A DNA stretch of 64,000 nucleotides from Paenibacillus sp. URB8-2 (lineage in GTDB: Bacteria > Bacillota > Bacilli > Paenibacillales > Paenibacillaceae): the NCBI RefSeq assembly GCF_013393385.1, contig NZ_AP023239.1, positions 620,001 through 684,000 on the forward strand. The letters run 5' to 3'. How positions within the stretch are numbered: position 1 is the stretch's first letter; every line of letters starts with the position of its first letter. The position numbers and the translations under genes are program-made. The notes beneath the pieces were generated by a model. The model worked only from the letters and a program-made list of their open reading frames with translations, made no database searches and was not told the DNA's origin. This document shows positions 1-64,000 of the stretch, in pieces.

Positions 1-495
1 CTTGTGCTGTCTTAAATGCGCGATCCCCTTCATGACCCGGTCGTAGCTGCCTTGTCCGGCAGCGTCCCTTCTTCTTGCATCATGGATCTCCCTGGGCCCG
101 TCCAGACTAACGCCTACCAGGAAACCGTAGGTTTTCAGGAAAATTGCCCATTTTTCGTTAAGCATAGTGCCATTGGTTTGTAAAGAATTGCTGATTATTG
201 TACGGGGCGGCGCATACTTCGCCTGGAGGCTCACCACTTCCCTGAAAAAATCAAGACCTGCGAGCAGCGGTTCTCCTCCTTGCCAGGCGAAGGCTGCGCT
301 TCCGTGGCTGTTCTTCATAAATTCTTGTATAAACTTATCAAGTATAGAGGAATCAATCCGATTAATTTTCGGTCCCGGAATACCTCCGCATGTACTATAG
401 TAACAGTAATCGCAAGCTAAATTGCAGTCCTCGGATACCGTTTTCCACATGACACTTAAGTTTCGTCCTCCTGCTACAGCGCAAGCTCCATTCAT
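1..495 (-). CDS. Anaerobic sulfatase-maturating enzyme (radical SAM), 3' end outside window
   Basis: The first 165 codons are visible and run off the left edge without a stop. The start ATG at 495-493 has an AGGAGGG ribosome site just upstream. The protein carries the radical SAM cluster motif CxxxCxxC (C24, C28, C31, in CNLACDYCYY), followed by CGG and later QGGEPLLAG and SLDGP, which are typical of anSME/AslB proteins. Known members convert a Cys or Ser of a sulfatase to formylglycine using S-adenosylmethionine. The gene lies 43 bp downstream of a Cys-type sulfatase on the same strand, so the pair probably forms an operon of enzyme and activator. Assignment to this family is firm; the C-terminal SPASM-type clusters are not in view. 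Confidence 0.9.
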   Translation of the reverse strand, partial: MNGACAVAGGRNLSVMWKTVSEDCNLACDYCYYSTCGGIPGPKINRIDSSILDKFIQEFMKNSHGSAAFAWQGGEPLLAGLDFFREVVSLQAKYAPPRTIISNSLQTNGTMLNEKWAIFLKTYGFLVGVSLDGPREIHDARRRDAAGQGSYDRVMKGIAHLRQHK

Positions 496-538
496 CGCAA
501 GCCCTCCTTCAAGTTCCGGTTATTGGAAACCCGTGAAA

Positions 539-2041
539 TTATGCATGCCAAATACGAGGCATCGGCATGGCCTCCTTGCCAAGCTCTGCCCAGGCATATT
601 TAAGCAGAAGATCCGTTTTGAGAGCAGCGTAACTGGGATCGTTCCACAGATTGCGAAGCTCGCCGGGATCCTCCTGCAGATCGAACAGTTCGCCGTACGT
701 CTGGCGGTAATATACTGTCAGCTTATAGCGGTGGTCAATGTAGGTTTTCTGATGGATCGTTGTAGGTTCATGCCTGAATTCGCACAGCGCGTGATCGCGG
801 ACCTGCGGAATCAGCCCCTGCCAAACCATACTCTGATCCATGCCGGTCATTCCGCTTGGAGGCCGTATGCCGCATAAAGACAAGAACGTAGGCGCAAGAT
901 CAACCAGCGATTGAATGGCTGGATTGTGCACGCCTGCAGGTACTTTTCCTGGATAACGAACCAAAAACGGCAGCCTGAGCAAATCTTCATAATGAAAGCC
1001 GCCCTTATGCTGCAGTCCGTGCTGCCCGAAAAAATGCCCATGATCGGTCGTAAACACAACGATGGTGTTGTCGTAAAGTCCCAGCTCATCCAGCTTGTCA
1101 AGAATTTTTCCGATATATTTGTCCATCAAACTGATCATACCGTAATAGGTTGCGACCAGCCTTTTGCGCTCGTCCTCGGGGAGCAGATGGGAATGATAGC
1201 CGTGAATTTCGTGGCCGGTTTCTAATAAATGCGTAAAGTCCGGATTCTCTTCCTGGGTCAGCTGAAAATGCGGCGGGTTCTGATCATGCTCTCCGTCCAC
1301 AAGGGCAGGAATTGTCAGTGACTCCGGATCGTACAGCGTATCCCATGGCTCAGGAGCTAAATAATCGGGATGCGGATCAAAGAAGCTGGACCAAAGGAAA
1401 AAGGGCTGATCCTGGAACTGTTCAAGCAGTGCGTTTGTGCGCTCGGCGATCCAAGTGTCGTAATGGTATTCCTCCGGTATCGCCCATTTGTGTTTCTCAG
1501 AAGGGTCCATCGTTCCAGTTGGAGGGAGAAAATAATCGCGCCAATTGTTGCATCCTTTTTCTTCCATCCAATTGACATAATGTTGCCCGACATGCGCTTC
1601 GTTGGTATGATTCCGTGCTAATTCCACGTGATCGAAGCCATAAAAGGGTCCGTGAAATGAACTCCAGAAGTTCAAATCCTGCAGGATCGGGTAGGATTCA
1701 AGAGAAGGATATTCCTCAGTCCCCCGAAGCGGCTGAAAGTGTGCTTTTCCAACCAAGGCCGTCCGGTAGCCGTCCGCCTGAAAATCCTCACCGACAGTAT
1801 GGCGGTCTTCCAGCAATTTGGTTCCGAGCGTCCAGGCGCCATGTTGGCTCGGGTACATTCCCGTAATGATCGACGACCTGCTGGGCGTACAGACGGGGCT
1901 TGGGCAATAAGCCCGGCCGAACGTGGTCCCTTCACGTGCCAGGCGGTCAAGATTAGGCGTATGAATTTCGGAGTTGTACGCTCCTATTGTGTTCCAGTGC
2001 TGCTGGTCACTCGTAATTAATAGGATATTCGGTTTCTTCAT
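539..2041 (-). CDS. Cys-type sulfatase (500 aa)
   Basis: The N-terminus KPNILLITSDQQ supplies the metal-binding Asp of the alkaline-phosphatase-like sulfatase fold. The signature CTPSR (C51 to R55) is the C-x-P-x-R motif whose Cys becomes formylglycine. A second metal-site stretch, FTTDHGHFFGQHG, lies near residue 330. Length is normal for the family. No signal peptide is seen, so it probably acts in the cytosol on imported sulfated sugars; the substrate is not readable. The start ATG follows GAAGGAGGCG. The maturase gene is directly downstream, which fits a Cys-type enzyme activated independently of oxygen. Confidence 0.93.
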   Translation of the reverse strand: MKKPNILLITSDQQHWNTIGAYNSEIHTPNLDRLAREGTTFGRAYCPSPVCTPSRSSIITGMYPSQHGAWTLGTKLLEDRHTVGEDFQADGYRTALVGKAHFQPLRGTEEYPSLESYPILQDLNFWSSFHGPFYGFDHVELARNHTNEAHVGQHYVNWMEEKGCNNWRDYFLPPTGTMDPSEKHKWAIPEEYHYDTWIAERTNALLEQFQDQPFFLWSSFFDPHPDYLAPEPWDTLYDPESLTIPALVDGEHDQNPPHFQLTQEENPDFTHLLETGHEIHGYHSHLLPEDERKRLVATYYGMISLMDKYIGKILDKLDELGLYDNTIVVFTTDHGHFFGQHGLQHKGGFHYEDLLRLPFLVRYPGKVPAGVHNPAIQSLVDLAPTFLSLCGIRPPSGMTGMDQSMVWQGLIPQVRDHALCEFRHEPTTIHQKTYIDHRYKLTVYYRQTYGELFDLQEDPGELRNLWNDPSYAALKTDLLLKYAWAELGKEAMPMPRIWHA

Positions 2042-2324
2042 GAAGCGCCTCCTTCATCCGTATGAATTATTTCACCGCGTTTAAAAAATCATAACACATT
2101 ATTCCAAGTGATATAGTTAGATATAGACATATAATTAGCATAATGTAACTCAGTGGAAAGAGAAATAACATTTCGTTGTCAATAATTTAACATTTTGTTG
2201 GGTTTTGCGAGTGTACTGTAAAATCTTTAACTGATAGATTAATAGAAGCAACATCTTCCGGCACAAATTGTTGCGAAGCTATTTTTCGCCCCGTCTATAA
2301 TTGAAATTGAAAGGAGGGATTAAG

Positions 2325-2408
2325 ATGCAGTGGCTGGAGCGGATGAATCGGGGACGGGTACACCTCGGTGAGTATTCCAGCGCATACATGGGCGATTTTC
2401 CCATCTGA
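2325..2408 (+). CDS. 27-aa micro-ORF resembling the start of an AraC-type regulator
   Basis: A strong ribosome site (AAAGGAGGGATTAAG) precedes an ATG reading MQWLERMNRGRVHLG and stopping after 27 codons. The opening WLERMN is what many Bacillales AraC/MarA-like regulators start with, but the continuation is unrelated and no HTH follows. It is most likely the leftover 5' end of a lost gene. A small real peptide cannot be excluded. It lies immediately upstream of the first family-1 repeat. Confidence 0.35.
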   Translation: MQWLERMNRGRVHLGEYSSAYMGDFPI

Positions 2409-2443
2409 GCCGCATCCGTGGGATCAGAGAACAAGAGAAAACA

Positions 2444-2523
2444 GAGAGCCATCCTGTAAGGTACGGCTCTCAGCTTGCCGTTACAGACGCCGCGGAGAAC
2501 CGTATCATAAGTAACGGCAAGTT
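2444..2523 (+). repeat. Family-1 repeat copy R1 (hairpin plus 52-bp core)
   Basis: A stem GAGAGCC (2444-2450) / GGCTCTC (2465-2471) is followed directly by the 52-bp core at 2472-2523. The core begins AGCTTGCCGTTA, ends TAACGGCAAGTT (12-bp inverted ends, one mismatch) and contains GCGGAGAACCGTATCATAAG in the middle. The rest of the gap between the sulfatase promoter region and the DUF4037 gene (2042-2782) shows only the micro-ORF and AT-rich sequence. Five more copies occur in the window, all in the same orientation. Confidence 0.85.
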
Positions 2524-2782
2524 TTTTGGTGAAGCTTATTATATCGATATATTCATCAACGCGTCTGATTACAGGCGTTTTTTTATGTTCAAATGAAAAA
2601 AAGCCTAGAAAATTTTCCGGCTTCTAAAGTAAATATGGGACTCCGATATTTCACCAAGACTTCAATCTAAATGATAACAGAACCCAAAAGAATAGTCTAG
2701 TAATTTTTGTTTTAAATGTTAACATTAGGATACCGGTAAAAATAATGTGGGTGCGCACAGCTACATGGGATGGAGTTCACCA

Positions 2783-3898
2783 ATGAAGGGTTTAGACTTA
2801 AGTGAGGAGTTTTATTGGGAGATCGTAAGGCCAATAATAGCCTGTCGTTTCCCGCAACTGTTGGAAAAACATGCTGCTGGATTAATTGGTTATGGCTCAG
2901 ATGTCTTAGGTTATGATGATGATTTATCTAGAGATCATGAATGGGGAGCGAGATGCTACATTTGGTTGCTTGACTCGGACTATGATGAGTACGCTACATG
3001 CCTTAATCAAGCATTTGACGAAGAAGTTCCAATTTTATTCAAGGGATATCCCTCTCGTTTTTCCGTAGATGAACTCAATGAGGTGCTTGTACCGTATAAT
3101 GGAAAAAGCAATATACATCATATTGCAATTACTAGTGTTTCTCGGCATATGCGAATCCAATTGGGATTGCATACTTCTCAGCTCTCCATTTACGATTGGT
3201 TAGTAATTCCTGAACAAAAATTGATAGAGTGGACAAGAGGAAAGATTTTTACGGATCCTGTAGGCGAAATAACTGAAGTACGAAAGAATCTTTCTTATTT
3301 GCCCGAAGATGTGTGGCGGTATAAATTGAAATATGCATGGAGCGCATTTCGTCATCTCTATGTGGCAAGGCTCACAGATATTAGAGGAGAATCATTATCA
3401 GCTAGATTATTAATAAACAGAATGGTAGAGAAAGTAATTCAATTGGTCTTTCTCTATAACAAAAGGTATCGACCTGGTACTTACAAATGGATTTCCAAGG
3501 AACTAGCACAGATCAGTCCTTTAGCCAATGAGTTGATTGAGCATCTTGAAGGCATTTTGATGGAACCTTGTGTTACAAAAGCAGTTGAACAATTGGAGGG
3601 TGTATTAGCGATACTAGTAAGACAACATAACGACATGAAGTTGACGGAATATATCGAACTTGAACCTCCCATCTTCTACGCAAGAGGTTTACAATCCTAC
3701 TCTTATATTAATTTAGAAAATGCGTTATTTTCTTCGTTACCTAAAGAACTTCAACATCTTGAAATACCAGGGTCTTTAGACCAATTTGTTACCAGTGAAC
3801 ATATATTGGTATGGGCGGATCATTATTCAAAGTTCAAGCCAATATACAGTACAAAGTCCGACATAGAAAGAACTGGAATAGGGGATATGATTGTTTAG
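2783..3898 (+). CDS. DUF4037-type nucleotidyltransferase-like protein (371 aa)
   Basis: The motif IGYGSDVLGYDDDLSRDHEW near the N-terminus matches the G-S-x-x-x-G-x-D-D-x-x-S-x-D-H-x-W signature of DUF4037 proteins, which resemble nucleotidyltransferases of the aminoglycoside adenylyltransferase fold. The usual next residues GPR read GAR here. The C-terminal two thirds is helical. The start is placed at ATG 2783 (MKGLDLSEEF), as family members begin near there; a GTG at 2747 extends the frame by 12 codons but has no clear ribosome site. The gene is AT-rich and lies alone between repeats R1 and R2, as in a cassette. Biological role is unknown. Confidence 0.75.
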   Translation: MKGLDLSEEFYWEIVRPIIACRFPQLLEKHAAGLIGYGSDVLGYDDDLSRDHEWGARCYIWLLDSDYDEYATCLNQAFDEEVPILFKGYPSRFSVDELNEVLVPYNGKSNIHHIAITSVSRHMRIQLGLHTSQLSIYDWLVIPEQKLIEWTRGKIFTDPVGEITEVRKNLSYLPEDVWRYKLKYAWSAFRHLYVARLTDIRGESLSARLLINRMVEKVIQLVFLYNKRYRPGTYKWISKELAQISPLANELIEHLEGILMEPCVTKAVEQLEGVLAILVRQHNDMKLTEYIELEPPIFYARGLQSYSYINLENALFSSLPKELQHLEIPGSLDQFVTSEHILVWADHYSKFKPIYSTKSDIERTGIGDMIV

Positions 3899-3949
3899 TC
3901 GGCCTGTTAGTTAATTATGATTAACATTGAGCGTATAGCATTCAGATTG

Positions 3950-4034
3950 AATGGCCATTCCTGAGGGATGGCCATTTTTCAAAACTTGCCGTTAAAGACG
4001 GCGCGGTGAACCGTATCATAAATAAGGGCAAGTT
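3950..4034 (+). repeat. Family-1 repeat copy R2
   Basis: Stem AATGGCCAT (3950-3958) / ATGGCCATT (3968-3976), then core 3983-4034 starting AACTTGCCGTTA and ending TAAGGGCAAGTT followed by T-rich sequence. It sits 51 bp after the stop of the DUF4037 gene. The stem followed by TTTTTC could also act as its terminator. Confidence 0.85.
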
Positions 4035-4060
4035 TTTTTGCAGAATTCCTTGTGGCTACG

Positions 4061-4182
4061 GGCTAAGGAAACGCGAAAAAGGTACATGGGGCAATCGTTT
4101 TTTGAGTTGAACAACCTCGTCATATCCTACGGAAGGAAGCGGGCATCGAGGACCGGAGAAGGCCACGTGGGGCAGGATAGTT
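4061..4182 (+). repeat. Possible decayed family-2 repeat
   Basis: GGCTAAGGAAACGCG at 4061-4075 resembles the first half-site (GCTAACGGGAAACGATAG) and CGTGGGGCAGGATAGTTG at about 4165-4182 resembles the second (GCTAACGGGCAGGATAG). The similarity is partial and no clear variable stem lies between. The 3899-4265 gap contains nothing else recognisable besides R2. Confidence 0.3.
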
Positions 4183-4265
4183 GAAAAAGGAACTTAAATT
4201 TAAATCTCGAATATCTAATGTAATCGGATAGCTAAAAATTTGATGACAGACAGGAGTTAGATACG

Positions 4266-4613
4266 ATGATAAAAGGTTTCGGAGGAATATTTTGGAGAAC
4301 TAAGAATCTTGAAGTTATAAAAAAATGGTACAGTGAGGTGTTGAAGATTGAAATGGAAAATTGGAATGGGACTGTGATAAACCCCCAATTAGGAAATGAG
4401 ACTATCTTTTCTTTCTTTACCGAGGATGACAGTTATTTTCCAACAGAACAACAAGTGATGTTAAATTTCCAAGTACATAATCTAAACGAGACTATTCAGC
4501 ATCTTGAACATATTGGTGTACCTCTTGCAAAGAAAAAAGAGATTAGTGAATTTGGAAAGTTTATTTGGATTGAAGATCCTGAAGGTCGACTGGTCGAGCT
4601 TTGGGAGAAATAA
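4266..4613 (+). CDS. VOC (glyoxalase/bleomycin-resistance fold) protein, 115 aa
   Basis: A single VOC domain: N-terminal GGIFWRTKNLEVIKKWYSEV beta-alpha unit and a C-terminal FIWIEDPEGRLVELWE strand carrying the usual metal-site Glu position. VOC proteins of this size act as dimers and include lyases, dioxygenases and antibiotic-binding resistance proteins; no specific activity can be read. The ribosome site GACAGGAGTTAG precedes ATG 4266. It is AT-rich, with the IS110 element downstream. Confidence 0.8.
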   Translation: MIKGFGGIFWRTKNLEVIKKWYSEVLKIEMENWNGTVINPQLGNETIFSFFTEDDSYFPTEQQVMLNFQVHNLNETIQHLEHIGVPLAKKKEISEFGKFIWIEDPEGRLVELWEK

Positions 4614-4839
4614 CGAGTTGTAATTCATTGCTATTGAGCTCCCTCAGTACGATTCAGTTTTCTCACGAAAGCTCGCTTATTCGCAGGATTTCACCCTTGT
4701 CAGATTTACCGAAAGATTGTTAGAGCAACTCGGTTGAGGACCAGGACAACATGAAGGCGTGAGGAAATAGAGGGGGATGCTGAAACCCCATATCCTTCCA
4801 TATACTGCACGTTTCTCCACGCCGCCCCTGGAGGTTTTC
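4614..4839. other. Gap between VOC gene and IS110 element
   Basis: No coding sequence recognised. GCTTATTCGCAGGATTTCA (4673-4691) is an inverted copy, with one mismatch, of a 19-bp stretch inside the 3' non-coding part of the IS110 element (4973-4991), and neighbouring TTCTCAC is shared too. This may be the decayed end of a second, oppositely oriented copy. Confidence 0.4.
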
Positions 4840-4867
4840 ACTCCCATGTCTCAACGGGTCATTGCCC

Positions 4868-5023
4868 TCTCATTCCTTCGTTACGCCTTTCCAAGGGGTG
4901 GAGGCCGGTCATGCTAACGTTACGGGTCGGTGCCCTTTGGTTCAATATATCCGGTACTCCGTGCTTTCTTTTGAAATCCCGCGAATAAGCCAAAATTCGT
5001 ACGACGAAACGGTGAGAAATCGC
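4868..5023 (-). ncRNA. Candidate bridge RNA region of the IS110 element
   Basis: About 155 nt of non-coding sequence lies between the transposase stop and the subterminal repeat. In IS1111-type elements this 3' segment is where the guide-like bridge RNA is encoded. No individual loops were assigned; the call rests on position, length and family knowledge only. Confidence 0.35.
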
Positions 5024-6296
5024 TTAAGCTGCTAGCTGAAGTGGCATCGTTTTATGTGGATTGTAGGCTTCACCGCTGCGAGCCATCCCCACGAGAATGC
5101 GAGCTAGTTTACCACACAGTTTCATTAGTGACCTCATTTTCTTCATCTTTTTTACCTGAACATTGTACGCATGCATCGCCTTGAATTCCGGATTATTGGC
5201 GGTTAAGCTCAGGGTCATCATGAAGATGAAACGTCGGAGTCGAGATCGTCCGCGTTTACTAATCTTCATCTGTCCGGTCCATTTGCCCGAGCTTGCTTCC
5301 GCAAGGTTGAGACCAGCATGACGCAGCAAAGCGTTGCCATGAACAAAGCCGCTTAAATCCCCAGCCTCTCCAAGAATACCAGCTAGTGAGATTGCATTAA
5401 TCCCTTGTACAGCAAGCATCGACTTAGCAAAAGGTATACGGTCTAAAACTGCTATAATCTCTGCCTCCACGACTCGCAGTTGCTCACAAGCGAGATCATA
5501 TTCTGCGAGAAGCTGCATTAAATGGAGCTTGTACGCATGCGTTGCCTGCTTAGAGCCAACAGAATGACTAGCAAGAGCGATTAGGGCTTGAGCCTTTTTG
5601 TCCCCAGGTTGCCGTTGCATAATGGATTTCCAGCCCCTTACCACGTCTCGAGGCGTTAACTTACTCAGTTCATCAGGCGTCGGGAAAAGACGTAGTGTCG
5701 CCAATGAGCCTTTGCACATCAGATTCTTAAATACTTGTCTCAACTCGGGGAATACGACGTCAACCCAACGATGAATCTGGTTCTTTGCACTAACGAGTCT
5801 CCTTACGACGGAGTCTCGGTTGGAGAGAAAGACACGAAGCTCTTCAAAGGCTTCAGGTGTGTTGCGAATGAATGAGTAGTAGCCGTTCTTCACCATGTCT
5901 GCGATGACGAGAGCATCCTTTTTGTCGCTCTTCGATGGCGTATTGTCGCGGTTTTCCTTGTTCTTTTTCACGAGATGAGGATTAACAAAGAACAACTTCA
6001 AACTGCTTCTCAGATAGCCATTTGGAGACGCTTAACCAGTAATGCCCCGTTGGTTCCATACCGATGATTGCGAAGTCTAGGTTATGGGTTGATTGCAACG
6101 ATTGGATCCAGCGAAGAAGGATCCGAAACCCTTCTTCGTCATTTGAGAAAGATAGTGGATTGCCAACTACGATCCCGCGGAAATTTACCGCACGAGCGAC
6201 GTGAATTAGCTGTGCGATGTCGATTCCGACGACGAGATGCTGAGGGGTAATTTTTTCAATGAGTTGATTTTGTTTGTCCTGGGCTTTAAACTTCAT
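5024..6296 (-). pseudogene. IS110-family DEDD transposase, frameshifted
   Basis: The first frame (6296-5982, 104 codons) contains VGIDIAQ with the first catalytic Asp and the GMEPTGHYW Glu motif. It stops after QFEVVLC. The second frame (about 5998-5024) continues with VNPHLVKKNKENRDNTPSKSDKKDA and ends with the C-terminal serine-containing domain (LRHAGLNLAEASSGKW). The frames join at GTTGTTCTTTGTTAAT, where skipping one base restores V-V-x-V-N-P as in intact relatives. Either a one-base insertion has killed the gene or a +1 slip at CTT-T makes the full protein. About 423 aa if joined, a normal length. Confidence 0.85.
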
Positions 6297-6410
6297 AGTA
6301 GAGCGTCCTCCTGGATGATGGGATTTTAAGGGCTATGACCCGTTGCGTACTCCCATCGTACCGAGGCGCTTTTCTTTTTGCAAAGCTCGTAATTAACGCT
6401 CTACAGGAAT

Positions 6411-6426
6411 GCTAACGGGGGCGTTA
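6411..6426 (+). repeat. Family-2 second half-site, isolated
   Basis: GCTAACGGGGGCGTTA resembles the second half-site of family 2 (GCTAACGGGCAGGTTA). It lies between the IS110 end and the terminator of the next gene. Confidence 0.4.
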
Positions 6427-6447
6427 CTGAACAAGTTAAAGACAAAA

Positions 6448-6470
6448 AAGAACCGACCCTGCGGTCGGCT
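6448..6470 (-). terminator. Terminator of stalk-domain gene
   Basis: Read on the minus strand: stem CCGACC / GGTCGG (6453-6468) around GCAG, then TTCTTTTTT. It lies 15 bp after the stop of the minus-strand gene. Confidence 0.75.
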
Positions 6471-6484
6471 TTTACATAGCGTCT

Positions 6485-7033
6485 TTACTCCTGCGTCTGG
6501 CTGATAAATAAGACATCTGTCCCTTGCTCGAGCTCAACGGAAAGTTGCAGCACGTCGCTAAAAAAATCCTGTAACACGTAAAGCGAGTCGTTGATTATTA
6601 CCGGAGCGATGCCAAGCGAGATCGGCGTCCTGTCATTATATAGGTAGTAATCGGTGTCTTTCTGCACCGTTGTCCATAACGCGCCTTTTCTAACTTCTGC
6701 CGAACGGGTCGCTTGATCCCATTTCACCGTATAGCCGATTTTCTCAGCGACAGCTCTAAGCGGCAGTAACCGATACCCATGTCCGGTGACCAAGTAGGCG
6801 GGCTCGTCATCCGTTTTATCTGCTTCTTTAACGATTCTAACGCTGAAGTCTGTTTGTAACTTGATTTCCTTAGACGTTCCCGTGATGGCAGGGACGTCGG
6901 CCTCCAGGGCTATAGGATCGGCTGGAACCGATGACGCGCCTCCAGCATAAACGGTGGGAGCTACAGTGGCGGATACCGCCAGAAGGCAACTGCCGGCGAT
7001 GGTGAACGTTAAAATTTTTAAAGGTAGCTTCAT
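6485..7033 (-). CDS. Secreted protein with copper-amine-oxidase N-domain (stalk) fold, 182 aa
   Basis: Starting at ATG 7033 (AAGGAGGTCCCTGGCC upstream) the protein opens with a signal peptide, MKLPLKILTFTIAGSCLLAV, with likely cleavage near TVYA-GG. The mature part holds GYRLLPLRAVAEKIGYTVKWD followed by SAEVRKG, the typical pattern of the small alpha/beta domain named after copper amine oxidase N-termini. That domain is very common in Paenibacillus wall-associated proteins and does not imply oxidase activity. It is the only minus-strand gene in this part of the repeat-bounded region. Confidence 0.8.
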   Translation of the reverse strand: MKLPLKILTFTIAGSCLLAVSATVAPTVYAGGASSVPADPIALEADVPAITGTSKEIKLQTDFSVRIVKEADKTDDEPAYLVTGHGYRLLPLRAVAEKIGYTVKWDQATRSAEVRKGALWTTVQKDTDYYLYNDRTPISLGIAPVIINDSLYVLQDFFSDVLQLSVELEQGTDVLFISQTQE

Positions 7034-7132
7034 GGCCAGGGACCTCCTTAATTCATATAGCAACCTTACTTTTTATAACGTAACGAAACAGGATAAAGTT
7101 GCGCAACATTTCAATGAATTCTCGTCATTAAG

Positions 7133-7210
7133 GCTAACGGGAAACGATAGCACCATGACAATAGGCAGCCGAGATCATCGGCTGCCTGTTCAGCTAACGG
7201 GCAGGTTAAT
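7133..7210 (+). repeat. Family-2 repeat copy a (complete)
   Basis: First half-site GCTAACGGGAAACGATAGC (7133-7151; GCTA/TAGC ends around the loop ACGGGAAACGA). Then a perfect 10-bp stem AGGCAGCCGA (7163-7172) / TCGGCTGCCT (7178-7187), then second half-site AGCTAACGGGCAGGTTA up to about 7208. The element lies between the divergent promoter side of the stalk gene and the M29-like gene. Confidence 0.8.
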
Positions 7211-7297
7211 GTAGTAAAGAGTGGACCAACTATTTCGAATCAGCATATAACTATCTAATGTATCCATTGCTTCATAAAATGAAAGGGTGAAGTTCAA

Positions 7298-8227
7298 TTG
7301 GACGATTTATCACGAATAGCATTAAACATAATAGATAGTATTCCTATACCCCCTACACAAATGTATTTAATTCTGGTATCAGAGAACAAAGAGCAAATTG
7401 GACTCGCAATTCAATCTTTTTTGTCTTCCCAAGGATTTGAAACGCACCTTGTTCGGTTAAGTTCGAAGATGGTACAAGGGCAACCCTACCTTCAAAACCT
7501 TGTAAATCAAGTAGTTAAGAGTAATTCAGGGATCATTTCTTTACTTCAACCTGAACATGCGACTTTCTTATTCGATACTTTTGGACGCCCAGATTTAGGA
7601 TATATACAGCCGATGAAATATATATACAATGATTGGTTAATGCCCGCAGAAACCATTAGAAGAACAATGAGTGCTAATTTTACTGAATTAAAAGAATTCA
7701 AAAATCGGCTTTTAAGTCGGGTTGAGAATGCCCGCGAAATAAATATAAGTACAACAAAAGGGACAAATGTAACTTTATATCCACGGAACTGGATGCATTC
7801 AGAAGGAGAGGTTTTTTGTACACCTTTTGAAGAAAGAACATGCGGGAAGATCTTTGTTGATGGGTGTGTTTATTGGGGACCACCGAAAAGACCCTTTGCA
7901 ATATGGATTAATGAAGGACGGGTTATAAATACGAAAGAAATTGAAACAGATGATCTTCAACATCAAAATGTATTAAAGGACTTAAATAGAGATGTAAATT
8001 CGAATATAATTTCGGAATTAGGAATAGGCATTAACCCTAATGCATTATGGAATGAACACCTAATGGAATCGGAGCAAGCGAGAGGCACATGTCATTTTGG
8101 ATTTGGACACAATAAGAATTATGGTGGAACGGTCGAATCGAAATATCATTTTGATTTGGTTATTCAAAAACCAACAATCACTATCGATAACAATGTTATC
8201 TGCATGGACGGTGTGTTTTTGAACTAA
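7298..8227 (+). CDS. M29-like aminopeptidase family protein, 309 aa
   Basis: The C-terminal half matches metal-dependent M29 (PepS/AmpS-like) aminopeptidases: SEGEVFCTPFEERTCGKIF, then ARGTCHFGFGHNKNYGG and ESKYHFDLVIQ, which carry Glu, His and Asp residues where the family binds its metals. The N-terminal domain is shorter and divergent, so a non-peptidase relative is possible. The start is TTG 7298 after GAAAGGGTGAAG. The stop codon lies inside the following family-2 repeat. Strongly AT-rich, unlike the flanking metabolic genes. Confidence 0.65.
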   Translation: MDDLSRIALNIIDSIPIPPTQMYLILVSENKEQIGLAIQSFLSSQGFETHLVRLSSKMVQGQPYLQNLVNQVVKSNSGIISLLQPEHATFLFDTFGRPDLGYIQPMKYIYNDWLMPAETIRRTMSANFTELKEFKNRLLSRVENAREINISTTKGTNVTLYPRNWMHSEGEVFCTPFEERTCGKIFVDGCVYWGPPKRPFAIWINEGRVINTKEIETDDLQHQNVLKDLNRDVNSNIISELGIGINPNALWNEHLMESEQARGTCHFGFGHNKNYGGTVESKYHFDLVIQKPTITIDNNVICMDGVFLN

Positions 8228-8313
8228 CGGGAAACGGGAGTTCCGTAAACACCAGGACGAGGCTGCCTGCATAGAACGGCAGCCTCGTTGAGCTAACTGG
8301 CAGGATAGCTCAA
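8221..8313 (+). repeat. Family-2 repeat copy b (complete)
   Basis: First half-site GAACTAACGGGAAACGGGAGTTC (inverted ends GAACT/AGTTC), a 10-bp stem CGAGGCTGCC / GGCAGCCTCG (8258-8287), and second half-site GAGCTAACTGGCAGGATAGCTC (inverted ends GAGCTA/TAGCTC). The end-pairs differ from copy a while the loop sequences are kept, which is covariation supporting real small hairpins. Confidence 0.85.
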
Positions 8314-8442
8314 TAATTTCGCGAATAAGAAACTGTCTAAACAACTGCTCTAAAAAAACAAGAACTCTTGTTCTCATTAATGCTTTGGGATAGAATGAAT
8401 GAAAGTATATTATCAAATTACAAACCTGAGGAGGGTATATAT

Positions 8443-8898
8443 ATGCATCTAGGTTCAATTTATTTGATAGTAAGGGATTTTAATAAGTCAATTAGATTTT
8501 ATGAGAAATTATTAGAAATGTCAGTAAGTTCTCAAAATATGCAGCGATTTGCTCAGTTTGAGTTTGATGGGAAGAATATATCTATTATGAATGGTTATTT
8601 TGATGCTATGAATCCAAATTTGACTGTTAGAAAAGGGGAATATGTAGAGGAGTTTGATAATTTAGTTGCAATAGTTGAAGCTGAGAATACACATAAGTTT
8701 GTACTAAACTTCTGGACTGAAAATTTGGAACAAGAGAGAGACAGAATAGAACAGTTGGATATTAGCGGGGAATTGACCAGCATCAAATATGTTAATAATG
8801 TTAGTCCATATTATTACTTTCAACTAACAGACCCAGATGATAATGTTATCGAAATCACTGGTCTATATTCACCCCAAAGAGGAGAATTTAATGAATAA
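8443..8898 (+). CDS. VOC (glyoxalase fold) protein, 151 aa
   Basis: The start at ATG 8443 (MHLGSIYLIVRDFNKSI) has GAGGAGGGTATAT upstream; an in-frame ATG 25 codons earlier lacks a site. The domain ends YFQLTDPDDNVIEITGLYSP, with the conserved DPDGNxxE-like strand. It is the first gene of a two-gene unit: the AlkD-like gene overlaps its last eight bases. Substrate unknown. Confidence 0.8.
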   Translation: MHLGSIYLIVRDFNKSIRFYEKLLEMSVSSQNMQRFAQFEFDGKNISIMNGYFDAMNPNLTVRKGEYVEEFDNLVAIVEAENTHKFVLNFWTENLEQERDRIEQLDISGELTSIKYVNNVSPYYYFQLTDPDDNVIEITGLYSPQRGEFNE

Positions 8899-9565
8899 TA
8901 TATTCGAATTTATTGATAACAAAGTTGAATTCTTAAATGAGAACAATCCAATAGGGGCTCATATCAAAACGGGTGATATACGAAAATTGTCAGGCAAGGT
9001 ATTCAGAATGCTTCCTGATCAAAAGATAGAGCATATTATTCCATTATGTGAACGTTTACTGGAAGAACGTCGCTGGGAAAAGGGAGTTATTGCTTTTGAT
9101 TGGGCGAATAGGGTGCATAAGCAATATACTAAGAATACATACTCTGTTTTTTATTTGTGGTTAAAAAAATATGTACGTGGCTGGGGAGATTGTGATGATT
9201 TTTGTACCCATGCATTTGGAAATTTGCTTTTACAATATAAAGAACTGTTTACCAATGTATTAGAATGGACAGAAGATGAAGATTTTTGGGTTCGAAGAGC
9301 ATCTGCTGTTATTCTTATTCCATCTATAATGCGAAATGATTTTAAAAGATTAAAGCCATTTTACATTGCAGATAGGTTAATGAATGATAAACATGAATTA
9401 GTTCTTAAAGGATACGGTTGGATGCTCAAGTCTTTTTCTCAAGTAAATAAAGAAGAGGTCATTGACTATCTCATTAATAATCACAAAAATATGCCAAGAG
9501 TTTCTTTTAGATATGCGATAGAAAAAATGGATAAAGAAAGTCGTTCGTTTCTTATGAGTTTATAA
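8891..9565 (+). CDS. DNA-alkylation-repair (AlkD-like, HEAT-repeat) protein, 224 aa
   Basis: Alpha-helical protein with EERRWEKGVIAFDWANR and VRGWGDCDDFCTHAFGNLL, then EWTEDEDFWVRRASAVILI, a pattern typical of the HEAT-like repeats of AlkC/AlkD-type glycosylases, which excise alkylated purines. The start is ATG 8891 (ribosome site AAAGAGGAGAATTTA), not the in-frame ATG 18 codons upstream inside the VOC gene. Overlap with the VOC gene implies translational coupling. Family level is likely; enzymatic activity is inferred. Confidence 0.75.
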   Translation: MNNIFEFIDNKVEFLNENNPIGAHIKTGDIRKLSGKVFRMLPDQKIEHIIPLCERLLEERRWEKGVIAFDWANRVHKQYTKNTYSVFYLWLKKYVRGWGDCDDFCTHAFGNLLLQYKELFTNVLEWTEDEDFWVRRASAVILIPSIMRNDFKRLKPFYIADRLMNDKHELVLKGYGWMLKSFSQVNKEEVIDYLINNHKNMPRVSFRYAIEKMDKESRSFLMSL

Positions 9566-9614
9566 AATCATTTTTATTAAAGGCTATTATAATCGATATT
9601 CAAATGATTCATTA

Positions 9615-9640
9615 CACTAACGGGAAACGATAGCGCTTCG
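9615..9640 (+). repeat. Family-2 first half-site, isolated (copy c)
   Basis: CACTAACGGGAAACGATAGC carries the ACGGGAAACGA loop. No stem or second half-site follows. The next 100 bp (to TAA at 9748) read in one open frame (IELAQQIWQTHGEFHRYGSL and so on) without a start codon, perhaps a gene remnant. Confidence 0.55.
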
Positions 9641-9778
9641 ATAGAACTCGCCCAACAAATTTGGCAGACGCATGGGGAATTTCATCGTTATGGCTCCCTT
9701 TATAAAGTATACTCATGCTGGCAATGGACAACGCTTAAGGTTGAATAAATATTTTCTTACGCGGGAGGTCATCGCTTC

Positions 9779-10012
9779 TTGAAATTTGAACTTGGACGTT
9801 GCTTGCTGAATGAACGATTGATGGAATCCGGAAAGTCAGCGGAATGGCTGGCAAAAGACTTGCTTTTTAAACCCGAACGAGTTTACGACTTTATTGAAAA
9901 CAAAAGAGTGATGCCACTCAAAATTGCCATATCGATCGCCGATTCCATCGGTTGTGATGTTCGTGCCTTGTATGAATTAATTCCGAACGAATATGAAGTA
10001 AAGGGAGATTAA
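9779..10012 (+). CDS. Small Cro/CI-type HTH protein, 77 aa
   Basis: TTG start at 9779 with GCGGGAGGTC nine bases upstream. The whole protein is one helix-turn-helix domain (AEWLAKDLLFKPERVYDFIENKR, then PLKIAISIADSIGCDVRALYEL), as in XRE-type regulators. It lies just upstream of the recombinase pseudogene and might regulate it, but no operator was identified. Confidence 0.75.
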   Translation: MKFELGRCLLNERLMESGKSAEWLAKDLLFKPERVYDFIENKRVMPLKIAISIADSIGCDVRALYELIPNEYEVKGD

Positions 10013-10057
10013 CGGAGTATGTGGTATGTGGCATTAATGCTACAAATGTGATCCATT

Positions 10058-10080
10058 AAGCTTACGGGAAACGCTAGTTC
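10058..10080 (+). repeat. Family-2 first half-site upstream of recombinase (copy d)
   Basis: AAGCTTACGGGAAACGCTAG, one change in the loop region relative to copy a. The matching stem and second half-site appear only after the recombinase gene (10932-10985), as if the gene were carried inside the element. Confidence 0.6.
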
Positions 10081-10097
10081 AAAACAGCAGGCAGATT

Positions 10098-10150
10098 AAA
10101 ACCTCTCCTTAGAAGCAAACTAGATTTAAAAGCTTCTAAAGGGAGGTTTT
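10098..10150 (+). promoter_or_regulatory. Long hairpin covering the recombinase ribosome site
   Basis: AAAACCTCTCCTTAGAAGC (10098-10116) pairs with GCTTCTAAAGGGAGGTTTT (10132-10150) with two mismatches around a 15-nt loop. The right arm contains the only ribosome site (GGGAGG) of the gene starting at ATG 10154. Folding of the mRNA would block translation. Confidence 0.7.
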
Positions 10151-10153
10151 GTT

Positions 10154-10922
10154 ATGAACTTAAGTGAGTTGTGGAGTTTGTATGAAGCTGACAAACGCAT
10201 TCAAGGATTCAGTCCGAAAACATTAAAAGCATACGCCCTTCAGAACAAAATGTTGATGTTGGAGCTAGGCAATCTCGATATCACAGAGGTAACGTTAACC
10301 ATGCTGAAGGAGTACTTGGCAAAACAAGCAGATCGTTTGAAGCCAAGCAGCCTTGGTCATCGAATTCGGTTTGTTCGTTCTCTTTTCCGCTACGCTTATG
10401 AAGAGGCGTATCTGACTTCAAATCCTTCACTAAAATTGAGAGAACCGAAATTAGATAAGCGCATTCCTAAGTTTTTGATTGAGGAAGACGTCATACACTT
10501 GAAGATCTCTTGTCAGTCACTCAGGGAAAGAGCGCTGCTTGAGTTTCTCTACAGCACCGGCTGCCGGGTTGGGGAGGTGGAGAAGATCAACATCCAGGAT
10601 CTTAACTGGGAGAACTGCTCAGCAATCGTTAATGGCAAGGGATCGAAGCAAAGAGAAGTTTACTTCACGACAGAGTGAAACAAAACGAATGGCTATACCT
10701 ACGATTAGATGGGCATTAAAACGGCTTGCAGATCGGGGAGAAATTGAAGCGAATGTATTCCCGCATCGCTTTCGACATACTTATGCATGCCAACTCCTTG
10801 ATAACGGTGCCCCATTGGATTTCATCCAAGGAATGCTCGGTCATGAGAAAGCATCGACCACTCAAATCTACGCACAGCTCCGCGGCGAACGTCGGAGAGA
10901 ACTTTATCGACGATTCTTTTAG
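10154..10922 (+). pseudogene. Tyrosine recombinase/integrase, frameshifted with internal deletion
   Basis: The first frame (10154-10678) has the N-terminal SAM-like core-binding domain and the catalytic Arg in STGCRVGEVEK (R138), then the beta-hairpin Lys in NGKGSKQRE. The second frame (about 10680-10922) resumes with RWALKRLADRGEIEANVFPH, then HRFRHTYACQLL (HxxR), LGHEKASTTQIYAQL (His and nucleophile Tyr). Compared with XerC/D-like relatives of about 270-300 aa, roughly 25 codons between the Lys hairpin and this segment are missing and the frame shifts there. All catalytic residues survive, so decay is recent. It lies between family-2 half-sites. Confidence 0.85.
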
Positions 10923-10931
10923 TTTGTATTG

Positions 10932-10985
10932 GCGGCGGATCCCCCTTTAGAATCCGTCGCTGTTCAACTAAAGGGCAGTTTTGCA
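10932..10985 (+). repeat. Family-2 stem plus second half-site (copy e)
   Basis: Stem GCGGCGGAT / ATCCGTCGC (10932-10960, one mismatch) then CAACTAAAGGGCAGTTTTG, equivalent to the second half-site with inverted ends CAACT/AGTTTTG. It starts ten bases after the recombinase stop. Confidence 0.6.
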
Positions 10986-11063
10986 TAAATACTAATTTTT
11001 CATTAATATATAAATATACCAATTTAGGGTCATTTCTACCAAAACTCCGGAAGGAGAGTTCGA

Positions 11064-13202
11064 ATGATGAAAAGTCGATGGATAATGGGAGTTGTGCTAT
11101 CTTCGTGTCAGCTGCTAGCCTCCTGCGACGACAACAAAGCACCGGCAGAGACGCAGAACATAGCAGGGGCGCTGAATACATCTGAGCCAAAGGTGGCAAT
11201 GGACTCGCCTTCGAACGAGGCTTTGATCACCTACGAAGTAACCCGGAATTATGCAATGGAGAAGGCAGATCTCCTCACGAAAACTTACGACACGAACAGC
11301 GTGCAATACGCCCTTATCGATCATGGACACATCGTCGTATCCGGCCAATCCGGCAAGAATGATGAGCAGGGACAGAGGCCGCTCACGAAAGACACGATGT
11401 ATGGGATCGGCTCGACGAGTAAAATGTTTACCACGGTTGCCGTTATGCAGTTGGTCGATCAAGGGAAAATCGATCTCGATACGCCGGTCGTCCAGTATAT
11501 CCCTGAGTTTACGATGACGGATGAACGCTACAAACAGATTACGCCGCGCATGCTGCTCAATCATTCGTCCGGACTGAAGGGATCCTCGCCTACGAACGCC
11601 GGTTTATTCGAAGATAACGATACTTATGCCCACGACACACTGCTGAAGCAACTGTCCGGTCAGACCTTGAAAGCGGACCCGGGGGCTTATTCGGTTTACT
11701 GCAATGACGGATTTACGCTGGCCGAGATTCTGGTCGAGCAGGTCAGCGGTATGGACTTTACCTCTTATATCCATCGATATATTACGAAACCTCTGGGTAT
11801 GGTCAATACGAAGACGCCACTCGATTCTCCGGACACAGCGAAGATGGCGAGACTCTATTATCCTACATATACAGGACAACTCCCCAACGAGACGCTCAAC
11901 GTGATCGGAACAGGAGGCATTTATTCCACGGCGGAAGATTTGGCTCGATTCTCGCAAGTTTTCACGGGGGAAGCGGAAGAAATCTTGTCCGGTAAATCGG
12001 CTGCGGCCATGGCGCAAGACGAGTACAAGACGCCTTTGTGGCCTGACGATGCGGACAATTCAATCGAATACGGTCTCGGCTGGGACAGCGTCAATCTGTA
12101 TCCCTTCAGGGAATACGGGATGAAGGCGCTGACCAAAGGCGGGGACACCCCTCTCTATCACGCGTCGCTCGTTGTGCTTCCCGAACAGGACATGGCGGCA
12201 GCTGTTGTCACTTCCGGCGGGAGCAGCACGTACGATCAGCTTCTGGCGAACGAAATCCTGCTTCAGGCGCTGAAGGAGAAAGGCACAATTACTGAATTTA
12301 AGCCTGAGAAGTCATACGGCGCTCCGGTAAAGAATGATATGCCGGAGTCCATGCTGCAGTATTCGGGAATCTATGGCGCGACCGGTTCAACGACAAATAT
12401 AGATATTACCGAAAGTGGCGTCATGACCATCACTTCGGAGCAATCGCCCGATAATCCAGCCGAGATCTACGAGTATTCGGCAGACGGGACGTTCCGGAGT
12501 GCGGATGGGAATGGGATGATCAGCTTCGTCACGGAGGAGAACGGCCGCACCTACGAATGGCTTCGTCGATACGCTTCGGTCCCGGGTCTTGGGCAGGTGG
12601 CTATATCAATGTACAGCGCCGAGAAGCTCCAGCCCCAATATCTTCCGGCAGAGACCAAGGAAGCATGGATTCAGCGCGACGGGAAGAAGTATTATCTGCT
12701 GACTGAGAAGTATACGTCGATTTCTTATTTGACAAAGGTAACCACCAACTTGAATGTGTCGAAACAACTGCCGGGGTACGTGTTGGATAAGCGAATAACC
12801 GGCCCGAATACGGCCGTCTCCGAATTGCAAATTCCGGGATCGAACGGGCGGGATCTCTCAGGTCTTACGTTCTTTACACAAGACGGGGTTGAGTACTTGA
12901 ATTATGGTGGAATCATCTTAGTGAACGAGGACGCCGTGAAGCCTTTTAACTTCGCTAAGAAGTCAATCGTTACGATTCCGCCCAGCGGATACGCCAGGTG
13001 GTATACGATAAGCGACAAAGACGGGGGCAAGATCGTTAAGGTGAGCATGTCCTCGAAAGCCTCCTTCGCCGTTTATGATGCAAAGGGAACATGCATCTAC
13101 TTCAGTGTCATTGGAGGCAAGGATCCGGTCGTACTGCCCTTGGGAGGATACATAGTTTTCGCCGGAGATGCCGGGACGAAGTTCGAGATTTCCGCTCAGT
13201 AA
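11064..13202 (+). CDS. Serine hydrolase lipoprotein, class C beta-lactamase/D-peptidase family, 712 aa
   Basis: The N-terminus MMKSRWIMGVVLSSCQLLASC has a lipobox ending at Cys, indicating a surface lipoprotein. The beta-lactamase-like domain (about 60-400) holds S-x-x-K as STSK (S117, K120) and the Y-x-N motif as YCN (Y212, N214). The C-terminal 300 residues are an extra beta-rich part common in Paenibacillus serine hydrolases. Such proteins act as D-aminopeptidases, esterases or wall-modifying enzymes more often than as antibiotic lactamases. ATG 11064 follows GGAAGGAGAG. It is flanked by a family-2 half-site and repeat R3. Confidence 0.85.
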   Translation: MMKSRWIMGVVLSSCQLLASCDDNKAPAETQNIAGALNTSEPKVAMDSPSNEALITYEVTRNYAMEKADLLTKTYDTNSVQYALIDHGHIVVSGQSGKNDEQGQRPLTKDTMYGIGSTSKMFTTVAVMQLVDQGKIDLDTPVVQYIPEFTMTDERYKQITPRMLLNHSSGLKGSSPTNAGLFEDNDTYAHDTLLKQLSGQTLKADPGAYSVYCNDGFTLAEILVEQVSGMDFTSYIHRYITKPLGMVNTKTPLDSPDTAKMARLYYPTYTGQLPNETLNVIGTGGIYSTAEDLARFSQVFTGEAEEILSGKSAAAMAQDEYKTPLWPDDADNSIEYGLGWDSVNLYPFREYGMKALTKGGDTPLYHASLVVLPEQDMAAAVVTSGGSSTYDQLLANEILLQALKEKGTITEFKPEKSYGAPVKNDMPESMLQYSGIYGATGSTTNIDITESGVMTITSEQSPDNPAEIYEYSADGTFRSADGNGMISFVTEENGRTYEWLRRYASVPGLGQVAISMYSAEKLQPQYLPAETKEAWIQRDGKKYYLLTEKYTSISYLTKVTTNLNVSKQLPGYVLDKRITGPNTAVSELQIPGSNGRDLSGLTFFTQDGVEYLNYGGIILVNEDAVKPFNFAKKSIVTIPPSGYARWYTISDKDGGKIVKVSMSSKASFAVYDAKGTCIYFSVIGGKDPVVLPLGGYIVFAGDAGTKFEISAQ

Positions 13203-13361
13203 CTTCGCAATAAGCATTTCATAACTGGCCAAGATATAGTCCTGCGTATAAGAAAGAAGATTCCTCAAGAAAAGTTGGATGAACTAAAAATATCCATAAA
13301 AAGTGCCTTGATTCATTCCAATAGGTGAACATTCAACGGAGAACGTTCAACAAACAAATAA

Positions 13362-13440
13362 AGGCCATCCCGAAAAGGGATGGCCTAAAACTTGCCGTTA
13401 CAGACAGCGCGGTGAACCGTACCGTAAGTAACTGCAAGTT
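13362..13440 (+). repeat. Family-1 repeat copy R3
   Basis: Stem AGGCCATCCC (13362-13371) / GGGATGGCCT (13377-13386), then core 13389-13440 with ends AACTTGCCGTTA / TAACTGCAAGTT. The remaining 13203-13361 and 13441-13562 hold no other recognisable feature. Confidence 0.87.
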
Positions 13441-13562
13441 ATGTGTAAAGTTAATTAAAGATATTCCTTGCCTATAACCTAGACATTTCCAGTGCTATTA
13501 TTTTCATATCAGATGCACAGCTGATGTTATTCTAATTTTAAAATGGAAAAGGAGATCAAAAG

Positions 13563-14267
13563 ATGGGTAAGGACAATATCATTAAAGCGATGCTTTCTGA
13601 AAGGGTAAGTATGACACCCGATGGTTTTTTTGCAGATCAATTAAGCCCAGAACAATTTGCAGATAGCTACGAATTGTTTTTTGACAAGATTTTTGAAATC
13701 GGTTCATCAGATATAGCGGGAGTAGAAGGCTATGGTGAGTTTAATGATGATTGTAAAACAGAATATGGGACCTGCAGGGAATTTCTGATCGATACATTTG
13801 CAGAAGATAAAGAGGGGTACTGGTTTAATTGGAAGGAAATGTTCGAAACAACGGTTTTAGAACGTGAATTCTTCGAGAAATCCTTCAAGGAAATGGAGGG
13901 CAGAATTCGTTATTGTGAAGGAAATCGTTATTTGGTTTACAATAATACGTTTTTCGTCAATATGATCACAGATGGAAAGACAATGGTCGGGTTCCCTGAC
14001 TGGAGCAGATCCGGCATTTGCGATTTCCTTTTGGATTTTGCCATTATGGACTTAAATAAGCCTTACTTGAAGATACCGGAACTGTTGGTTGAGTATTGCA
14101 AGAAAAGGGATATCGTCCTACCGGATTTTAAAGAAAGATTCTTATGTATGGCTTATTATAAAGGGATCGATACCTTGCGTTGGCATGCATCGATTGAAGA
14201 CACGGAATCCTGCATGTCCATCATGAAATCCATCAGTGAACTGAAAGATCGACTATACGCCTTATAG
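13563..14267 (+). CDS. APH-like protein lacking the kinase N-lobe and catalytic Asp, 234 aa
   Basis: The sequence corresponds to the C-lobe of aminoglycoside/hygromycin phosphotransferases: a helical part with VEGYGEFND, then RYLVYNNTFFVNMITDGKTM and GFPDWSRSGICDFLLDFA. The canonical catalytic loop HGDxxxxN reads Y126-N127-N128-T-F-F-V-N, so the His and the catalytic Asp are replaced; the magnesium-binding Asp (D146) is kept. The start has a good ribosome site (AAAAGGAGATCAAAAG), so the missing N-lobe is not an annotation error. It is probably a non-phosphorylating relative. It is followed 11 bp later by the CD3324-like gene. Confidence 0.7.
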   Translation: MGKDNIIKAMLSERVSMTPDGFFADQLSPEQFADSYELFFDKIFEIGSSDIAGVEGYGEFNDDCKTEYGTCREFLIDTFAEDKEGYWFNWKEMFETTVLEREFFEKSFKEMEGRIRYCEGNRYLVYNNTFFVNMITDGKTMVGFPDWSRSGICDFLLDFAIMDLNKPYLKIPELLVEYCKKRDIVLPDFKERFLCMAYYKGIDTLRWHASIEDTESCMSIMKSISELKDRLYAL

Positions 14268-14278
14268 ATGGTGATGGT

Positions 14279-14977
14279 ATGAAATATGAAAATGCCGGCG
14301 ATGTGATACCAGAGGAGCTATTGAAAGAAATCCAGAAATACGCGGCAGGAAAACTTCTTTATATTCCTATTGGGGAGGAAAAAAAGGCTTGGGGCGAGAC
14401 GTCCGGTTACCGAAATCAACTGCAGAGGCGAAACCTCATGATTCGCAATAAGTATGCCCATGGGGTTACGGTTTCGGAACTTGCCGACGAATACTTTTTA
14501 TCCTTGGATTCCGTTAAGAAAATCATCTATTCTAAGAAAATCGAAAGACATTTAACATATGCTCCGACTTTGGAGTCAGCCGTACAATATGCGAATGTCG
14601 GGATGATCGAAGAATGGATTCAATGCTATCTGCTGCTTACCCGAAAAGTCTCTCCCATTCTACATGATTTCATGAAGGAAGATCATCTATATTTCGGAGT
14701 CGTTAAGTTTCCACTGCGTCTTATTCAGCGTGATGGATTAGAAACCGGGGAAAACCATGTAGATGAAGATGATGACCATGCAGTCGTTCTACCCCCGCTT
14801 CTTGTTCAGTATGAAGAAGGAAAATTTCATTGCATCGTACAAAAGGATTCATTGGCTGTATTAAAACATCGCAAAATAAATGCTTATCCGACCATAATCG
14901 TTATGAAAGGAAATGACGATTATAAAAGGTTTATGAAATACTATGGAACCATATTCTTTTATGTTGATAAAGTGTGA
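14279..14977 (+). CDS. CD3324-family (Mor-like HTH) protein with C-terminal extension, 232 aa
   Basis: Residues 1-90 match the CD3324 family: MKYENAGDVIPEELLKEIQK, LYIPIGEEKKAWGETSGYR, RNKYAHGVTVSELADEYFLS and SVKKIIYSKK, a Mor-type helix-turn-helix. Residues 95-232, which end in LAVLKHRKINAYPTIIVMKG and IFFYVDKV, were not recognised. Typical CD3324 proteins stop after the HTH, so this is an extended form. It probably binds DNA. It shares a unit with the APH-like gene and is closed by repeat R4. Confidence 0.7.
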   Translation: MKYENAGDVIPEELLKEIQKYAAGKLLYIPIGEEKKAWGETSGYRNQLQRRNLMIRNKYAHGVTVSELADEYFLSLDSVKKIIYSKKIERHLTYAPTLESAVQYANVGMIEEWIQCYLLLTRKVSPILHDFMKEDHLYFGVVKFPLRLIQRDGLETGENHVDEDDDHAVVLPPLLVQYEEGKFHCIVQKDSLAVLKHRKINAYPTIIVMKGNDDYKRFMKYYGTIFFYVDKV

Positions 14978-14984
14978 TTTTAAT

Positions 14985-15063
14985 GGGCCATCCATTGCAG
15001 GATGGCCCAAAAGCTTGCCGTTACAGACAGCGCGGAGAATCATATCACAAGTGATGGTACACA
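14985..15063 (+). repeat. Family-1 repeat copy R4 (3' arm decayed)
   Basis: Stem GGGCCATCC (14985-14993) / GGATGGCCC (15000-15008), then the core from AGCTTGCCGTTA at 15012. The 3' arm reads GTGATGGTACAC, diverged from TAACGGCAAGTT. It starts eight bases after the stop of the CD3324-like gene. Confidence 0.8.
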
Positions 15064-15066
15064 CAA

Positions 15067-15966
15067 TCAGAAAAGAAATTGGATTTCACTTCTAAATTTC
15101 CGGAAATCTTTAGGTGTACTTTCATGATATTTTTTAAAAGACTGAATGAAGTGATTTACATGATTGAAACCCACTCTGTGGGCTATTTCGGTTATTGTAT
15201 AATCTGTTGAGATTAATAACTCGCTGCTTTTCTTGATACGGTACTTAATTAAGTAGTCGTAAGGTGTCATATGAATGGTTCTCTTAAAACTACGAGTGCA
15301 TTCCGAAACACTTAGATGCGCTATATCAGCAATCTCTTGCAGCGTTATATTATTTGAGTAGTTCTGATGGATGAAGCTGAGCATTAATTGAAGTCTTTCT
15401 TGTTGCAGCTTTAAGTATTTAGGTGCTTCCTCAGAAGAGAGTGAAATGTTAGAAATTAAGGTAAACCATAATTGTACAGTTTTGATAGAAACCTCATATT
15501 CCCACCCCCAGTTTTTTTTCATATCAAATTTCTTTTTCATATCCCAAAGCGTTTCCAGTACTTGACTTTCCCATTCAACATCTCCCTTGATTACTAGTGA
15601 CACTAAGGAAGAGTTTGTATAAGGCAGTACATAATTTTTTTCCATGGCACTATCCGCATAAAAAGCCAGCAGCTTCTCAGGAAAATTAAAACTAACATAT
15701 TGACCGTTATGTGTCAGGTTCGTAGTAACATGAAGGACGCCCTTATTAATTAAAATGGCCTGACCTGTTTCTAATTCATGATCAATCCCATTAACTTGTA
15801 TAACTAGTTTTCCTTTAGTAACCAAAGTGATTTGTAGTTCTTCATGCCAATGTAAATCGTTAAATCCTCTACCTTCAGGAATACTTCCATGAATAGTATG
15901 GGTGTACATGATGTATGGAAATGAAACATCGGGATATAAAATGGTCTCGTGCAATTGTTTTTCCAT
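15067..15966 (-). CDS. AraC-family transcription regulator, 299 aa
   Basis: An N-terminal cupin sensor domain (LHWHEELQITLVTKGKLVIQ, GVLHVTTNL) is followed by two HTH motifs at the C-terminus (ITLQEIADIAHLSVSECTRS and TITEIAHRVGFNHVNHFIQS). The start is placed at ATG 15966 (MEKQLHETIL), preceded by GAAAGGACTTCG; 41 more codons upstream are open but lack a site. Divergent from the EamA transporter with about 157 bp between, so it is the likely regulator of that gene. Confidence 0.88.
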   Translation of the reverse strand: MEKQLHETILYPDVSFPYIMYTHTIHGSIPEGRGFNDLHWHEELQITLVTKGKLVIQVNGIDHELETGQAILINKGVLHVTTNLTHNGQYVSFNFPEKLLAFYADSAMEKNYVLPYTNSSLVSLVIKGDVEWESQVLETLWDMKKKFDMKKNWGWEYEVSIKTVQLWFTLISNISLSSEEAPKYLKLQQERLQLMLSFIHQNYSNNITLQEIADIAHLSVSECTRSFKRTIHMTPYDYLIKYRIKKSSELLISTDYTITEIAHRVGFNHVNHFIQSFKKYHESTPKDFRKFRSEIQFLF

Positions 15967-16123
15967 TTTAGCGAAGTCCTTTCTTATGACGATATTTCTA
16001 TATAAATTAAAGATATAGTTACACAAATAAAATAAAAGTGGTGATATTATTATATCAAATATTCGGCTTATCATTACAATCCTGTGCACAGACGATTGGA
16101 TAAGACCTCTTGGAGGCGTACAT

Positions 16124-17038
16124 GTGAAAACAAATCAATCGTCGTTACCGTTTCACCCGTATATTTTGCTTTTAATCAGCATACTGTCTGTTTCGATCTC
16201 ATCCATCATGATAAAATCCTCAGATACTCCAACCTCTGTGGCTGGGATGTACAGATTGTATATATCAGTAATCATTATGCTTCCTTTTGTACCTTGGAAA
16301 ACTCTCCGAACCTCAGAGATGAACAAAAAAGATTGGAGTACCGTTTTATTAGCCGGCCTATTTCTCGGGTTATACTTCTTATGTTGGATGGAATCATTAG
16401 TATATACCTCAGTTGCGAGCTCCATGGTGATCTTATCATTGCAACCTTTATTTGTAATGATTGGTTCATATTTTATATTCAGAGAACGAACCAACATATT
16501 AACCATACTTTGTTTGATTGCTGCTCTTTTAGGTTCACTAATCATAGCTTGGGGAGACATCGGGGTTTCGCGGGAGGCGTTAATAGGAGATGGATTATCC
16601 TTATTAGGAACCATCTTGGTTTCAGCATATATGCTGGCAGGACAAAAAGTAAGTCGCAAAATAGACGCAAATTTATACAGTGTTATTGTTTTTTTTCTAG
16701 GCGGGAGCGTCATGCTAGTCTACAATTTGCTAAATAATATCACATTGATCGAATATAACTCTTCGGATTGGACATATTTCTTTTTACTTGCAGTAATCCC
16801 AACTATTTTTGGGCAGTATATCTTTAATCTGTTGTTAAAATCTATAGGCGCGACTACTGTTTCTGTAGGTATTATTGGAGAGCCTGTTTTGGCAATAATT
16901 CTTGCCTATCTATTCTTGGGAGAAACCATCTCAATCTTTCAATTCATAGGTGGATTGATTACCTTATTAGGAATGGCGGGTTATTTTTGGACACCTTCTT
17001 TAACCCAAACTGTTTCAAAAGATAGAAGTTACAGTTGA
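16124..17038 (+). CDS. EamA/DMT-family transporter, 304 aa
   Basis: About ten hydrophobic helices in two halves of five, the EamA repeat layout, with GMYRLYISVIIMLPFVPW in the first half and PTIFGQYIFNLLLKSIGATT plus GEPVLAIILAYLFLGE in the second. These inner-membrane proteins export or import small metabolites; the substrate is unknown. The start is GTG 16124 after TGGAGGCG, because the overlapping ATG at 16122 meets a stop at once. Confidence 0.88.
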   Translation: MKTNQSSLPFHPYILLLISILSVSISSIMIKSSDTPTSVAGMYRLYISVIIMLPFVPWKTLRTSEMNKKDWSTVLLAGLFLGLYFLCWMESLVYTSVASSMVILSLQPLFVMIGSYFIFRERTNILTILCLIAALLGSLIIAWGDIGVSREALIGDGLSLLGTILVSAYMLAGQKVSRKIDANLYSVIVFFLGGSVMLVYNLLNNITLIEYNSSDWTYFFLLAVIPTIFGQYIFNLLLKSIGATTVSVGIIGEPVLAIILAYLFLGETISIFQFIGGLITLLGMAGYFWTPSLTQTVSKDRSYS

Positions 17039-17056
17039 GTGCTTTGTAACTTTTAA

Positions 17057-17215
17057 AATTTAGGGCAACAAGTAATAGGGGTAGTCAATTTTCCTCCGCG
17101 TCGTATAGTCGGGTTCATTTCAGAGGTATTAGTTCTTGGAGGAATACCCGAAAAGGGGGATGTAGTTCTATTAAAACCTGATTTTAAACTGCCTGATGGA
17201 ACTCCGATTGGGTGA
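17057..17215 (+). pseudogene. csaA: Remnant of csaA (tRNA-binding domain chaperone), C-terminus only
   Basis: An open stretch with no start reads VIGVVNFPPRRIVGF, SEVLVLGGIPEKGDVVLLKP and DGTPIG before TGA. This closely follows the last 50 residues of CsaA/EMAP-type tRNA-binding proteins (about 110 aa). A stop codon precedes it directly, so the first half is gone. It is followed by a terminator that probably belonged to the intact gene. Confidence 0.75.
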
Positions 17216-17227
17216 TAGATAGTTAGA

Positions 17228-17267
17228 AGGCTTATTCCACTTGTTGAAATTGGAGTGAGCCTTTTTT
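17228..17267 (+). terminator. Terminator behind the csaA remnant
   Basis: AGGCTTATTCCA (17228-17239) pairs with TGGAGTGAGCCT (17251-17262, two G-U pairs), followed by TTTTT. Confidence 0.75.
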
Positions 17268-17300
17268 GCATGCAGAAAAATCTAAGGAGATGAACAGACA

Positions 17301-17438
17301 ATGGCAAAACGTGAACAGATAGCAGAGGAACAAGTTGCAGAGGAAACGGTGCATTCAATTGCTCAGGCTCAAGCAGAGTATGAGAAGTTGGTGCGGTTTT
17401 TTTATTTTGAAAAATACGCTCAAGGCGAATTTCAGTGA
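17301..17438 (+). CDS. Small uncharacterised protein, 45 aa
   Basis: ATG 17301 follows AAGGAGATGAACAGACA. The peptide is charged and helical (AKREQIAEEQVAEE, then SIAQAQAEYEKLVRFFYFEK). I do not recognise it. It may be a true small protein or a shortened gene in the same decayed stretch as the csaA remnant. Confidence 0.4.
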   Translation: MAKREQIAEEQVAEETVHSIAQAQAEYEKLVRFFYFEKYAQGEFQ

Positions 17439-17479
17439 TTTTCCAATTATATCTACCCATTGCATGGTATCTCTTGTTT

Positions 17480-17485
17480 TATAAT
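17480..17485 (+). promoter_or_regulatory. Probable -10 box for the kinase operon
   Basis: TATAAT at 17480-17485 is the only good -10 upstream of the kinase gene. Transcription from it would start near 17492, which excludes the GTG at 17491 and favours ATG 17524. No convincing -35 box at 17-bp spacing. Confidence 0.45.
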
Positions 17486-17523
17486 AGACCGTGTCGGAAA
17501 CCACAGAAGGGAACATCCATGTC

Positions 17524-19314
17524 ATGAAAAGCAGCATTCGTAACCGCTTATTGGTCATGCTTCTCGTATTTATTATCGTCCCCTATTTCATTTCGGTACT
17601 GGCCATCTATCTTCATACTAAACAAAAGGTAGAGCAGCACGAATATCGGATCAGCGAAATCCAGCTTCAAAAGGGCAGTGAAGAGCTCGGGCAATATTTT
17701 CAGGATATGGTCAATTTGCCGTATATTTTATACCTTAATCCTGGTTTATTCCGGATTTTCGAAAGAGGCTTTGATAAAGAAATTTACTCGAATCAGCTTG
17801 AAGTCGATAAATGGTTTCAAGCCTTCTATCTGATGCGCAGAGAAATTCATCAAGTTCGGTTTTTTATGGTGAAAGACGGGGATTCTTTTACCGTTTACGA
17901 TGCCAAGGTGAGCGCCCGTATGAAGCAGCCTGATCTATCAGAAAGTCCTCCCATTCAGAAGTTGATTCAATCCGGATCCAATTTTTTGATTGAACCGCCG
18001 CATTTGATCCGGAATTATAATGGAGCTGCCGTGATGCCAATGTCGGATCGGACGTTAGTGATGACGATTCATCATAAAATCAAAAATATACTCTCCAACG
18101 AATTTTTAGGTGTTGTCACCATGGATATCGACTTAAGCCGCCTTTCCACCATTTCCAACCGTTTTCTGAAGGATGGTGAATTGGTTATCCTTACGGATGG
18201 GAATGGAGCTGTCGTCTATTCAACCGAGCAAACGCTGATAGGTACAAAGTGGAGACCTGATTCCGGATTGTCTCTCACGAGTGGAAGATCAGGCGATATT
18301 ACGATGTCCAAACCGCTTCCGGGTGAATTTGGAGATTGGCATTTGATCAAGGTGACTTCGAGCGGCAACTTATACCGCGATGTGAGGCAAACGGCGTATA
18401 TCAGCGCCTTATTTGGTGTAGGTGTTGTTATTTTGGGACTTATTATGGTCCATTTTATTTCAAATAAGATCACTCGACCTATTCAATTATTAAGTAAGAA
18501 AGTCCGAAAGATTGAAGGGGGGCATACGAATATATGGTTTAATGATACCGGCCGTGACGAAATCGGTCATTTGGAGAGGCATATTAAGGAAATGATGGAA
18601 CGAATCAACTTGTATATTGATAGAGAATATCGGCTCGAACTCGAGAACAAAACGAACCAATACCGGGCGATTCAATCGCAAATCAACCCGCATTTTCTGC
18701 ATAATGCTTTACAATCCATCGGTGCGGTTGCCCTTCGTTCTCAAACTCCGCAAATTTATCAATTGGTGACTTCCTTGTCGAAAATGATGCGGTATACGAT
18801 CCGAATGGATAATTGGGCTTCGATACGCAGTGAAGTGGATTACGTGAAAGCATACTTAGATCTGCAAAAAGAACGTTTTCGGGTGGAATTACGCCACTCC
18901 ATCTCTATAGAAGATTCCATGATGGATATATCGGTCCCGGTCATGATCTTACAGCCGCTCGTTGAGAACTTCTTCAAGCATTGTTTTGAAGAAGGGCATT
19001 ACGGTTCGCATCTCAGCATTCGGGGATGGCTTGAAGAAGGTTATGTGAAACTTGTGGTCGAAAATGATGGCCCCGGCTTGTCCCTCGAAGAGTTGAACGA
19101 ACTGAGAAGGAAATTAAACGCAGTCGGTCATGATGCAGCATCGCCTAATAACCGGATTGGTCTGAAGAATATACATGATCGGTTAGTCTTGAACTACGGT
19201 TCCCACGGAGGCCTAGAGGTGGATTCGGGTCCCGGCGGAGGATTTACCGTCCTTATTACGATTCCAACCCAATCCAAGGAGGACGATAATCATGAAAGCT
19301 CTTATTGTGGATGA
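17524..19314 (+). CDS. YesM-type sensor histidine kinase, 596 aa
   Basis: Two transmembrane helices (about 8-28 and about 290-310) enclose an extracellular sensor domain. A HAMP linker (PIQLLSKKVRKIEGGH) follows, then the HisKA_7TM-lacking His_kinase motif IQSQINPHFLHNALQ with phosphorylatable H390, an N-box LVENFFKHCFEEG and G-box motifs NDGPGLS and GPGGGF. It is paired with the overlapping AraC-type response regulator. The start ATG 17524 has AGAAGGGA 12 bases upstream. Such pairs usually sense extracellular sugars and control ABC transporter genes. Confidence 0.92.
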   Translation: MKSSIRNRLLVMLLVFIIVPYFISVLAIYLHTKQKVEQHEYRISEIQLQKGSEELGQYFQDMVNLPYILYLNPGLFRIFERGFDKEIYSNQLEVDKWFQAFYLMRREIHQVRFFMVKDGDSFTVYDAKVSARMKQPDLSESPPIQKLIQSGSNFLIEPPHLIRNYNGAAVMPMSDRTLVMTIHHKIKNILSNEFLGVVTMDIDLSRLSTISNRFLKDGELVILTDGNGAVVYSTEQTLIGTKWRPDSGLSLTSGRSGDITMSKPLPGEFGDWHLIKVTSSGNLYRDVRQTAYISALFGVGVVILGLIMVHFISNKITRPIQLLSKKVRKIEGGHTNIWFNDTGRDEIGHLERHIKEMMERINLYIDREYRLELENKTNQYRAIQSQINPHFLHNALQSIGAVALRSQTPQIYQLVTSLSKMMRYTIRMDNWASIRSEVDYVKAYLDLQKERFRVELRHSISIEDSMMDISVPVMILQPLVENFFKHCFEEGHYGSHLSIRGWLEEGYVKLVVENDGPGLSLEELNELRRKLNAVGHDAASPNNRIGLKNIHDRLVLNYGSHGGLEVDSGPGGGFTVLITIPTQSKEDDNHESSYCG

Positions 19315-20548
19315 TGAATTCAATGTGCGTGATGTGATTCGGTATTTGGGGCAATGGGACCAACTGGGCGTGACGGAAATATGGGAAGCCGGCAACGGGG
19401 AAGAGGCTCAGACCATTATTGAAAGGGAGCGACCCGAAATCATATTTGCCGATATCAAAATGCCCAAAGTCACCGGAATCCAGCTTTTGGAGTGGCTGGA
19501 CCAGCAAGCTTATCCGGGAAAAGTGATTATCGTCTCGGGATATGATGACTATTCCTATATGCGCAAAGCCATCCAATGCTCCAGCTATGATTATTTACTG
19601 AAGCCGGTTGAAGAAGACGTATTAAATAAGGTCTTGGAGGGCGCCATACTGGCCTGGAACCGTGAGGAAGCGGAACGGCGAAGCGACTCTGTCGTTGCCC
19701 GAGAAGCCGAAAGGCTGCACAGTAACCGGTTAATTACGGCGGCCTGTGAAGGAGGCCCTTGGAATGAGGAGGACCTGGCGAGGTACCTTCCGAAAGCCGA
19801 TGCCTACGATCTTACTTTGCTGTATTTTTACCATATTCACAGCGCCGATACTTACATCAATCGGCTCGCTGAGGAGATGACGGCACAGGAGTGGGGCAAT
19901 GCGTTTGTTCTGCAAAATGAGGATTGCACCGGTCTGTTGATCAGTCCGCGAGGCAGCAAGTTCCCGGTAGAGCAGTGGATTTCCAACCAGTTTGATATTC
20001 CCGTACGATTGGCCGGCGGCGATCCGCTAACGTCCTTGAACGATCTTCCGAATGCGTATCAATCGGCCAAAAAAGCGATGGAGCTGCAGAATTTCAGGAC
20101 CATTCATCGTCTAAGCGATTTGGATGACGCGCGGCGAATGAATGACATTGTCGCCTATTTGGAGGAGCATTACACGGAGGAGCTTTCTTTGGATAAATTG
20201 GCCAATCGTTTCTTTCTAAGCCGGGAGCATATTTGCCGCCGATTTAAACAAGAGCAGGGGATCAACCTGTCCAATTATTTAATCCAATTAAGAATTGAAC
20301 AAGCCAGACAATGGCTTAGTCAAACGGAAGAAAGAATGTACTCGATTGCGGTGAACCTCGGGTATCAGAATGAAAAGTATTTTTCAAAATTATTTAAGAA
20401 AGAAGTAGGCATGACCCCGGCCCAATATCGCAGCCTTTACGGAAAACAAAATAAAAAGAAGGGAGGGGAGATTGGTGAACAAATTTACGAAAATAATGTT
20501 GACAGCAGTGATGGTCGTATCGCTTGCGGCGTGCGGGGAAAGGAATGA
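19292..20548 (+). CDS. YesN-type response regulator (REC + AraC HTH), 418 aa
   Basis: The receiver domain has acidic DD (7-8), phosphoacceptor D54 in IFADIKMPK, and Lys in YLLKPVE. A central linker is followed by AraC-type HTH at about 285-385 (LSLDKLANRFFLSREHICRR and YSIAVNLGYQNEKYFSKLFK, GMTPAQYR). It overlaps the kinase gene by 23 bp and, unusually, its own tail overlaps the following lipoprotein gene by 77 bp. The last 35 residues are therefore not conserved HTH sequence and are shaped by the next gene. Confidence 0.92.
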   Translation: MKALIVDDEFNVRDVIRYLGQWDQLGVTEIWEAGNGEEAQTIIERERPEIIFADIKMPKVTGIQLLEWLDQQAYPGKVIIVSGYDDYSYMRKAIQCSSYDYLLKPVEEDVLNKVLEGAILAWNREEAERRSDSVVAREAERLHSNRLITAACEGGPWNEEDLARYLPKADAYDLTLLYFYHIHSADTYINRLAEEMTAQEWGNAFVLQNEDCTGLLISPRGSKFPVEQWISNQFDIPVRLAGGDPLTSLNDLPNAYQSAKKAMELQNFRTIHRLSDLDDARRMNDIVAYLEEHYTEELSLDKLANRFFLSREHICRRFKQEQGINLSNYLIQLRIEQARQWLSQTEERMYSIAVNLGYQNEKYFSKLFKKEVGMTPAQYRSLYGKQNKKKGGEIGEQIYENNVDSSDGRIACGVRGKE

Positions 20549-21752
20549 GGAAGGCCAAACCGGTCAACAAAAAGTTCACAAGATCGTTCTGAGCGTATTC
20601 AATCCCAAGGTGGAGATTGCCTCCCAGTTTGAGCGGCTGGTCAAAGAATACGAGAAGGAACACCCTGAAGTGGATATTCACATTCGGACGGTCGGCGGGG
20701 GCGCGGATGACCGCGCGATGCTGATGACCCAATTTGCTGCCGGGAAAGGTCCCGATATTTATACAAACGGCGGATATGAGGAAGCCAGACTGTGGAAAGA
20801 TTATCTGGAGGATTTGTCTGATCAGCCTTGGGTCCGACATGCGTATAAGCACGCATTAGAACCGATAGAAATGGACGGTAAGATCTACGGCATGCCGATG
20901 AATGTAGAGGGCTACGGCTTTATTTACAATAAAGATTTGTTAGCGAAAGCGGGTATTAAGGAAACACCGAGAACACTGAGCGAATTAAAGGATGTGTCGG
21001 AAAAGCTTAAGGCCATGAGTATTACTCCTTTCTCGATCGGGTACGCGGAAAAATGGCTCCTTGGCGTATTCATGGTAAACATCGCATTTGCGCATCAGGA
21101 CAACCCTGATGCTTTTATTAAGGGATTGACGGACGGAACGCAAAAGTTTAAAGGAAACGAACCATTTATAGGAATGCTCCGACTGCTTGATCTAACCGTA
21201 CAATTTGGCAGTAAGAATTCGCTGACCATAGATTACAATGCGGCAGTCACCGGATTTGCAAAGGGTAAAACAGCGATGATCCTGCAAGGAAACTGGGTAC
21301 AGCCGATGTTGGACAAAATCTCACCGAACATGAATATAGGATTCTTCCCAATGCCGATCAGCGACGATATAGCAAAAAACGATGCACTCGCAATCGGCAT
21401 ACCCAACAATTGGGTCGTAAATAAAAAAACTACCGCTGTGAAGAAAACGGAGGCTAAAAAGTTCTTAAACTGGATGGTTTCTTCGGAACAAGGCAAAAGA
21501 TTTATGACCGAACAATTTAAGTTTGTTCCCGCCTTTTCCAATATAAAGATCAAAAATCCGGATCCTCTTGCCGCTGATATGATCAAGTATGTAAAAGAAG
21601 GTAAAACATTATCATGGAACTGGTTCAAATATCCTGCCGGAGTAAGCGATGAGTTTGGGCCTGCCATGCAAGCTTATATCAATAAACAAATGAACAGGGA
21701 TGAACTTCTGCAGGAATTCCAAAAATCGTGGAACAGATATTCGGAAAAATAA
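20472..21752 (+). CDS. Sugar ABC transporter substrate-binding lipoprotein (family 1), 426 aa
   Basis: The N-terminus MVNKFTKIMLTAVMVVSLAAC ends in a lipobox Cys. The remainder is a typical MalE/UgpB-like binding protein (IVLSVFNPKVEIASQFERLV, FAAGKGPDIYTNGG, FAKGKTAMILQGNW, FLNWMVSSEQGKRFMTEQ). It starts TTG 20472 (or GTG 20475) after GGGAGGGGAG, inside the 3' end of the regulator gene. No permease or ATPase gene is linked, so it may deliver ligand to the sensor kinase or serve a transporter encoded elsewhere. Confidence 0.9.
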   Translation: MVNKFTKIMLTAVMVVSLAACGERNEEGQTGQQKVHKIVLSVFNPKVEIASQFERLVKEYEKEHPEVDIHIRTVGGGADDRAMLMTQFAAGKGPDIYTNGGYEEARLWKDYLEDLSDQPWVRHAYKHALEPIEMDGKIYGMPMNVEGYGFIYNKDLLAKAGIKETPRTLSELKDVSEKLKAMSITPFSIGYAEKWLLGVFMVNIAFAHQDNPDAFIKGLTDGTQKFKGNEPFIGMLRLLDLTVQFGSKNSLTIDYNAAVTGFAKGKTAMILQGNWVQPMLDKISPNMNIGFFPMPISDDIAKNDALAIGIPNNWVVNKKTTAVKKTEAKKFLNWMVSSEQGKRFMTEQFKFVPAFSNIKIKNPDPLAADMIKYVKEGKTLSWNWFKYPAGVSDEFGPAMQAYINKQMNRDELLQEFQKSWNRYSEK

Positions 21753-21761
21753 GTTGAAATG

Positions 21762-21793
21762 GGCTGAGAAAAACAAATTCTTAAGCCTTTTTT
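21762..21793 (+). terminator. Terminator of kinase-regulator-lipoprotein operon
   Basis: GGCTGAGAA pairs with TTCTTAAGCC (one bulge), then TTTTTTA, starting ten bases after the stop. Confidence 0.7.
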
Positions 21794-22150
21794 ATTTGTC
21801 AAATAACACCATATCAAGCATGAAGTTGGATTCCCTTATCCAAGACCTATATTTATATTGATGCAGCTTCACTTGTTCGCATGGAGGTTAAAAGCCTTGA
21901 TTTCGCATTCATATTGGCCCTTACCGGATGATTTGTGATGTCCATATAGAGGACAATATCAATTTAGATACGTCCCGCCGCTCCTGCACCGGGCGCTGAT
22001 TATTTGAGTCCTTGTCGCTATTGCTCGAAATCCGCTCGTTAACCTAACATGGAACATGAAATCGAAATACATATATTCGCTTGAGCAGAGAGGGGGAGAG
22101 CGTAAGAACGGGCAAAGCATGACCAATTCATTAACAAGGAGAGAAACCTA
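21794..22150. other. Gap upstream of the GH31 pair
   Basis: No gene, repeat or clear operator recognised; it must hold the promoter of the first GH31 gene. The ribosome site AAGGAGAGAAACCTA immediately precedes ATG 22151. Confidence 0.5.
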
Positions 22151-24787
22151 ATGAAACGAAAAAGAACGAAAAAAGCGGTAACCGCACTATTAGCAACTGC
22201 TGTTCTACTTTCAGGTAATGCCGTTTCACAGTTCTATCTCGCTCAACCTGTATTTGCGGACGATTTGGTTTTCCCGGTAGAAGCATTTAGACCGACCGAT
22301 GATAGGCCACTTGATAAAAGCCATCTGCAGCAGCCTATGACGGTGCAAAGCTTCGAGCAGTTGGACAATGGCGTAAAGCTTAATTTAGGCGCACAGGAGG
22401 CTTACATCCGGATGCTTACATCCGATATGGCCAAAGTGTCGCTCTTGAACAAAGGAGACAAGGAATATACCTCTGTAGGGATCGCCAAAACGGATTGGTC
22501 CGCTCCTAAATTCAAAGTGAAGGAAGACGACAAGAGAATCGTCATTACTACCGACAGCTTAACCGTAGACATCAAGAAAAGCCCGTTTGGAATCAAATAT
22601 ATGGATAAAGACGGCAACGTCATTAACGAGGACGGGGATCAAGGGATCGGTTACGAAAACGGGAAGCCTTACGTGTTCAAAAAGACCGATAACAACGAGA
22701 ATTTCTACGGATTAGGCGAGAAAACCGACGGCTTGAACAAACGGGGTAAGGAAGAGGGCATATGGCATCAGGACCCGTTCCCGTATGAGTCGAAATACAT
22801 TTACCAATCGGTTCCGTTCTTTATCGGCTTGAAAGATAAAAAGGCGTACGGCATTTTATTCGACAATACGTACCGCACTTACTACAACTTCGCCAAGGAA
22901 AGCGATGATTACTATTACTTCTATGCCGACGGCGGCAAACTGACCTACTATTTCTTCAATGGGCCGCAGATCAAAGATGTCGTAGACCGTTATACCGATC
23001 TGACCGGTAAAATCCCCCTGCCGCCTGAATGGTCTTTGGGCTTCCATCAATCCAGCTGGGCTTATTCCCAGAACGATATGGAAGAAGTAGCCGCAGGGTA
23101 CCGTGAAAAGAAAATTCCGGCGGATGGATTATTTTTTGACATCGAATATATGGACGACTATAAAGCTTTTACATGGGGTAAGAAAGTTCCCGACCCTGCA
23201 GGGCTGGGCAAACGTATGGAAGAGCAGGGTTTCCATCAAGTGAATATTTTCGATCCGGCGATCAGGGCCTTGCCAGGCTACAGTGTTTATGATGAAGGGA
23301 CCGCGAAGGATCTCTGGGTTAAAAACCCCGATGGCACCGCCTTCCTTGGGAAGCTTTGGCCATGGAATCCGTCTGCCCCGCCTTCTTCCGTTTATCCCAA
23401 TTTCCTGAAAAAGGAAACCCGCGATTGGTGGTCGATGCAGTACAAGCCGTTCTTTGACACAGGCATAGACGGTATTTGGAACGACGTGAACGAACCGGTC
23501 AGTTTTATAGCCAAAGACCACTGGACGCTGCCGCTGGATGCTGTGCATGAGGATGATAACGGAGTCAAACATGCTCATGAAGAGGTCCATAACATTTATG
23601 CGCATTTGGAGGAAGAAGCGTCTTATAACGCATTCAAAAAACTCAAACCGAACGTCCGTCCGTTTGTATTGACACGTGCCGGATATACGGGAACGCAGCG
23701 TTACGCCGCAACCTGGACTGGTGATAACCACAGCACCTGGGAACATCTCAGAATGTCGATTCCGATGAATGCGAATGTCGGATTGGCCGGTCATCCGTTT
23801 GTCGGCAATGACATCGGCGGTTTCACCAAAAATAAACAATTGGGCGAAATCTGCACACCGGAACTGTTCGCACGCTGGCTTGAGCTTGGTGCCTTCCTTC
23901 CGTTCTCTCGGGACCACTACAATAATGACGGCGACAGCCCGTCGGTTAAGCAAAACATTAATAGACAAGAACCGTGGCAGTTCGGCAAGGAAGTTGAGGA
24001 TATTAGCCGCAAGTACATTTCCATGCGTTACGAACTGATGCCTTACCTGCAGAACGCGTTCAAACAGGCGCATGAAACCGGAAACCTGATTCAGCAGCCG
24101 CTCGTGTTCCAGTTCCAGGATGACCCGAATACCTATAACAACGAAGATCAATTCATGTTCGGTGATTCTCTGATGATTGCACCGGTTGTGGAGAAGGGCG
24201 CAACGTCCCGCAGCGTGTATTTGCCAGCCGGGGTGAAATGGATCGACTACTGGACCGGAGAAGAGTTTGAGGGCGGCCAAACGATTACCAAACAAGCCGA
24301 TCTCGGCACGCTTCCGCTTTACGTGAAGCAAGGCTCGATCATCCCGCGCCGCGAAGTCCAGCAGTATGCCGGCGAGAAGAAGCTGACGAATCTGACTCTC
24401 GACACCTATCTTAACGACAAGGCTTCCTACAGCTACTATCAGGATGATGCAACTACAGAGGATTATACAAGAGGCGAATTTAACGTTACTGACTTCCACG
24501 TAGAGAACAAAGGCAACCACGTTGAATTCGAACAGGACAAAAAAGTTCAGAATTACGCTTCCGACATTCAGTCCTACACACTGAAGCTTCATGATGCTGT
24601 GGAACCGAAGAAAGTACAAGCCGCTAACAACAAGTATGCCAAAGCAGGCAGCGTGGAAGAATTGAATGGGCAAGAAAGAGCTTACTACTTCGATGCGAAT
24701 GAACATGTGCTGTATGTCAAAATTCCGGTAAACGAGAAACAGAAAGTGAAGATTCAAACTCAAGACGATGTAGATGGAAGCAAATAA
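22151..24787 (+). CDS. Secreted GH31 alpha-glucosidase, copy 1 (878 aa)
   Basis: A signal peptide (MKRKRTKKAVTALLATAVLL, cleavage near VFA-DD) precedes an N-terminal beta-sandwich and the GH31 barrel. The catalytic nucleophile D445 lies in GIWNDVNEP and the acid/base D525 in TWTGDN; RYELMPYL and GDSLMIAPV are further family motifs. GH31 enzymes hydrolyse or transfer alpha-glucosyl groups; alpha-glucosidase is the most likely activity, alpha-xylosidase or transglucosidase less so. It is followed by a close paralogue and therefore a tandem duplicate. A secreted form would release glucose or isomalto-type products outside the cell. Confidence 0.93.
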   Translation: MKRKRTKKAVTALLATAVLLSGNAVSQFYLAQPVFADDLVFPVEAFRPTDDRPLDKSHLQQPMTVQSFEQLDNGVKLNLGAQEAYIRMLTSDMAKVSLLNKGDKEYTSVGIAKTDWSAPKFKVKEDDKRIVITTDSLTVDIKKSPFGIKYMDKDGNVINEDGDQGIGYENGKPYVFKKTDNNENFYGLGEKTDGLNKRGKEEGIWHQDPFPYESKYIYQSVPFFIGLKDKKAYGILFDNTYRTYYNFAKESDDYYYFYADGGKLTYYFFNGPQIKDVVDRYTDLTGKIPLPPEWSLGFHQSSWAYSQNDMEEVAAGYREKKIPADGLFFDIEYMDDYKAFTWGKKVPDPAGLGKRMEEQGFHQVNIFDPAIRALPGYSVYDEGTAKDLWVKNPDGTAFLGKLWPWNPSAPPSSVYPNFLKKETRDWWSMQYKPFFDTGIDGIWNDVNEPVSFIAKDHWTLPLDAVHEDDNGVKHAHEEVHNIYAHLEEEASYNAFKKLKPNVRPFVLTRAGYTGTQRYAATWTGDNHSTWEHLRMSIPMNANVGLAGHPFVGNDIGGFTKNKQLGEICTPELFARWLELGAFLPFSRDHYNNDGDSPSVKQNINRQEPWQFGKEVEDISRKYISMRYELMPYLQNAFKQAHETGNLIQQPLVFQFQDDPNTYNNEDQFMFGDSLMIAPVVEKGATSRSVYLPAGVKWIDYWTGEEFEGGQTITKQADLGTLPLYVKQGSIIPRREVQQYAGEKKLTNLTLDTYLNDKASYSYYQDDATTEDYTRGEFNVTDFHVENKGNHVEFEQDKKVQNYASDIQSYTLKLHDAVEPKKVQAANNKYAKAGSVEELNGQERAYYFDANEHVLYVKIPVNEKQKVKIQTQDDVDGSK

Positions 24788-24818
24788 TACCGCTGTTGGA
24801 ACTGCAACTATCAATTAC

Positions 24819-24846
24819 CGGGTTGGAGACTCTTGTCTCCAACCCG
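24819..24846 (+). terminator. Hairpin between the two GH31 genes
   Basis: Perfect 12-bp stem CGGGTTGGAGAC / GTCTCCAACCCG around TCTT. No T-run follows (TGTTTACA), so read-through into the second gene is likely. The same stem with a T-run ends the second gene. Confidence 0.6.
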
Positions 24847-24880
24847 TGTTTACAATGTCATTATGAAGGAGAGAAACCAA

Positions 24881-27415
24881 ATGAAGCCAAAAAAGAAATG
24901 GGTGCCATTAATTCTAGCAGGTGCAGTCCTTCTCTCAGGCAATGCTCTTTCCCAGCTTTATTCTCCCCAAACCGCCTATGCGGAAGTACAGCAGCCGGCT
25001 CCTGATACGCCTTTGGATAAAAACAAGCTGCAGCAGCCGATGGCCGTGCAAAGCGTCGAGAAACTGGACAATGGCGTAAAGCTTGATTTGGGCGGAGAGG
25101 AAGCTTATATACGTTTGCTCACTTCCGATATGGCCAAGGTGTCGATCTTAAACAAAGGCGAGGAAGAATTTGTCTCTCCGGGGATCGCGAAAAAGGATTG
25201 GTCTGCTCCTAAATTCAAAGTGAAGGAAGACGACAAGAGAATTGTCATTACTACCGACAGCTTAACGGTAGACATCAAGAAAAGCCCGTTTGGAATCAAA
25301 TATCTGGATAAAAACGGGAACGTAATTAATGAAGACGACATTAAAGGGTCCGGTTATGAAGACGGAAAGCCATACGTGTTCAAGAAAACGGACAAGACCG
25401 AAAACTTTTACGGTTTCGGCGAGCAGACCGGCGGTTTGAACAAACGCGGCTACGATATCGGTATGTGGAATACGGATGCCTACTCCTATACGAAAGAAAC
25501 GAAATATGTGTATGCCACCATTCCGTTTTTTATCGGTTTGAAGGGCGAGAAGGCGTACGGTCTTTTCTTCGATAATACGTACCGTTCCCATTTCAACATG
25601 GCTAAAGAAAGTGACGATTACTATTATTATTACGCCGATGGCGGAAAACTGACCTATTATTTTATTAACGGTCCGGAAATCAAAGACGTCGTGGACCGGT
25701 ATACCGATTTGACCGGCAAGATCAATCTGCCGCCGGAATGGTCTCTCGGTTTTCAGCAGAGCAAATGGGGTTATTGGCAGGATGATATGGTCAGGGTAGC
25801 CAAAACATTCCGCGAAAAGCAAATTCCCGCCGATGCGATGTACGCGGATATCGATTATATGAATGACTATCGCGTATTTACCTGGGGGCCGAAGTATCCC
25901 GATCCAGACAAGCTGAAGGCAGATATGGACAACCTGAATTTCAAATATGTTACAATCAACGATCCGGGCGTTAAAGTTGATGAAGGTTTTGATACTTATC
26001 AGGAAGGAACCAAGAACAACTTCTGGGTTAAAAATGCCGGCGGCAGCCCCTATGTCGGTTATGTTTGGCCGGGCGACTCTGTTTTCCCTAACTTCCTGAG
26101 AACGGATGTCCGTGATTGGTGGGCAAAAAAGCACAAAGCGCTGTTTGACAAAGGGGTAGCCGGTATTTGGAACGACATGAACGAACCGGCCGTCTTTGGC
26201 GGTCCAGGCTGGTCCATGCCGCTCGATACCGTCTATGAGGCGGATGACGGCAGCAAAAAACAGAACAAAGAGATTCATAATATCTTTGGCCATCTGGAAA
26301 ACGAAGCGGCGTACGAAGGATTCAAAGTGAACAAGCCGAACATTCGTCCGTTCGTGTTGACTCGCGCCGCCTATGCGGGAACCCAGCGTTACGCGGCCAT
26401 CTGGACCGGCGATAATACAAGCAACTGGGATCATCTCCGCATGACAATTCCGATGAATTCGAATCTCGGCTTGTCCGGCGCAGCGTTTGTCGGCAACGAT
26501 ATCGGCGGCTTTGCGAAACCGACTTCGCAGGACATACCTTCGCCGGAACTGTTTGCCCGCTGGATCGAGGTCGGCGCTTTCGTTCCGTTCTCACGTGACC
26601 ATTACAGTTGGGACAAGGAGCAGGAACCGTGGGCGTTCGGCAAGGAAGTGGAGGACATCAGCCGGAAATATATTTCCCTGCGCTATGAACTTCTGCCATA
26701 CCTGTATAATCAGTTCAAACATGCTCAGGAAAGCGGGCAGCCTGTACAGCAGCCGCTCGTCTACCATTTCCAGCATGACCCGAATACCTATAACAACGAC
26801 AATCAGTACATGTTCGGCGATTCGCTAATGATCGCGCCTATAGTGAATCAAGGAGCCACGTCCCGCAGCGTGTATTTGCCTGCTGGCGTGAAATGGGTCG
26901 ACTACTGGACCGGCGAAGAATTTGAGGGCGGCCAAACGATCACGAAACAAGCCGATCTCGGCACGCTTCCGATCTATGTGAAACAGGACTCGATCATTCC
27001 TCGCCGCGAAGTTCAGCAGTACACAGGTGAGAAAAAGCTGACGAATCTGATTCTTGACACTTACCTTGCAGGCCAGGCTTCCTACAGCTTCTATGAAGAC
27101 GATGCAAATACAGAGGATTACACGAGAGGCGAATTCAACGTTACCGACTTCCGTGTAGAGCAGAAAGGAAATCACATCGAATTCGAGCAGGACAAAAAGA
27201 CGCAAAACTACGCGTCTGACATCCAGTCTTACACGCTGAAGCTGCATGATGCCAAAGAGCCGAACAAAGTGCAGGCGGCTGATAACAAATACGGCAAAGC
27301 AAGCAGCCTTGACGAACTGAATCAACAAGAAAGCGGCTATTACTTCGATGCGGCAGCGAAAGTTCTGTATGTTAAAATTCCCGCAAACGAAAGCCACAAA
27401 GTAAAAATCGATTAA
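24881..27415 (+). CDS. Secreted GH31 alpha-glucosidase, copy 2 (844 aa)
   Basis: Closely similar to copy 1 along its length (shared runs such as WSAPKFKVKEDDKRIVITTD and KSPFGIKY). Signal peptide MKPKKKWVPLILAGAVLLSG; nucleophile D432 in GIWNDMNEP and acid/base D511 in IWTGDN. The start is ATG 24881 after GAAGGAGAGAAACCAA, the same leader as copy 1. The substrate-facing loops differ: the first barrel loop reads FQQSKWGYWQDDM here against FHQSSWAYSQNDM, and insertions after the acid/base are shorter. This suggests different oligosaccharide preference. Confidence 0.93.
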   Translation: MKPKKKWVPLILAGAVLLSGNALSQLYSPQTAYAEVQQPAPDTPLDKNKLQQPMAVQSVEKLDNGVKLDLGGEEAYIRLLTSDMAKVSILNKGEEEFVSPGIAKKDWSAPKFKVKEDDKRIVITTDSLTVDIKKSPFGIKYLDKNGNVINEDDIKGSGYEDGKPYVFKKTDKTENFYGFGEQTGGLNKRGYDIGMWNTDAYSYTKETKYVYATIPFFIGLKGEKAYGLFFDNTYRSHFNMAKESDDYYYYYADGGKLTYYFINGPEIKDVVDRYTDLTGKINLPPEWSLGFQQSKWGYWQDDMVRVAKTFREKQIPADAMYADIDYMNDYRVFTWGPKYPDPDKLKADMDNLNFKYVTINDPGVKVDEGFDTYQEGTKNNFWVKNAGGSPYVGYVWPGDSVFPNFLRTDVRDWWAKKHKALFDKGVAGIWNDMNEPAVFGGPGWSMPLDTVYEADDGSKKQNKEIHNIFGHLENEAAYEGFKVNKPNIRPFVLTRAAYAGTQRYAAIWTGDNTSNWDHLRMTIPMNSNLGLSGAAFVGNDIGGFAKPTSQDIPSPELFARWIEVGAFVPFSRDHYSWDKEQEPWAFGKEVEDISRKYISLRYELLPYLYNQFKHAQESGQPVQQPLVYHFQHDPNTYNNDNQYMFGDSLMIAPIVNQGATSRSVYLPAGVKWVDYWTGEEFEGGQTITKQADLGTLPIYVKQDSIIPRREVQQYTGEKKLTNLILDTYLAGQASYSFYEDDANTEDYTRGEFNVTDFRVEQKGNHIEFEQDKKTQNYASDIQSYTLKLHDAKEPNKVQAADNKYGKASSLDELNQQESGYYFDAAAKVLYVKIPANESHKVKID

Positions 27416-27435
27416 TCGTATAATATCAAATGAAA

Positions 27436-27472
27436 AACGGGTTGGAGACATTGTCGCTCCAACCCGTTTTTT
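27436..27472 (+). terminator. Terminator of the GH31 pair
   Basis: ACGGGTTGGAG / CTCCAACCCGT stem followed by TTTTTT; the same sequence motif as the hairpin at 24819, so it was duplicated along with the gene. Confidence 0.85.
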
Positions 27473-27553
27473 ATGTTATTCGTATCCATTTCTATCCGAA
27501 CTGAAAGATTAGATACAGCATTCAGGAGTATATGAACGGCTGTCTCCGTAGGT

Positions 27554-27605
27554 ACCGGCGTTTAAGATTCAATGCGGTGAACCGTACCATAAGTAGGGGC
27601 AAGTT
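27554..27605 (+). repeat. Family-1 repeat copy R5 (5' arm decayed)
   Basis: The centre GCGGTGAACCGTACCATAAG and the 3' arm GGGGCAAGTT are conserved; the 5' arm reads ACCGGCGTTTAAG instead of AACTTGCCGTTA and the preceding stem is not evident. It marks the left side of the ParA-SIR2 pair. Confidence 0.65.
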
Positions 27606-27617
27606 TCAACGCCCCCC

Positions 27618-27646
27618 TTTATTACTAATAATTTCTATTATATAAT
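27618..27646 (+). promoter_or_regulatory. Promoter of the ParA-SIR2 operon
   Basis: TATAAT at 27641-27646 with TTTATT 17 bp upstream (27618-27623). The -10 box overlaps an in-frame ATG at 27645, which argues that translation starts at GTG 27672 instead. Confidence 0.6.
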
Positions 27647-27671
27647 GAAGGAAAACTTTAGGGGGCTAATC

Positions 27672-28664
27672 GTGAAATCCCTAGCAATGTTTAACAATAA
27701 AGGTGGCGTAGGAAAGACAACACTAGTCTGTAATTTAGCAAGTTATCTAGCAGACAATTTCGGCAAAAAGGTTTTAATTATTGATGCAGACCCACAGTGT
27801 AACTCGACTGTTAATCTATTGAGCGATGATGATTTTGATAAAGTTTATTATAAACGTGAGGGATTTACTATTTATGATACAATACTTCCTTTATTTAGAG
27901 GGCAGGGTTATGCAAAGGACATAGAATTATACGATGTGCCAAATTATAAGGTGAAATTCCTAGTAGGGGATCCTCGACTTTCGTTAATGGAGGACTTGTT
28001 ATCAAATGATTGGAGGGATGCAGTATCCGGATTGCCACGAGGGTTAAGAACGACTTTAGTCTTCAGTGAGTTACTTGGAAGATGCAATGAATACGATTTC
28101 GTTTTTTTTGATATGGGACCTTCTTTAGGTTCTTTAAATAGATCGATATTATTAGCCTGTGATTACTTTATTTCTCCTATGTCCTCTGACATATTCAGTT
28201 TATTGGCTATTGAAAATATTGGGCAGACACTTAATACATGGAAAAGTAGGTTTGCCTTGGGTCTTAGTAATAATGAGGATCCTAGTGCCTTAGATGGAAT
28301 CAACACAGAAACTGATCTTAGGTTTGCAGGATATATTACACAACAGTATACAGCTAAGCTTGTAGATGGGATAAAGAGACCAGTAAAGGCTTATGAACAA
28401 ATACTTGCAGAAATACCAGATATTGTAGAAAAAGAATTGACGGGAGTAATCAATAAAGGATATGAGCACGTTGACTATAATCTCGGCTCGATTCCCAATT
28501 TTCACAGTGTTATTCCTATGTCTCAAACTGCACATAAACCTGTCTATAAGTTAGATCACACAGACGGAGTTGTTGGTGCACATTTTACAAAGGTAAGAGA
28601 ATATGAAGAAATCATCCGAGGTATATCGGAGAACCTCTTAAGGAATTTGGAGGTCTTAAGATGA
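27672..28664 (+). CDS. ParA/MinD-type ATPase, 330 aa
   Basis: The deviant Walker A motif KGGVGKTT (K10, K15) starts right after the N-terminal strand, followed by LIIDADPQCNST (Walker A-prime/switch I) and FVFFDMGPSLGSLN (Walker B region with D-x-G-P). These ATPases dimerise with ATP and position DNA or protein cargo. GTG 27672 has AGGGGGC six bases upstream. The gene is AT-rich, far from any partition site or parB, and overlaps the SIR2 gene by ATGA. That suggests a partner role in the SIR2 system, not plasmid partition. Confidence 0.85.
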   Translation: MKSLAMFNNKGGVGKTTLVCNLASYLADNFGKKVLIIDADPQCNSTVNLLSDDDFDKVYYKREGFTIYDTILPLFRGQGYAKDIELYDVPNYKVKFLVGDPRLSLMEDLLSNDWRDAVSGLPRGLRTTLVFSELLGRCNEYDFVFFDMGPSLGSLNRSILLACDYFISPMSSDIFSLLAIENIGQTLNTWKSRFALGLSNNEDPSALDGINTETDLRFAGYITQQYTAKLVDGIKRPVKAYEQILAEIPDIVEKELTGVINKGYEHVDYNLGSIPNFHSVIPMSQTAHKPVYKLDHTDGVVGAHFTKVREYEEIIRGISENLLRNLEVLR

Positions 28665-29530
28665 TAGAGTGGCCTCAGCAAATTATCACAGATATAGCAC
28701 GAAGAAAGGTTGTTTTATTTCTCGGCGCAGGAATTTCCCGAAATTCCGTCGGAAGAGATGGGCATACTAGGCCTCCGACATGGGAAGAATTTTTGAAAAA
28801 TGCCGCTACGAAGATTAGGACTGATACAACTTATATTAATCAACTAATCAATGAAAAAGATTTTTTAACTGCATGTGAAATTATCTTTGAGAAAATGGGA
28901 GATCATAATTTTTATAGTTTTGCAGAAGAGAGTTTTTTGCAGCCTGGATTTACAAAACATAAGATCCATGAGCATATATTTGGGTTAGATTCCCGTATTG
29001 TTGTAACACCTAATGTTGATAAAATTTATGATATTTTTGCTAGCCAAGAATCTATGGGGACAGTGTTGACTAAGAAATATCATGATAATGACTTAGCAGA
29101 TAAAATTAGGTCGCAACATCGAATTGTTGTAAAGGCTCATGGTAGCATTGAACAACCAAATATGATGATATTTACGAGAAAGCAGTATACTAAGGCTAGG
29201 TACGAGCATGCTGCTTTTTATGAAATTTTAAATGCTTTGGCGTTGACACATACCTTTATTTTTTTAGGTGCAGGGTTATCTGATCCGGACATTAGATTGA
29301 TTTTAGAGAATTATACTCATACTTTCCCAAATTGTAGGCCCCATTATATGGTGACATCAGCTGAAAATGTGAATGAAGATCTTAAAAAATCTACGAGGGA
29401 TAATACGAACATTGAACTTGTGACATATAGTTCCGAAAATAATCACATTGAATTAGTAAACTCATTGTCACATCTAGTGGGTTTAGTCGAGGAAGAACGG
29501 ACAAAGTTGTTGACAGATATGAATTGGTGA
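28661..29530 (+). CDS. SIR2-domain protein, probable NAD-degrading effector, 289 aa
   Basis: The Rossmann-type SIR2_2 domain fills the protein: FLGAGISRNS (residues 20-29), TPNVDKIYD with N118 and D120, KAHGS with H160, and FLGAGLSDPDI. N118 and H160 match the residues needed for NAD hydrolysis in SIR2 proteins of antiviral systems such as Thoeris and DSR. No zinc-finger cysteines of true deacetylases are visible. It overlaps the ParA-like gene by four bases. The ParA partner is not one I know for a described SIR2 defence system. Confidence 0.85.
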   Translation: MIEWPQQIITDIARRKVVLFLGAGISRNSVGRDGHTRPPTWEEFLKNAATKIRTDTTYINQLINEKDFLTACEIIFEKMGDHNFYSFAEESFLQPGFTKHKIHEHIFGLDSRIVVTPNVDKIYDIFASQESMGTVLTKKYHDNDLADKIRSQHRIVVKAHGSIEQPNMMIFTRKQYTKARYEHAAFYEILNALALTHTFIFLGAGLSDPDIRLILENYTHTFPNCRPHYMVTSAENVNEDLKKSTRDNTNIELVTYSSENNHIELVNSLSHLVGLVEEERTKLLTDMNW

Positions 29531-29535
29531 GTGTG

Positions 29536-29616
29536 GGCCTCAAGCAAAGGAGCTTGAGGCCTTTTAACTTGCCGTTACAGACAGCGCGGTGAATCGTATC
29601 ATAAGTAAGGCAAGTT
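29536..29616 (+). repeat. Family-1 repeat copy R6
   Basis: Stem GGCCTCAAGC (29536-29545) / GCTTGAGGCC (29552-29561), then core 29566-29616 (one base shorter) from AACTTGCCGTTA to TAAGGCAAGTT and a T-run. The stem begins six bases after the SIR2 stop codon. Confidence 0.87.
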
Positions 29617-29730
29617 TTTTGAGGTGAAACGTGCATGATCATGTAAAAGAGTGTTCGGAGCCATAAGTTTGGCCACGGGCACATTTGGGAAAATTCCAGC
29701 GCACACGGGCTTATGTGGGCTTTTTTGGTG

Positions 29731-29907
29731 TCAGAGGACGATGGTGTACTTGGAGGGGCATTTTTGCTTGCGGAAAGTAAAAGCCCCCTCCGCTGTTTTT
29801 GCGGAAGGGACTAACTCAAAAAAATGCTTTTGGAATGTCGGGTCAAACTCAAGTTCGATGCCTTCGACCTTGCGCCCGTCCTTGATGTGGATCTGTTTGA
29901 CCACCGT
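29731..29907 (-). pseudogene. Remnant of a large serine recombinase C-terminus (tentative)
   Basis: A 58-codon open stretch reads VVKQIHIKDGRKVEGIELEF, then DPTFQKHFF and finally PSKYTIVL before its stop. This layout resembles the last part of large serine recombinases of Firmicutes phages and islands. A stop precedes it, but HLSQMGKLD in another frame just upstream would continue it through a frameshift. The rest of 29617-30020 holds nothing else recognisable. Confidence 0.35.
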
Positions 29908-30020
29908 CTAGCTTGCCCATCTGGCTCAGGTGCACGAAAGCTACCTGGGTAAGCTGGAACGCGCAGAAAAGTGTTCCGTGGACGTATAAGCGGTCACCGA
30001 TTTAAGGGTTACCGCCACTT

Positions 30021-30665
30021 TTAATTTAATCCAAAATGTTTCTCAATATCAGTGAGGATTTCTTCTTTCCTCGTTGCAGCATTTCTTACAAAGTATTGAA
30101 CGTTATGATGTTTTACTTGATGTAGATAGTGATTTGATGCCATTACTACGGTATCTAAAGTTTCACTTCTAGCTCGTTGAGGTTCAGACAACGTTAAAAA
30201 AATACTTTCCATACCTTTTAAATGATGACGTTCTAAATACCCAGAGCGGATCAGCTCATCTTCCGCAAACAGATATACAATTTGATTATGATCGGCAATG
30301 GCTTTGAGAAATTCTGGTTCCATAAATGTGTCAACAACGATAGGTTTGTCTTTGCCCATTTGTAGTAAATCCAAAATGATAAACTCCACGCTTTCCTCGA
30401 ACACAGAATTGAGCCACTGTCCTCTGTCGTTACCCCGCCCAAGAAAGTACCATTCCCAATCGACGAAATGTCTTAATATTGCTGGGTGGTCTTGAGGATT
30501 AGCTTTTTTCTGGTACTCAAAAGTATGGTCGTCCGACGAATAAAGTGTCATTCCCCATTTGGATGATACCATCTCCGTCATTGTGCTCTTTCCGCCACAA
30601 GGACCACCACAAATCCAATAGACATGATCTAGATAGCGTCTCAGCAATCGGTCTGAAATTTTCAT
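30021..30665 (-). CDS. P-loop kinase/ATPase-like protein, 214 aa
   Basis: Walker A motif GGPCGGKST at residues 20-28, followed by SSDDHTFEYQKK and later IVVDTFMEPEF as the likely Walker B. Length and layout fit the nucleoside/nucleotide kinase-like P-loop family; the substrate is unknown. The start follows GGGGGATGGACAT. It stands alone between the recombinase remnant and a toxin-antitoxin pair. Confidence 0.65.
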   Translation of the reverse strand: MKISDRLLRRYLDHVYWICGGPCGGKSTMTEMVSSKWGMTLYSSDDHTFEYQKKANPQDHPAILRHFVDWEWYFLGRGNDRGQWLNSVFEESVEFIILDLLQMGKDKPIVVDTFMEPEFLKAIADHNQIVYLFAEDELIRSGYLERHHLKGMESIFLTLSEPQRARSETLDTVVMASNHYLHQVKHHNVQYFVRNAATRKEEILTDIEKHFGLN

Positions 30666-30856
30666 ATGTCCATCCCCCTGTAATTTAAAAGTCTGGTTAC
30701 AGAAGGGAGTTTCTCATCCTTGTTGCATTGAACGAAAATGTCGCTGGCATATGCACACCACCTTTAATTAAGTCCTAATCATTATCTCATGTGATTTGGT
30801 TGTCGTATAGCAAGGACTTAATGATTCGCATTCAAAGCTCCTCCCAAGAAAAGCAA

Positions 30857-30880
30857 AACCCCCTTCACGAAGGGGGCTTT
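30857..30880 (-). terminator. Terminator of the toxin-antitoxin operon
   Basis: Minus-strand stem CCCCCTTC / GAAGGGGG with a two-base loop, followed by TTTTGCTTTTC. It lies about 50 bp after the toxin stop. Confidence 0.8.
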
Positions 30881-30931
30881 GGCGTAATGTATCAAAACTT
30901 TATCTCTGAGTCCTTGAAAACTTAGAGTTGC

Positions 30932-31363
30932 TTAAATCTTTTTCGCTGCCACAAGCGAGAAGAAAATATGTTCCATGATCGTATGTAGTTCCTGATGATG
31001 AAAGTTCGGGTAACGCGTGATGTTGGTCAACTTGGTATCGTCGGGCGGATGAACGTGGTATGGCTCGGACGCCGTCTGATAACGCGGATCCTGGTCGTGC
31101 GGCTCACTATGAAAACAGAGGATCGTGTTCCCGCTTTGATCCACCCAGTTGTAGTAGGAAACATCTATGATGCCACCGTTCAATTCTTCGGTAACAAGCA
31201 AACGCGACCCATCGACGAAGACGAACGTATGGCGCGTAAATTTGCGAGAAGACATCAATCCAGATCCATCTCCGTCTCTGGTGTCCATTATGATGTGGGC
31301 GTAATCCCGCTCTAATTGCGTTATATTTGACGGTGGTCTCGCCGCTCGGTGTGATTTTGTCAA
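30932..31363 (-). CDS. TumE-like toxin (DUF6516 type), 143 aa
   Basis: The core TFVFVDGSRLLVTEELNGGI, VSYYNWVDQSGNTILCFHSE and YHVHPPDD matches the TumE/DUF6516 toxin pattern of a small beta-sheet with conserved Asp, Tyr and His residues; known members act as RNases. The start is taken as TTG 31363, overlapping the stop of the upstream antitoxin gene (TTGA) with GGGGAG upstream, a coupling typical of toxin-antitoxin pairs. An in-frame ATG at 31408 lies inside the antitoxin gene. Confidence 0.65.
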   Translation of the reverse strand: MTKSHRAARPPSNITQLERDYAHIIMDTRDGDGSGLMSSRKFTRHTFVFVDGSRLLVTEELNGGIIDVSYYNWVDQSGNTILCFHSEPHDQDPRYQTASEPYHVHPPDDTKLTNITRYPNFHHQELHTIMEHIFFSLVAAKKI

Positions 31364-32043
31364 GCCCCGGCTCCCCGTCTTTCTATCGATCGCAGTAAGC
31401 CGCCCCACTGCTGGGCGTCGCGGGATTCGTCAGGCGTAAGTTCAGGTTTTACGCCAAGCGTTTCTTCATATGTGCCGTCATATTTTTTCTCGAAATGAAC
31501 GACCGCGTTCACCAGTTCAGCGAGTTCTTCAGCATCCGTCATCGGCCGGATCCGGTTCAGGCGAGCTTGCTCGCGCTCATACGCTTCGGCGGCGTCTGCA
31601 ACCGTCGTTTGAACACCCGTTGGAGCATGATAGACGGCGTTTTCTGGAATGCGAACCTGCTTAAACCGTTCGCCTTTCTCAACACCGAGTAATCGTCCTT
31701 GATTGACCCAGTTATTGATTGTGGCGACACTGACGCCGAAAAAGCGAGCAACTTCTCCCGTCGAGTACATGCGCACGTTTAATGCGTCCTCCGACGTACC
31801 TACGGTCACCATATGCACAAGCATCCTCTGTAGCGCGCGATGCGTATTTTTCTCAGTAAGACAATGTTGAACTTCCTGCAAAATCACTCCTGGATTGTGG
31901 AATGACGTTTTTTCAATGTAGTTTGCCAGAGCCATTATAAAAAACGGTATCTTCTTGCTGTCCGGTTCCGGAAGACCCTTAACCAATTCGGAGATCGTGA
32001 CCGCTTCGGTTATGGCGATTTCCTTTTCGGCTAGATTAAACAT
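31360..32043 (-). CDS. HTH antitoxin/regulator paired with TumE-like toxin, 227 aa
   Basis: Residues about 90-125 form a MerR/excisionase-type helix-turn-helix: YSTGEVARFFGVSVATINNW, then VNQGRLLGVEKG. The N-terminal 85 residues are helical and the C-terminus is charged, probably the toxin-binding part. The start is ATG 32043 with GGTGAGG eight bases upstream. It lies directly upstream of the toxin and probably represses its own promoter through the repeats at 32084-32125. It is longer than usual TumE partners. Confidence 0.65.
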   Translation of the reverse strand: MFNLAEKEIAITEAVTISELVKGLPEPDSKKIPFFIMALANYIEKTSFHNPGVILQEVQHCLTEKNTHRALQRMLVHMVTVGTSEDALNVRMYSTGEVARFFGVSVATINNWVNQGRLLGVEKGERFKQVRIPENAVYHAPTGVQTTVADAAEAYEREQARLNRIRPMTDAEELAELVNAVVHFEKKYDGTYEETLGVKPELTPDESRDAQQWGGLLRSIERRGAGA

Positions 32044-32062
32044 ATACATCACCTCACCGCCT

Positions 32063-32125
32063 ATTCTAACATATTCAAATTCAAACTTCAAGGTAACTTC
32101 AAGTTTATATATAATCAACTTCAAA
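32063..32125 (-). promoter_or_regulatory. Toxin-antitoxin promoter with phased operator repeats
   Basis: Minus-strand promoter TTGAAG (plus 32086-32091), 17-bp spacer, TAGAAT (plus 32063-32068). Three direct repeats AACTTCAAG/A on the plus strand start at 32084, 32095 and 32117, spaced 11 and 22 bp, that is one and two helical turns. The first covers the -35 box, a good layout for autorepression. Confidence 0.65.
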
Positions 32126-32295
32126 CTCAGTATAAACCTGAACTCGCTGAATTATTCTAGACATTTAATAACGGAGAAAGGGGAAAACAAATCCCAAGGC
32201 TGGAGGGGGATTTGCTACATAATGCTATCCAAAAGAGTGTCCCTAAAATTTGCCATGTTGATAAGCGGGCAGCGTAGTGCTACTAATTTACGCGA
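32126..32295. other. Gap between toxin-antitoxin and hydrolase operons
   Basis: No gene seen. AAATCCC and GGGATTT form a possible stem near 32192-32212, and GATAAGCGGGCAGCGTAG near 32260 loosely resembles the second half-site of repeat family 2. The similarity is weak. Confidence 0.3.
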
Positions 32296-32354
32296 TTGAC
32301 AATAAGCGGGAAAAAGTATACTTTTATAATGAGTGAGTTACTCACTCATTATAA
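32296..32354 (+). promoter_or_regulatory. Promoter and TetR-type operator
   Basis: TTGACA (32296-32301) and TATACT (32317-32322) form a promoter with short spacing. Immediately downstream is a perfect palindrome with 15-bp arms TTATAATGAGTGAGT (32324-32338) and its complement (32340-32354) around one base. TGAGTGAGT half-sites are typical of TetR-family repressors, and the operon includes a TetR gene. Confidence 0.8.
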
Positions 32355-32387
32355 ATTCAACATTCGTTTTTAAAGGAGATGCAAAAG

Positions 32388-33446
32388 ATGAGTAAAAAGA
32401 ACATCCTGCCGGATTTATTACTGCGGCAACGTAATCGACGTAAAAACACAAGGCTGCTTCAGATTCATACGCCGAATCGTATCGTTGAAAGCCGTTACGT
32501 TAAAATCGGCGATATCGACCAATGGGTAACCATACGGGGAGAGGATTACCATAATCCCGTTCTATTGTTCATCCATGGCGGACCAGCTTCCCCGTACTCC
32601 ATTTTCAGTCCGTTATTGCGTTCGTGGGAGAAACATTTCACAATCGTTCAATGGGATCAGCGAGGCGCTGGCAAAACGTTCACTAGGAACGGAAAAGACG
32701 GAAGCGGTACGATCACCTTCGACCGCCTTGCTCAGGACGGCATCGAGTTGGCGGAATATCTGTGCAACAAACTCCGGCATCAGAAAGTGATACTCATCGG
32801 CAGTTCAGTAGGCAGTCTGATTGGAATTATGATGGCTAAACAGCGTCCCGACCTGTTTTATGCTTATGTCGGAACAGATCAAAATGCTCCGGATCCTCAG
32901 CATCAAACGTACAAAGTGATGCTAGGTGCTTTCCGCAATGCAGGCAATGCGAAGGGAGTTCATTTGGTCGAGAAAATGGGGCCGGATCCCACGCTTTGGA
33001 GCCGCAAAGATTTCGAACTAAGGAATCAGTATCTGGTTAAAGTGATCAACGATGTGCCAAATATGATTATGGACCTCATACTGCCGTCTATGCTCTCTTC
33101 CCCTGAACACAAGTTCAGTGATCTCATTAATATTTTCAAAGGGATGAATTACACCCTTGGCCACCTGTTTGACGAGTTAGTGGCTTTTGACTTCGACAAG
33201 GTTGGACTGTGCTTTGAATTGCCTTTCTTTATTATGCATGGCGATCAAGATATCATAACGCCGACTGAAACGGCACAAGCATACTTCGACAAGATTGAAG
33301 CTCCTTTCAAAGAATATGTTCGGATTCGGAATGCCGGCCACCTTGCTTGTTTTTCCCGGCCTGAGCAATTCTTAGAGGAACTTATGAAGCGGGTACGTCC
33401 TCTAGCGGCCGGAACAGAGAACGAATTGCAGATGGGATTAATTTAG
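32388..33446 (+). CDS. Alpha/beta hydrolase (S33, proline-iminopeptidase-like), 352 aa
   Basis: LLFIHGGPASPYS forms the oxyanion region, GSSVGS holds nucleophile S140, HGDQDIITP the Asp and NAGHLA the His of the triad. The WDQRGAGKT segment is typical of S33 peptidases and epoxide-hydrolase-like enzymes. ATG 32388 is preferred over ATG 32379, which overlaps the AAAGGAG ribosome site. It forms an operon with the TetR gene 55 bp downstream, and is probably induced by the TetR ligand, perhaps as a detoxifying enzyme. Confidence 0.85.
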   Translation: MSKKNILPDLLLRQRNRRKNTRLLQIHTPNRIVESRYVKIGDIDQWVTIRGEDYHNPVLLFIHGGPASPYSIFSPLLRSWEKHFTIVQWDQRGAGKTFTRNGKDGSGTITFDRLAQDGIELAEYLCNKLRHQKVILIGSSVGSLIGIMMAKQRPDLFYAYVGTDQNAPDPQHQTYKVMLGAFRNAGNAKGVHLVEKMGPDPTLWSRKDFELRNQYLVKVINDVPNMIMDLILPSMLSSPEHKFSDLINIFKGMNYTLGHLFDELVAFDFDKVGLCFELPFFIMHGDQDIITPTETAQAYFDKIEAPFKEYVRIRNAGHLACFSRPEQFLEELMKRVRPLAAGTENELQMGLI

Positions 33447-33501
33447 AGATTTCGTGGTACTATGAGGATAATTCCTTAATAAGATTGGAGATTGAGGCTC
33501 A

Positions 33502-34101
33502 TTGTCCCCATTAAATAAACACCAGCTGAATCTGATCCGCGACGAGCGCAGAGAACAGATTAAGCAAGTGGCGCTTAAACTATTTGCCCGGCGCGGATAC
33601 TCGGGAACGAAAACGAGTATGATCGCTGCGGAAGCCGGTATCAGCGAAGGCCTTATTTTCCGGTATTTCAAATCCAAAGAAGAGCTATTCACCACGCTCG
33701 TTCAGGAGTTAATGGAAGAAGCGAAGAAGGAAACCGAGAACCTTCAATATTTGTCTGGCTCTCCCTTTGAACAAATCAAGACTTTAACCCAAGGCATGCT
33801 AGACGAAAGCAGTAAATATGCATTTATGTTCATTCTAAGGGCACGCAAGACGGGTGAAATTCCAGAGGCGGCGGCACGGATTCTAGAACAACATTCAGTA
33901 GATGTTGTTCTCGACAGGCTGATTCCAATCTTTGTTCAAGGGCAGCATGCTGGAGAATTCTCCTCGGGAGATCCACGGAAGCTGTTGGCCTGGTACTTTT
34001 ACATCATCAATTGTCTGATTTTGGAGGAAGTTGAGAAGGAAGAGTACGGGTTGCCGGATGCGGACTTCTTAATGCGATTATTGACAAACGGGAAACCCTA
34101 G
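33502..34101 (+). CDS. TetR-family repressor, 199 aa
   Basis: The N-terminal HTH IKQVALKLFARRGYSGTKTS with AAEAGISEGLIFRYFKSKEE is the TetR_N domain; the rest is the helical ligand domain. TTG start at 33502. It is likely the regulator binding the palindrome at 32324-32354 and so its own operon. Its stop faces the convergent flavin oxidoreductase gene nine bases away. Confidence 0.9.
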   Translation: MSPLNKHQLNLIRDERREQIKQVALKLFARRGYSGTKTSMIAAEAGISEGLIFRYFKSKEELFTTLVQELMEEAKKETENLQYLSGSPFEQIKTLTQGMLDESSKYAFMFILRARKTGEIPEAAARILEQHSVDVVLDRLIPIFVQGQHAGEFSSGDPRKLLAWYFYIINCLILEEVEKEEYGLPDADFLMRLLTNGKP

Positions 34102-34110
34102 TTCAATCTT

Positions 34111-35241
34111 TCAAATGATAGAGCTACCATCACGCTCAAGTGGAAACCAATCTGGGATATCTATAATAAATTTCCAAAGCGAGTCGGGTATAATCAGCTT
34201 CTCCTGATCTTTAACGGACAGGGTTGTTTTAATTTCTCCTTCAACTCCTTGCGCAATCTTCTCGATCCAGTCCGGTTCCATAATGATCTCACGTCCTAAT
34301 GCAATAATTGGAACGCCTGATTGCAACGCTTTAACGGCATTTTGAGGAGTACGGATGTTTCCAACACCGATAACAGGAACCTTATGGCCGACTCGTTCTT
34401 GAATAATTTCCAAGCGAGAGCGGGAATCATCGATACCTCGACGTGGAACAGACCAAAAATCATTCAACGAAATATGCAGATAATCAAGCCCTTTAGATAC
34501 AAGAATCTCTATAAATTCAAGCGTGTCGGCCATTGTAACTCCTGGCGTTTCTGGCTCCTCGGGGGAAATACGATAACCGATAATAAATGGTTCCTTGGCA
34601 TGCTGACGAGCGACCCGCTGTATTTCTTCGATTAGCTGCAAAGGAAAGGTTGATCGTTTTTCAAAGCTTCCTCCGAAGCGGTCAGTGCGTCTGTTGGTAT
34701 AAGGCGAAAAAAATTGCTGAAGGAGACATCCGTTTGCGCCATGGATTTCAACCCCATCGAATCCAGCTTCGATTGCACGTCTGGTAGCCTCACCAAACGC
34801 ATGAATGATCTGAATAATCTCGGCTTCAGTCAATTCATAAGGTACCAGGTCTGCTTCTTTATCTTCGGGCAAAGCACTCACACATACTGTGTTTCCATCT
34901 ACAGGGGCGGCTTTTCGGCCTCCATGAAAAATCTGTAGAACAGCCTTGGCTCCGTGCTCCTTAATAACAGAAGCGAGTGTGTTTAAGCCTGGGATCTTGT
35001 CGTCCCGATCAACAGCGGCTGATCCGGACAACCCGCCATTGGACATTACCCAGGTGCCAGCCGTTATGACCATGCTTACACCATTAGCGCGTCGCGCATA
35101 ATATTTTAGTTCTGTATCTGTTATGGAGCCGTCTGTATTTGAAGCGCCATGAGTCATGGGGGCCATGACGATCCGGTTTTTTAATTTAATACTATTCGGC
35201 AGGACAAGCGGTTCGAAAATTGGTTGATAGATATCCTTCAT
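34111..35241 (-). CDS. NADH:flavin oxidoreductase, Old Yellow Enzyme family, 376 aa
   Basis: FMN-binding TIM barrel: KLKNRIVMAPMTHGAS, QIFHGGRKA, GVEIHGANGCLLQQFFSPYT and NRRTDRFGGSFEKR, and PVIGVGNIRTPQNA. Members reduce activated alkenes with NAD(P)H. The enoate reductase-type C-terminal [4Fe-4S] extension is absent, so it is the short form. Divergent from the LysR gene, which probably controls it. Confidence 0.9.
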   Translation of the reverse strand: MKDIYQPIFEPLVLPNSIKLKNRIVMAPMTHGASNTDGSITDTELKYYARRANGVSMVITAGTWVMSNGGLSGSAAVDRDDKIPGLNTLASVIKEHGAKAVLQIFHGGRKAAPVDGNTVCVSALPEDKEADLVPYELTEAEIIQIIHAFGEATRRAIEAGFDGVEIHGANGCLLQQFFSPYTNRRTDRFGGSFEKRSTFPLQLIEEIQRVARQHAKEPFIIGYRISPEEPETPGVTMADTLEFIEILVSKGLDYLHISLNDFWSVPRRGIDDSRSRLEIIQERVGHKVPVIGVGNIRTPQNAVKALQSGVPIIALGREIIMEPDWIEKIAQGVEGEIKTTLSVKDQEKLIIPDSLWKFIIDIPDWFPLERDGSSII

Positions 35242-35402
35242 ATTGAAGCCTCTCCTTTGGAAAAAATGATCGTTTTTTTAAGCAAAACGGCTGATGTCTG
35301 AGCAGGCAAGCTGTTTATTCCAGCGTCTCTTGCGAAGAGTATAATTGATTTGTTAAAATGAGCGCAAATCATATTTGTCATAATTATATGAAGGGGATTC
35401 AT

Positions 35403-36293
35403 ATGAAACTATCACAACTTCAATGTTTTGTCGCCCTCGCCGAATTGGGGAGCTTTACTGAAGCTGCTTATGCGGTTGGTTTGACGCAATCGGCGGTAAG
35501 TCATGCCTTGGCAGCCCTTGAAAATGAAGTGGGAGTAACCCTCCTTGAGCGTAACCGCAAAGGCGTTGCAGCACTAACTGACGCTGGACAAAAAATCATC
35601 CCGCACGTTCGTGAGCTTTTGGCGCAAGCAGAGGCCATTGAACAAGAAGCAAAGTCAGCGCGCGGCTTGGCAAAGGGGAAACTTCGACTGGGCGGTATTC
35701 TTTCCTTTAGCCCAGGCTTACTTGCCGGTGTGTTGGCTCGATTTCAGAAGAAATATCCTGATATCGAAGTGGTTCTGTTTGAAGGCACGATTCAAGAAAT
35801 TAACGATTGGATTACGTGCAGCATCATTGATGTCGGGTTCGTGCTGCACCCCGCAAAAGATGTTGAGAGCACGTATATTACGACGGATGAGTTGTGCGTA
35901 CTCGTTCCATCCAGGCATCGACTGCACGCTCAGACGGAAGTGTCCTCCCAGGAACTGTGTGAAGAAGGATTTATTATGGCCAAAGACGGCTGCTCAAGTC
36001 AGTTAATGGAACTGGCTGGTCTTGAGCTAACGCAGTTCAAGCCGCTTACTCGCTATCATGCCAACGATAGCGCAACGCTCCTAGCGATGGTTCGTGAAGG
36101 ACTTGGTATTACGCTGTTGCCGCGTATGATGCTACCTAAAAAGCTGGAGGGAGTCGTTGCGCTTCCGCTCAATCCTCCACAAATGTTACAGATCGGACTC
36201 GCTGTCAGGTCGCAGGAAATAGCATCGCCAGCAGCCGTGCTGTTTGTTCAAACGGTATTGGCCTGGATGCAAGAGGTTGGGGAAATCTCATAA
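35403..36293 (+). CDS. LysR-family transcription regulator, 296 aa
   Basis: The N-terminal winged HTH MKLSQLQCFVALAELGSFTE and GLTQSAVSHALAALENEVGV is characteristic, followed by a periplasmic-binding-like effector domain (LRLGGILSFSPGLLAGVLAR). ATG 35403 after GAAGGGGATTCAT. About 160 bp separate it from the divergent oxidoreductase gene, where LysR regulators normally bind. Confidence 0.9.
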   Translation: MKLSQLQCFVALAELGSFTEAAYAVGLTQSAVSHALAALENEVGVTLLERNRKGVAALTDAGQKIIPHVRELLAQAEAIEQEAKSARGLAKGKLRLGGILSFSPGLLAGVLARFQKKYPDIEVVLFEGTIQEINDWITCSIIDVGFVLHPAKDVESTYITTDELCVLVPSRHRLHAQTEVSSQELCEEGFIMAKDGCSSQLMELAGLELTQFKPLTRYHANDSATLLAMVREGLGITLLPRMMLPKKLEGVVALPLNPPQMLQIGLAVRSQEIASPAAVLFVQTVLAWMQEVGEIS

Positions 36294-36445
36294 CAGCTTG
36301 CGCAGCTCAGTCACCTTCTTACTGTGAGGGGGACGCTATACCGCATTTTTATGACGAGAAGCGTCCGGACTCGCCATAACATTCGGGCTTGAATTTGAGG
36401 TTGCCCGGTTTATCGAGGTAAAGCGGCCGCCATCCCGGCCTGTAA

Positions 36446-36514
36446 TGAAAGCGCTTAAATTTTGATTGCCATCTGCGATTTCCCTTGTTATAATGCAATT
36501 GAAAAGGTTTCCAA
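36446..36514 (+). promoter_or_regulatory. lacI-type gene promoter with cre-like site and operator
   Basis: TTGCCA (36466-36471), 17-bp spacer, TATAAT (36489-36494). Upstream lies TGAAAGCGCTTAAA (36446-36459), close to the CcpA cre consensus. Downstream lies TTGAAAAGGTTTCCAA (36499-36514), which in reverse resembles the two operators before the binding-protein gene, suggesting autoregulation. The rest of 36294-36559 is unremarkable. Confidence 0.6.
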
Positions 36515-36559
36515 GAATCGCAGGCAGGAAGACGGAGGCAAGAAGGAAGAGACCTAAAT

Positions 36560-37564
36560 ATGAAAGCAACGATCCGAGATGTGGCCCGATTGGCCGGAGT
36601 ATCCATCAGTACCGTATCCCGGGTGATGAACGCGCCCGAAACCGTCGTAGCCAGCAAAAGGGACCGTGTCCTCGAGGCGATCCGGCAGTTGCAGTACCAG
36701 CCGAACGCGTTTGCGCGCGGGCTGATTTACAAGAAGTCGTTCACGCTGGGGCTGCTCATTCCCGACATTGAGAATCTGTATTACGCGGGGATTATCCGGG
36801 GCATGCAGGATGCCTGCATCAAGCTTGGGTACAGCCTCATGATCTGCAACACGGACCGCGACAAAGAGCGTCTGCTGTCTTACATTGATACGTTCCGCGA
36901 AAAGCAGGTCGACGGCATCGTATTCGCCAGCGACAAGCTGCACCCCGAGTATTACGAGAAGCTGGTCGGCTGCCGGATTCCGTTCGTCATGCTGTCCTCC
37001 CACTCCGACGAATACGAGATTCCGAGCATCGAGGTGGACGATGAGGCGGCGGCCTACGATGCGGTAAAGTTCCTGATAGAATTGGGACACCGTGAGATCG
37101 GGATGATCGGGTTCGGCCACAGCGATTCCATTTCGGGACCGCCGCGGTATGACGGCTTTGTCAAAGCGGTTACGGAATCGGGCCTCGGCCACAACGTGAA
37201 CAGGGTGAAATATGCGAACCACCGTTTTGAGGACGGTTACCAGGCAGCGCATGAATTGTTCACCGACCATCCCGGACTGACCGCCGTGTTCTGCGTGGCA
37301 GACGAGTTCGCGATGGGGACGATTTCCTACCTGAAAGACCGCAATGTGCTGGTGCCGGGGCAGGTATCGGTCATCGGATTCGACAATTTGCGGATGGCGA
37401 GCATGTTCATTCCGAAGCTGACGACGATCGCCCAGCCGATCTATCAGTTGGGATACCGGGCAGCGGAGAAGCTGCATGAGCTGCTGTCGACCGGAAGGGT
37501 GGAGGTTCTCCGGGAGAAAATGCAGCATAAACTGATCGTGCGGGAATCGTCCAGGGAAAAGTGA
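36560..37564 (+). CDS. LacI-family repressor, 334 aa
   Basis: The N-terminal HTH TIRDVARLAGVSISTVSRVM is canonical, with hinge helix region QYQPNAFARGL. A sugar-binding periplasmic-like domain follows (LGLLIPDIENLYYAGIIRGM, VSVIGFDNLRMASMF). It precedes the alpha-glucoside transporter and GH65 genes and presumably represses them until an alpha-glucoside is present. Confidence 0.92.
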   Translation: MKATIRDVARLAGVSISTVSRVMNAPETVVASKRDRVLEAIRQLQYQPNAFARGLIYKKSFTLGLLIPDIENLYYAGIIRGMQDACIKLGYSLMICNTDRDKERLLSYIDTFREKQVDGIVFASDKLHPEYYEKLVGCRIPFVMLSSHSDEYEIPSIEVDDEAAAYDAVKFLIELGHREIGMIGFGHSDSISGPPRYDGFVKAVTESGLGHNVNRVKYANHRFEDGYQAAHELFTDHPGLTAVFCVADEFAMGTISYLKDRNVLVPGQVSVIGFDNLRMASMFIPKLTTIAQPIYQLGYRAAEKLHELLSTGRVEVLREKMQHKLIVRESSREK

Positions 37565-37590
37565 AGCCGATGGGTTTCACCTTATGTCTT

Positions 37591-37669
37591 TGAAAACCTT
37601 TTCAGAGACAGGCGGAAAGGCTTTTACTAAAGTGGGCAGGCACGAATGATGTTTTGAAAACCCTTTCAA
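37591..37669 (+). promoter_or_regulatory. Two LacI-type operators before the transporter operon
   Basis: TGAAAACCTTTTCA (37591-37604) and TTGAAAACCCTTTCAA (37654-37669) are near-palindromes of the LacI-family type lacking the central CG of CcpA cre sites, 63 bp apart, about six helical turns. Confidence 0.65.
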
Positions 37670-37732
37670 GGAGGTGATCCCGCTTATCGGACGGTTGACC
37701 TCAAAAAACAATTAAAGGGGATGTATGAGAAG

Positions 37733-39148
37733 ATGAACAAGAAGACGGGACGCAAGCTGTCTACTCTCGCTGTACTCGGTCTGTCATTCTCCATGCTCAT
37801 TACCGCCTGCGGCAGCGGCGGCAACAACGCTTCGCCAAGCCAGGCCCCGGCGGCCACGTCCGGCGATCAGGCGAAAGCCACTGCGGCCGCGACCGCGAGC
37901 GCGGCAACGGCCAACACGCCGCTGGAAAAGGCGCTGAACGGCGAATTTAAAGGTACCAAGGTTACCATGTTCGGTCCGTTTGTGGACGCCGACCAAGTGA
38001 AGTTCGAGACGAGCATCAAGGATTTCGAAGAGAAGACGGGCATCGACATCCAGTACGAAGGCTCCAAGGAATTCGAAGCCACCATTAACGTTCGCGTGGA
38101 CGGCGGCAACGCGCCGGACATCGCCGATTTCCCGCAGCCGGGTCTCCTGGCTTCCATCGCCAAGACCGGCAAGGTCATCGACCTGAACACGATTCTGGAT
38201 ACCGAGAAGCTGAAGGCCAACTACAACAAGAGCTGGCTGGACATGGCGACCATGGACGGAGCAAGCGGCAAGATTATGGCCGGCATCTGGAACCGCAGCA
38301 ACGTGAAGAGCCTCGTTTGGTACCCGAAGAAGCAGTTTGAGGAAGCGGGCTACAAGGTGCCTCAGACTTGGGATGAAATGATGGCGCTTACAGAACAGAT
38401 TGCCAAGGACGGCGACCCGGCCTGGGCGATCGGCATCGAGAGCGGCGCGGCCACCGGCTGGGCGGCGACGGACTGGGTCGAAAACATCATGCTGCGGACG
38501 ACGACACCGGAGAACTACGATAAGTGGGTCAAGGGCGAGCTGCCGTTCACGTCGCCTGAAGTGAAGAACGCGGTAGAGATCATGTCGAAGATCTGGATGA
38601 ACAAAGATTATGTCTATGGCGGCACGAAGTCCATTGTCACAACGGCCTTCGGAGACGCGCCGAAGCCGATGTTCGAGAACCCGCCGAAGGCCTGGTTCAA
38701 CCTTATGGGCAACTTCATCACGAGCTTCTTCCCGGAAAACGTAAAAGTCGACCAGGACTACGACTGGTTCTACCTGCCGCCGATTGACGACCAGTACGGC
38801 AAGCCGGTGCTGGTAGCCGGCGACATCTACGCCATGTTCAACGACCGACCTGAAGTGCGGGCTGTCATCGAATTTTTCACCACGGGCGAATCGATCAAGA
38901 GCTGGGTGCAGTCGGGCGGCGTGGTCGCGCCGATGAACGACGCTTCCCTCGACTGGTACCAGTCGGAATCCGACCGCCGGATGGCAAAACTCGTGCAGGA
39001 CGCGTCGACGCTGCGCTTTGACGGCTCCGACCTGATGCCGGGCAAAGTGGGCGCGGGCAGCTTTTGGAAGGGCATGACCGACTATGTCAGCGGCACCGCC
39101 ACGCTCGACCAGGCGCTGGAGCAGATTCAGAAAGGCTGGAAGAACTGA
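37733..39148 (+). CDS. Alpha-glucoside ABC transporter binding lipoprotein, 471 aa
   Basis: Signal and lipobox (STLAVLGLSFSMLITAC) followed by an Ala/Ser/Thr-rich linker and a family-1 binding protein. GTKVTMFGPFVDADQVKFET, NAPDIADFPQPG and WVQSGGVVAPMNDASLDWYQ resemble AglE-type proteins. ATG 37733 is chosen because the ATG at 37721 is flush against the AAAGGGG site. It is followed by a strong hairpin and two permease genes. No ATPase gene is present, so a shared MsmX-type ATPase is expected. Confidence 0.88.
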   Translation: MNKKTGRKLSTLAVLGLSFSMLITACGSGGNNASPSQAPAATSGDQAKATAAATASAATANTPLEKALNGEFKGTKVTMFGPFVDADQVKFETSIKDFEEKTGIDIQYEGSKEFEATINVRVDGGNAPDIADFPQPGLLASIAKTGKVIDLNTILDTEKLKANYNKSWLDMATMDGASGKIMAGIWNRSNVKSLVWYPKKQFEEAGYKVPQTWDEMMALTEQIAKDGDPAWAIGIESGAATGWAATDWVENIMLRTTTPENYDKWVKGELPFTSPEVKNAVEIMSKIWMNKDYVYGGTKSIVTTAFGDAPKPMFENPPKAWFNLMGNFITSFFPENVKVDQDYDWFYLPPIDDQYGKPVLVAGDIYAMFNDRPEVRAVIEFFTTGESIKSWVQSGGVVAPMNDASLDWYQSESDRRMAKLVQDASTLRFDGSDLMPGKVGAGSFWKGMTDYVSGTATLDQALEQIQKGWKN

Positions 39149-39218
39149 GTCCGCGGTTCAGGAGTGAATCGGGTTAAAGCTGACCGGGGCGAGCGAAGCG
39201 GGCCGTAAGTGAGAACAT

Positions 39219-39259
39219 CAAAAGGGGGAGCGGGCAGGAAAGGCTCTGCCCCCCTTTTG
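39219..39259 (+). terminator. Internal hairpin between binding protein and permeases
   Basis: CAAAAGGGG and GGGCAG pair with CTGCCC and CCCTTTTG, then TT. As an incomplete terminator or 3' end-protecting stem it would give more binding protein than permease. Confidence 0.65.
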
Positions 39260-39292
39260 TTATGGTAAGTACAACATTTAGGAGGAGCGCAT

Positions 39293-40375
39293 ATGGGGAC
39301 ACAAGCCAAACCGGGAATCCCTCTGAGAGCCGTGTTGATCTCCTTGGGCATACTGCTCGCCAATATAGTGGTCAACGGCCTAATTTTCCTGTTTTTTCGG
39401 GATTCGACGCTGAATCCGCTGCTGACAGCGGTGCTTGCCGTACTGTGGGGCGTCGTGGGCGTCTATCTGATTTATTACACGCTGACCTTTGCAGCTGAGC
39501 AATATCCCGATAAGATCCGAGGCAGGATCCTCCCGTTCATCTTCGTGGGGCCGGCGGTGCTCCTGCTGGGCTGGCTGCTGGTGCTGCCGGCGCTGCGGAC
39601 GCTGTACCTCAGCTTCTTCGATGCGTCGTCCGACAAGTTCGTCGGGCTGGCCAACTATGCGGCCGTCTTCAGCGACCGGCTGCTGGGCACGGCGCTGCGC
39701 AACAATCTGCTGTGGGTGTTCGTCGGCACGCTGGCGTGCGTCGCCTTCGGCCTGCTGATCGCCATTCTGGCGGACCGCAGCAGCTACGAGAAAACCGCCA
39801 AGTCCATCATCTTCATGCCGATGGCCATTTCGTTCGTGGCGGCAGGCGTGATCTGGAAATTTGTCTACTATTATCAGCCGGGCGACGAGCAGATCGGTCT
39901 GCTCAACGCCATCGTGACGTACTTCGGCGGACAGCCGCAGGCCTGGACCAGCATGATCCAGCCTTGGAACAACTTTTTCCTGATTCTTATCCTGATTTGG
40001 ATGCAGACCGGGTTCGCCATGGTCATCTTCTCGGCGGCGATCAAGGGAGTGCCCGACGATATTCTGGAAGCGGCGCGCGTGGACGGCTCCGGCGAAATCC
40101 GCATTTTTTTCCGTATTATCATTCCGTTCATCTCGACCACGATCCTGACGGTCACCACGACCATTATTGTCTTTACGCTGAAAATATTTGACGTCGTCAT
40201 GGTCATGACAGGCGGTCAATACGATACAGAGGTTGTCGCGACGCAGTTCTACCGGCAGTTCTTCATGTACCGCAACTTCGGCTATGGCTCGACACTGGCC
40301 ATCGTGCTGCTGATCGCGGTCCTGCCCGTCATCTTCGTCAATCTGCGCCAGTTCCGCAAGCAGGGGGGATTCTAA
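39293..40375 (+). CDS. Sugar ABC transporter permease, AglF/MalF-like, 360 aa
   Basis: Two extra N-terminal helices precede the usual six-helix MalF-type core. The EAA loop reads EAARVDGSGEIRIFFRIIIPFI. LPFIFVGPAVLLLGWLLVLP starts the core. The stop codon is adjacent to the ATG of the partner permease. The start ATG follows AGGAGGAGCGCAT. Confidence 0.9.
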   Translation: MGTQAKPGIPLRAVLISLGILLANIVVNGLIFLFFRDSTLNPLLTAVLAVLWGVVGVYLIYYTLTFAAEQYPDKIRGRILPFIFVGPAVLLLGWLLVLPALRTLYLSFFDASSDKFVGLANYAAVFSDRLLGTALRNNLLWVFVGTLACVAFGLLIAILADRSSYEKTAKSIIFMPMAISFVAAGVIWKFVYYYQPGDEQIGLLNAIVTYFGGQPQAWTSMIQPWNNFFLILILIWMQTGFAMVIFSAAIKGVPDDILEAARVDGSGEIRIFFRIIIPFISTTILTVTTTIIVFTLKIFDVVMVMTGGQYDTEVVATQFYRQFFMYRNFGYGSTLAIVLLIAVLPVIFVNLRQFRKQGGF

Positions 40376-41470
40376 ATGGTGGGCTCCAAGAAAAGAAAAG
40401 GCAACAAGGCGGTCGTCAACATCGTGCTTGGGATCATCTGCTTCATCTGGCTGATTCCGACTCTCGGCTTGTTCATCTCCTCGTTCCGCCCCGCCGCGGA
40501 CATTCTGCAGACCGGCTGGTGGAAGGTGTTCCCGCACCAGGAATGGAAGGCTTCGAATGATGTGATCCGGCTGTCCAAGGATGTAGACCTGCGGGGACCA
40601 ATCGAAGTGAACGGCAAGACCTACACGGACGCGCAGCTCAAAGCGGGCGTGGTCGAAGGCGGCAAACGGCTCATGTGGGAGAACCGCAGAGCGCGCATGA
40701 TCAGCGTGCAGACGGAGGGCTGGGTGACGAAGCCCAACCTGACGACGGAGAATTACAAGAACGTGCTGTCCGGCAAGGAGTATAAGCTGAAAAAAGCCGA
40801 CGGCAGCGAGACGGTGCAGAAGGGAAGCGGTCTCTCCCAGGCGTTCTTGAACACGCTGACCATCGCGGTGCCGGCGACGATTATTCCGGTTCTGATCGCG
40901 TCCTTCGCGGCTTACGCTTTTGCCTGGCTGCGTTTTCCGGGACGCAAGACGATGTTCGTGACCATCATCGCGATGCTGGTGATTCCGCTGCAGGTTGCGC
41001 TCATTCCCGTGCTTAAGGATTACACGGCCCTCGGGCTGAACGGAAGCTATCTCGGCATCTGGCTGGCGCATACGGCGTTTGGCCTGCCGCTGGTAACGTA
41101 TTTCATGTATAACTTTATCAGCCAGCTTCCGAAAGATCTGTTCGAGTCGGCGTTCATTGACGGGGCGAGCCATTTCACGATCTTCAGCCGGCTGATCCTG
41201 CCTCTGTCGGTACCAGCGCTGGCTTCGATAGGCATCTTCCAGTTTCTGTGGGTCTGGAACGACTACCTGGTGTCGCTGATCTTCATAGGCAACCAGCCGA
41301 ATGTGCAGGTCATGTCGATGAAAATCGCCGATCTGGTCGGCTCCCGCGGCAACGACTGGCATCTGCTGACCTCGGCGGCCTTTATCTCGATGCTGATGCC
41401 GCTCGCCATCTTTTTCCTGCTGCAAAAGTATTTCGTCAGAGGATTGATGGGCGGTTCGGTCAAAGGCTGA
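40376..41470 (+). CDS. Sugar ABC transporter permease, AglG/MalG-like, 364 aa
   Basis: The MalG core carries the EAA loop ESAFIDGASHFTIFSRLILP and ends in the typical FFLLQKYFVRGLMGGSVKG. After the first helix there is an extracytoplasmic loop of about 130 residues (from GWWKVFPHQEW to TTENYKNVL), much longer than in standard MalG but known from AglG-type alpha-glucoside permeases. The start abuts the previous stop, implying coupled translation. Confidence 0.9.
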   Translation: MVGSKKRKGNKAVVNIVLGIICFIWLIPTLGLFISSFRPAADILQTGWWKVFPHQEWKASNDVIRLSKDVDLRGPIEVNGKTYTDAQLKAGVVEGGKRLMWENRRARMISVQTEGWVTKPNLTTENYKNVLSGKEYKLKKADGSETVQKGSGLSQAFLNTLTIAVPATIIPVLIASFAAYAFAWLRFPGRKTMFVTIIAMLVIPLQVALIPVLKDYTALGLNGSYLGIWLAHTAFGLPLVTYFMYNFISQLPKDLFESAFIDGASHFTIFSRLILPLSVPALASIGIFQFLWVWNDYLVSLIFIGNQPNVQVMSMKIADLVGSRGNDWHLLTSAAFISMLMPLAIFFLLQKYFVRGLMGGSVKG

Positions 41471-41585
41471 CGCCTTGACGTACGTCCCTACGGCGCGTAA
41501 GGGTTCGCTCAGGGCTTACGGCCCGTCCGTTCGATAGGTAATCCAGGCGGAGACAGACCGCCGTACAAAGGAGTGCGGAGTATCC

Positions 41586-43931
41586 ATGAAAATGAAACCC
41601 TACGTCCATCCCGAGCCGTTGTACCCGTACCGGGAATGGAGCCTGGAAGAAGAGAGCTTCGCCGACGGCGAGAACCAGCGGAGCGAAAGCTTGTTTGCCG
41701 TTGGCAACGGCTATATCGGCATGCGGGGCAATTTTGAGGAGGGTTATCACGGTACTGAAGGAACGTCGGTAGTCGGCAATTACCTGAACGGCTTCTACGA
41801 CGCTGAACCGATTATCTATCCCGAAGGCGCGTACGGCTACGCGGTGCGGAACCAGGCCATGCTTAACGTCACCGACGCCAAAATCATCGGCCTGTCCGTC
41901 GAAGGCCACGCCTTTCATCTTAATGCAGGAACCGTGCATCGCTACAAGCGGACGCTCGACATGCGTAAGGGGGTGCTGCGCCGCGAGGTGGACTGGGAAT
42001 CGCCCGGCGGGCATCGCGTGTCCCTCGTTATCACCCGCCTGGCGTCGTTTGGGAACAAACACTTGGCCGCCATCCATTACGAGGCGACGGCGCTCAATTT
42101 CGACGGCGCGATAACGTTCGCCTCGGCCATGGAAGGCACCATCGCCCGGCCGCTGGCGACCGACGACCCGCGGCTCGGGGCGGGAAGCGAGCTGCCGAGC
42201 CTGCTGCCGGAGGACATGGAGCACGGCGGCACGTTCTCATGGATGCGCCAGCGGACCCGGCATACCCGGTTCGTGCTGCTGACGGCGGTGAGCCACGTTC
42301 TGGAGACCCCAGCCGGCTGCGGGACGAACCGGAAGGCGGCGGAACAGCGGCTGACGGAGGAATTCTGCGTGCCGCTGCGCAGCGGCGAGAAGGCGGCACT
42401 GACGAAGTACATCTGTTACCATACCTCCAAAGACTATCCGGAGGAGGAGCTGATGCCGCGGACCGAAGTGCTGCTGCGCGGGGCGGCGCATGCCGGATTC
42501 AGGCAGCTGTTGGCAGAGCAGGAAGCCTACCTGGACGACTTCTGGAAGCGGGCCGACATCGAGATCGCCGGTGATCCCGCGCTCCAACAGGGCATCCGCT
42601 TCAACGCGTTCCAACTGCTGCAATCCGTTGGCAGGGACGGTGTGACCAACATCGGGGCCAAGGGCCTGACCGGCGAAGGCTACGAAGGGCATTATTTCTG
42701 GGATACGGAAATGTACATGCTGCCGTTCTTTACGTACACCCGGCCGGACATCGCCCGATCGCTGCTGGAATTTCGTTACCATACGCTCGGCAAGGCTCGT
42801 GAGCGCGCAGCAATCATGTCGCAGAAGGGTGCGCTTTACCCGTGGAGGACCATCGACGGAGAGGAGAACTCGTCCTATTTCCCGGCAGGCACGGCGCAGG
42901 CCCACATCAACGCGGACATCGCGTACGCCATCCGGCAGTATGTCCTGGCGACGGGAGATACCGATTTCCTCGCCGCCCAAGGCGCGGAAATCCTGTTCGA
43001 GACGTCCCGGTTCTGGGTCGACCTCGGCCATTTCAATCCGGCGCGCGGCGGAGCGTTCTGCATCGACGCGGTGACGGGGCCGGACGAGTACACGGCGATT
43101 GTAAACAACAACGCCTACACGAATTTGATGGTGCGCAGCCAGTTGGAGTACGCCGCCGACACGGCCGACCTGCTCCGCGGCTCATATCCGCAGCACTACG
43201 AAAGGCTGGTCCGGGCCATCGGGCTGAAGGAGGAAGAAGTGCGTCTCTGGCGGAAAGCGGCGGCCTGCATGTTCGTGCCTTCAGATGAACGGCTTGGCAT
43301 CATCGCTCAGGACGACACGTTTCTATCAAAAGAGAAATGGAATTTCGAGCAAACGCCGGAAGGCAAGTATCCGCTGCTGCTGCATTTTCATCCGCTCGTC
43401 ATCTACCGCCATCAGGTGCTGAAGCAGGCCGATGTCGTGCTGGTCATGTTCCTGCTCGGAGAGCAGTTCACGCTGGAGGAGAAAATTCGCAATTACCAGT
43501 ATTATGAGCCGCTCACGACCCATGATTCCTCGCTGTCGCCGTGCATCCACAGCATCATGTCGGCGGAGATCGGCGATCTGGAGGGCGCTTACGCCTATTT
43601 TGACCGGACGGTGCGAATGGATCTTGACGACATCAACCGGAACGCCAAGGACGGCCTGCACACGGCGGCGATGGCCGGCTCGTGGATGTCAATCATCAAC
43701 GGCTTCGGCGGCATGCGGCTCCGGGATGGCATTCTGTCCTTTCAGCCGCGCCTGCCAGGTCAGTGGGAGAGCTGCCGGTTCCGAATCGCGTTCCACGGCT
43801 GCCTTTTGGAGGTGCGCATCGGCCGGGAGAGCACCCACTACACATTGCTGGAAGGCGAAGTGCTGGAGCTGCTGCACATGGGGCTCCGGGTCTCACTGTC
43901 TCGGGGACAACTGGCTTCCTTTCCCTTATAA
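41586..43931 (+). CDS. GH65 disaccharide phosphorylase (maltose/kojibiose/trehalose type), 781 aa
   Basis: N-terminal beta-sandwich with ESLFAVGNGYIGMRGNFEEG; (alpha/alpha)6 barrel with GAKGLTGEGYEGHYFWDTE and general acid E501 in TGPDEYTAIVNNNAYTN; C-terminal HTAAMAGSW phosphate-site motif. GH65 phosphorylases split alpha-linked glucose disaccharides with phosphate to beta-glucose-1-phosphate and glucose. No signal peptide: it acts inside on sugar imported by the preceding transporter. Which disaccharide is cleaved cannot be decided by eye. No beta-phosphoglucomutase gene lies in the window. Confidence 0.92.
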   Translation: MKMKPYVHPEPLYPYREWSLEEESFADGENQRSESLFAVGNGYIGMRGNFEEGYHGTEGTSVVGNYLNGFYDAEPIIYPEGAYGYAVRNQAMLNVTDAKIIGLSVEGHAFHLNAGTVHRYKRTLDMRKGVLRREVDWESPGGHRVSLVITRLASFGNKHLAAIHYEATALNFDGAITFASAMEGTIARPLATDDPRLGAGSELPSLLPEDMEHGGTFSWMRQRTRHTRFVLLTAVSHVLETPAGCGTNRKAAEQRLTEEFCVPLRSGEKAALTKYICYHTSKDYPEEELMPRTEVLLRGAAHAGFRQLLAEQEAYLDDFWKRADIEIAGDPALQQGIRFNAFQLLQSVGRDGVTNIGAKGLTGEGYEGHYFWDTEMYMLPFFTYTRPDIARSLLEFRYHTLGKARERAAIMSQKGALYPWRTIDGEENSSYFPAGTAQAHINADIAYAIRQYVLATGDTDFLAAQGAEILFETSRFWVDLGHFNPARGGAFCIDAVTGPDEYTAIVNNNAYTNLMVRSQLEYAADTADLLRGSYPQHYERLVRAIGLKEEEVRLWRKAAACMFVPSDERLGIIAQDDTFLSKEKWNFEQTPEGKYPLLLHFHPLVIYRHQVLKQADVVLVMFLLGEQFTLEEKIRNYQYYEPLTTHDSSLSPCIHSIMSAEIGDLEGAYAYFDRTVRMDLDDINRNAKDGLHTAAMAGSWMSIINGFGGMRLRDGILSFQPRLPGQWESCRFRIAFHGCLLEVRIGRESTHYTLLEGEVLELLHMGLRVSLSRGQLASFPL

Positions 43932-44000
43932 GCCAACAGCAAACGGCGCTCCGTCCCCTGAAGTTGGGGGAGCGGAGCGCCGTTTGTGCGTTGCCCTTTG
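43927..44000 (+). terminator. GH65 terminator hairpin, copy 1 of a 74-bp repeat
   Basis: AAACGGCGCTCCG and CCCC pair with GGGG and CGGAGCGCCGTTT around TGAAGTT. The flanks TATAAGCCAACAGC and GTGCGTTGCCCTTTG are also shared with the copy at 54155-54228, so this is a repeat beyond the stem. No long T-run follows. Confidence 0.75.
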
Positions 44001-44009
44001 CAAACATCA

Positions 44010-44150
44010 GGAATCCGCTATACCCAAGATTCGCTGGACCAATCCTTAAGGGAGAAGGGAGTCTTTAATATAGAAGAAGCGGAGTATGCCGTTCTTGAAG
44101 ACAATGGAAGGGTCTCCATCCTAAAAAAGAGCGTACCAGCTTGTAACTAA
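44010..44150 (+). pseudogene. Remnant of a DUF421 (YetF-type) membrane protein, C-terminus
   Basis: No start codon; the frame reads DSLDQSLREKGVFNIEEAEY, then AVLEDNGRVSILKK before TAA. This is the usual end of the DUF421 cytoplasmic domain. The membrane part is absent; the fragment begins right after the repeat hairpin. The remaining 44151-44465 shows no gene and should contain the kinase promoter. Confidence 0.65.
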
Positions 44151-44465
44151 AGGGCAAAGCGGATTTGCATCGCGGGGTGAGGGAGATCAGCGGGCTGGCG
44201 AGCATCCACTACATCCGGCCAAAAGAGCCGCTCCGCCTTGGGCATGCTATTTCTGTCGGCGTCTGGCAGGTCCCCGGCAAGATGTGATATCCGAACCCAT
44301 AGCCGGCCAGTACCTCGTTTGAAATCTCCGGGAAGCGGTCCCCCGCTGTCCACGCATTCCGGCGTGGCGGACGGCTATGGGCGTTCCTGAATTTTTCTCT
44401 TTCATCCTCGTGCCCGTAAGAAGTAATATAGACATACCAAATTGCGTTCAAGAGGATGCTGATGT

Positions 44466-46202
44466 ATGAAGAGATACATGCCCTTCACTTACAAAACCTT
44501 GATTCCCTACCTGCTGCTGGTTCTGCTGACCGACGTGGTAATCGGTTACATTTCCTACACGATGCTGGTTTCCTCGCGGACCGACATGGCGGAGACGAAC
44601 ATCCGGACCGGGATGAAGCAGGCGAGCAGCAATATCCGCTACCAGATGGACGAAATTCAGCGGATGTCGGACACGCTGTTCGGCAGCCTGTCGTTCCAGC
44701 GGGCCCTTCAGTATAAAGGCAGCCCGTTCGAAATTTATTTGGTAATGCTGGATGAAATCGTGCCCCAGATGACCGCTCCGCTGAAGCTGTTCGGCAACAA
44801 AATCCGGCTGATGCTGTACACGAACAACGAGGATTTGAATATCGTGTCGGGCGACAATCTGAACGAGCAGATCAAGCGCAGCGATTATTATATTCTTTCG
44901 TATCACGACTTAGAGAACACCGCCTGGTATAAGAACAACAAGGATTCGGCGCGGGACAATATCTGGCTGCAGATGGACATGGACCGGAAGCTGGGCAATA
45001 TTTCGCATATCCGCAGGCTGGTCTCGTACAGCGATTACAAGACGGTGATCGGCTATGTCCGCATCACGACCGCACTCAGCGGCCTCTTCGGCAACTTTGA
45101 CACCTTTCCGGTCGATCAGGGGATTACGGTGCGGCTGCGGGAATCCGCCACGGGCGAGCAGATTTTTCAGCGGGGGGAGGGAGACGACAGCAAAAAGGGC
45201 GGCGATTTTCTAACCCTTCAGCAGACCATACCGGACAGCGGCTTTTATATCGAGGCCGTCGTTCCGCCTGCTTATCTGCACAAGGACGCGGGCAAAATGC
45301 AGCGCATTATCGTGGCCGTCTGTGCGATCAGCTTCCTGGTCATGGCCATCATCGGCCTGCTGGTCGCCCGCCTGTCCGGACGCAAAATGTCGCGGATCGT
45401 CACCCTGGTCCGTTCCTTTCAGGAAGGCAACTTTCAGAGGCGCATCCGCTTCTCCGGGAATGACGAATTCCGGCAGATCGCCGACGCCTTCAATGTCATG
45501 GCGAAGAATATCCAGGATCTGATCAGCAGCGTCTATGTTCAGGACATCCGGCGAAAGCAGGCCGAGCTTGAGGCCTTGCAATCGCAGATCAATCCGCATT
45601 TTCTGTACAATACCCTATCGACGATCAGCAGTCTGGCCAATCTGGGAGAGACGCGGAAAGTGACGGAGATGGTTCAGGGTCTGTCCCGCTTCTACCGGCT
45701 TACGCTGAATCAAGGCCAGGTTTATATCAGTCTGGAGCAGGAGCTTCAGCAGGCGGAGACCTACCTGGAGATCCAGAAGGTCAAATATGCCGACGCCTTC
45801 GCCGTCTATATCAATGTCGAGCCTGAAATCATGGACGCCCGGGTCATCAAGGTGATTCTTCAGCCCTTCATCGAGAACGTGTTCAAGCACGCCTGGTTCG
45901 GCGAGACGGTTGCCATCCGGATCTGCGGAAGACGGCTGGGGAACGACATTGAGCTCAAGATCATCGACAACGGGATCGGCATGCGCGCGGAGACGATCGA
46001 ACGGATTCTGGCGGGCAAAAGCGAGACCGGCGGTTATGGCGTGAAGAACGTAGATGAAAGGATCAAGCTGAAATACGGGACGGGCTATGGACTTACCATT
46101 GCCAGCATCTACGGAGCGGGAACGACCGTCTGCATCGTTCTTCCGTTCGAAAGCGCCGAATCGGAGACCCGGCAGGAGGATCATCTGGAAGCGTATCTTT
46201 GA
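44466..46202 (+). CDS. YesM-type sensor histidine kinase, 578 aa
   Basis: Two membrane helices (about 12-32 and about 277-299) around an extracellular dCache-like sensor region, HAMP (RIVTLVRSFQEGNFQRRIRF), and the kinase core with ALQSQINPHFLYNTLSTI (H378), FIENVFKHAWFGE and DNGIGM. It is partnered by the response regulator 123 bp downstream and precedes a galactoside-type transporter, whose expression it presumably controls. Confidence 0.92.
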   Translation: MKRYMPFTYKTLIPYLLLVLLTDVVIGYISYTMLVSSRTDMAETNIRTGMKQASSNIRYQMDEIQRMSDTLFGSLSFQRALQYKGSPFEIYLVMLDEIVPQMTAPLKLFGNKIRLMLYTNNEDLNIVSGDNLNEQIKRSDYYILSYHDLENTAWYKNNKDSARDNIWLQMDMDRKLGNISHIRRLVSYSDYKTVIGYVRITTALSGLFGNFDTFPVDQGITVRLRESATGEQIFQRGEGDDSKKGGDFLTLQQTIPDSGFYIEAVVPPAYLHKDAGKMQRIIVAVCAISFLVMAIIGLLVARLSGRKMSRIVTLVRSFQEGNFQRRIRFSGNDEFRQIADAFNVMAKNIQDLISSVYVQDIRRKQAELEALQSQINPHFLYNTLSTISSLANLGETRKVTEMVQGLSRFYRLTLNQGQVYISLEQELQQAETYLEIQKVKYADAFAVYINVEPEIMDARVIKVILQPFIENVFKHAWFGETVAIRICGRRLGNDIELKIIDNGIGMRAETIERILAGKSETGGYGVKNVDERIKLKYGTGYGLTIASIYGAGTTVCIVLPFESAESETRQEDHLEAYL

Positions 46203-46325
46203 AAAAGTATGGTGTTTAATTGAATCGCCCAATGTGACACCCGTTTGTTCAAAGCTATGATTGGGGGAAGAGGATAATCTGTCCTGCGGCTCGCGTGGAG
46301 CCGGCAGGCAAGGAGGGAACAGCTT

Positions 46326-47897
46326 ATGAGCGTCAGCATGCTGCTTGTGGACGACGAGGCGGTAGATTTGGAATGGCTTCGCCGCCGAGTGTTGAACAGC
46401 GGTCTTGACATAGATGTGGCCGGCGCGGCCAATAATGGCTTCAACGCGTTGAAAGTGATGGAGAGCGAGCGGATCGACCTGATTTTGTCGGATATTCGTA
46501 TGCCGATCATGTCGGGAACGGAATTCGCCCGCAGGGCCAAGGCGATCAACCCTGACGTCAAAATAGTGTTTATCAGCGGCCATGAGGACTTCAACTATGC
46601 CAAGCAGGCGATTGAACTCAACGCTTCTGCCTATCTGCTGAAGCCCGTTGAGGATACGGAGCTGTACGAAACGCTGTCGCAGCTCTGCCGGAAGGTGGAA
46701 GAGAAGCGGGAGGAAAGCCGAACAATCTCCGAAACGCTGTCACTCGTGAGCGAGGAACTGCTGCTCCGCTGGCTGGGCGGCGATTCCGCAGATTGGGAGG
46801 AAGGCCGCGTCCGCCTGCTGCTCGGTCCTATTCTGGAGGGAGGCTCGGCTGCGGCATTGATTGAAATCGACGATGTGGAATGGAAAATGAGAGAGGCCTC
46901 CGAGCGGGAACGCCGGTCGCGGACGGCAGAGATCATATCCCATATTCGGACATTCGTTTCCGAGCATCGACTCGGAACCTTCATCAGCGCGCATCACGAG
47001 CGCTGCCTGGTGCTGGCCTCTGTGCCTGAGGATGACTTTCTCGCTGGACTGGAAGAATTGATCCCGCTTGTTCAGCGGAAGACCGCTTTTACCGTGACGG
47101 CGTCCGCCGGTCCCTTCGCGTCCGATGAGGGCGAGCTGTGGGAGTCCTACCAGAAGGCGCAGGCGGCGCTCAGCGCCAAGTGGCTACTTGGTAAGAACCG
47201 CCTCCTGCGGGACGTCACTCCGTCCGCTCCGGCCGGCAACCTGAGCGCCCGCTTCGATGAGCGGCTGGATACAATGATTTCCGCGATCAAGGAGTACGAC
47301 CTCGTCGCCATTGACGACTGCCTGCTGCGGCTCTTTGGCGGTGATGTTCCGCTGGCCAGCCGAAACGAGGCTTACGAGCTTATTATCCGGATTACCTCAA
47401 GGCTGCATTCCGAGCTTCAGACCATGAACGAAGATCTGTACGAGTTGCTGAAGTGGGACAGCCACCAGCCCAATCTGCTGTTTCAGTTTGAAACGGTCCA
47501 CGATATCGTATCCTGGCTCCGCCGACGCTTCTTCGAGCTGTCCGAGATGATCTATGTGAAGCGGCAGCGGCAGAAGCGGAAGCTGATCGACAGCATCATC
47601 TCCTATGTCGAGGACAATCTCGAGCAGAAGCTGACGCTCAAGGAAGTGGCCGCCCGCTTTGACTTTACGCCCAACTATCTGGGGTACCTGTTCAAGGAGG
47701 AGACGGGGACGCATTTCAGCGATTTCCTGAATGGGCGGCGGCTAGCCCGGGTGTGCCAGCTGCTGACCGACCCGGGGCTTAAGATTTACGAAATCGCCGA
47801 GCGAATGGGCTACAAGAACATCATTTACTTCAACCGGCAATTCAAGCATGCAATGGGTATGACGCCGGGCGAATACCGGAAGGAGCATAAGATTTAA
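46326..47897 (+). CDS. YesN-type response regulator (REC + AraC HTH), 523 aa
   Basis: Receiver domain with D56 in LILSDIRMPIM and K in YLLKPVED; a long middle domain; C-terminal AraC HTH (LTLKEVAARFDFTPNYLGYL and YEIAERMGYKNIIYFNRQFK, GMTPGEYRK). ATG 46326 follows AAGGAGGGAACAGCTT. It is closed by a strong terminator, so the transporter operon downstream has its own promoter, the presumed target. Confidence 0.92.
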   Translation: MSVSMLLVDDEAVDLEWLRRRVLNSGLDIDVAGAANNGFNALKVMESERIDLILSDIRMPIMSGTEFARRAKAINPDVKIVFISGHEDFNYAKQAIELNASAYLLKPVEDTELYETLSQLCRKVEEKREESRTISETLSLVSEELLLRWLGGDSADWEEGRVRLLLGPILEGGSAAALIEIDDVEWKMREASERERRSRTAEIISHIRTFVSEHRLGTFISAHHERCLVLASVPEDDFLAGLEELIPLVQRKTAFTVTASAGPFASDEGELWESYQKAQAALSAKWLLGKNRLLRDVTPSAPAGNLSARFDERLDTMISAIKEYDLVAIDDCLLRLFGGDVPLASRNEAYELIIRITSRLHSELQTMNEDLYELLKWDSHQPNLLFQFETVHDIVSWLRRRFFELSEMIYVKRQRQKRKLIDSIISYVEDNLEQKLTLKEVAARFDFTPNYLGYLFKEETGTHFSDFLNGRRLARVCQLLTDPGLKIYEIAERMGYKNIIYFNRQFKHAMGMTPGEYRKEHKI

Positions 47898-47967
47898 AAT
47901 TGCGGAATTCGCGCGAGGGCGGGCAGTCGGCCCGCTTGTTCAATATGCGGGCAAAGAACGGATAAGC

Positions 47968-48020
47968 GGCGAAAGGTGCCTTCCTCCGGCGGCGGGGGAA
48001 GGTACCTTTCGCCGGTTTTT
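47968..48020 (+). terminator. Strong terminator after the response regulator
   Basis: GGCGAAAGGTGCCTTCC pairs with GGAAGGTACCTTTCGCC (one G-T pair), then GGTTTTTC. Confidence 0.88.
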
Positions 48021-48242
48021 CTTATGCCTCGGACTATCTTCATCAACGGTTCAAGACATGAAGCCGCAGATCTTTATAGACAGGGAGGATGCCGGACTCG
48101 TCCACCACCGTCTCCAAAGTAAGCGTTTTTATGAGATCGTTGAATAAGTATTACTTTTAGTTGCTCTGCTGAATCCCGTCCCCCGATCCGTTGCGGGTAT
48201 ACTTGAGTTGTTACCGAGGAAAGGGAGAGAGGAGTGGAAAAG
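48021..48242. other. Promoter region of the LplB/C/A-like operon
   Basis: No gene. TTGAATAAG near 48140 may be a -35 region but no paired -10 is convincing. The ribosome site AGAGAGGAGTGG precedes the permease start. Confidence 0.4.
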
Positions 48243-49160
48243 ATGAGACAAGGCTTTTGGGGCGAATTAAAGAAATACCGGACGCTGCTCCTGATGCTGA
48301 CGCCGGCCGTACTGTTTTTTATCCTCTTTGCTTATATCCCCATGGCGGGAATCGTGCTGGCTTTCAAAAAATACAGCTACGACGGAGGGATATTCGGAAG
48401 CTCGTGGAATGGGATCGACAACTTCCGGTTCTTCTTTGATTCTGGGGATGCCTGGAGGGTTACGCGTAATACCGCGCTGTACAATATCGCTTTTATCATC
48501 GTGAACAATGTGCTTCAGATCTTCGCCGGCATCCTGCTGTTCGAAGTGGCGGGCAAATGGTTCCGCAAAATCACCCAGACGCTAATGTTCCTGCCGTATT
48601 TTATCTCCTGGGTTGTGGTGGGAGCCATCGCATACAACCTTTTCAACTTTGACGTAGGCACGGTTAACTCACTGCTGGTTTCGCTGGGCTTTGAAAAGAG
48701 TGACATTTACAATACGCCTGCTTACTGGCCGTTCATTCTGGTCATCGTATCGGCCTGGAAAGCGCTTGGGTACGGATCGGTGATGTATCTGGCCGCGATT
48801 ACCAGCATCGATACGGAAATGTACGAGGCGGCCCAGATCGACGGAGCGAATATTTTCCAGCGGATCTTCCGCATTACAATTCCGAATCTGATGCCGACGG
48901 TTATTATTCTGGTGCTGCTGGCGGTGGGCAATATTTTCAGAGGCGACTTCGGTATGTTCTATAATATGGTGGGCAACAACGGTCTGCTGTTCTCCTCCAC
49001 CGACGTTATCGACACCTATGTGTTCCGCTCGCTGATTACCTCGAATGATATCGGCATGTCGGCAGCCGCAGGCTTCTTCCAGTCGGTTCTTGGGTTCGTC
49101 ACTATCATGCTGGCCAATTTCGCGGTTCGCAAATACGATAAAGATTACGCACTGTTTTAA
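48243..49160 (+). CDS. Sugar ABC transporter permease, LplB-like, 305 aa
   Basis: Six membrane helices with LLMLTPAVLFFILFAYIPMA at the start and EAA loop EAAQIDGANIFQRIFRITIP. It ends FAVRKYDKDYALF, as usual in LplB/YteP-type proteins. ATG 48243 is preferred to GTG 48234, which sits in the ribosome site. First gene of the transporter operon; 17 bp before the next permease. Confidence 0.92.
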   Translation: MRQGFWGELKKYRTLLLMLTPAVLFFILFAYIPMAGIVLAFKKYSYDGGIFGSSWNGIDNFRFFFDSGDAWRVTRNTALYNIAFIIVNNVLQIFAGILLFEVAGKWFRKITQTLMFLPYFISWVVVGAIAYNLFNFDVGTVNSLLVSLGFEKSDIYNTPAYWPFILVIVSAWKALGYGSVMYLAAITSIDTEMYEAAQIDGANIFQRIFRITIPNLMPTVIILVLLAVGNIFRGDFGMFYNMVGNNGLLFSSTDVIDTYVFRSLITSNDIGMSAAAGFFQSVLGFVTIMLANFAVRKYDKDYALF

Positions 49161-49177
49161 TAGGGAGGGGAACAAGA

Positions 49178-50113
49178 ATGAGTACTGTTGTTTCAGAGAG
49201 CAGGGCCGGTTCGCAGCCCGCGGGCCAAAAAATCCGCCATTCCGACCGCATCCTGCTTGCCGTTATCGGTTATGTCTCACTTTCGCTGCTGGCGCTGTTC
49301 TGCCTGCTTCCATTCTGGCTGGTCGTTTCGTCCTCGCTGACCGATGAGACCGCCATCACGATGAATGGCTTCTCACTGATTCCGTCCACGTTCTCGGTCG
49401 AAGCCTACCGCATTCTGTTCGAATTCCCGAAGGATATGCTGAAGGCCTACGGCGTTACCATCTCGGTAACGTTAATCGGCACGGTGCTTGGCCTGTTCCT
49501 GACTTCCATGACGGCCTATGTGCTGACCCGGCGGGATTTCAGATGGCGAAACCGCTTCTCGTTCTTCTTCTTCTTCACAACGCTGTTCAGCGGGGGCCTC
49601 GTTCCCTGGTATCTGATGATCGTCAACTATCTTCAGCTGAAGGATACGCTGGTCGTGCTGATTCTGCCGATGCTGCTGAACGTCTTCTACATCATCGTTA
49701 TGAAATCGTTCATGAGCAGCATTCCGGAAGCCATTACCGAATCGGCCAAAATCGACGGTGCCGGCGATTTCCGGATCTTCATACTGCTGATCGTGCCGCT
49801 GTCCAAGCCGGCTCTGGCGACCATCGGGCTCTTTATCGCCCTTGCCTACTGGAATGACTGGTACAACGCGCTGTTGTTCATCTCCAAATCGGATTTGATG
49901 CCGCTGCAGTATTACCTGTACCGGATGCTTGGGAATATGGACGGCATGCGCAAGGCCATGATGCAGGCCGGCGCGGTAGTCAACACTAATCTGCCGACGG
50001 AGAGCCTCAAGATGGCGATGACCATTGTGGCAACCGGCCCGATTCTGCTGGCCTATCCGTTTATCCAGCGCTTCTTCGTCCAAGGTCTCACCATTGGTGC
50101 AGTCAAAGGATGA
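49178..50113 (+). CDS. Sugar ABC transporter permease, LplC-like, 311 aa
   Basis: Six helices, EAA loop ESAKIDGAGDFRIFILLIVP, and the family-typical C-terminus YPFIQRFFVQGLTIGAVKG. An AGGGAGGGG ribosome site precedes ATG 49178. Partner of the LplB-like permease. Confidence 0.93.
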   Translation: MSTVVSESRAGSQPAGQKIRHSDRILLAVIGYVSLSLLALFCLLPFWLVVSSSLTDETAITMNGFSLIPSTFSVEAYRILFEFPKDMLKAYGVTISVTLIGTVLGLFLTSMTAYVLTRRDFRWRNRFSFFFFFTTLFSGGLVPWYLMIVNYLQLKDTLVVLILPMLLNVFYIIVMKSFMSSIPEAITESAKIDGAGDFRIFILLIVPLSKPALATIGLFIALAYWNDWYNALLFISKSDLMPLQYYLYRMLGNMDGMRKAMMQAGAVVNTNLPTESLKMAMTIVATGPILLAYPFIQRFFVQGLTIGAVKG

Positions 50114-50179
50114 TCACAGGCAACCTGGTTATCAATATAAGGTTACTAATGCGAACTAATTCTTAAGGGGGAACTGGTT

Positions 50180-51763
50180 ATGCGTAATCAAAGAAAAACA
50201 TCCATGCTGCTGATGGTCTTGATTCTGGCCATGGCAGCCATCCTCTCCGCCTGCAGCGGAGGTAACTCGAACAACGGCGGCGCGGCTGCTACAGATGCTG
50301 CTGAAACCGCTCCATCCGCCTCAGCGGCGGCAAGCTCCGGAAATGCGGATACGTCCAAGGAAGTCAAGCTGAAAATGATTCTGGTCGGCGGCCAGCCTGC
50401 CGATTACAACGAGGTGTTCGACCAGTTGAACACGCTGCTCAAGCAGAAGATCAACGCTACGGTGGAGACGGAATTCCTGGACTGGGCCGACTGGAACCAG
50501 AAATATCCGCTGAAATTCGCCGCCAACGAAGACTTCGATCTGGTCTACACGGCTAACTGGGCGTACTATAACGATCAGACGCTGAAGGGCGGCTTCCTGG
50601 AGCTAACCGACGACATGCTGCAGAAGTATACACCCAAGACCTATGCCACCATGGATAAAGTAGCTTGGGATCAAGCCAAGGTGAACGGTAAGGTGTACAT
50701 GGTTCCAAATAACAATAAAGAAGTGACGGACAAAGCCGTTCTGATCCGTGAAGATCTGGTCAAGAAATACAATCTGCAGCCAGTGAACAGCCCCGAAACT
50801 TATGCCGCCTATATGAAGGCGATTGCAATGGGAGAAAAAGGCATCAACGCTTTCGGCGCCAAGCCGGCTGACGGCTGGAAATGGCATGAGCTGGATCAAA
50901 TCATGGTCGAGCAGCAGAATGAATGGAACCTGGTTGACTACAACTTTCCGCTGGCTTACAAGCTGGACGATCCGGCGGGCAAGGTATTCAACGTATACGA
51001 TACGCCGGAATTTACGCAGCTGTTGAAATACTATAAAGATCTTGCCGACAACAAGGTATGGTCTAAGAACATCGTGAGCAACAAGAATGACGTATGGCAG
51101 GATATGAAAGCCGGCAAGGTTGCTTCGTATGCACAGAACCTGGGTACTCTCGCCGCGAACATTGAAGAAGCCAAACGCGATACGCCGAACGTCGAATATG
51201 CGATTGCCGACCTGACGCCGGACAAGAAGAAGATCGGAGCCATCTCCACCCAGAACGGCATGGCGATCCATGCGACCTCCAAGAATCCGGAGCGCGCGCT
51301 GATGCTGATCGACCTGCTGCAGAACGACAAGGAAATTCATGACCTGACAATGAACGGCATCTCCGGCAAGCATTATGAGCCGGTAGGCGACGACAAATAC
51401 AACCCGGGTCCGAGCGCCGCGAACTATACGGGCTTCTCGAACTGGGGCTGGAACTCGCCTCTGAATCGTCAAAGCTCGACCTATCCGCAGGAAGCGAACG
51501 ACCTGCTGGATACGTGGATGACGAAAGTGTACCACTTCCCGCTTGAAACCTTCATCTTCGACGATGCAAATGTGAAGACCGAGGTCGCCAACGTAGGCAA
51601 CGTCATGCTGCGCTATGCGGTTCCGCTGGAATACGGCCTGATCGACGATCTGGACAAAGGCCAGAAAGAGCTGGTCAGCCAGCTGAAATCGGCCGGTATC
51701 GACAAGATTCAGACCGAGCTGCAGAAGCAAATCGACGCCTTCCTGGCGAACCAGCCCAAGTAA
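50180..51763 (+). CDS. Sugar-binding lipoprotein, LplA-like, 527 aa
   Basis: Lipobox in MLLMVLILAMAAILSAC, Ala/Ser-rich linker, then a DUF3502-containing binding protein (LKMILVGGQPADYNEVFDQL, INATVETEFLDWADWNQKYP). This long type always accompanies LplB/LplC permeases and usually binds oligosaccharides. No ATPase gene linked, again suggesting a shared one. Confidence 0.9.
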   Translation: MRNQRKTSMLLMVLILAMAAILSACSGGNSNNGGAAATDAAETAPSASAAASSGNADTSKEVKLKMILVGGQPADYNEVFDQLNTLLKQKINATVETEFLDWADWNQKYPLKFAANEDFDLVYTANWAYYNDQTLKGGFLELTDDMLQKYTPKTYATMDKVAWDQAKVNGKVYMVPNNNKEVTDKAVLIREDLVKKYNLQPVNSPETYAAYMKAIAMGEKGINAFGAKPADGWKWHELDQIMVEQQNEWNLVDYNFPLAYKLDDPAGKVFNVYDTPEFTQLLKYYKDLADNKVWSKNIVSNKNDVWQDMKAGKVASYAQNLGTLAANIEEAKRDTPNVEYAIADLTPDKKKIGAISTQNGMAIHATSKNPERALMLIDLLQNDKEIHDLTMNGISGKHYEPVGDDKYNPGPSAANYTGFSNWGWNSPLNRQSSTYPQEANDLLDTWMTKVYHFPLETFIFDDANVKTEVANVGNVMLRYAVPLEYGLIDDLDKGQKELVSQLKSAGIDKIQTELQKQIDAFLANQPK

Positions 51764-51872
51764 TATCAACAAAATAGAGTGCAGGCAGGCAAGGCCCGTA
51801 AAGGCAGGGCGACAGTGAGGCCAGACCGCCCGGAGAACCGCTAGGCTGACCGGACCCGGAAGCCTAAAAATG

Positions 51873-51892
51873 GGGGAGACCGAGGTCTCCCC
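51873..51892 (+). terminator. Hairpin between binding protein and GH42 gene
   Basis: GGGGAGACC / GGTCTCCCC around GA, followed only by TTT. A weak terminator or mRNA-stabilising stem. Confidence 0.6.
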
Positions 51893-51954
51893 TTTGCCGT
51901 TATGCGGCTTAATCGCCTGTTGTATACCACATACCACACAAAGGAGAGAAACCA

Positions 51955-54027
51955 ATGACTGTAAAATTTTCGCCCATTAGTCCGAAGCTGCCCGTCTTTA
52001 TGCATGGAGCCGATTATAATCCCGACCAATGGCTGCATGATCCTTATGTACTGGAGGAGGATATCCGGATGATGAAGCTTGCCGGCTGTAATGTAATGGC
52101 TGTCGGCATCTTCTCTTGGTCGATGCTGGAGCCTGAAGAAGGCGTGTTTGAATTCGCCTGGCTGGACCAGGTGCTGGACCGGTTCGCCGCTAACGGCATT
52201 TACGCCTGGCTGGCTACTCCGACGGGAGCGCGTCCGGCCTGGATGTCGGAGAAGTATCCGGAGGTGCTGCGCGCGGAGAAGAACCGCGTCCGCAACCTGC
52301 ACGGCATGCGCCATAACCACTGCATGACCTCGGCGGTCTACCGGGAGAAAACCACGATCATGAACACCAAGCTGGCCGATCGGTATTCGAACCATCCCGC
52401 CGTTATCGGCTGGCATATTTCGAACGAATACGGCGGCGAATGTCACTGCGATTACTGCCAGGAAGCGTTCCGCGGCTGGCTGAAGAAGAAATATGGAACG
52501 CTGAACGCGTTGAACTTAGCCTGGTGGACCAAGTTCTGGAGCCATACGTATACCTCGTGGTCCCAGGTCGAGTCGCCGGCTCCGCATGGCGAGAATATGG
52601 TGCACGGACATAACCTGGACTGGCGCCGTTTCGTATCCGACCAGACCATCGACTTCTACAAGCACGAGATCGTTCCGCTGAAGGCCATGAATCCGGATCT
52701 CCCCTGCACGACCAATTTCATGGACTGGTTCTACGGACTGGATTACCGCGAGTTCGCCAAGGAAGTGGACGTGGTCTCCTGGGACGCCTATCCGACGTGG
52801 CATGAGGCGACATCGGAAGTGAATATCGCTTCCTGGTTCTCCTTCAACCATGATATGTTCCGGACGCTGAAGCATAAACCGTTCATGCTGATGGAGAGCA
52901 CGCCGAGCCTGACCAATTGGCAGCCAGTCAGCAAGCTGAAGAAGCCGGGCATGCACAAGCTGTCCTCGCTGCAGGCGGTTGCCCACGGATCGGATACCGT
53001 TCAGTACTTCCAATGGCGCAAGAGCCGGGGGGCCAGCGAGAAGTTCCACGGAGCGGTCATCGACCATGTGGGCCATGAACATACCCGCGTCTTCGGCGAC
53101 GTTGCGGAGCTTGGACGCACGCTGGCCGGGCTAACGGAGCTTGTCGGCACGACCGTTCCGGCGGATGCTGCCATCCTGGCCGACTGGGATAACCGCTGGG
53201 CCGTGAACGACTCTCAGGGACCGCGCAACGGCGGGCTGCACTACGAGCAGACCGTTATGCAGCATTACCGGGCGCTGTGGCAAATGGGCGTGCCGACCGA
53301 CATTGTCGGCTCGGACGATGATTTCTCAGCCTACAAGCTGCTGATTCTGCCGATGGCGTACCTGCTGCGGGAAAGTACGGGCTCGGCGATCGACAAGTTC
53401 GTGCAGAGCGGCGGAACGCTGGCCGTCACCTATTGGTCCGGCATTGTCGACGAGAATGATCTTTGCCATCTCGGCGGCTTCCCGGGTCCTCTCCGCGAGA
53501 CGGTCGGCATCTGGGCCGAGGAGATCGACGGGCTGCACGATGAGCAATGCAATCGGCTGATTATGGGCGAGGGCGCCGGGTTCGGCGGCGAGTATGAAAT
53601 CCGCGATCTGTGCGAGCTGATTCATATCGAAGGCGCCGAGACGCTGGCGTTCTACGGCGACGATTTCTATGCCGGACGTCCGGCTCTTACCGTGAACAAA
53701 AGAGGAGAGGGCAAGGCCTACTATTTGGCTGCGCGAGTAAGCGACCCGGCGTTCTACGACGCGTTCTACGCCGGGCTGGTGAAGGAAGCGAACGTTCGGC
53801 GCTCGCTGGAGGCGGAGCTGCCGCAGGGCGTGACCGCCCAGCTGCGGACCGACGGAGAGCATGAGTATGTGTTCCTGCTCAACTTCTCGGGTCGCGCGGA
53901 GAAGGTGGAGCTTCCGGGAGAAGCCTTAGCCGATGCCGAAAGCGGCGCTGAAGTGTCCGGCGTTCTGGAGCTGCCGGTGTACGGGGTTTGCATTTTGAAG
54001 CGGGCCGCATCCGGGGTTCGGGCTTAA
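51955..54027 (+). CDS. GH42 beta-galactosidase, 690 aa
   Basis: HGADYNPDQWLHDPYVLEED at the N-terminus is characteristic of GH42. Acid/base E158 lies in HISNEYGGEC, nucleophile E314 in FMLMESTPSL; cysteines in CHCDYCQ fit the zinc cluster of the family (CxCxxC). A trimerisation domain and a small C-terminal beta-domain follow. No signal peptide, so it hydrolyses imported galacto-oligosaccharides. ATG after AAGGAGAGAAACCA. Confidence 0.94.
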   Translation: MTVKFSPISPKLPVFMHGADYNPDQWLHDPYVLEEDIRMMKLAGCNVMAVGIFSWSMLEPEEGVFEFAWLDQVLDRFAANGIYAWLATPTGARPAWMSEKYPEVLRAEKNRVRNLHGMRHNHCMTSAVYREKTTIMNTKLADRYSNHPAVIGWHISNEYGGECHCDYCQEAFRGWLKKKYGTLNALNLAWWTKFWSHTYTSWSQVESPAPHGENMVHGHNLDWRRFVSDQTIDFYKHEIVPLKAMNPDLPCTTNFMDWFYGLDYREFAKEVDVVSWDAYPTWHEATSEVNIASWFSFNHDMFRTLKHKPFMLMESTPSLTNWQPVSKLKKPGMHKLSSLQAVAHGSDTVQYFQWRKSRGASEKFHGAVIDHVGHEHTRVFGDVAELGRTLAGLTELVGTTVPADAAILADWDNRWAVNDSQGPRNGGLHYEQTVMQHYRALWQMGVPTDIVGSDDDFSAYKLLILPMAYLLRESTGSAIDKFVQSGGTLAVTYWSGIVDENDLCHLGGFPGPLRETVGIWAEEIDGLHDEQCNRLIMGEGAGFGGEYEIRDLCELIHIEGAETLAFYGDDFYAGRPALTVNKRGEGKAYYLAARVSDPAFYDAFYAGLVKEANVRRSLEAELPQGVTAQLRTDGEHEYVFLLNFSGRAEKVELPGEALADAESGAEVSGVLELPVYGVCILKRAASGVRA

Positions 54028-54097
54028 AGCCCTGGCGACCCAGTATCGGCTGTGGAGTGGAACCATCTGGAGATTATGGGACAATCGCCGGACTATT

Positions 54098-54156
54098 TAG
54101 GGGCCTGCTGGTCTGATGGATCAAGACGACGACCATTTCAAAGCTGCAGGCCCCTA
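54098..54156 (+). repeat. Inverted repeat downstream of GH42 gene
   Basis: TAGGGGCCTGC (54098-54108) is the exact complement of GCAGGCCCCTA (54146-54156), 37 bp apart. It directly precedes the 74-bp repeat. Confidence 0.6.
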
Positions 54157-54228
54157 TAAGCCAACAGCAAACGGCGCTCCGTCCCCTGAAGTTGGGGAAG
54201 CGGAGCGCTGCTTGTGCGTTGCCCTTTG
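54155..54228. terminator. Hairpin, copy 2 of the 74-bp repeat (between convergent genes)
   Basis: Nearly identical to 43927-44000: same flanks TATAAGCCAACAGC and GTGCGTTGCCCTTTG, with the stem arm slightly changed (AGCGCTGCTT). It lies between the convergent GH42 and GGDEF-EAL genes and could end both transcripts. Confidence 0.7.
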
Positions 54229-54258
54229 TCTCGGCCTGGGCGGTGCCGAAACGGATTT

Positions 54259-56073
54259 CTAATGGAGGCTCTCGGGCTCTTTGTCCAATACGGGGATTAA
54301 ATCAACGGAAGCCTCTTTCCAGTAGGCTAACCATTTCTCCATATCCTTTGCCGCCAGCGGCCTGCTAAAGAAGTAACCCTGGATTTTGTCACAGCCCTGC
54401 TCCAGTAAATACGCCAGCTGTTCCTGTCTTTCCACTCCTTCGGCAATGACCGACATGTTCATTCGTTTGCCGATCATAATAATATGCTCCACTAATGCTG
54501 CATGATTCGTGCCGGTTGGAATCGAATCTATGAAAGATTTATCTATTTTTAAAGTGGAGATCGGCAGATAGGTCAGGTAGCTTAAAGAAGAATAGCCTGT
54601 GCCGAAATCATCGAGGGCAATTTTAATGTCTCTTGCTCGGAGTGCATTCAATTTGGCGACAACATGATCGTAGAATTCGACTAAGACGCTTTCCGTGATT
54701 TCCAATTCCAGATAATTGGGTTGAAGCCCGAAGGATTCAAGAGTTTCCAGGACCAATTCATTAAAATCGGTTTGCAGCAGCTGCAGCATCGAAATATTGA
54801 CTGACATCGTTAAATGTCCGAATCCCTGTTCATGAAGAAGCTTCAGAAAAGCGCAGGCGCTGCGCAGCACCCAGGCTCCCAAAGGAATAATCAAATGCGA
54901 ATCCTCGGCCACTTTGATAAATTTCAAAGGAGAGACATAACCGAGATCCGGACTTTTCCAGCGCAAAAGAGCTTCCAGACCGGTCACTTTGTTCAGTATC
55001 AAGTCGACCTGGGGCTGATAGACCAGCTCAAACTCTTCCTGTTCCATTGCGGTATACAATTGTTTTTCTATATTCATCCTTTCGGCAAATGTATCGTTCA
55101 GGGGATGGTCAAATACGACGTAACTGCCTTTCCCCGCTTCTTTCGCCTTGTACATGGCAATGTCGGCGCGTTTAACCAGCTCCATAATATCGCTGCCGTG
55201 ATCGGGATAAATGCTGATTCCGATACTGATGCTTATGTGGAGCAGACTGTTATCCATATCAACAGCCTCTTTAAAACCGGTAAGAATTCGGGCGGCAACT
55301 CGATCAATATCCGCTTTTTCTTTCAGGGGCTGCAAAAGAATGATGAATTCATCGCCTCCGAACCGGTAGATCACCCCCTCTTTTTCTATGATGGAGAGGA
55401 GCCTTTCACTGGCTTTGACAATTAGGCGGTCGCCGAATTCATGCCCCATTGTATCGTTAATATATTTAAAATTATCGATATCCACGAACAGCAAGGCAGC
55501 TTTGCCGCTTGAATCCGCAAGGAGGTTATCGGCTGCATTCTCATATAACGCCAGCTTGTTGGGCAGATCTGTCAGTATATCGTGATAGGCCAAGTGATGC
55601 ATCTTCTCTTCACTTTCTGTAAGTTTCCGCTGATTCTCAATTAATTGATCGTACTGTTGTCTTAATTCATCCTCCGTAGCTATGATTTCTTCGTATGCGG
55701 CTTCCAGCTTCTCATGGCCGTCTACCATATCCCTGTACGTGATCTCCAGCTTTTCTTCCATTTTTTTAATCCGCTTGAGTGTTCTGAGAATAAGGCCAAA
55801 GATCAGAAGAGCCGTGGTGAAAACAAAGAACCATCCCTTGATCATATTGATTCTGGCGATCCATTGGAGGTTGCCTGTTATAGCTGAAACCGCTTTATCC
55901 GTTAGCAGAATCCACAAGCATCCCACAATAAAATAAATTCCGGCAATTCGGGTTGACCCCCACAGAGGACTAAAGGCTCGTTTATCTATAAGTGTCAGGT
56001 CAATTTCCTCATTTGAATTTCTGCTCAGTTCAACGAATTTATGAGTTTTCTCGTCATTATTTTTTTGCAGCAT
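54259..56073 (-). CDS. Membrane-bound GGDEF-EAL cyclic-di-GMP enzyme, 604 aa
   Basis: Two membrane helices (GIYFIVGCLWILLTDKAV and GWFFVFTTALLIFGLILR), a coiled coil (about 95-150), GGDEF domain with intact RFGGDEF, and EAL domain with GLEALLRW, LEITESV, ALDDFGTGYSSLSYL and IAEGVE motifs. Both synthase and phosphodiesterase sites look complete. No sensor domain beyond the membrane hairpin. ATG after GGAGGGGCGCT. Confidence 0.93.
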   Translation of the reverse strand: MLQKNNDEKTHKFVELSRNSNEEIDLTLIDKRAFSPLWGSTRIAGIYFIVGCLWILLTDKAVSAITGNLQWIARINMIKGWFFVFTTALLIFGLILRTLKRIKKMEEKLEITYRDMVDGHEKLEAAYEEIIATEDELRQQYDQLIENQRKLTESEEKMHHLAYHDILTDLPNKLALYENAADNLLADSSGKAALLFVDIDNFKYINDTMGHEFGDRLIVKASERLLSIIEKEGVIYRFGGDEFIILLQPLKEKADIDRVAARILTGFKEAVDMDNSLLHISISIGISIYPDHGSDIMELVKRADIAMYKAKEAGKGSYVVFDHPLNDTFAERMNIEKQLYTAMEQEEFELVYQPQVDLILNKVTGLEALLRWKSPDLGYVSPLKFIKVAEDSHLIIPLGAWVLRSACAFLKLLHEQGFGHLTMSVNISMLQLLQTDFNELVLETLESFGLQPNYLELEITESVLVEFYDHVVAKLNALRARDIKIALDDFGTGYSSLSYLTYLPISTLKIDKSFIDSIPTGTNHAALVEHIIMIGKRMNMSVIAEGVERQEQLAYLLEQGCDKIQGYFFSRPLAAKDMEKWLAYWKEASVDLIPVLDKEPESLH

Positions 56074-56315
56074 AGCGCCCCTCCATTATTAACCTAAGCT
56101 TATCACCTTCCCTGGATGTTGAAATTTTCAACAAAATTCTCCAAAATCCTCTATTTTTCATTAACTTTTAAAGAATATCCCCATCTTTTCACAAAAAGCG
56201 GTGCAAGCAGAATGAATAACGGAGCGCAGTGGATTCTATGAAGGATACCCAAATGGTGCTGCCTCAGAAAATATGGTAAGATGTAGGCCTAATTACACAG
56301 AGGAAGTGAAGAATA

Positions 56316-56672
56316 TTGATTAGTATAACCGTGCCTGAACCGGAGGTTACCATTACCAAGCAGATTGCCCCCGAACTAAGCAACATTTACGGATTTACGG
56401 ATTTCCACCTGATCACGAGGGAAAAGGGCGGCATTTTTATGTTTTACAACGACCGGGACGAGCTTCTGTTTGTCGGTAAAGCAAGAAAGCTGAGACCCCG
56501 AATTAAAAAGCATTTCGAGGATAACGTTTCCCCCATTAAAGACCACCGGAACGAAGTCGCCAAAATTGAGGTGTGCGTGGTAGAGGACCCCGTCGAACGG
56601 GAAATTTACGAGACTTACATTATCAATACGTTCAAGGCAAAGTATAACGTGGAAAAAGTATACTACCGGTAA
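56316..56672 (+). CDS. Small GIY-YIG domain protein, 118 aa
   Basis: TTG start after AGGAAGTGAAGAATA. GGIFMFYNDRDELLFVGKAR corresponds to the GIY and YIG strands (F in place of both Y positions), LRPRI holds the Arg, EREIYETYII the metal-binding Glu and YNVEK the Asn. Members such as UvrC N-termini cut DNA, but this stand-alone type has no known role. Confidence 0.75.
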   Translation: MISITVPEPEVTITKQIAPELSNIYGFTDFHLITREKGGIFMFYNDRDELLFVGKARKLRPRIKKHFEDNVSPIKDHRNEVAKIEVCVVEDPVEREIYETYIINTFKAKYNVEKVYYR

Positions 56673-56688
56673 GTTAACGCAAAACAAT

Positions 56689-56737
56689 GCGCCGCGAGGC
56701 CCTTTTCAAAAACAATGAGAGCGGGCCTCGGCGGCGC
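56689..56737. terminator. Bidirectional terminator between convergent genes
   Basis: GCGCCGCGAGGCCC (56689-56702) pairs with GGGCCTCGGCGGCGC (56723-56737, one bulge). It lies between the GIY-YIG gene and the ferritin-like gene. Confidence 0.75.
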
Positions 56738-56746
56738 AACTACACA

Positions 56747-57265
56747 CTAAATCTTGTCATGATTCAAGGTGAATAAATAATTGTACTTGCTCGCATGCTT
56801 TAACTCATCCAGGATAATGCCACCCACCGTATCCCGATAGATGCCAGCCGGCAGGCCAAACCATATTTTTCTGTACTTCTCCGTTGCCGACAATTCACCT
56901 TGAAGCGCCCGCTGTATCCCGGTAGTATAGGACTCTACTCGCTGATACTGCTCGTTACTGATCCCCCTGATTTCCTGACCCGTTAACTCTTTGTAGATCA
57001 CCCGAAACATACGGTTATGCCCCCGTTCATCGTCGCGGATGGAAGTAATGATCGAGGCTTGCTCGGAGTTTGGGGCGAGTTTGATCAGTTCATCGTAAAA
57101 AAGTTCGTCATTTCGTTCTCCCTGAACCGCTTCTTTGATCATATCCAAGGCCTGCGGGGTAGAGGTGGACCAAACGGGCTGAAATGTGGCTCTGCTCCAA
57201 TACGGGTTTACCCAATACATATAACCAGGACCTCCCAATGCTTTTTTAATCGTCAGGTTTAGCAT
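56747..57265 (-). CDS. Ferritin-like domain protein, 172 aa
   Basis: Four-helix-bundle pattern with carboxylate-rich motifs: MIKEAVQGERNDELFYDELI, SIRDDERGHNRMFRVIYKEL and LSATEKYRKIWFGLP with DELKHASKYNYL, consistent with a di-iron rubrerythrin-like centre. The start ATG 57265 is the best inside the terminator of the upstream gene but lacks a clear ribosome site; ATG 57217 is an alternative. Possibly involved in iron or oxidative stress. Confidence 0.65.
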   Translation of the reverse strand: MLNLTIKKALGGPGYMYWVNPYWSRATFQPVWSTSTPQALDMIKEAVQGERNDELFYDELIKLAPNSEQASIITSIRDDERGHNRMFRVIYKELTGQEIRGISNEQYQRVESYTTGIQRALQGELSATEKYRKIWFGLPAGIYRDTVGGIILDELKHASKYNYLFTLNHDKI

Positions 57266-57290
57266 ATGTGCAAACGCCCAATTTGGTTTC

Positions 57291-57318
57291 AAAAAAAGAA
57301 AACCGCCCAAAGAGCGGT
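57291..57318 (-). terminator. Terminator of the membrane haem-protein gene
   Basis: Minus strand: ACCGC / GCGGT stem around TCTTTGG followed by TTTCTTTTTTT, 24 bp after the stop of the membrane protein. Confidence 0.75.
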
Positions 57319-57342
57319 CGATAAACAGGATATGCAGGAAGA

Positions 57343-57957
57343 CTAAACGGCTTTCGGTTGAGCCTGTCTTTCCAGGAATGTAACCCCGACCCAGACAACG
57401 GCGGTGATCACGGCTGTGAGGATTGCCGATCCCCCTGCGTGAAGAAGCAGCAACGGAATCCACATGAGGCTCAGGAAAAAATGCGCTTTACGCATCCATT
57501 TATTTCGCACCCGCTTGATAAGCCACCCGTACCCGGCCAAAGTTAAAAGAATCAAAAACGCTGCCAATCCGGTAAATATTTTGTCGTCTTGAAGTCTCGT
57601 AATCAGATAATAAGCGCCATGCACCAAAATGAGGGCTAGTGCGGTCCAGCCCATGAACTGGTGAATGCGGTGCAGCAGTTTGCCCAGTTTTTGTACCGGA
57701 AGGGAGGAGGATCTGAGCTTCTTCTTGAAACGCACCCAGGAAAAGCTGACCGCTCCGCAAACGACAGCCATAGTTCCGAGCCATTTAAAAAGCTCCAGAT
57801 CTTCCTTTCTTCCTCCTTGAGGGGGCAAGCCCCCGGCACCGCTTGAAGGCTGGGGATGCGTTCCGTTGGCTTGAGCGTAGAAGGAATAGGCGATCAGCAG
57901 CAAACTGAATATCACAGCGAGAATGGCGGGAATCCATACTGTTTTTCTTTTTGACAT
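57343..57957 (-). CDS. Membrane protein, ferric-reductase-like transmembrane fold, 204 aa
   Basis: About five hydrophobic helices. Helix-borne histidines (LLHRIHQFMGW, ILVHGAYYL, RKAHFFLSLMWIPLLLLHAG) are spaced as for bis-haem b ligands of the ferric reductase/YedZ family. No flavin domain. ATG 57957 lies behind GAGAGGAGCGTGACGAAGCTCAC with modest fit. It could transfer electrons across the membrane; the ferritin-like gene next to it may be related in iron handling. Confidence 0.65.
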   Translation of the reverse strand: MSKRKTVWIPAILAVIFSLLLIAYSFYAQANGTHPQPSSGAGGLPPQGGRKEDLELFKWLGTMAVVCGAVSFSWVRFKKKLRSSSLPVQKLGKLLHRIHQFMGWTALALILVHGAYYLITRLQDDKIFTGLAAFLILLTLAGYGWLIKRVRNKWMRKAHFFLSLMWIPLLLLHAGGSAILTAVITAVVWVGVTFLERQAQPKAV

Positions 57958-58085
57958 GTGAGCTTCGTCACGCTCCTCTCTTTTTCTTTATAGTATCAGC
58001 AAGATATTAATTAATAATTAACGCAGACTGAATCTTTATTAAAAGGTACCGCCCTGTTTTGATAGGGAAATTCCAGGAATGGTCA

Positions 58086-58126
58086 CAAAAAAACGCCCCG
58101 GATGAGGCGAACAAGCCCGGGACGTT
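58086..58126 (-). terminator. Terminator of the FAD oxidoreductase gene
   Basis: Minus strand AACGTCCCGGG pairs with CCGGGGCGTT (one bulge), then TTTTTTT. Confidence 0.75.
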
Positions 58127-58185
58127 AGCAATCGGTTTTAAGCACATTTATGAGGTTAGACATCTTGGCTTAGGGTTTGCGCCGC

Positions 58186-58752
58186 TTAAGCCTTCAGCAC
58201 ATCATGGTCCACATAGCGCGCGCCGTTCAGCTCGCTGATGACGTTCACCGCCACCTTCGCGCCGTCGCCCGCCGTAATAACGGCATGCACGCTTACTCCG
58301 GCTACGGTGCCGGCGGCCCAGATGCCCTCGACGTTGGTCTTGCCGGCCGCGTCCACGGCGACGACCGTCTTGATTCTCGGCTCCGTGCCTTCTTTCGTCT
58401 GCACTCCCGCTTTGGCGGCTAGATCCGTCAGCACGCCGGTAGCCAGAATAACATGCTTTGCTTCATAGGCCGCTCCGCTTTCGGTTTCAATGGCAAAGCC
58501 GTCGCCGCTTTTAGCGATGGAAACGGCCTGTTCAGCGACCAGTTCGGCTCCGAACTTTACCGCCTGCTTGTGTCCGGTTTCCACCAGGTCGGGTCCGCCA
58601 ATTTCGGAAATGCCGTAGTAATTCTCGTACCAGCCTCTGCGGGTCATCCCTTTGTCGTTGTCGATAAGCAGCGTCTTCTTGCCCGCCTTGGCGGCGAACA
58701 GTGCGGCGCTTGCGCCGGCGGGACCGGCGCCGATTACTGCGATTTCGTACAT
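58186..58752 (-). CDS. Small FAD-dependent oxidoreductase, thioredoxin-reductase-like, 188 aa
   Basis: The Rossmann motif VIGAGPAGASAALFAAKAGK binds FAD; AKHVILATGVLTDLA and GIWAAGTVAG follow as in TrxB-like flavoproteins. The NADPH domain and CxxC pair are missing, so it is a half-length single-domain form about 120 residues shorter than TrxB. ATG 58752 has AGGAGGTCCTACT upstream; the frame stays open for 48 further codons through a tandem repeat. Confidence 0.85.
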   Translation of the reverse strand: MYEIAVIGAGPAGASAALFAAKAGKKTLLIDNDKGMTRRGWYENYYGISEIGGPDLVETGHKQAVKFGAELVAEQAVSIAKSGDGFAIETESGAAYEAKHVILATGVLTDLAAKAGVQTKEGTEPRIKTVVAVDAAGKTNVEGIWAAGTVAGVSVHAVITAGDGAKVAVNVISELNGARYVDHDVLKA

Positions 58753-58767
58753 AGTAGGACCTCCTAA

Positions 58768-58845
58768 AAGTTTTGCGTAGCAAAACTCGCTACGAAAGCA
58801 TGGGCTAAGTTTTGCGTAGCAAAACTCGCTACGAAAGCATGGGCT
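58768..58845. repeat. Two 39-bp tandem repeats with internal hairpin
   Basis: Units 58768-58806 and 58807-58845 are identical (start AAGTTTTGCGTAGCAAAACT, end CATGGGCT) with a decayed third unit to about 58905. Each contains AGTTTTGC / GCAAAACT. 39 bp is 13 codons, and in the frame of the oxidoreductase it reads LSPCFRSEFCYAK twice. Confidence 0.85.
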
Positions 58846-58931
58846 AAGTTTTGTGAAGCTAAGCTTCCTGAGAATGCTGCGCAGCAAAACTCGCATCGAA
58901 AGCGTATTGTCGCTATATATTATAGCGCTAT

Positions 58932-60671
58932 CTATGTCTTATTTGCCAATGCCTGCAGGCAGGGCAGGGTTACCCGGAAGGCTGTACCCTTGCCCGGGGC
59001 GCTCGTTACCCCGATTTCCCCGCCATGTGCTTCGGTTATCGATTTCGTAATCGACAGGCCAAGGCCGGAACCGCCGTACTTACGGGCGCGGGAGGGATCG
59101 CTGCGGTAAAACCGGTCGAACACATGGGGGAGATGTTCCGCAGGGATACCGGCTCCGTTATCCAGCACCGTCAGCTCCGCGCGGGAGCCTGAAGGATGCA
59201 GGGAAATGGCCACTTTTCCCGTTTTGGGATCGGTATGCTGCACCGCATTCTGGAACAGATTCAGAATGACCTGCTTGATTTTGTCCGGGTCGTAAAGCCC
59301 TTTTATGCCGGGGGAGAGGGCAAAGTCGACTTCACGGTCTCCGGCAAGCATCTCCAATTGAGGCCGCATTTCTTCGATCACTTCGTCCAAATAGAGCTCT
59401 TTGGCCCGGAGCTGCGGAGCGCCGTCCATCCGGGCGAGGAGAAGCAGATCCTCAACCAGCTTGTTGATGCGCTTCGATTCGCCGTGCATGCTATTCAGCG
59501 CGTTGTACAACTGGTCCCTGTTCTCCGCCGCTCCCCGCAGCAGCACCTCGAGAAAACCGTGTATCGAGGTCAGCGGCGTCCGCAGCTCGTGGGAGGCGTC
59601 TGCGGCGAATCTGCGCATCTGTTCCTTGGCTTCCCGCTCGTTCCGAAATGAAGTTTCCAGACGCTCCAGCATGCCGTTAAAGGAGGAAGACAGCTGGTCG
59701 ATTTCGGTCTGTCCCTGCGCAGACGGAAACCGGACATCGAGATTTCCCGCATCGATAATCTGGGCGGTCTTACCCATGTTGGACAGCGGGACAAGAGTCT
59801 TGCGGAGGGCGGGCATGTAGAGAAGAAGGCCGCCCACCAAAGCGGCCACGGACAGAGCCGCGTAAGTCAGCAGCTGGCGCATAATAACGTCGCGCAGAGG
59901 TGCCGTATCCGTGGTCATTTGCAGAACGCCGAGCGGATTGTCCGGATGGCCTATGGTCATGAATACAGCCAAATGCTCGGTGCCGTCTTCAGAAGTCAGA
60001 ATCTTGTAATTGCCCGCGGCTCTGCCGACGGGATGCTGAAGCAGCAGCTTGTATTCCTCGTCGGTCATCCGTGGAGCGGGCGAGTCGGCCAGCGTCTCCG
60101 TCTGCAGATCGGAAAAGGTGCCTTCCGAACTAAAGAGGGCGAGCGTAGTCCGGGCGTCCAGCAGCAGGGGGCGCCGTCCCGGGGTGCCCCTGCCGCTGCC
60201 TTGGGCGTCAGCGGAACCTCCCTGGCTGCCGCTCGGCCCGCCGTCACTGACCTGCTCGGTATAGCCGCCGCTCTCAGTGCCGCCGCTTTGTCCTCCGGCG
60301 CTGCCGCCCGGCTCCCCGTCACTGCCCTGTCCGGCGCTGCCGCCGGGCGCTGTATCGCTGCCCTGGCCGGTATAGCCGCCACTCTCTGCGCCGCCGTTCT
60401 CTGCCCCTATAGGGGGGCTTTCCGCCGCTCCGCTGCTCTCCTGGCGGTTCCCGGCCAACTCGAAGATCAGCTCGCGGGGAACCGAGCGGATTTGCAACTG
60501 CATGGCTTCCACCCTGCTGGTGTAAAGGAAATTGCGCATAATCGCGTATTGAAGCACTCCGATGAGCAGGAGCAGTCCCGAGAGAATCAGCAGCGAGATG
60601 GCAAGGAGCTGCTTGCGGAGCGAGCGGGGAGGATGCAGCCGATTCCTAATGGCCGATAAGAATGGAATCAT
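58932..60671 (-). CDS. Sensor histidine kinase, OmpR-partner type, 579 aa
   Basis: Membrane helix 1 at about 20-45, extracellular domain, helix 2 at about 265-290, HAMP, HisKA with FAADASHELRTPLTS (H361), N-box NLFQNAVQHT and DNGAGIP, YGGSGLGLSITKS. The extracellular part includes a Gly/Ser-rich stretch (about 78-165) built from GSDGEPGGSAG-like units. It overlaps the regulator gene by four bases. Confidence 0.92.
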   Translation of the reverse strand: MIPFLSAIRNRLHPPRSLRKQLLAISLLILSGLLLLIGVLQYAIMRNFLYTSRVEAMQLQIRSVPRELIFELAGNRQESSGAAESPPIGAENGGAESGGYTGQGSDTAPGGSAGQGSDGEPGGSAGGQSGGTESGGYTEQVSDGGPSGSQGGSADAQGSGRGTPGRRPLLLDARTTLALFSSEGTFSDLQTETLADSPAPRMTDEEYKLLLQHPVGRAAGNYKILTSEDGTEHLAVFMTIGHPDNPLGVLQMTTDTAPLRDVIMRQLLTYAALSVAALVGGLLLYMPALRKTLVPLSNMGKTAQIIDAGNLDVRFPSAQGQTEIDQLSSSFNGMLERLETSFRNEREAKEQMRRFAADASHELRTPLTSIHGFLEVLLRGAAENRDQLYNALNSMHGESKRINKLVEDLLLLARMDGAPQLRAKELYLDEVIEEMRPQLEMLAGDREVDFALSPGIKGLYDPDKIKQVILNLFQNAVQHTDPKTGKVAISLHPSGSRAELTVLDNGAGIPAEHLPHVFDRFYRSDPSRARKYGGSGLGLSITKSITEAHGGEIGVTSAPGKGTAFRVTLPCLQALANKT

Positions 60672-61354
60672 ATGAGATCCACCCGGTAGCCCGCGCCGCG
60701 AAGCGTGCGGATAATGCGGTGCTCCTTATCGCCCAGCTTCTCGCGCAGGGAACGGATGTAGACCTCCACAATGTTTTCTTCTCCTCCGAAGTCGTATCCC
60801 CAGACCTTGTCAAGGATCATCGGCTTGCTCAGCACAAGCCCGTGGTTGATGACCATATATTGCAGCAGCTCGTACTCCGTCGGCGAAAGTTCGAGCACGA
60901 CATCCTTGAAGCGGATTTCCTTTCTCCGGCTGTCGATCCGGAAGGGACCGCAGCGCACCTCGCCGAGCAGTCCCGGAAACCGGTTGCGGAGCCGCGCCTG
61001 AATACGCGCGAGCAGTTCGTCGAAGCTGAAGGGCTTGACCATATAATCGTCGGCCCCGATGGACAGACCCTTTACGCGGTCGTCGACCTCGTCCTTGGCC
61101 GTCAGCATAATAACGGCGATGTCCGGCTCCTCGTCCCGGAGATACCGGCATACATCGAAGCCATCCATTCCCGGCATCATAATATCGAGGATGGCTACAT
61201 GAGGTTTGAATTCGGCGGCGATCTCCAGAGCGGACAATCCGTCCGGCGCCGTTCTGATGTCAAACCCTTCATTTATAAGACCCAGTTCGAGGAACTGGAG
61301 GATGTGAGGCTCATCGTCCACCAGCAGCAGACGGATGCCTTGGTGAGCTTTCAT
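60668..61354 (-). CDS. OmpR-family response regulator, 228 aa
   Basis: Receiver with phosphoacceptor D57 in VAILDIMMPGMDG and K in YMVKPFSFDEL; C-terminal winged helix (FKDVVLELSPTEYELLQYMV, VEVYIRSLREKLG). ATG follows GGAGGGATATAC. First gene of a two-gene operon with the kinase. Confidence 0.94.
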   Translation of the reverse strand: MKAHQGIRLLLVDDEPHILQFLELGLINEGFDIRTAPDGLSALEIAAEFKPHVAILDIMMPGMDGFDVCRYLRDEEPDIAVIMLTAKDEVDDRVKGLSIGADDYMVKPFSFDELLARIQARLRNRFPGLLGEVRCGPFRIDSRRKEIRFKDVVLELSPTEYELLQYMVINHGLVLSKPMILDKVWGYDFGGEENIVEVYIRSLREKLGDKEHRIIRTLRGAGYRVDLI

Positions 61355-61994
61355 GTATATCCCTCCATACCATATTTAACATGCGGTTATTATAAGTTTT
61401 GGGGTCCTCGCAAACGAATTGGAATAAGCTGGGAAGGCAAGGCTTCACTTTGTGGGGCGTGTTATATTATGCCACATTAACTTGAACGTTTGCTGAAAAT
61501 TACCTTTCACATTTCATTCCTAATATTCTTTCACCGGTGTTCAAATTGGTTAATCTTAAGTATGTGGAGAAAATATCGCTCTTCTTCTCCGTCATGATAA
61601 ACGGGTAATTACGATGTCGGGGAAGCGATTGCACAAAAAAGTGGATGGCGATTGTTCATGCGAGGAAATAGGCCGAAAATGCGAACTATTTTTTTATTCA
61701 GGAAAGGGTTTTGACGATGGGTATCGAAAACTTTACTATAAGGATATAGAGTCGGAAACCCATTCATCCCCGTTTAGGTCCGGCCGATCCAATCCATTCC
61801 AGCCTTCCCCGTTTACATGACTTTTTCAAGCATCCTATTCATTTCAAAAAATTCAGAAACACCCGGTTTAAAACGGTCTGTTATTCAGTACAATGCATTA
61901 GGAACGCTTTTCGCGCTGTCTTTGCTTCGCACCAATCATTTTATTCCATTTATTGAAGAAGCTTTACTACCCCAAGTCAAGGAGGCTCTTCCAA
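61355..61994. other. Divergent intergenic region before glgC
   Basis: About 640 bp holding promoters for the two-component operon and for glgC. Short open frames here lack family signatures. No repeat, riboswitch or operator recognised. The only clear signal is the CAAGGAGGCTC ribosome site of glgC. Confidence 0.4.
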
Positions 61995-63158
61995 ATGAAG
62001 AAAAAAGAAATGGTGGCCATGCTTCTGGCTGGTGGTCAAGGCAAAAGATTGAAGGGCTTGACCAAATCGATTGCCAAACCCGCTGTCTATTTTGGGGGCA
62101 CCTACCGGATCATTGATTTTCCCCTCAGCAATTGCACGAATTCCGGAATAGACACAGTTGGCGTATTGACTCAATATGAACCCCTTGTGCTGAGTTCCTA
62201 TATCGGCATCGGCAGCGACTGGGATCTCAACCGCAAGAACGGGGGAGTATTCGTACTGCCTCCGCATGAACGCGAAGACGGCAGCAGCTGGTATCGGGGA
62301 ACGGCTGACGCAATTTACCGGAATCTTAAATTTGTCGATCAATTCGACCCTGAGCATGTGCTCATCCTTTCGGGTGACCATATATACAAAATGAACTATA
62401 ACGCTATGCTTGAATACCATAAGGAAAGAAAGGCCGACTGCACTATTTCGGTCATTGACGTCCCGCTTGAAGAAGCAAGCCGTTTCGGCATACTTAACAC
62501 GGAAGAAGACCTGAAAATTTACGAATTCGAAGAAAAACCCGCAAAGCCCAAGAGCACTTTGGCTTCCATGGGGGTTTATATCTTCAAATGGGATGTTCTT
62601 CGTCGCGCTCTGCTGGAGGATGGAGAGGATGCGCTTTCCTCCCACGATTTCGGCAAGGATATCATCCCGGCGCTACTGTCGAAGGGCAAATCGATGTACG
62701 CCTATCCGTACGAAGGTTACTGGAGAGACGTCGGCACGGTGAACAGTCTCTGGGAAGCCAATATGGATCTGCTGAGCGACAACCCGCCGCTTAACCTTAA
62801 CGATCCGTCCTGGAGAATTTATACTCGCAATCCGAACCAGCCCGCCCAATATGTGGCTCCGGGAGCGAAAGTGTCGGGCTCCATTATCAACGAGGGCTGC
62901 ATTGTTCGCGGCGAAGTGAAGCATTCCGTGCTCTTTTACGGCGTCGAGATCGGCGAGGGCAGCGTAATCACGGATTCCGTCATTATGCCCAAGGTCAAAA
63001 TCGGCAAAAATGTTCACATACACAAAGCCATTATCAGCGAAAATACGGTGATTGAGGATTATCTGGAAATCGGAACGGACCGGGAGAACGAGGATGAAAT
63101 CCTGTTGATCGACAACCGCAGCAAAAAACGGAAATCGGTTCCGGCCAAAACCATATAA
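61995..63158 (+). CDS. glgC: Glucose-1-phosphate adenylyltransferase catalytic subunit, 387 aa
   Basis: Nucleotidyltransferase motif [20 protein letters not shown], then [31 protein letters not shown] and [10 protein letters not shown], and a C-terminal left-handed beta-helix. It makes ADP-glucose for glycogen synthesis. ATG 61995 with AAGGAGG upstream; an in-frame ATG 14 codons earlier has no site. glgD follows after 23 bp. Confidence 0.95.
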
Positions 63159-63181
63159 TCATAAAGAGGACGGTGAACTCG

Positions 63182-64000
63182 ATGAAACAGCTCATGGGAG
63201 TAATCAATCTTGATCATGAATTGGACCATTTAAACGAACTAACCTATTTCCGCTGCGGCGCAGCCGTGCCTTTTGCCAGCCGCTATCGTCTGATTGATTT
63301 TGTCCTCTCCAATATGATGCGTGCCGAACTGGAGAGCGTGGGACTGTTTGTGCGCCGCAAATACCGCTCCCTGATGGACCATCTGGGCGACGGGAAATCA
63401 TGGGATATGAACCGCAAGCACGGCGGTTTGTTTATTTTGCCTCCCGACTGGAACGACCCGACAGACACGTCTTTGGGCGATTTGCAGCATTTTCACAACA
63501 ACCTGGACTTCTTTAAACGGGCATCCGCCAAGTACATTGTGCATTCCGGAAGCCAGCATATCAACACGATCGATGTTCAGGAGCTCTACAGCTACCACCT
63601 GCAAAAAGGCGCAGACGTCACGCTTGTGTACAAAAAAGTCGACCAGCTTGAGCCGGAGCATGATCCGTGCCTGCGTCTTGAGGTGGATGGAGAAGGCAAT
63701 GTGACGAATATTCATCATGAGAAGAACCATCCGAATATTTATATGGATATGTTCATCATGGAAAAAGAATTGTTCCTCGAACAGGTGGAGTACTGCATCG
63801 CCCACGGAGAAAGCTTCTTCTTCCGGGATGCCATACAGAAGAGACGCGATAAGCTCAAGATTGCCGCTTTTGAATATACAGGCTATCACGCTGTCATTAA
63901 CTCTGTATCCAGTTATTACAAGAACAGCATGGAACTGTTGAACCAGAAAGAATACACGGATTTATTCCGTGACAATCTGATCCAGACCAAAATCAAATAC
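63182..64000 (+). CDS. glgD: GlgD subunit of glucose-1-phosphate adenylyltransferase, cut by window end
   Basis: 273 codons visible. KQLMGVINLDHELDHLNELT and FRCGAAVPFASRYRLIDFVL are GlgC-like but the catalytic GGxGxRL loop is replaced, as in GlgD, which supports GlgC in Bacillales. Start ATG 63182 after AAGAGGACGGTG. Confidence 0.93.
   Translation, partial: MKQLMGVINLDHELDHLNELTYFRCGAAVPFASRYRLIDFVLSNMMRAELESVGLFVRRKYRSLMDHLGDGKSWDMNRKHGGLFILPPDWNDPTDTSLGDLQHFHNNLDFFKRASAKYIVHSGSQHINTIDVQELYSYHLQKGADVTLVYKKVDQLEPEHDPCLRLEVDGEGNVTNIHHEKNHPNIYMDMFIMEKELFLEQVEYCIAHGESFFFRDAIQKRRDKLKIAAFEYTGYHAVINSVSSYYKNSMELLNQKEYTDLFRDNLIQTKIKY

Follow-up and report, generated by a model that had tools for sequence, protein, structure and literature searches.

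A putative mobile gene-cassette system of Paenibacillaceae with its own Xer-like tyrosine recombinase

Between 2.4 and 15.1 kb of the window, i.e. the whole 64,000-nt stretch of Paenibacillus sp. URB8-2 DNA analysed here, small genes are set between repeats, raising the question of whether these delimit mobile cassettes and which enzyme would move them. The initial annotation described a cassette region with two repeat-site families, which our sequence survey confirms, and proposed a cassette-collecting system of Paenibacillus other than a classical integron, a proposal that moving genes, sites and enzyme profile support. However, the two families, which it had treated as one system, separate: the sequence of family 1 is best read as that of an att site of SCC/ECC type, akin to the rlmH 3' end, whilst the tyrosine recombinase pairs with family 2. 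The novel system is family 2, not family 1, and we consider this to be, with a probability of about 0.85, a system of mobile gene cassettes served by a Xer-like tyrosine recombinase of its own.

Family-2 sites are near-palindromic cores of ~28 bp (CTAAC-spacer-WTAG; consensus TTAARCTAAC-6/7-nt spacer-WTAGYTNAA) that lie between modules, mostly in one orientation, and are of two kinds, LH (after a gene) and RH (before a gene). The interval from LH to RH holds either a ~72-bp terminator-like hairpin or the recombinase gene, the recombinase module being ordered LH, leader burying the Shine-Dalgarno sequence, recombinase, hairpin, RH; gene modules, mostly of one ORF (median ~750 bp), alternate, not strictly, with these hairpin or recombinase modules. 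In the collected loci, overlaps included, a PWM at 14 bits, seeded partly from loci later counted, found 485 LH and 672 RH sites, against 1 and 4 in reversed sequence; retraining of the matrix drifted to the opposite strand owing to the near-palindromic core, and it was rebuilt with a strand rule. Neighbouring sites, counted without the loci collected twice (L130, L178, L083 and L086), were paired RH>LH 267, LH>RH 271, RH>RH 223 and LH>LH 56 times. Hairpin modules were terminator-like in 73% of 186 cases, compared with 7% of shuffled sequences.

The genes between family-2 sites had been described as bracketed by copies or half-sites: full copies lie at 7135-7204 and 8225-8303, lone left halves at 9618 and 10062, and a lone right half at 10979. 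At 10 bits the PWM recovered those seven sites across the 64 kb, together with two weaker matches at 27906 (10.7 bits) and 34086 (17.1 bits), and gave zero matches on the reversed window. All seven are on the forward strand: LH1 (7125..7156, 25.3 bits; core CTAACGGGAAACGATAG), RH1 (7184..7216, 36.3 bits; CTAACGGGCAG/GTTAATG), LH2 (8215..8246, 26.7 bits), RH2 (8283..8315, 39.3 bits), LH3 (9608..9639, 32.7 bits), which has no RH partner, LH4 (10052..10083, 36.9 bits), in an attI-like position 92 nt upstream of the recombinase start, and RH3 (10958..10990, 30.8 bits), 56 nt past the recombinase stop. Hairpin module 1 (7139..7204, forward; MFE -28.6 for 7135-7204), with borders taken from junction mapping in other genomes, comprises spacer, hairpin and RH left arm; hairpin module 2 lies at 8229..8303 (forward; MFE -32.4 for 8225-8303). 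Neither hairpin contains a T-run, and the terminator scanner called neither.

The gene modules, likewise on the forward strand, occupy 7205..8228 (a 309-aa ORF, 7298-8227, with no match in Pfam, NCBIfam or PADLOC), 8304..9621 (a glyoxalase-like gene, 8443-8898, PF00903, 25.7 bits, and an AlkD-like gene, 8891-9565, PF08713, 141.8 bits), 9622..10065 (a small ORF of 77 aa, 9779-10012, with no family match) and 10979..13202 (a serine hydrolase ORF, 11064-13202, PF00144, 211.8 bits), the last with no family-2 border found on its right side. Among the labels first given to the cargo, DUF4037 (2747-3898), beta-lactamase-fold serine hydrolase, AlkD-like, CD3324 and recombinase stood; the M29-like gene and the presumed HTH gene, which is the 77-aa ORF, had no match in Pfam or NCBIfam scans. 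Of the two genes labelled VOC, that at 8443-8898 exceeded one glyoxalase cut-off (20.6 bits) and that at 4266-4613 reached none, the stalk protein matched Cu_amine_oxidN1 (Pfam), and the APH label is weak (25 bits). The array is also interrupted by an IS110-family transposase that had not been listed (5024..6296, reverse strand), with PF02371 and PF01548 on 5027-6001 of frame 5024-6001; the adjoining frame 5982-6296 is presumed to be its other piece.

As first described, the tyrosine recombinase inside the array is broken: it reads in two frames (10154..10922, forward), with Phage_integrase in both pieces, and lacks ~74 nt internally relative to L133. The window array, as it reads, is now without a working recombinase of the family-2 kind. 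Elsewhere recombinase homologues do accompany the repeats (79 of 80 loci), with a full frame in 48 and the catalytic pattern in 47 of the 59 loci examined; the frame check took 59 and the site-distance listing 63 of the 80 loci, the remainder being mostly partial matches. By our own count a core site precedes the recombinase start by 78-98 nt in 44 of 64 entries, and an RH site 34-108 nt past the end of the recombinase match in 35 of 64. A leader stem-loop burying the recombinase Shine-Dalgarno sequence, at 10096..10150 (forward) in the window, is present in all 29 leaders examined.

Around the 80 recombinase loci, 601 sites lie on the recombinase strand and 45 on the opposite one, a count made with the original matrix per strand, such that some of the 45 may be palindromic echoes. 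The recombinase strand holds the majority in all 63 loci with at least four sites, and every site in 34. In P. castaneae an array spans 72 kb; the 80 kb examined contain 94 sites on one strand and a single one on the opposite strand. Relatives of family 2 occur in 9 of the 19 Paenibacillaceae genera sampled, and 57 of the 295 genomes of the family contain the strict site pattern (control 0). Strict site and recombinase occur jointly in 20 of the 295 (odds ratio 3.9, p 1e-4; G262, G219, G230 and G193, four recombinase genomes with an identity of 35-39%, were left out), whilst the strict site pattern is missing from 29 of 49 recombinase genomes and 37 of the 57 strict-site genomes lack a recombinase at the cut-off used, and thus many arrays may be fossils or served by another enzyme. 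No annotated integrase was seen in L229. Viral contigs gave 0 matches to the LH pattern; a plasmid search gave 51.8% identity at best (a Peribacillus plasmid), the best 5000 records listed all being below 60%, and all 632 records of a phage search were also below 60%.

Had the repeats been ordinary dispersed elements, gene content between them should not have varied; we found differing genes between sites, near-identical genes elsewhere, and junctions at the repeats. Four further species carry the nucleotidyltransferase-like module of L168 at 97.2-99.4% identity, with exact junctions and different neighbours, whilst rpoB identity among the five species sharing it is 76.9-87.6% over the six pairs compared; in L186 and L141 one border of the module has decayed. 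Among 12 listed gene pairs (genes 91-99% identical) the right-hand unit is different in 11, being the same only in L063/L064; among scored pairs it was the same in 1 of 3. No clean pair of occupied and empty sites was found: the computed search gave 6 weak empty-site candidates, none convincing, and 8 replacement candidates, some of which are one place collected twice; the region is absent from G311, and only pieces of it are found in G309 and G212. Taken as a comparison of genomes, these data demonstrate the mobility of family-2 gene modules.

Junction comparison indicates that the gene moves whilst spacer and hairpin remain. The crossover (marked by a slash) falls at CTAAC/GG in LH and at GGGCAG/NWTAG in RH. 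Within the core these points are ~6 nt apart, in keeping with a tyrosine recombinase and its two cleavage points; LH and RH have the same orientation by spacer and are mirrored by crossover point. The junction pairs (same right module 27 RH and 187 LH; same left module 24 LH and 141 RH) cannot be counted as independent of one another, and the LH same-right set probably consists in large part of recombinase modules. A border at CTAACGG/GCAG within the gene module was dropped when the larger set placed it at GGGCAG/ (RH) and CTAAC/GG (LH). Speaking against the proposed mechanism, a spacer difference such as that between LH and RH would be poorly tolerated by a classical tyrosine recombinase.

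Could family 2 nevertheless be a classical chromosomal integron, with IntI acting on attC sites folded single-stranded, that has drifted in sequence? Like sedentary chromosomal integrons it forms long arrays, mostly in one orientation, of mobile, mostly single-ORF genes with one recombinase type; the cargo is alike (GNAT, Cass2, glyoxalase, APH, NUDIX), a core site often lies just upstream of the recombinase, at the place of a putative attI, and the profile nearest its cut-off is that of an archaeal XerA, under the name site-specific tyrosine recombinase/integron integrase (180-191 vs 220 bits). The attC R and L boxes, on complementary arms, read RYYYAAC..GTTRRRY, from which the family-2 consensus differs. 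On paper the LH consensus can pair with that of RH, leaving the central part unpaired, but across 215 hairpin modules the arms do not covary (z -1.5 inner, -0.7 outer), and the attC-like mutual folding hinted at by the consensus was set aside, the covariation test being unsupportive overall (single positions z -3.9 to 3.1). The enzyme, moreover, scores only 86-97 bits with the integron-integrase model TIGR02249 (cut-off 265) compared with 182-193 for XerC/XerD models, and between residues 183 and 204 the L083 recombinase has 20 residues where TIGR02249 has 59. Integron integrases contain an insertion that their function requires (PMC8138268), and the Xer-like enzyme is without it. Unlike integrons, in which attC remains with its gene, family 2 has double-stranded-type cores, a recombinase codirectional with the array, and a hairpin that is exchanged apart from the gene and usually stays when the gene travels. 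With genes moving free of their hairpins, no covariation between the arms and an enzyme that falls short of the integron-integrase cut-off, family 2, integron-like as it appears in its working, is no integron, and we regard a drifted integron as highly improbable.

Equally improbable is exchange of Xer/dif-module type in which the host XerC/XerD act and the resident recombinase is a bystander. The ~28-bp two-arm cores, short 6/7-nt spacers and alternating module types between sites do resemble the Acinetobacter pdif modules (PMC13141974), and XerC/XerD, with XerA, are the best full-length profile matches of the recombinase, XerD (1a0p) being its best solved-structure match (E 3.5e-29). Yet a separate recombinase clade, below the XerC/XerD cut-offs by a wide distance and multi-copy in several genomes, is tied to the cassette arrays (the 79 of 80 loci above); and, in contrast to pdif modules, these are chromosomal arrays of dozens of modules with a dedicated recombinase, sites in one orientation by spacer (although mirrored by crossover point), and hairpin modules as the alternate unit, where dif modules have inversely oriented sites in strict alternation. 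It is also very unlikely that a recombinase transposon (LH-recombinase-RH) gave rise to the hairpin units as MITE-like derivatives scattered among ordinary, non-moving genes: recombinase and hairpin modules do occupy the same slot with similar ends, and identical hairpins recur within one genome, but the L168 module has been transferred between species with exact ends and new neighbours, and single-core gene-gene junctions without an evident hairpin appear frequent.

For the cassette system preferred here, the recombinase would cut the double-stranded core beside the gene-side arm, gene modules being excised as circles and inserted at any core, often directly upstream of the recombinase gene; hairpins would insulate each gene transcriptionally, and the leader stem would block recombinase translation from read-through transcripts. 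It is fairly likely that Bacillota thus independently evolved an integron analogue, in which an RNA-stem-gated, Xer-derived recombinase shuffles genes and terminator hairpins as separately exchangeable modules at double-stranded cores, exchanging at the gene-side arm only, to build an insulated chromosomal library beside an SCC-type system in the same hotspot. The rarity of integrons in Bacillota makes a separate, widespread Paenibacillaceae system notable: the IntegronFinder 2.0 paper (PMC9024848) lists a single complete integron in Firmicutes, plus a few clusters that lack an integrase. If the system is as proposed, cassette collection has more than one origin, here with an enzyme and a site that are simpler, providing a comparison case for the integrons' use of folded single strands and opening up a so far untapped pool of cassette genes (acetyltransferases, phosphotransferases, regulators).

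The four family-1 copies, R1 to R4, are co-directional and on the forward strand, as first reported (starts 2474, 3985, 13391 and 15014), and R2-R4 do lie close behind gene ends (87, 189 and 37 bp past the preceding stop codon). R1 (2474..2521, full dyad) and R2 (3985..4032) bracket the DUF4037 gene; R3 (13391..13438) and R4 (15014..15055, right arm degraded) bracket the APH-like and CD3324 genes. With up to 3 mismatches allowed, the genome contains 9 copies and 0 of the reversed pattern. In G309 the APH-CD3324 unit starts with a family-1 right half, the left half missing, and the DUF4037 unit has no family-1 site at its ends. That these are ordinary dispersed terminator-like repeats is unlikely: terminator-like hairpins do lie upstream of many copies, and no large serine recombinase adjoins those of the window, but the right half corresponds to the coding end of rlmH (..GEPYHK-stop), which in several genomes runs on into the repeat, the dyad contains TATCATAA, a feature of ECC/SCC att sites (PMC6222049), the clusters are directly oriented, and of the two PF07508 matches in the genome (190 kb and 1.71 Mb) that at 190 kb is CcrB-like, although at 165.8 bits vs a cut-off of 900. 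SCC-like islands at rlmH have been reported in Paenibacillus pinistramenti (PMC10061031). Family 1 resembles SCC, ECC and composite SCC-like islands in its rlmH 3'-end sequence, dyad and tandem direct repeats, whereas the window copies (622-650 kb) lie ~0.68 Mb from rlmH (near 5.528 Mb) and delimit cassettes of one or two genes. As SCC/ECC-type att sites they would be used by a Ccr-like serine recombinase, a second system sharing the family-2 hotspot.

As a separate observation, 38 of 45 strict family-2 sites point with presumed replication in 14 hand-picked chromosome-size contigs, with the record start assumed to be oriC and at least G145, G040 and G182 left out of the sample; the exceptions are G077 (0/3), G230 (0/1), G105 (1/3) and G053 (3/4).

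Two families of repeats occupy the window region. Four + strand copies of family 1 start at 2474, 3985, 13391 and 15014, and a matrix scan of the window places seven half-sites of family 2 between 7135 and 10979: LH sites, which follow a gene, at 7135, 8225, 9618 and 10062, and RH sites, which precede one, at 7205, 8304 and 10979. Beyond these, a 10-bit threshold brings up just two weaker family-2 matches in the 64-kb window, scoring 10.7 and 17.1 bits, and nothing in the reversed window. At 10154-10922 the gene for a Xer-like tyrosine recombinase is split over two frames and, by sequence comparison, is without about 74 nt relative to its counterpart at locus L133. The region is also interrupted by an IS110-family element; transposases of this family were seen inside arrays both in the window (5024-6296) and in 2 of 110 cargo ORFs, and integron attC sites are targeted by some IS110 relatives.

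Beyond the window, a strict two-part family-2 pattern was present in 57 of 295 genomes of the taxonomic family, spanning 9 of 19 genera, and a reversed control pattern gave zero matches in the same genomes. Position matrices made from strict sites (75 distinct full sites) in their final form returned 485 LH and 672 RH sites at 14 bits vs 1 and 4 in reversed sequence; the counts include overlapping loci, and part of the matrix seed came from loci counted afterwards, the reversed control being independent of seeding. In Paenibacillus castaneae DSM 19417 (G198) ORFs and sites succeed one another across 72 kb; at 14 bits the 80 kb examined has 94 sites on one strand and a single site on the other. 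On 14 chromosome-size contigs, 38 of 45 strict sites were aligned with presumed replication, the exceptions to this trend being in genomes G077, G230, G105 and G053. A spacer subtype, GGGTACG or GGATACG, is found in the sites of loci L140, L145, L146 and L187, and there in several places a single core stands between genes with no evident hairpin.

The sites delimit gene modules, running from RH to LH (269 distinct, median 751 bp), and hairpin modules between LH and RH (186 distinct, median 72 bp). In 182 of 218 modules sized 250-2500 bp the largest ORF lay on the site strand. Of 238 modules, 168 contained one ORF of 80 aa or more, or just a smaller one, and 20 contained none; the stop codon preceded LH by a median of 45 bp. 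Sampled cargo (110 of 274 ORFs) comprised GNAT, Cass2, sigma-70, glyoxalase, APH, GyrI-like, NUDIX, TetR, cupin and DinB proteins, with few matches to defence models. Of the 186 hairpin modules 73% were terminator-like, as were 62% when read on the opposite strand and 7% of shuffled versions; a dedicated terminator scanner found none at the two window hairpins, both of which are without a T-run. Consecutive sites ran RH to LH 267 times, LH to RH 271, RH to RH 223 and LH to LH 56. A stable fold lay just upstream of 81% of the 181 RH sites with an upstream LH (50% shuffled), and of 45% of the 357 without one (35% shuffled). From site order and fold rates, single-core junctions between genes therefore appear to be common, a class to which undetected degenerate LH sites contribute, and the module types do not alternate strictly. 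At L062:13961-15166 an opposite-strand ORF of 401 aa occupies an LH-RH slot, and homologous stretches at L131 and L147 stop at the same RH; this ORF may represent another element that makes use of the slot.

Mobility of gene modules at family-2 sites is well supported by comparison of loci. Junctions were mapped from site pairs sharing a module on one side and carrying unrelated modules on the other, the limits of homology being read in each; the same rules gave 1,086 distinct sites. Among LH pairs 187 shared the right module and 24 the left, and among RH pairs 27 shared the right and 141 the left. The LH border falls between CTAAC and GG (between +3 and +6) and the RH border between GGGCAG and NWTAG, about 6 nucleotides apart within the core, a spacing that would fit a tyrosine recombinase making staggered cuts and exchanging strands at the gene-side arm. 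One module, with a 255-aa ORF (nucleotidyltransferase domain, 23.9 bits) at L168, recurs at L140, L191, L186 and L075 with 98.7, 97.8, 99.4 and 97.2% identity, in five species whose rpoB genes are 76.9-87.6% identical in the six pairs compared. Its left neighbours are four different hairpins and, at L186, what we read as the end of a recombinase; to its right stand hairpins, recombinase leaders or another leader, the right border being altered in L186. An APH-fold module at L117 is 96.8% identical at L125 and 94.5% at L141, where its left border is lost, in species with rpoB identities of 76-77%. Among 20 homologous gene-module pairs, which share loci and are not independent, the left hairpin differed in all seven with both hairpins found (similarity 0.59-0.69, random mean 0.62), and one of the three pairs scored on the right shared its hairpin. 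In 12 of these pairs read by eye, with genes 91-99% identical, the right-hand unit differed in 11.

A scan of named genomes for the recombinase gave 166 stretches, 133 relatives and finally 80 loci, mostly from Paenibacillus, with others from Brevibacillus, Cohnella, Bacillus sp. and one Bacilli MAG. Family-2 sites were present at 79 of the 80, with 601 on the recombinase strand vs 45 on the opposite one; the recombinase strand carried the majority wherever a locus had four or more sites (63 of 63), and every site in 34. Of 64 entries sampled for their flanks (63 of the 80 loci and the window), 44 have a core 78-98 nt upstream of the recombinase start and 35 an RH 34-108 nt downstream of the match end, some matches stopping at residue 267, short of the stop codon. 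The recombinase, with a core upstream and an RH downstream, therefore occupies the slot otherwise holding a hairpin. Of 59 copies examined, 48 were full-frame and 47 carried the R-K-HxxR-GH-Y pattern. Strict sites and recombinase occurred together in 20 of the 295 genomes, sites alone in 37, recombinase alone in 29 and neither in 209 (odds ratio 3.9, p 1e-4, leaving out four recombinase genomes at 35-39% identity); this co-occurrence is real but loose. Action of the recombinase, circles and strand chemistry are putative parts of the model. A 52%-identical relative on the Peribacillus simplex plasmid pSHB26 (L228) has a core-like site ~40 nt past its stop, scoring 20.2 bits as LH type and more RH-like by eye, and a weak site (9.5 bits) ~93 nt ahead of its start. 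It is the second of two tyrosine recombinases lying 1.3 kb apart on this plasmid.

In 29 of 29 recombinase leaders, taken from loci where a core site lies at about -90 and including window 10096-10150, the Shine-Dalgarno sequence is paired within a long stem-loop whose apical sequence is conserved (median folding z -4.4 vs mononucleotide shuffles). Folding the whole alignment brought out just 5 pairs, two of them showing compensatory changes, because, on our reading, MAFFT misplaced gaps; no Rfam match passed the gathering threshold in L124:9800-10100 or window 1-20000. Such a stem-loop would block translation of the recombinase from read-through transcripts, as is known for some insertion sequences.

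The initial annotation had raised a cassette-collecting system unrelated to integrons. The recombinase scores 86-97 bits with the integron-integrase model (cut-off 265) and 182-193 bits with the XerC and XerD models (cut-offs near 330), and comes closest to its cut-off with archaeal XerA (180-191 vs 220 bits), a model whose product name contains 'integron integrase'. In a two-piece search, residues 183 and 204 of the L083 recombinase correspond to integron-model positions 177 and 237, leaving 20 residues where that model holds 59, a gap that is absent from the XerC and XerD alignments; an insertion in integron integrases is described in PMC8138268 as essential for integron function. Covariation between LH and RH arms was absent in 215 hairpin modules (inner z -1.5, outer z -0.7) and in 284 gene modules (z -0.5), and the hairpins mostly do not accompany genes. 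Given the integrase score, the missing insertion, the absent covariation and the hairpins left behind, the family-2 system is integron-like in its working and is not an integron. IntegronFinder 2.0, as presented in PMC9024848, counted a single complete integron in Firmicutes besides a few clusters lacking an integrase. The system resembles the Acinetobacter dif modules outlined in PMC13141974 but has its own enzyme; among the listed results of searches in open-access literature, preprints excluded, none described it, as judged by title and abstract opening.

Family 1 most plausibly consists of SCC/ECC-type att sites lying outside rlmH and bounding small cassettes, as the rlmH-end match and a CcrB-like gene elsewhere in the genome suggest. 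For each of six copies inspected, the right half (GAACCGTATCATAAGTAA..) comes after a frame ending in the RlmH C-terminus, long and RlmH-like in four and reduced to the last residues in two; two full ORFs, one from Paenibacillus sp. URB8-2, passed an RlmH cut-off. According to PMC6222049, SCC and ECC elements insert at the rlmH end, with att sites consisting of ~50-bp direct repeats that contain TATCATAA and a dyad, and PMC10061031 describes composite islands with several rlmH-end repeats in Paenibacillus pinistramenti. Of 46 genomes of the genus, 34 have right-half sites, often clustered (at most 2 mismatches; control 0). The window copies lie ~0.68 Mb from rlmH, assuming a circular contig, and the URB8-2 genome has two large serine recombinases, at 190 kb (CcrB-like, 165.8 bits vs a cut-off of 900) and 1.71 Mb. 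Family-1 junctions were not proven in the close relatives compared. Flanked by one half and one full family-1 site, the two-gene unit at window 27571-29617 comprises a ParA-like gene (27645-28664) and a SIR2-like gene (28661-29530; ThsA 78.5 bits and Dsr1 64.5 bits among defence models), a possible small SCC-type defence cassette. Family-1-like sites directly adjoin family-2 cores at L123:531, L155:148, L157:7666 and L163:9402; both systems therefore share hotspots outside the window too.
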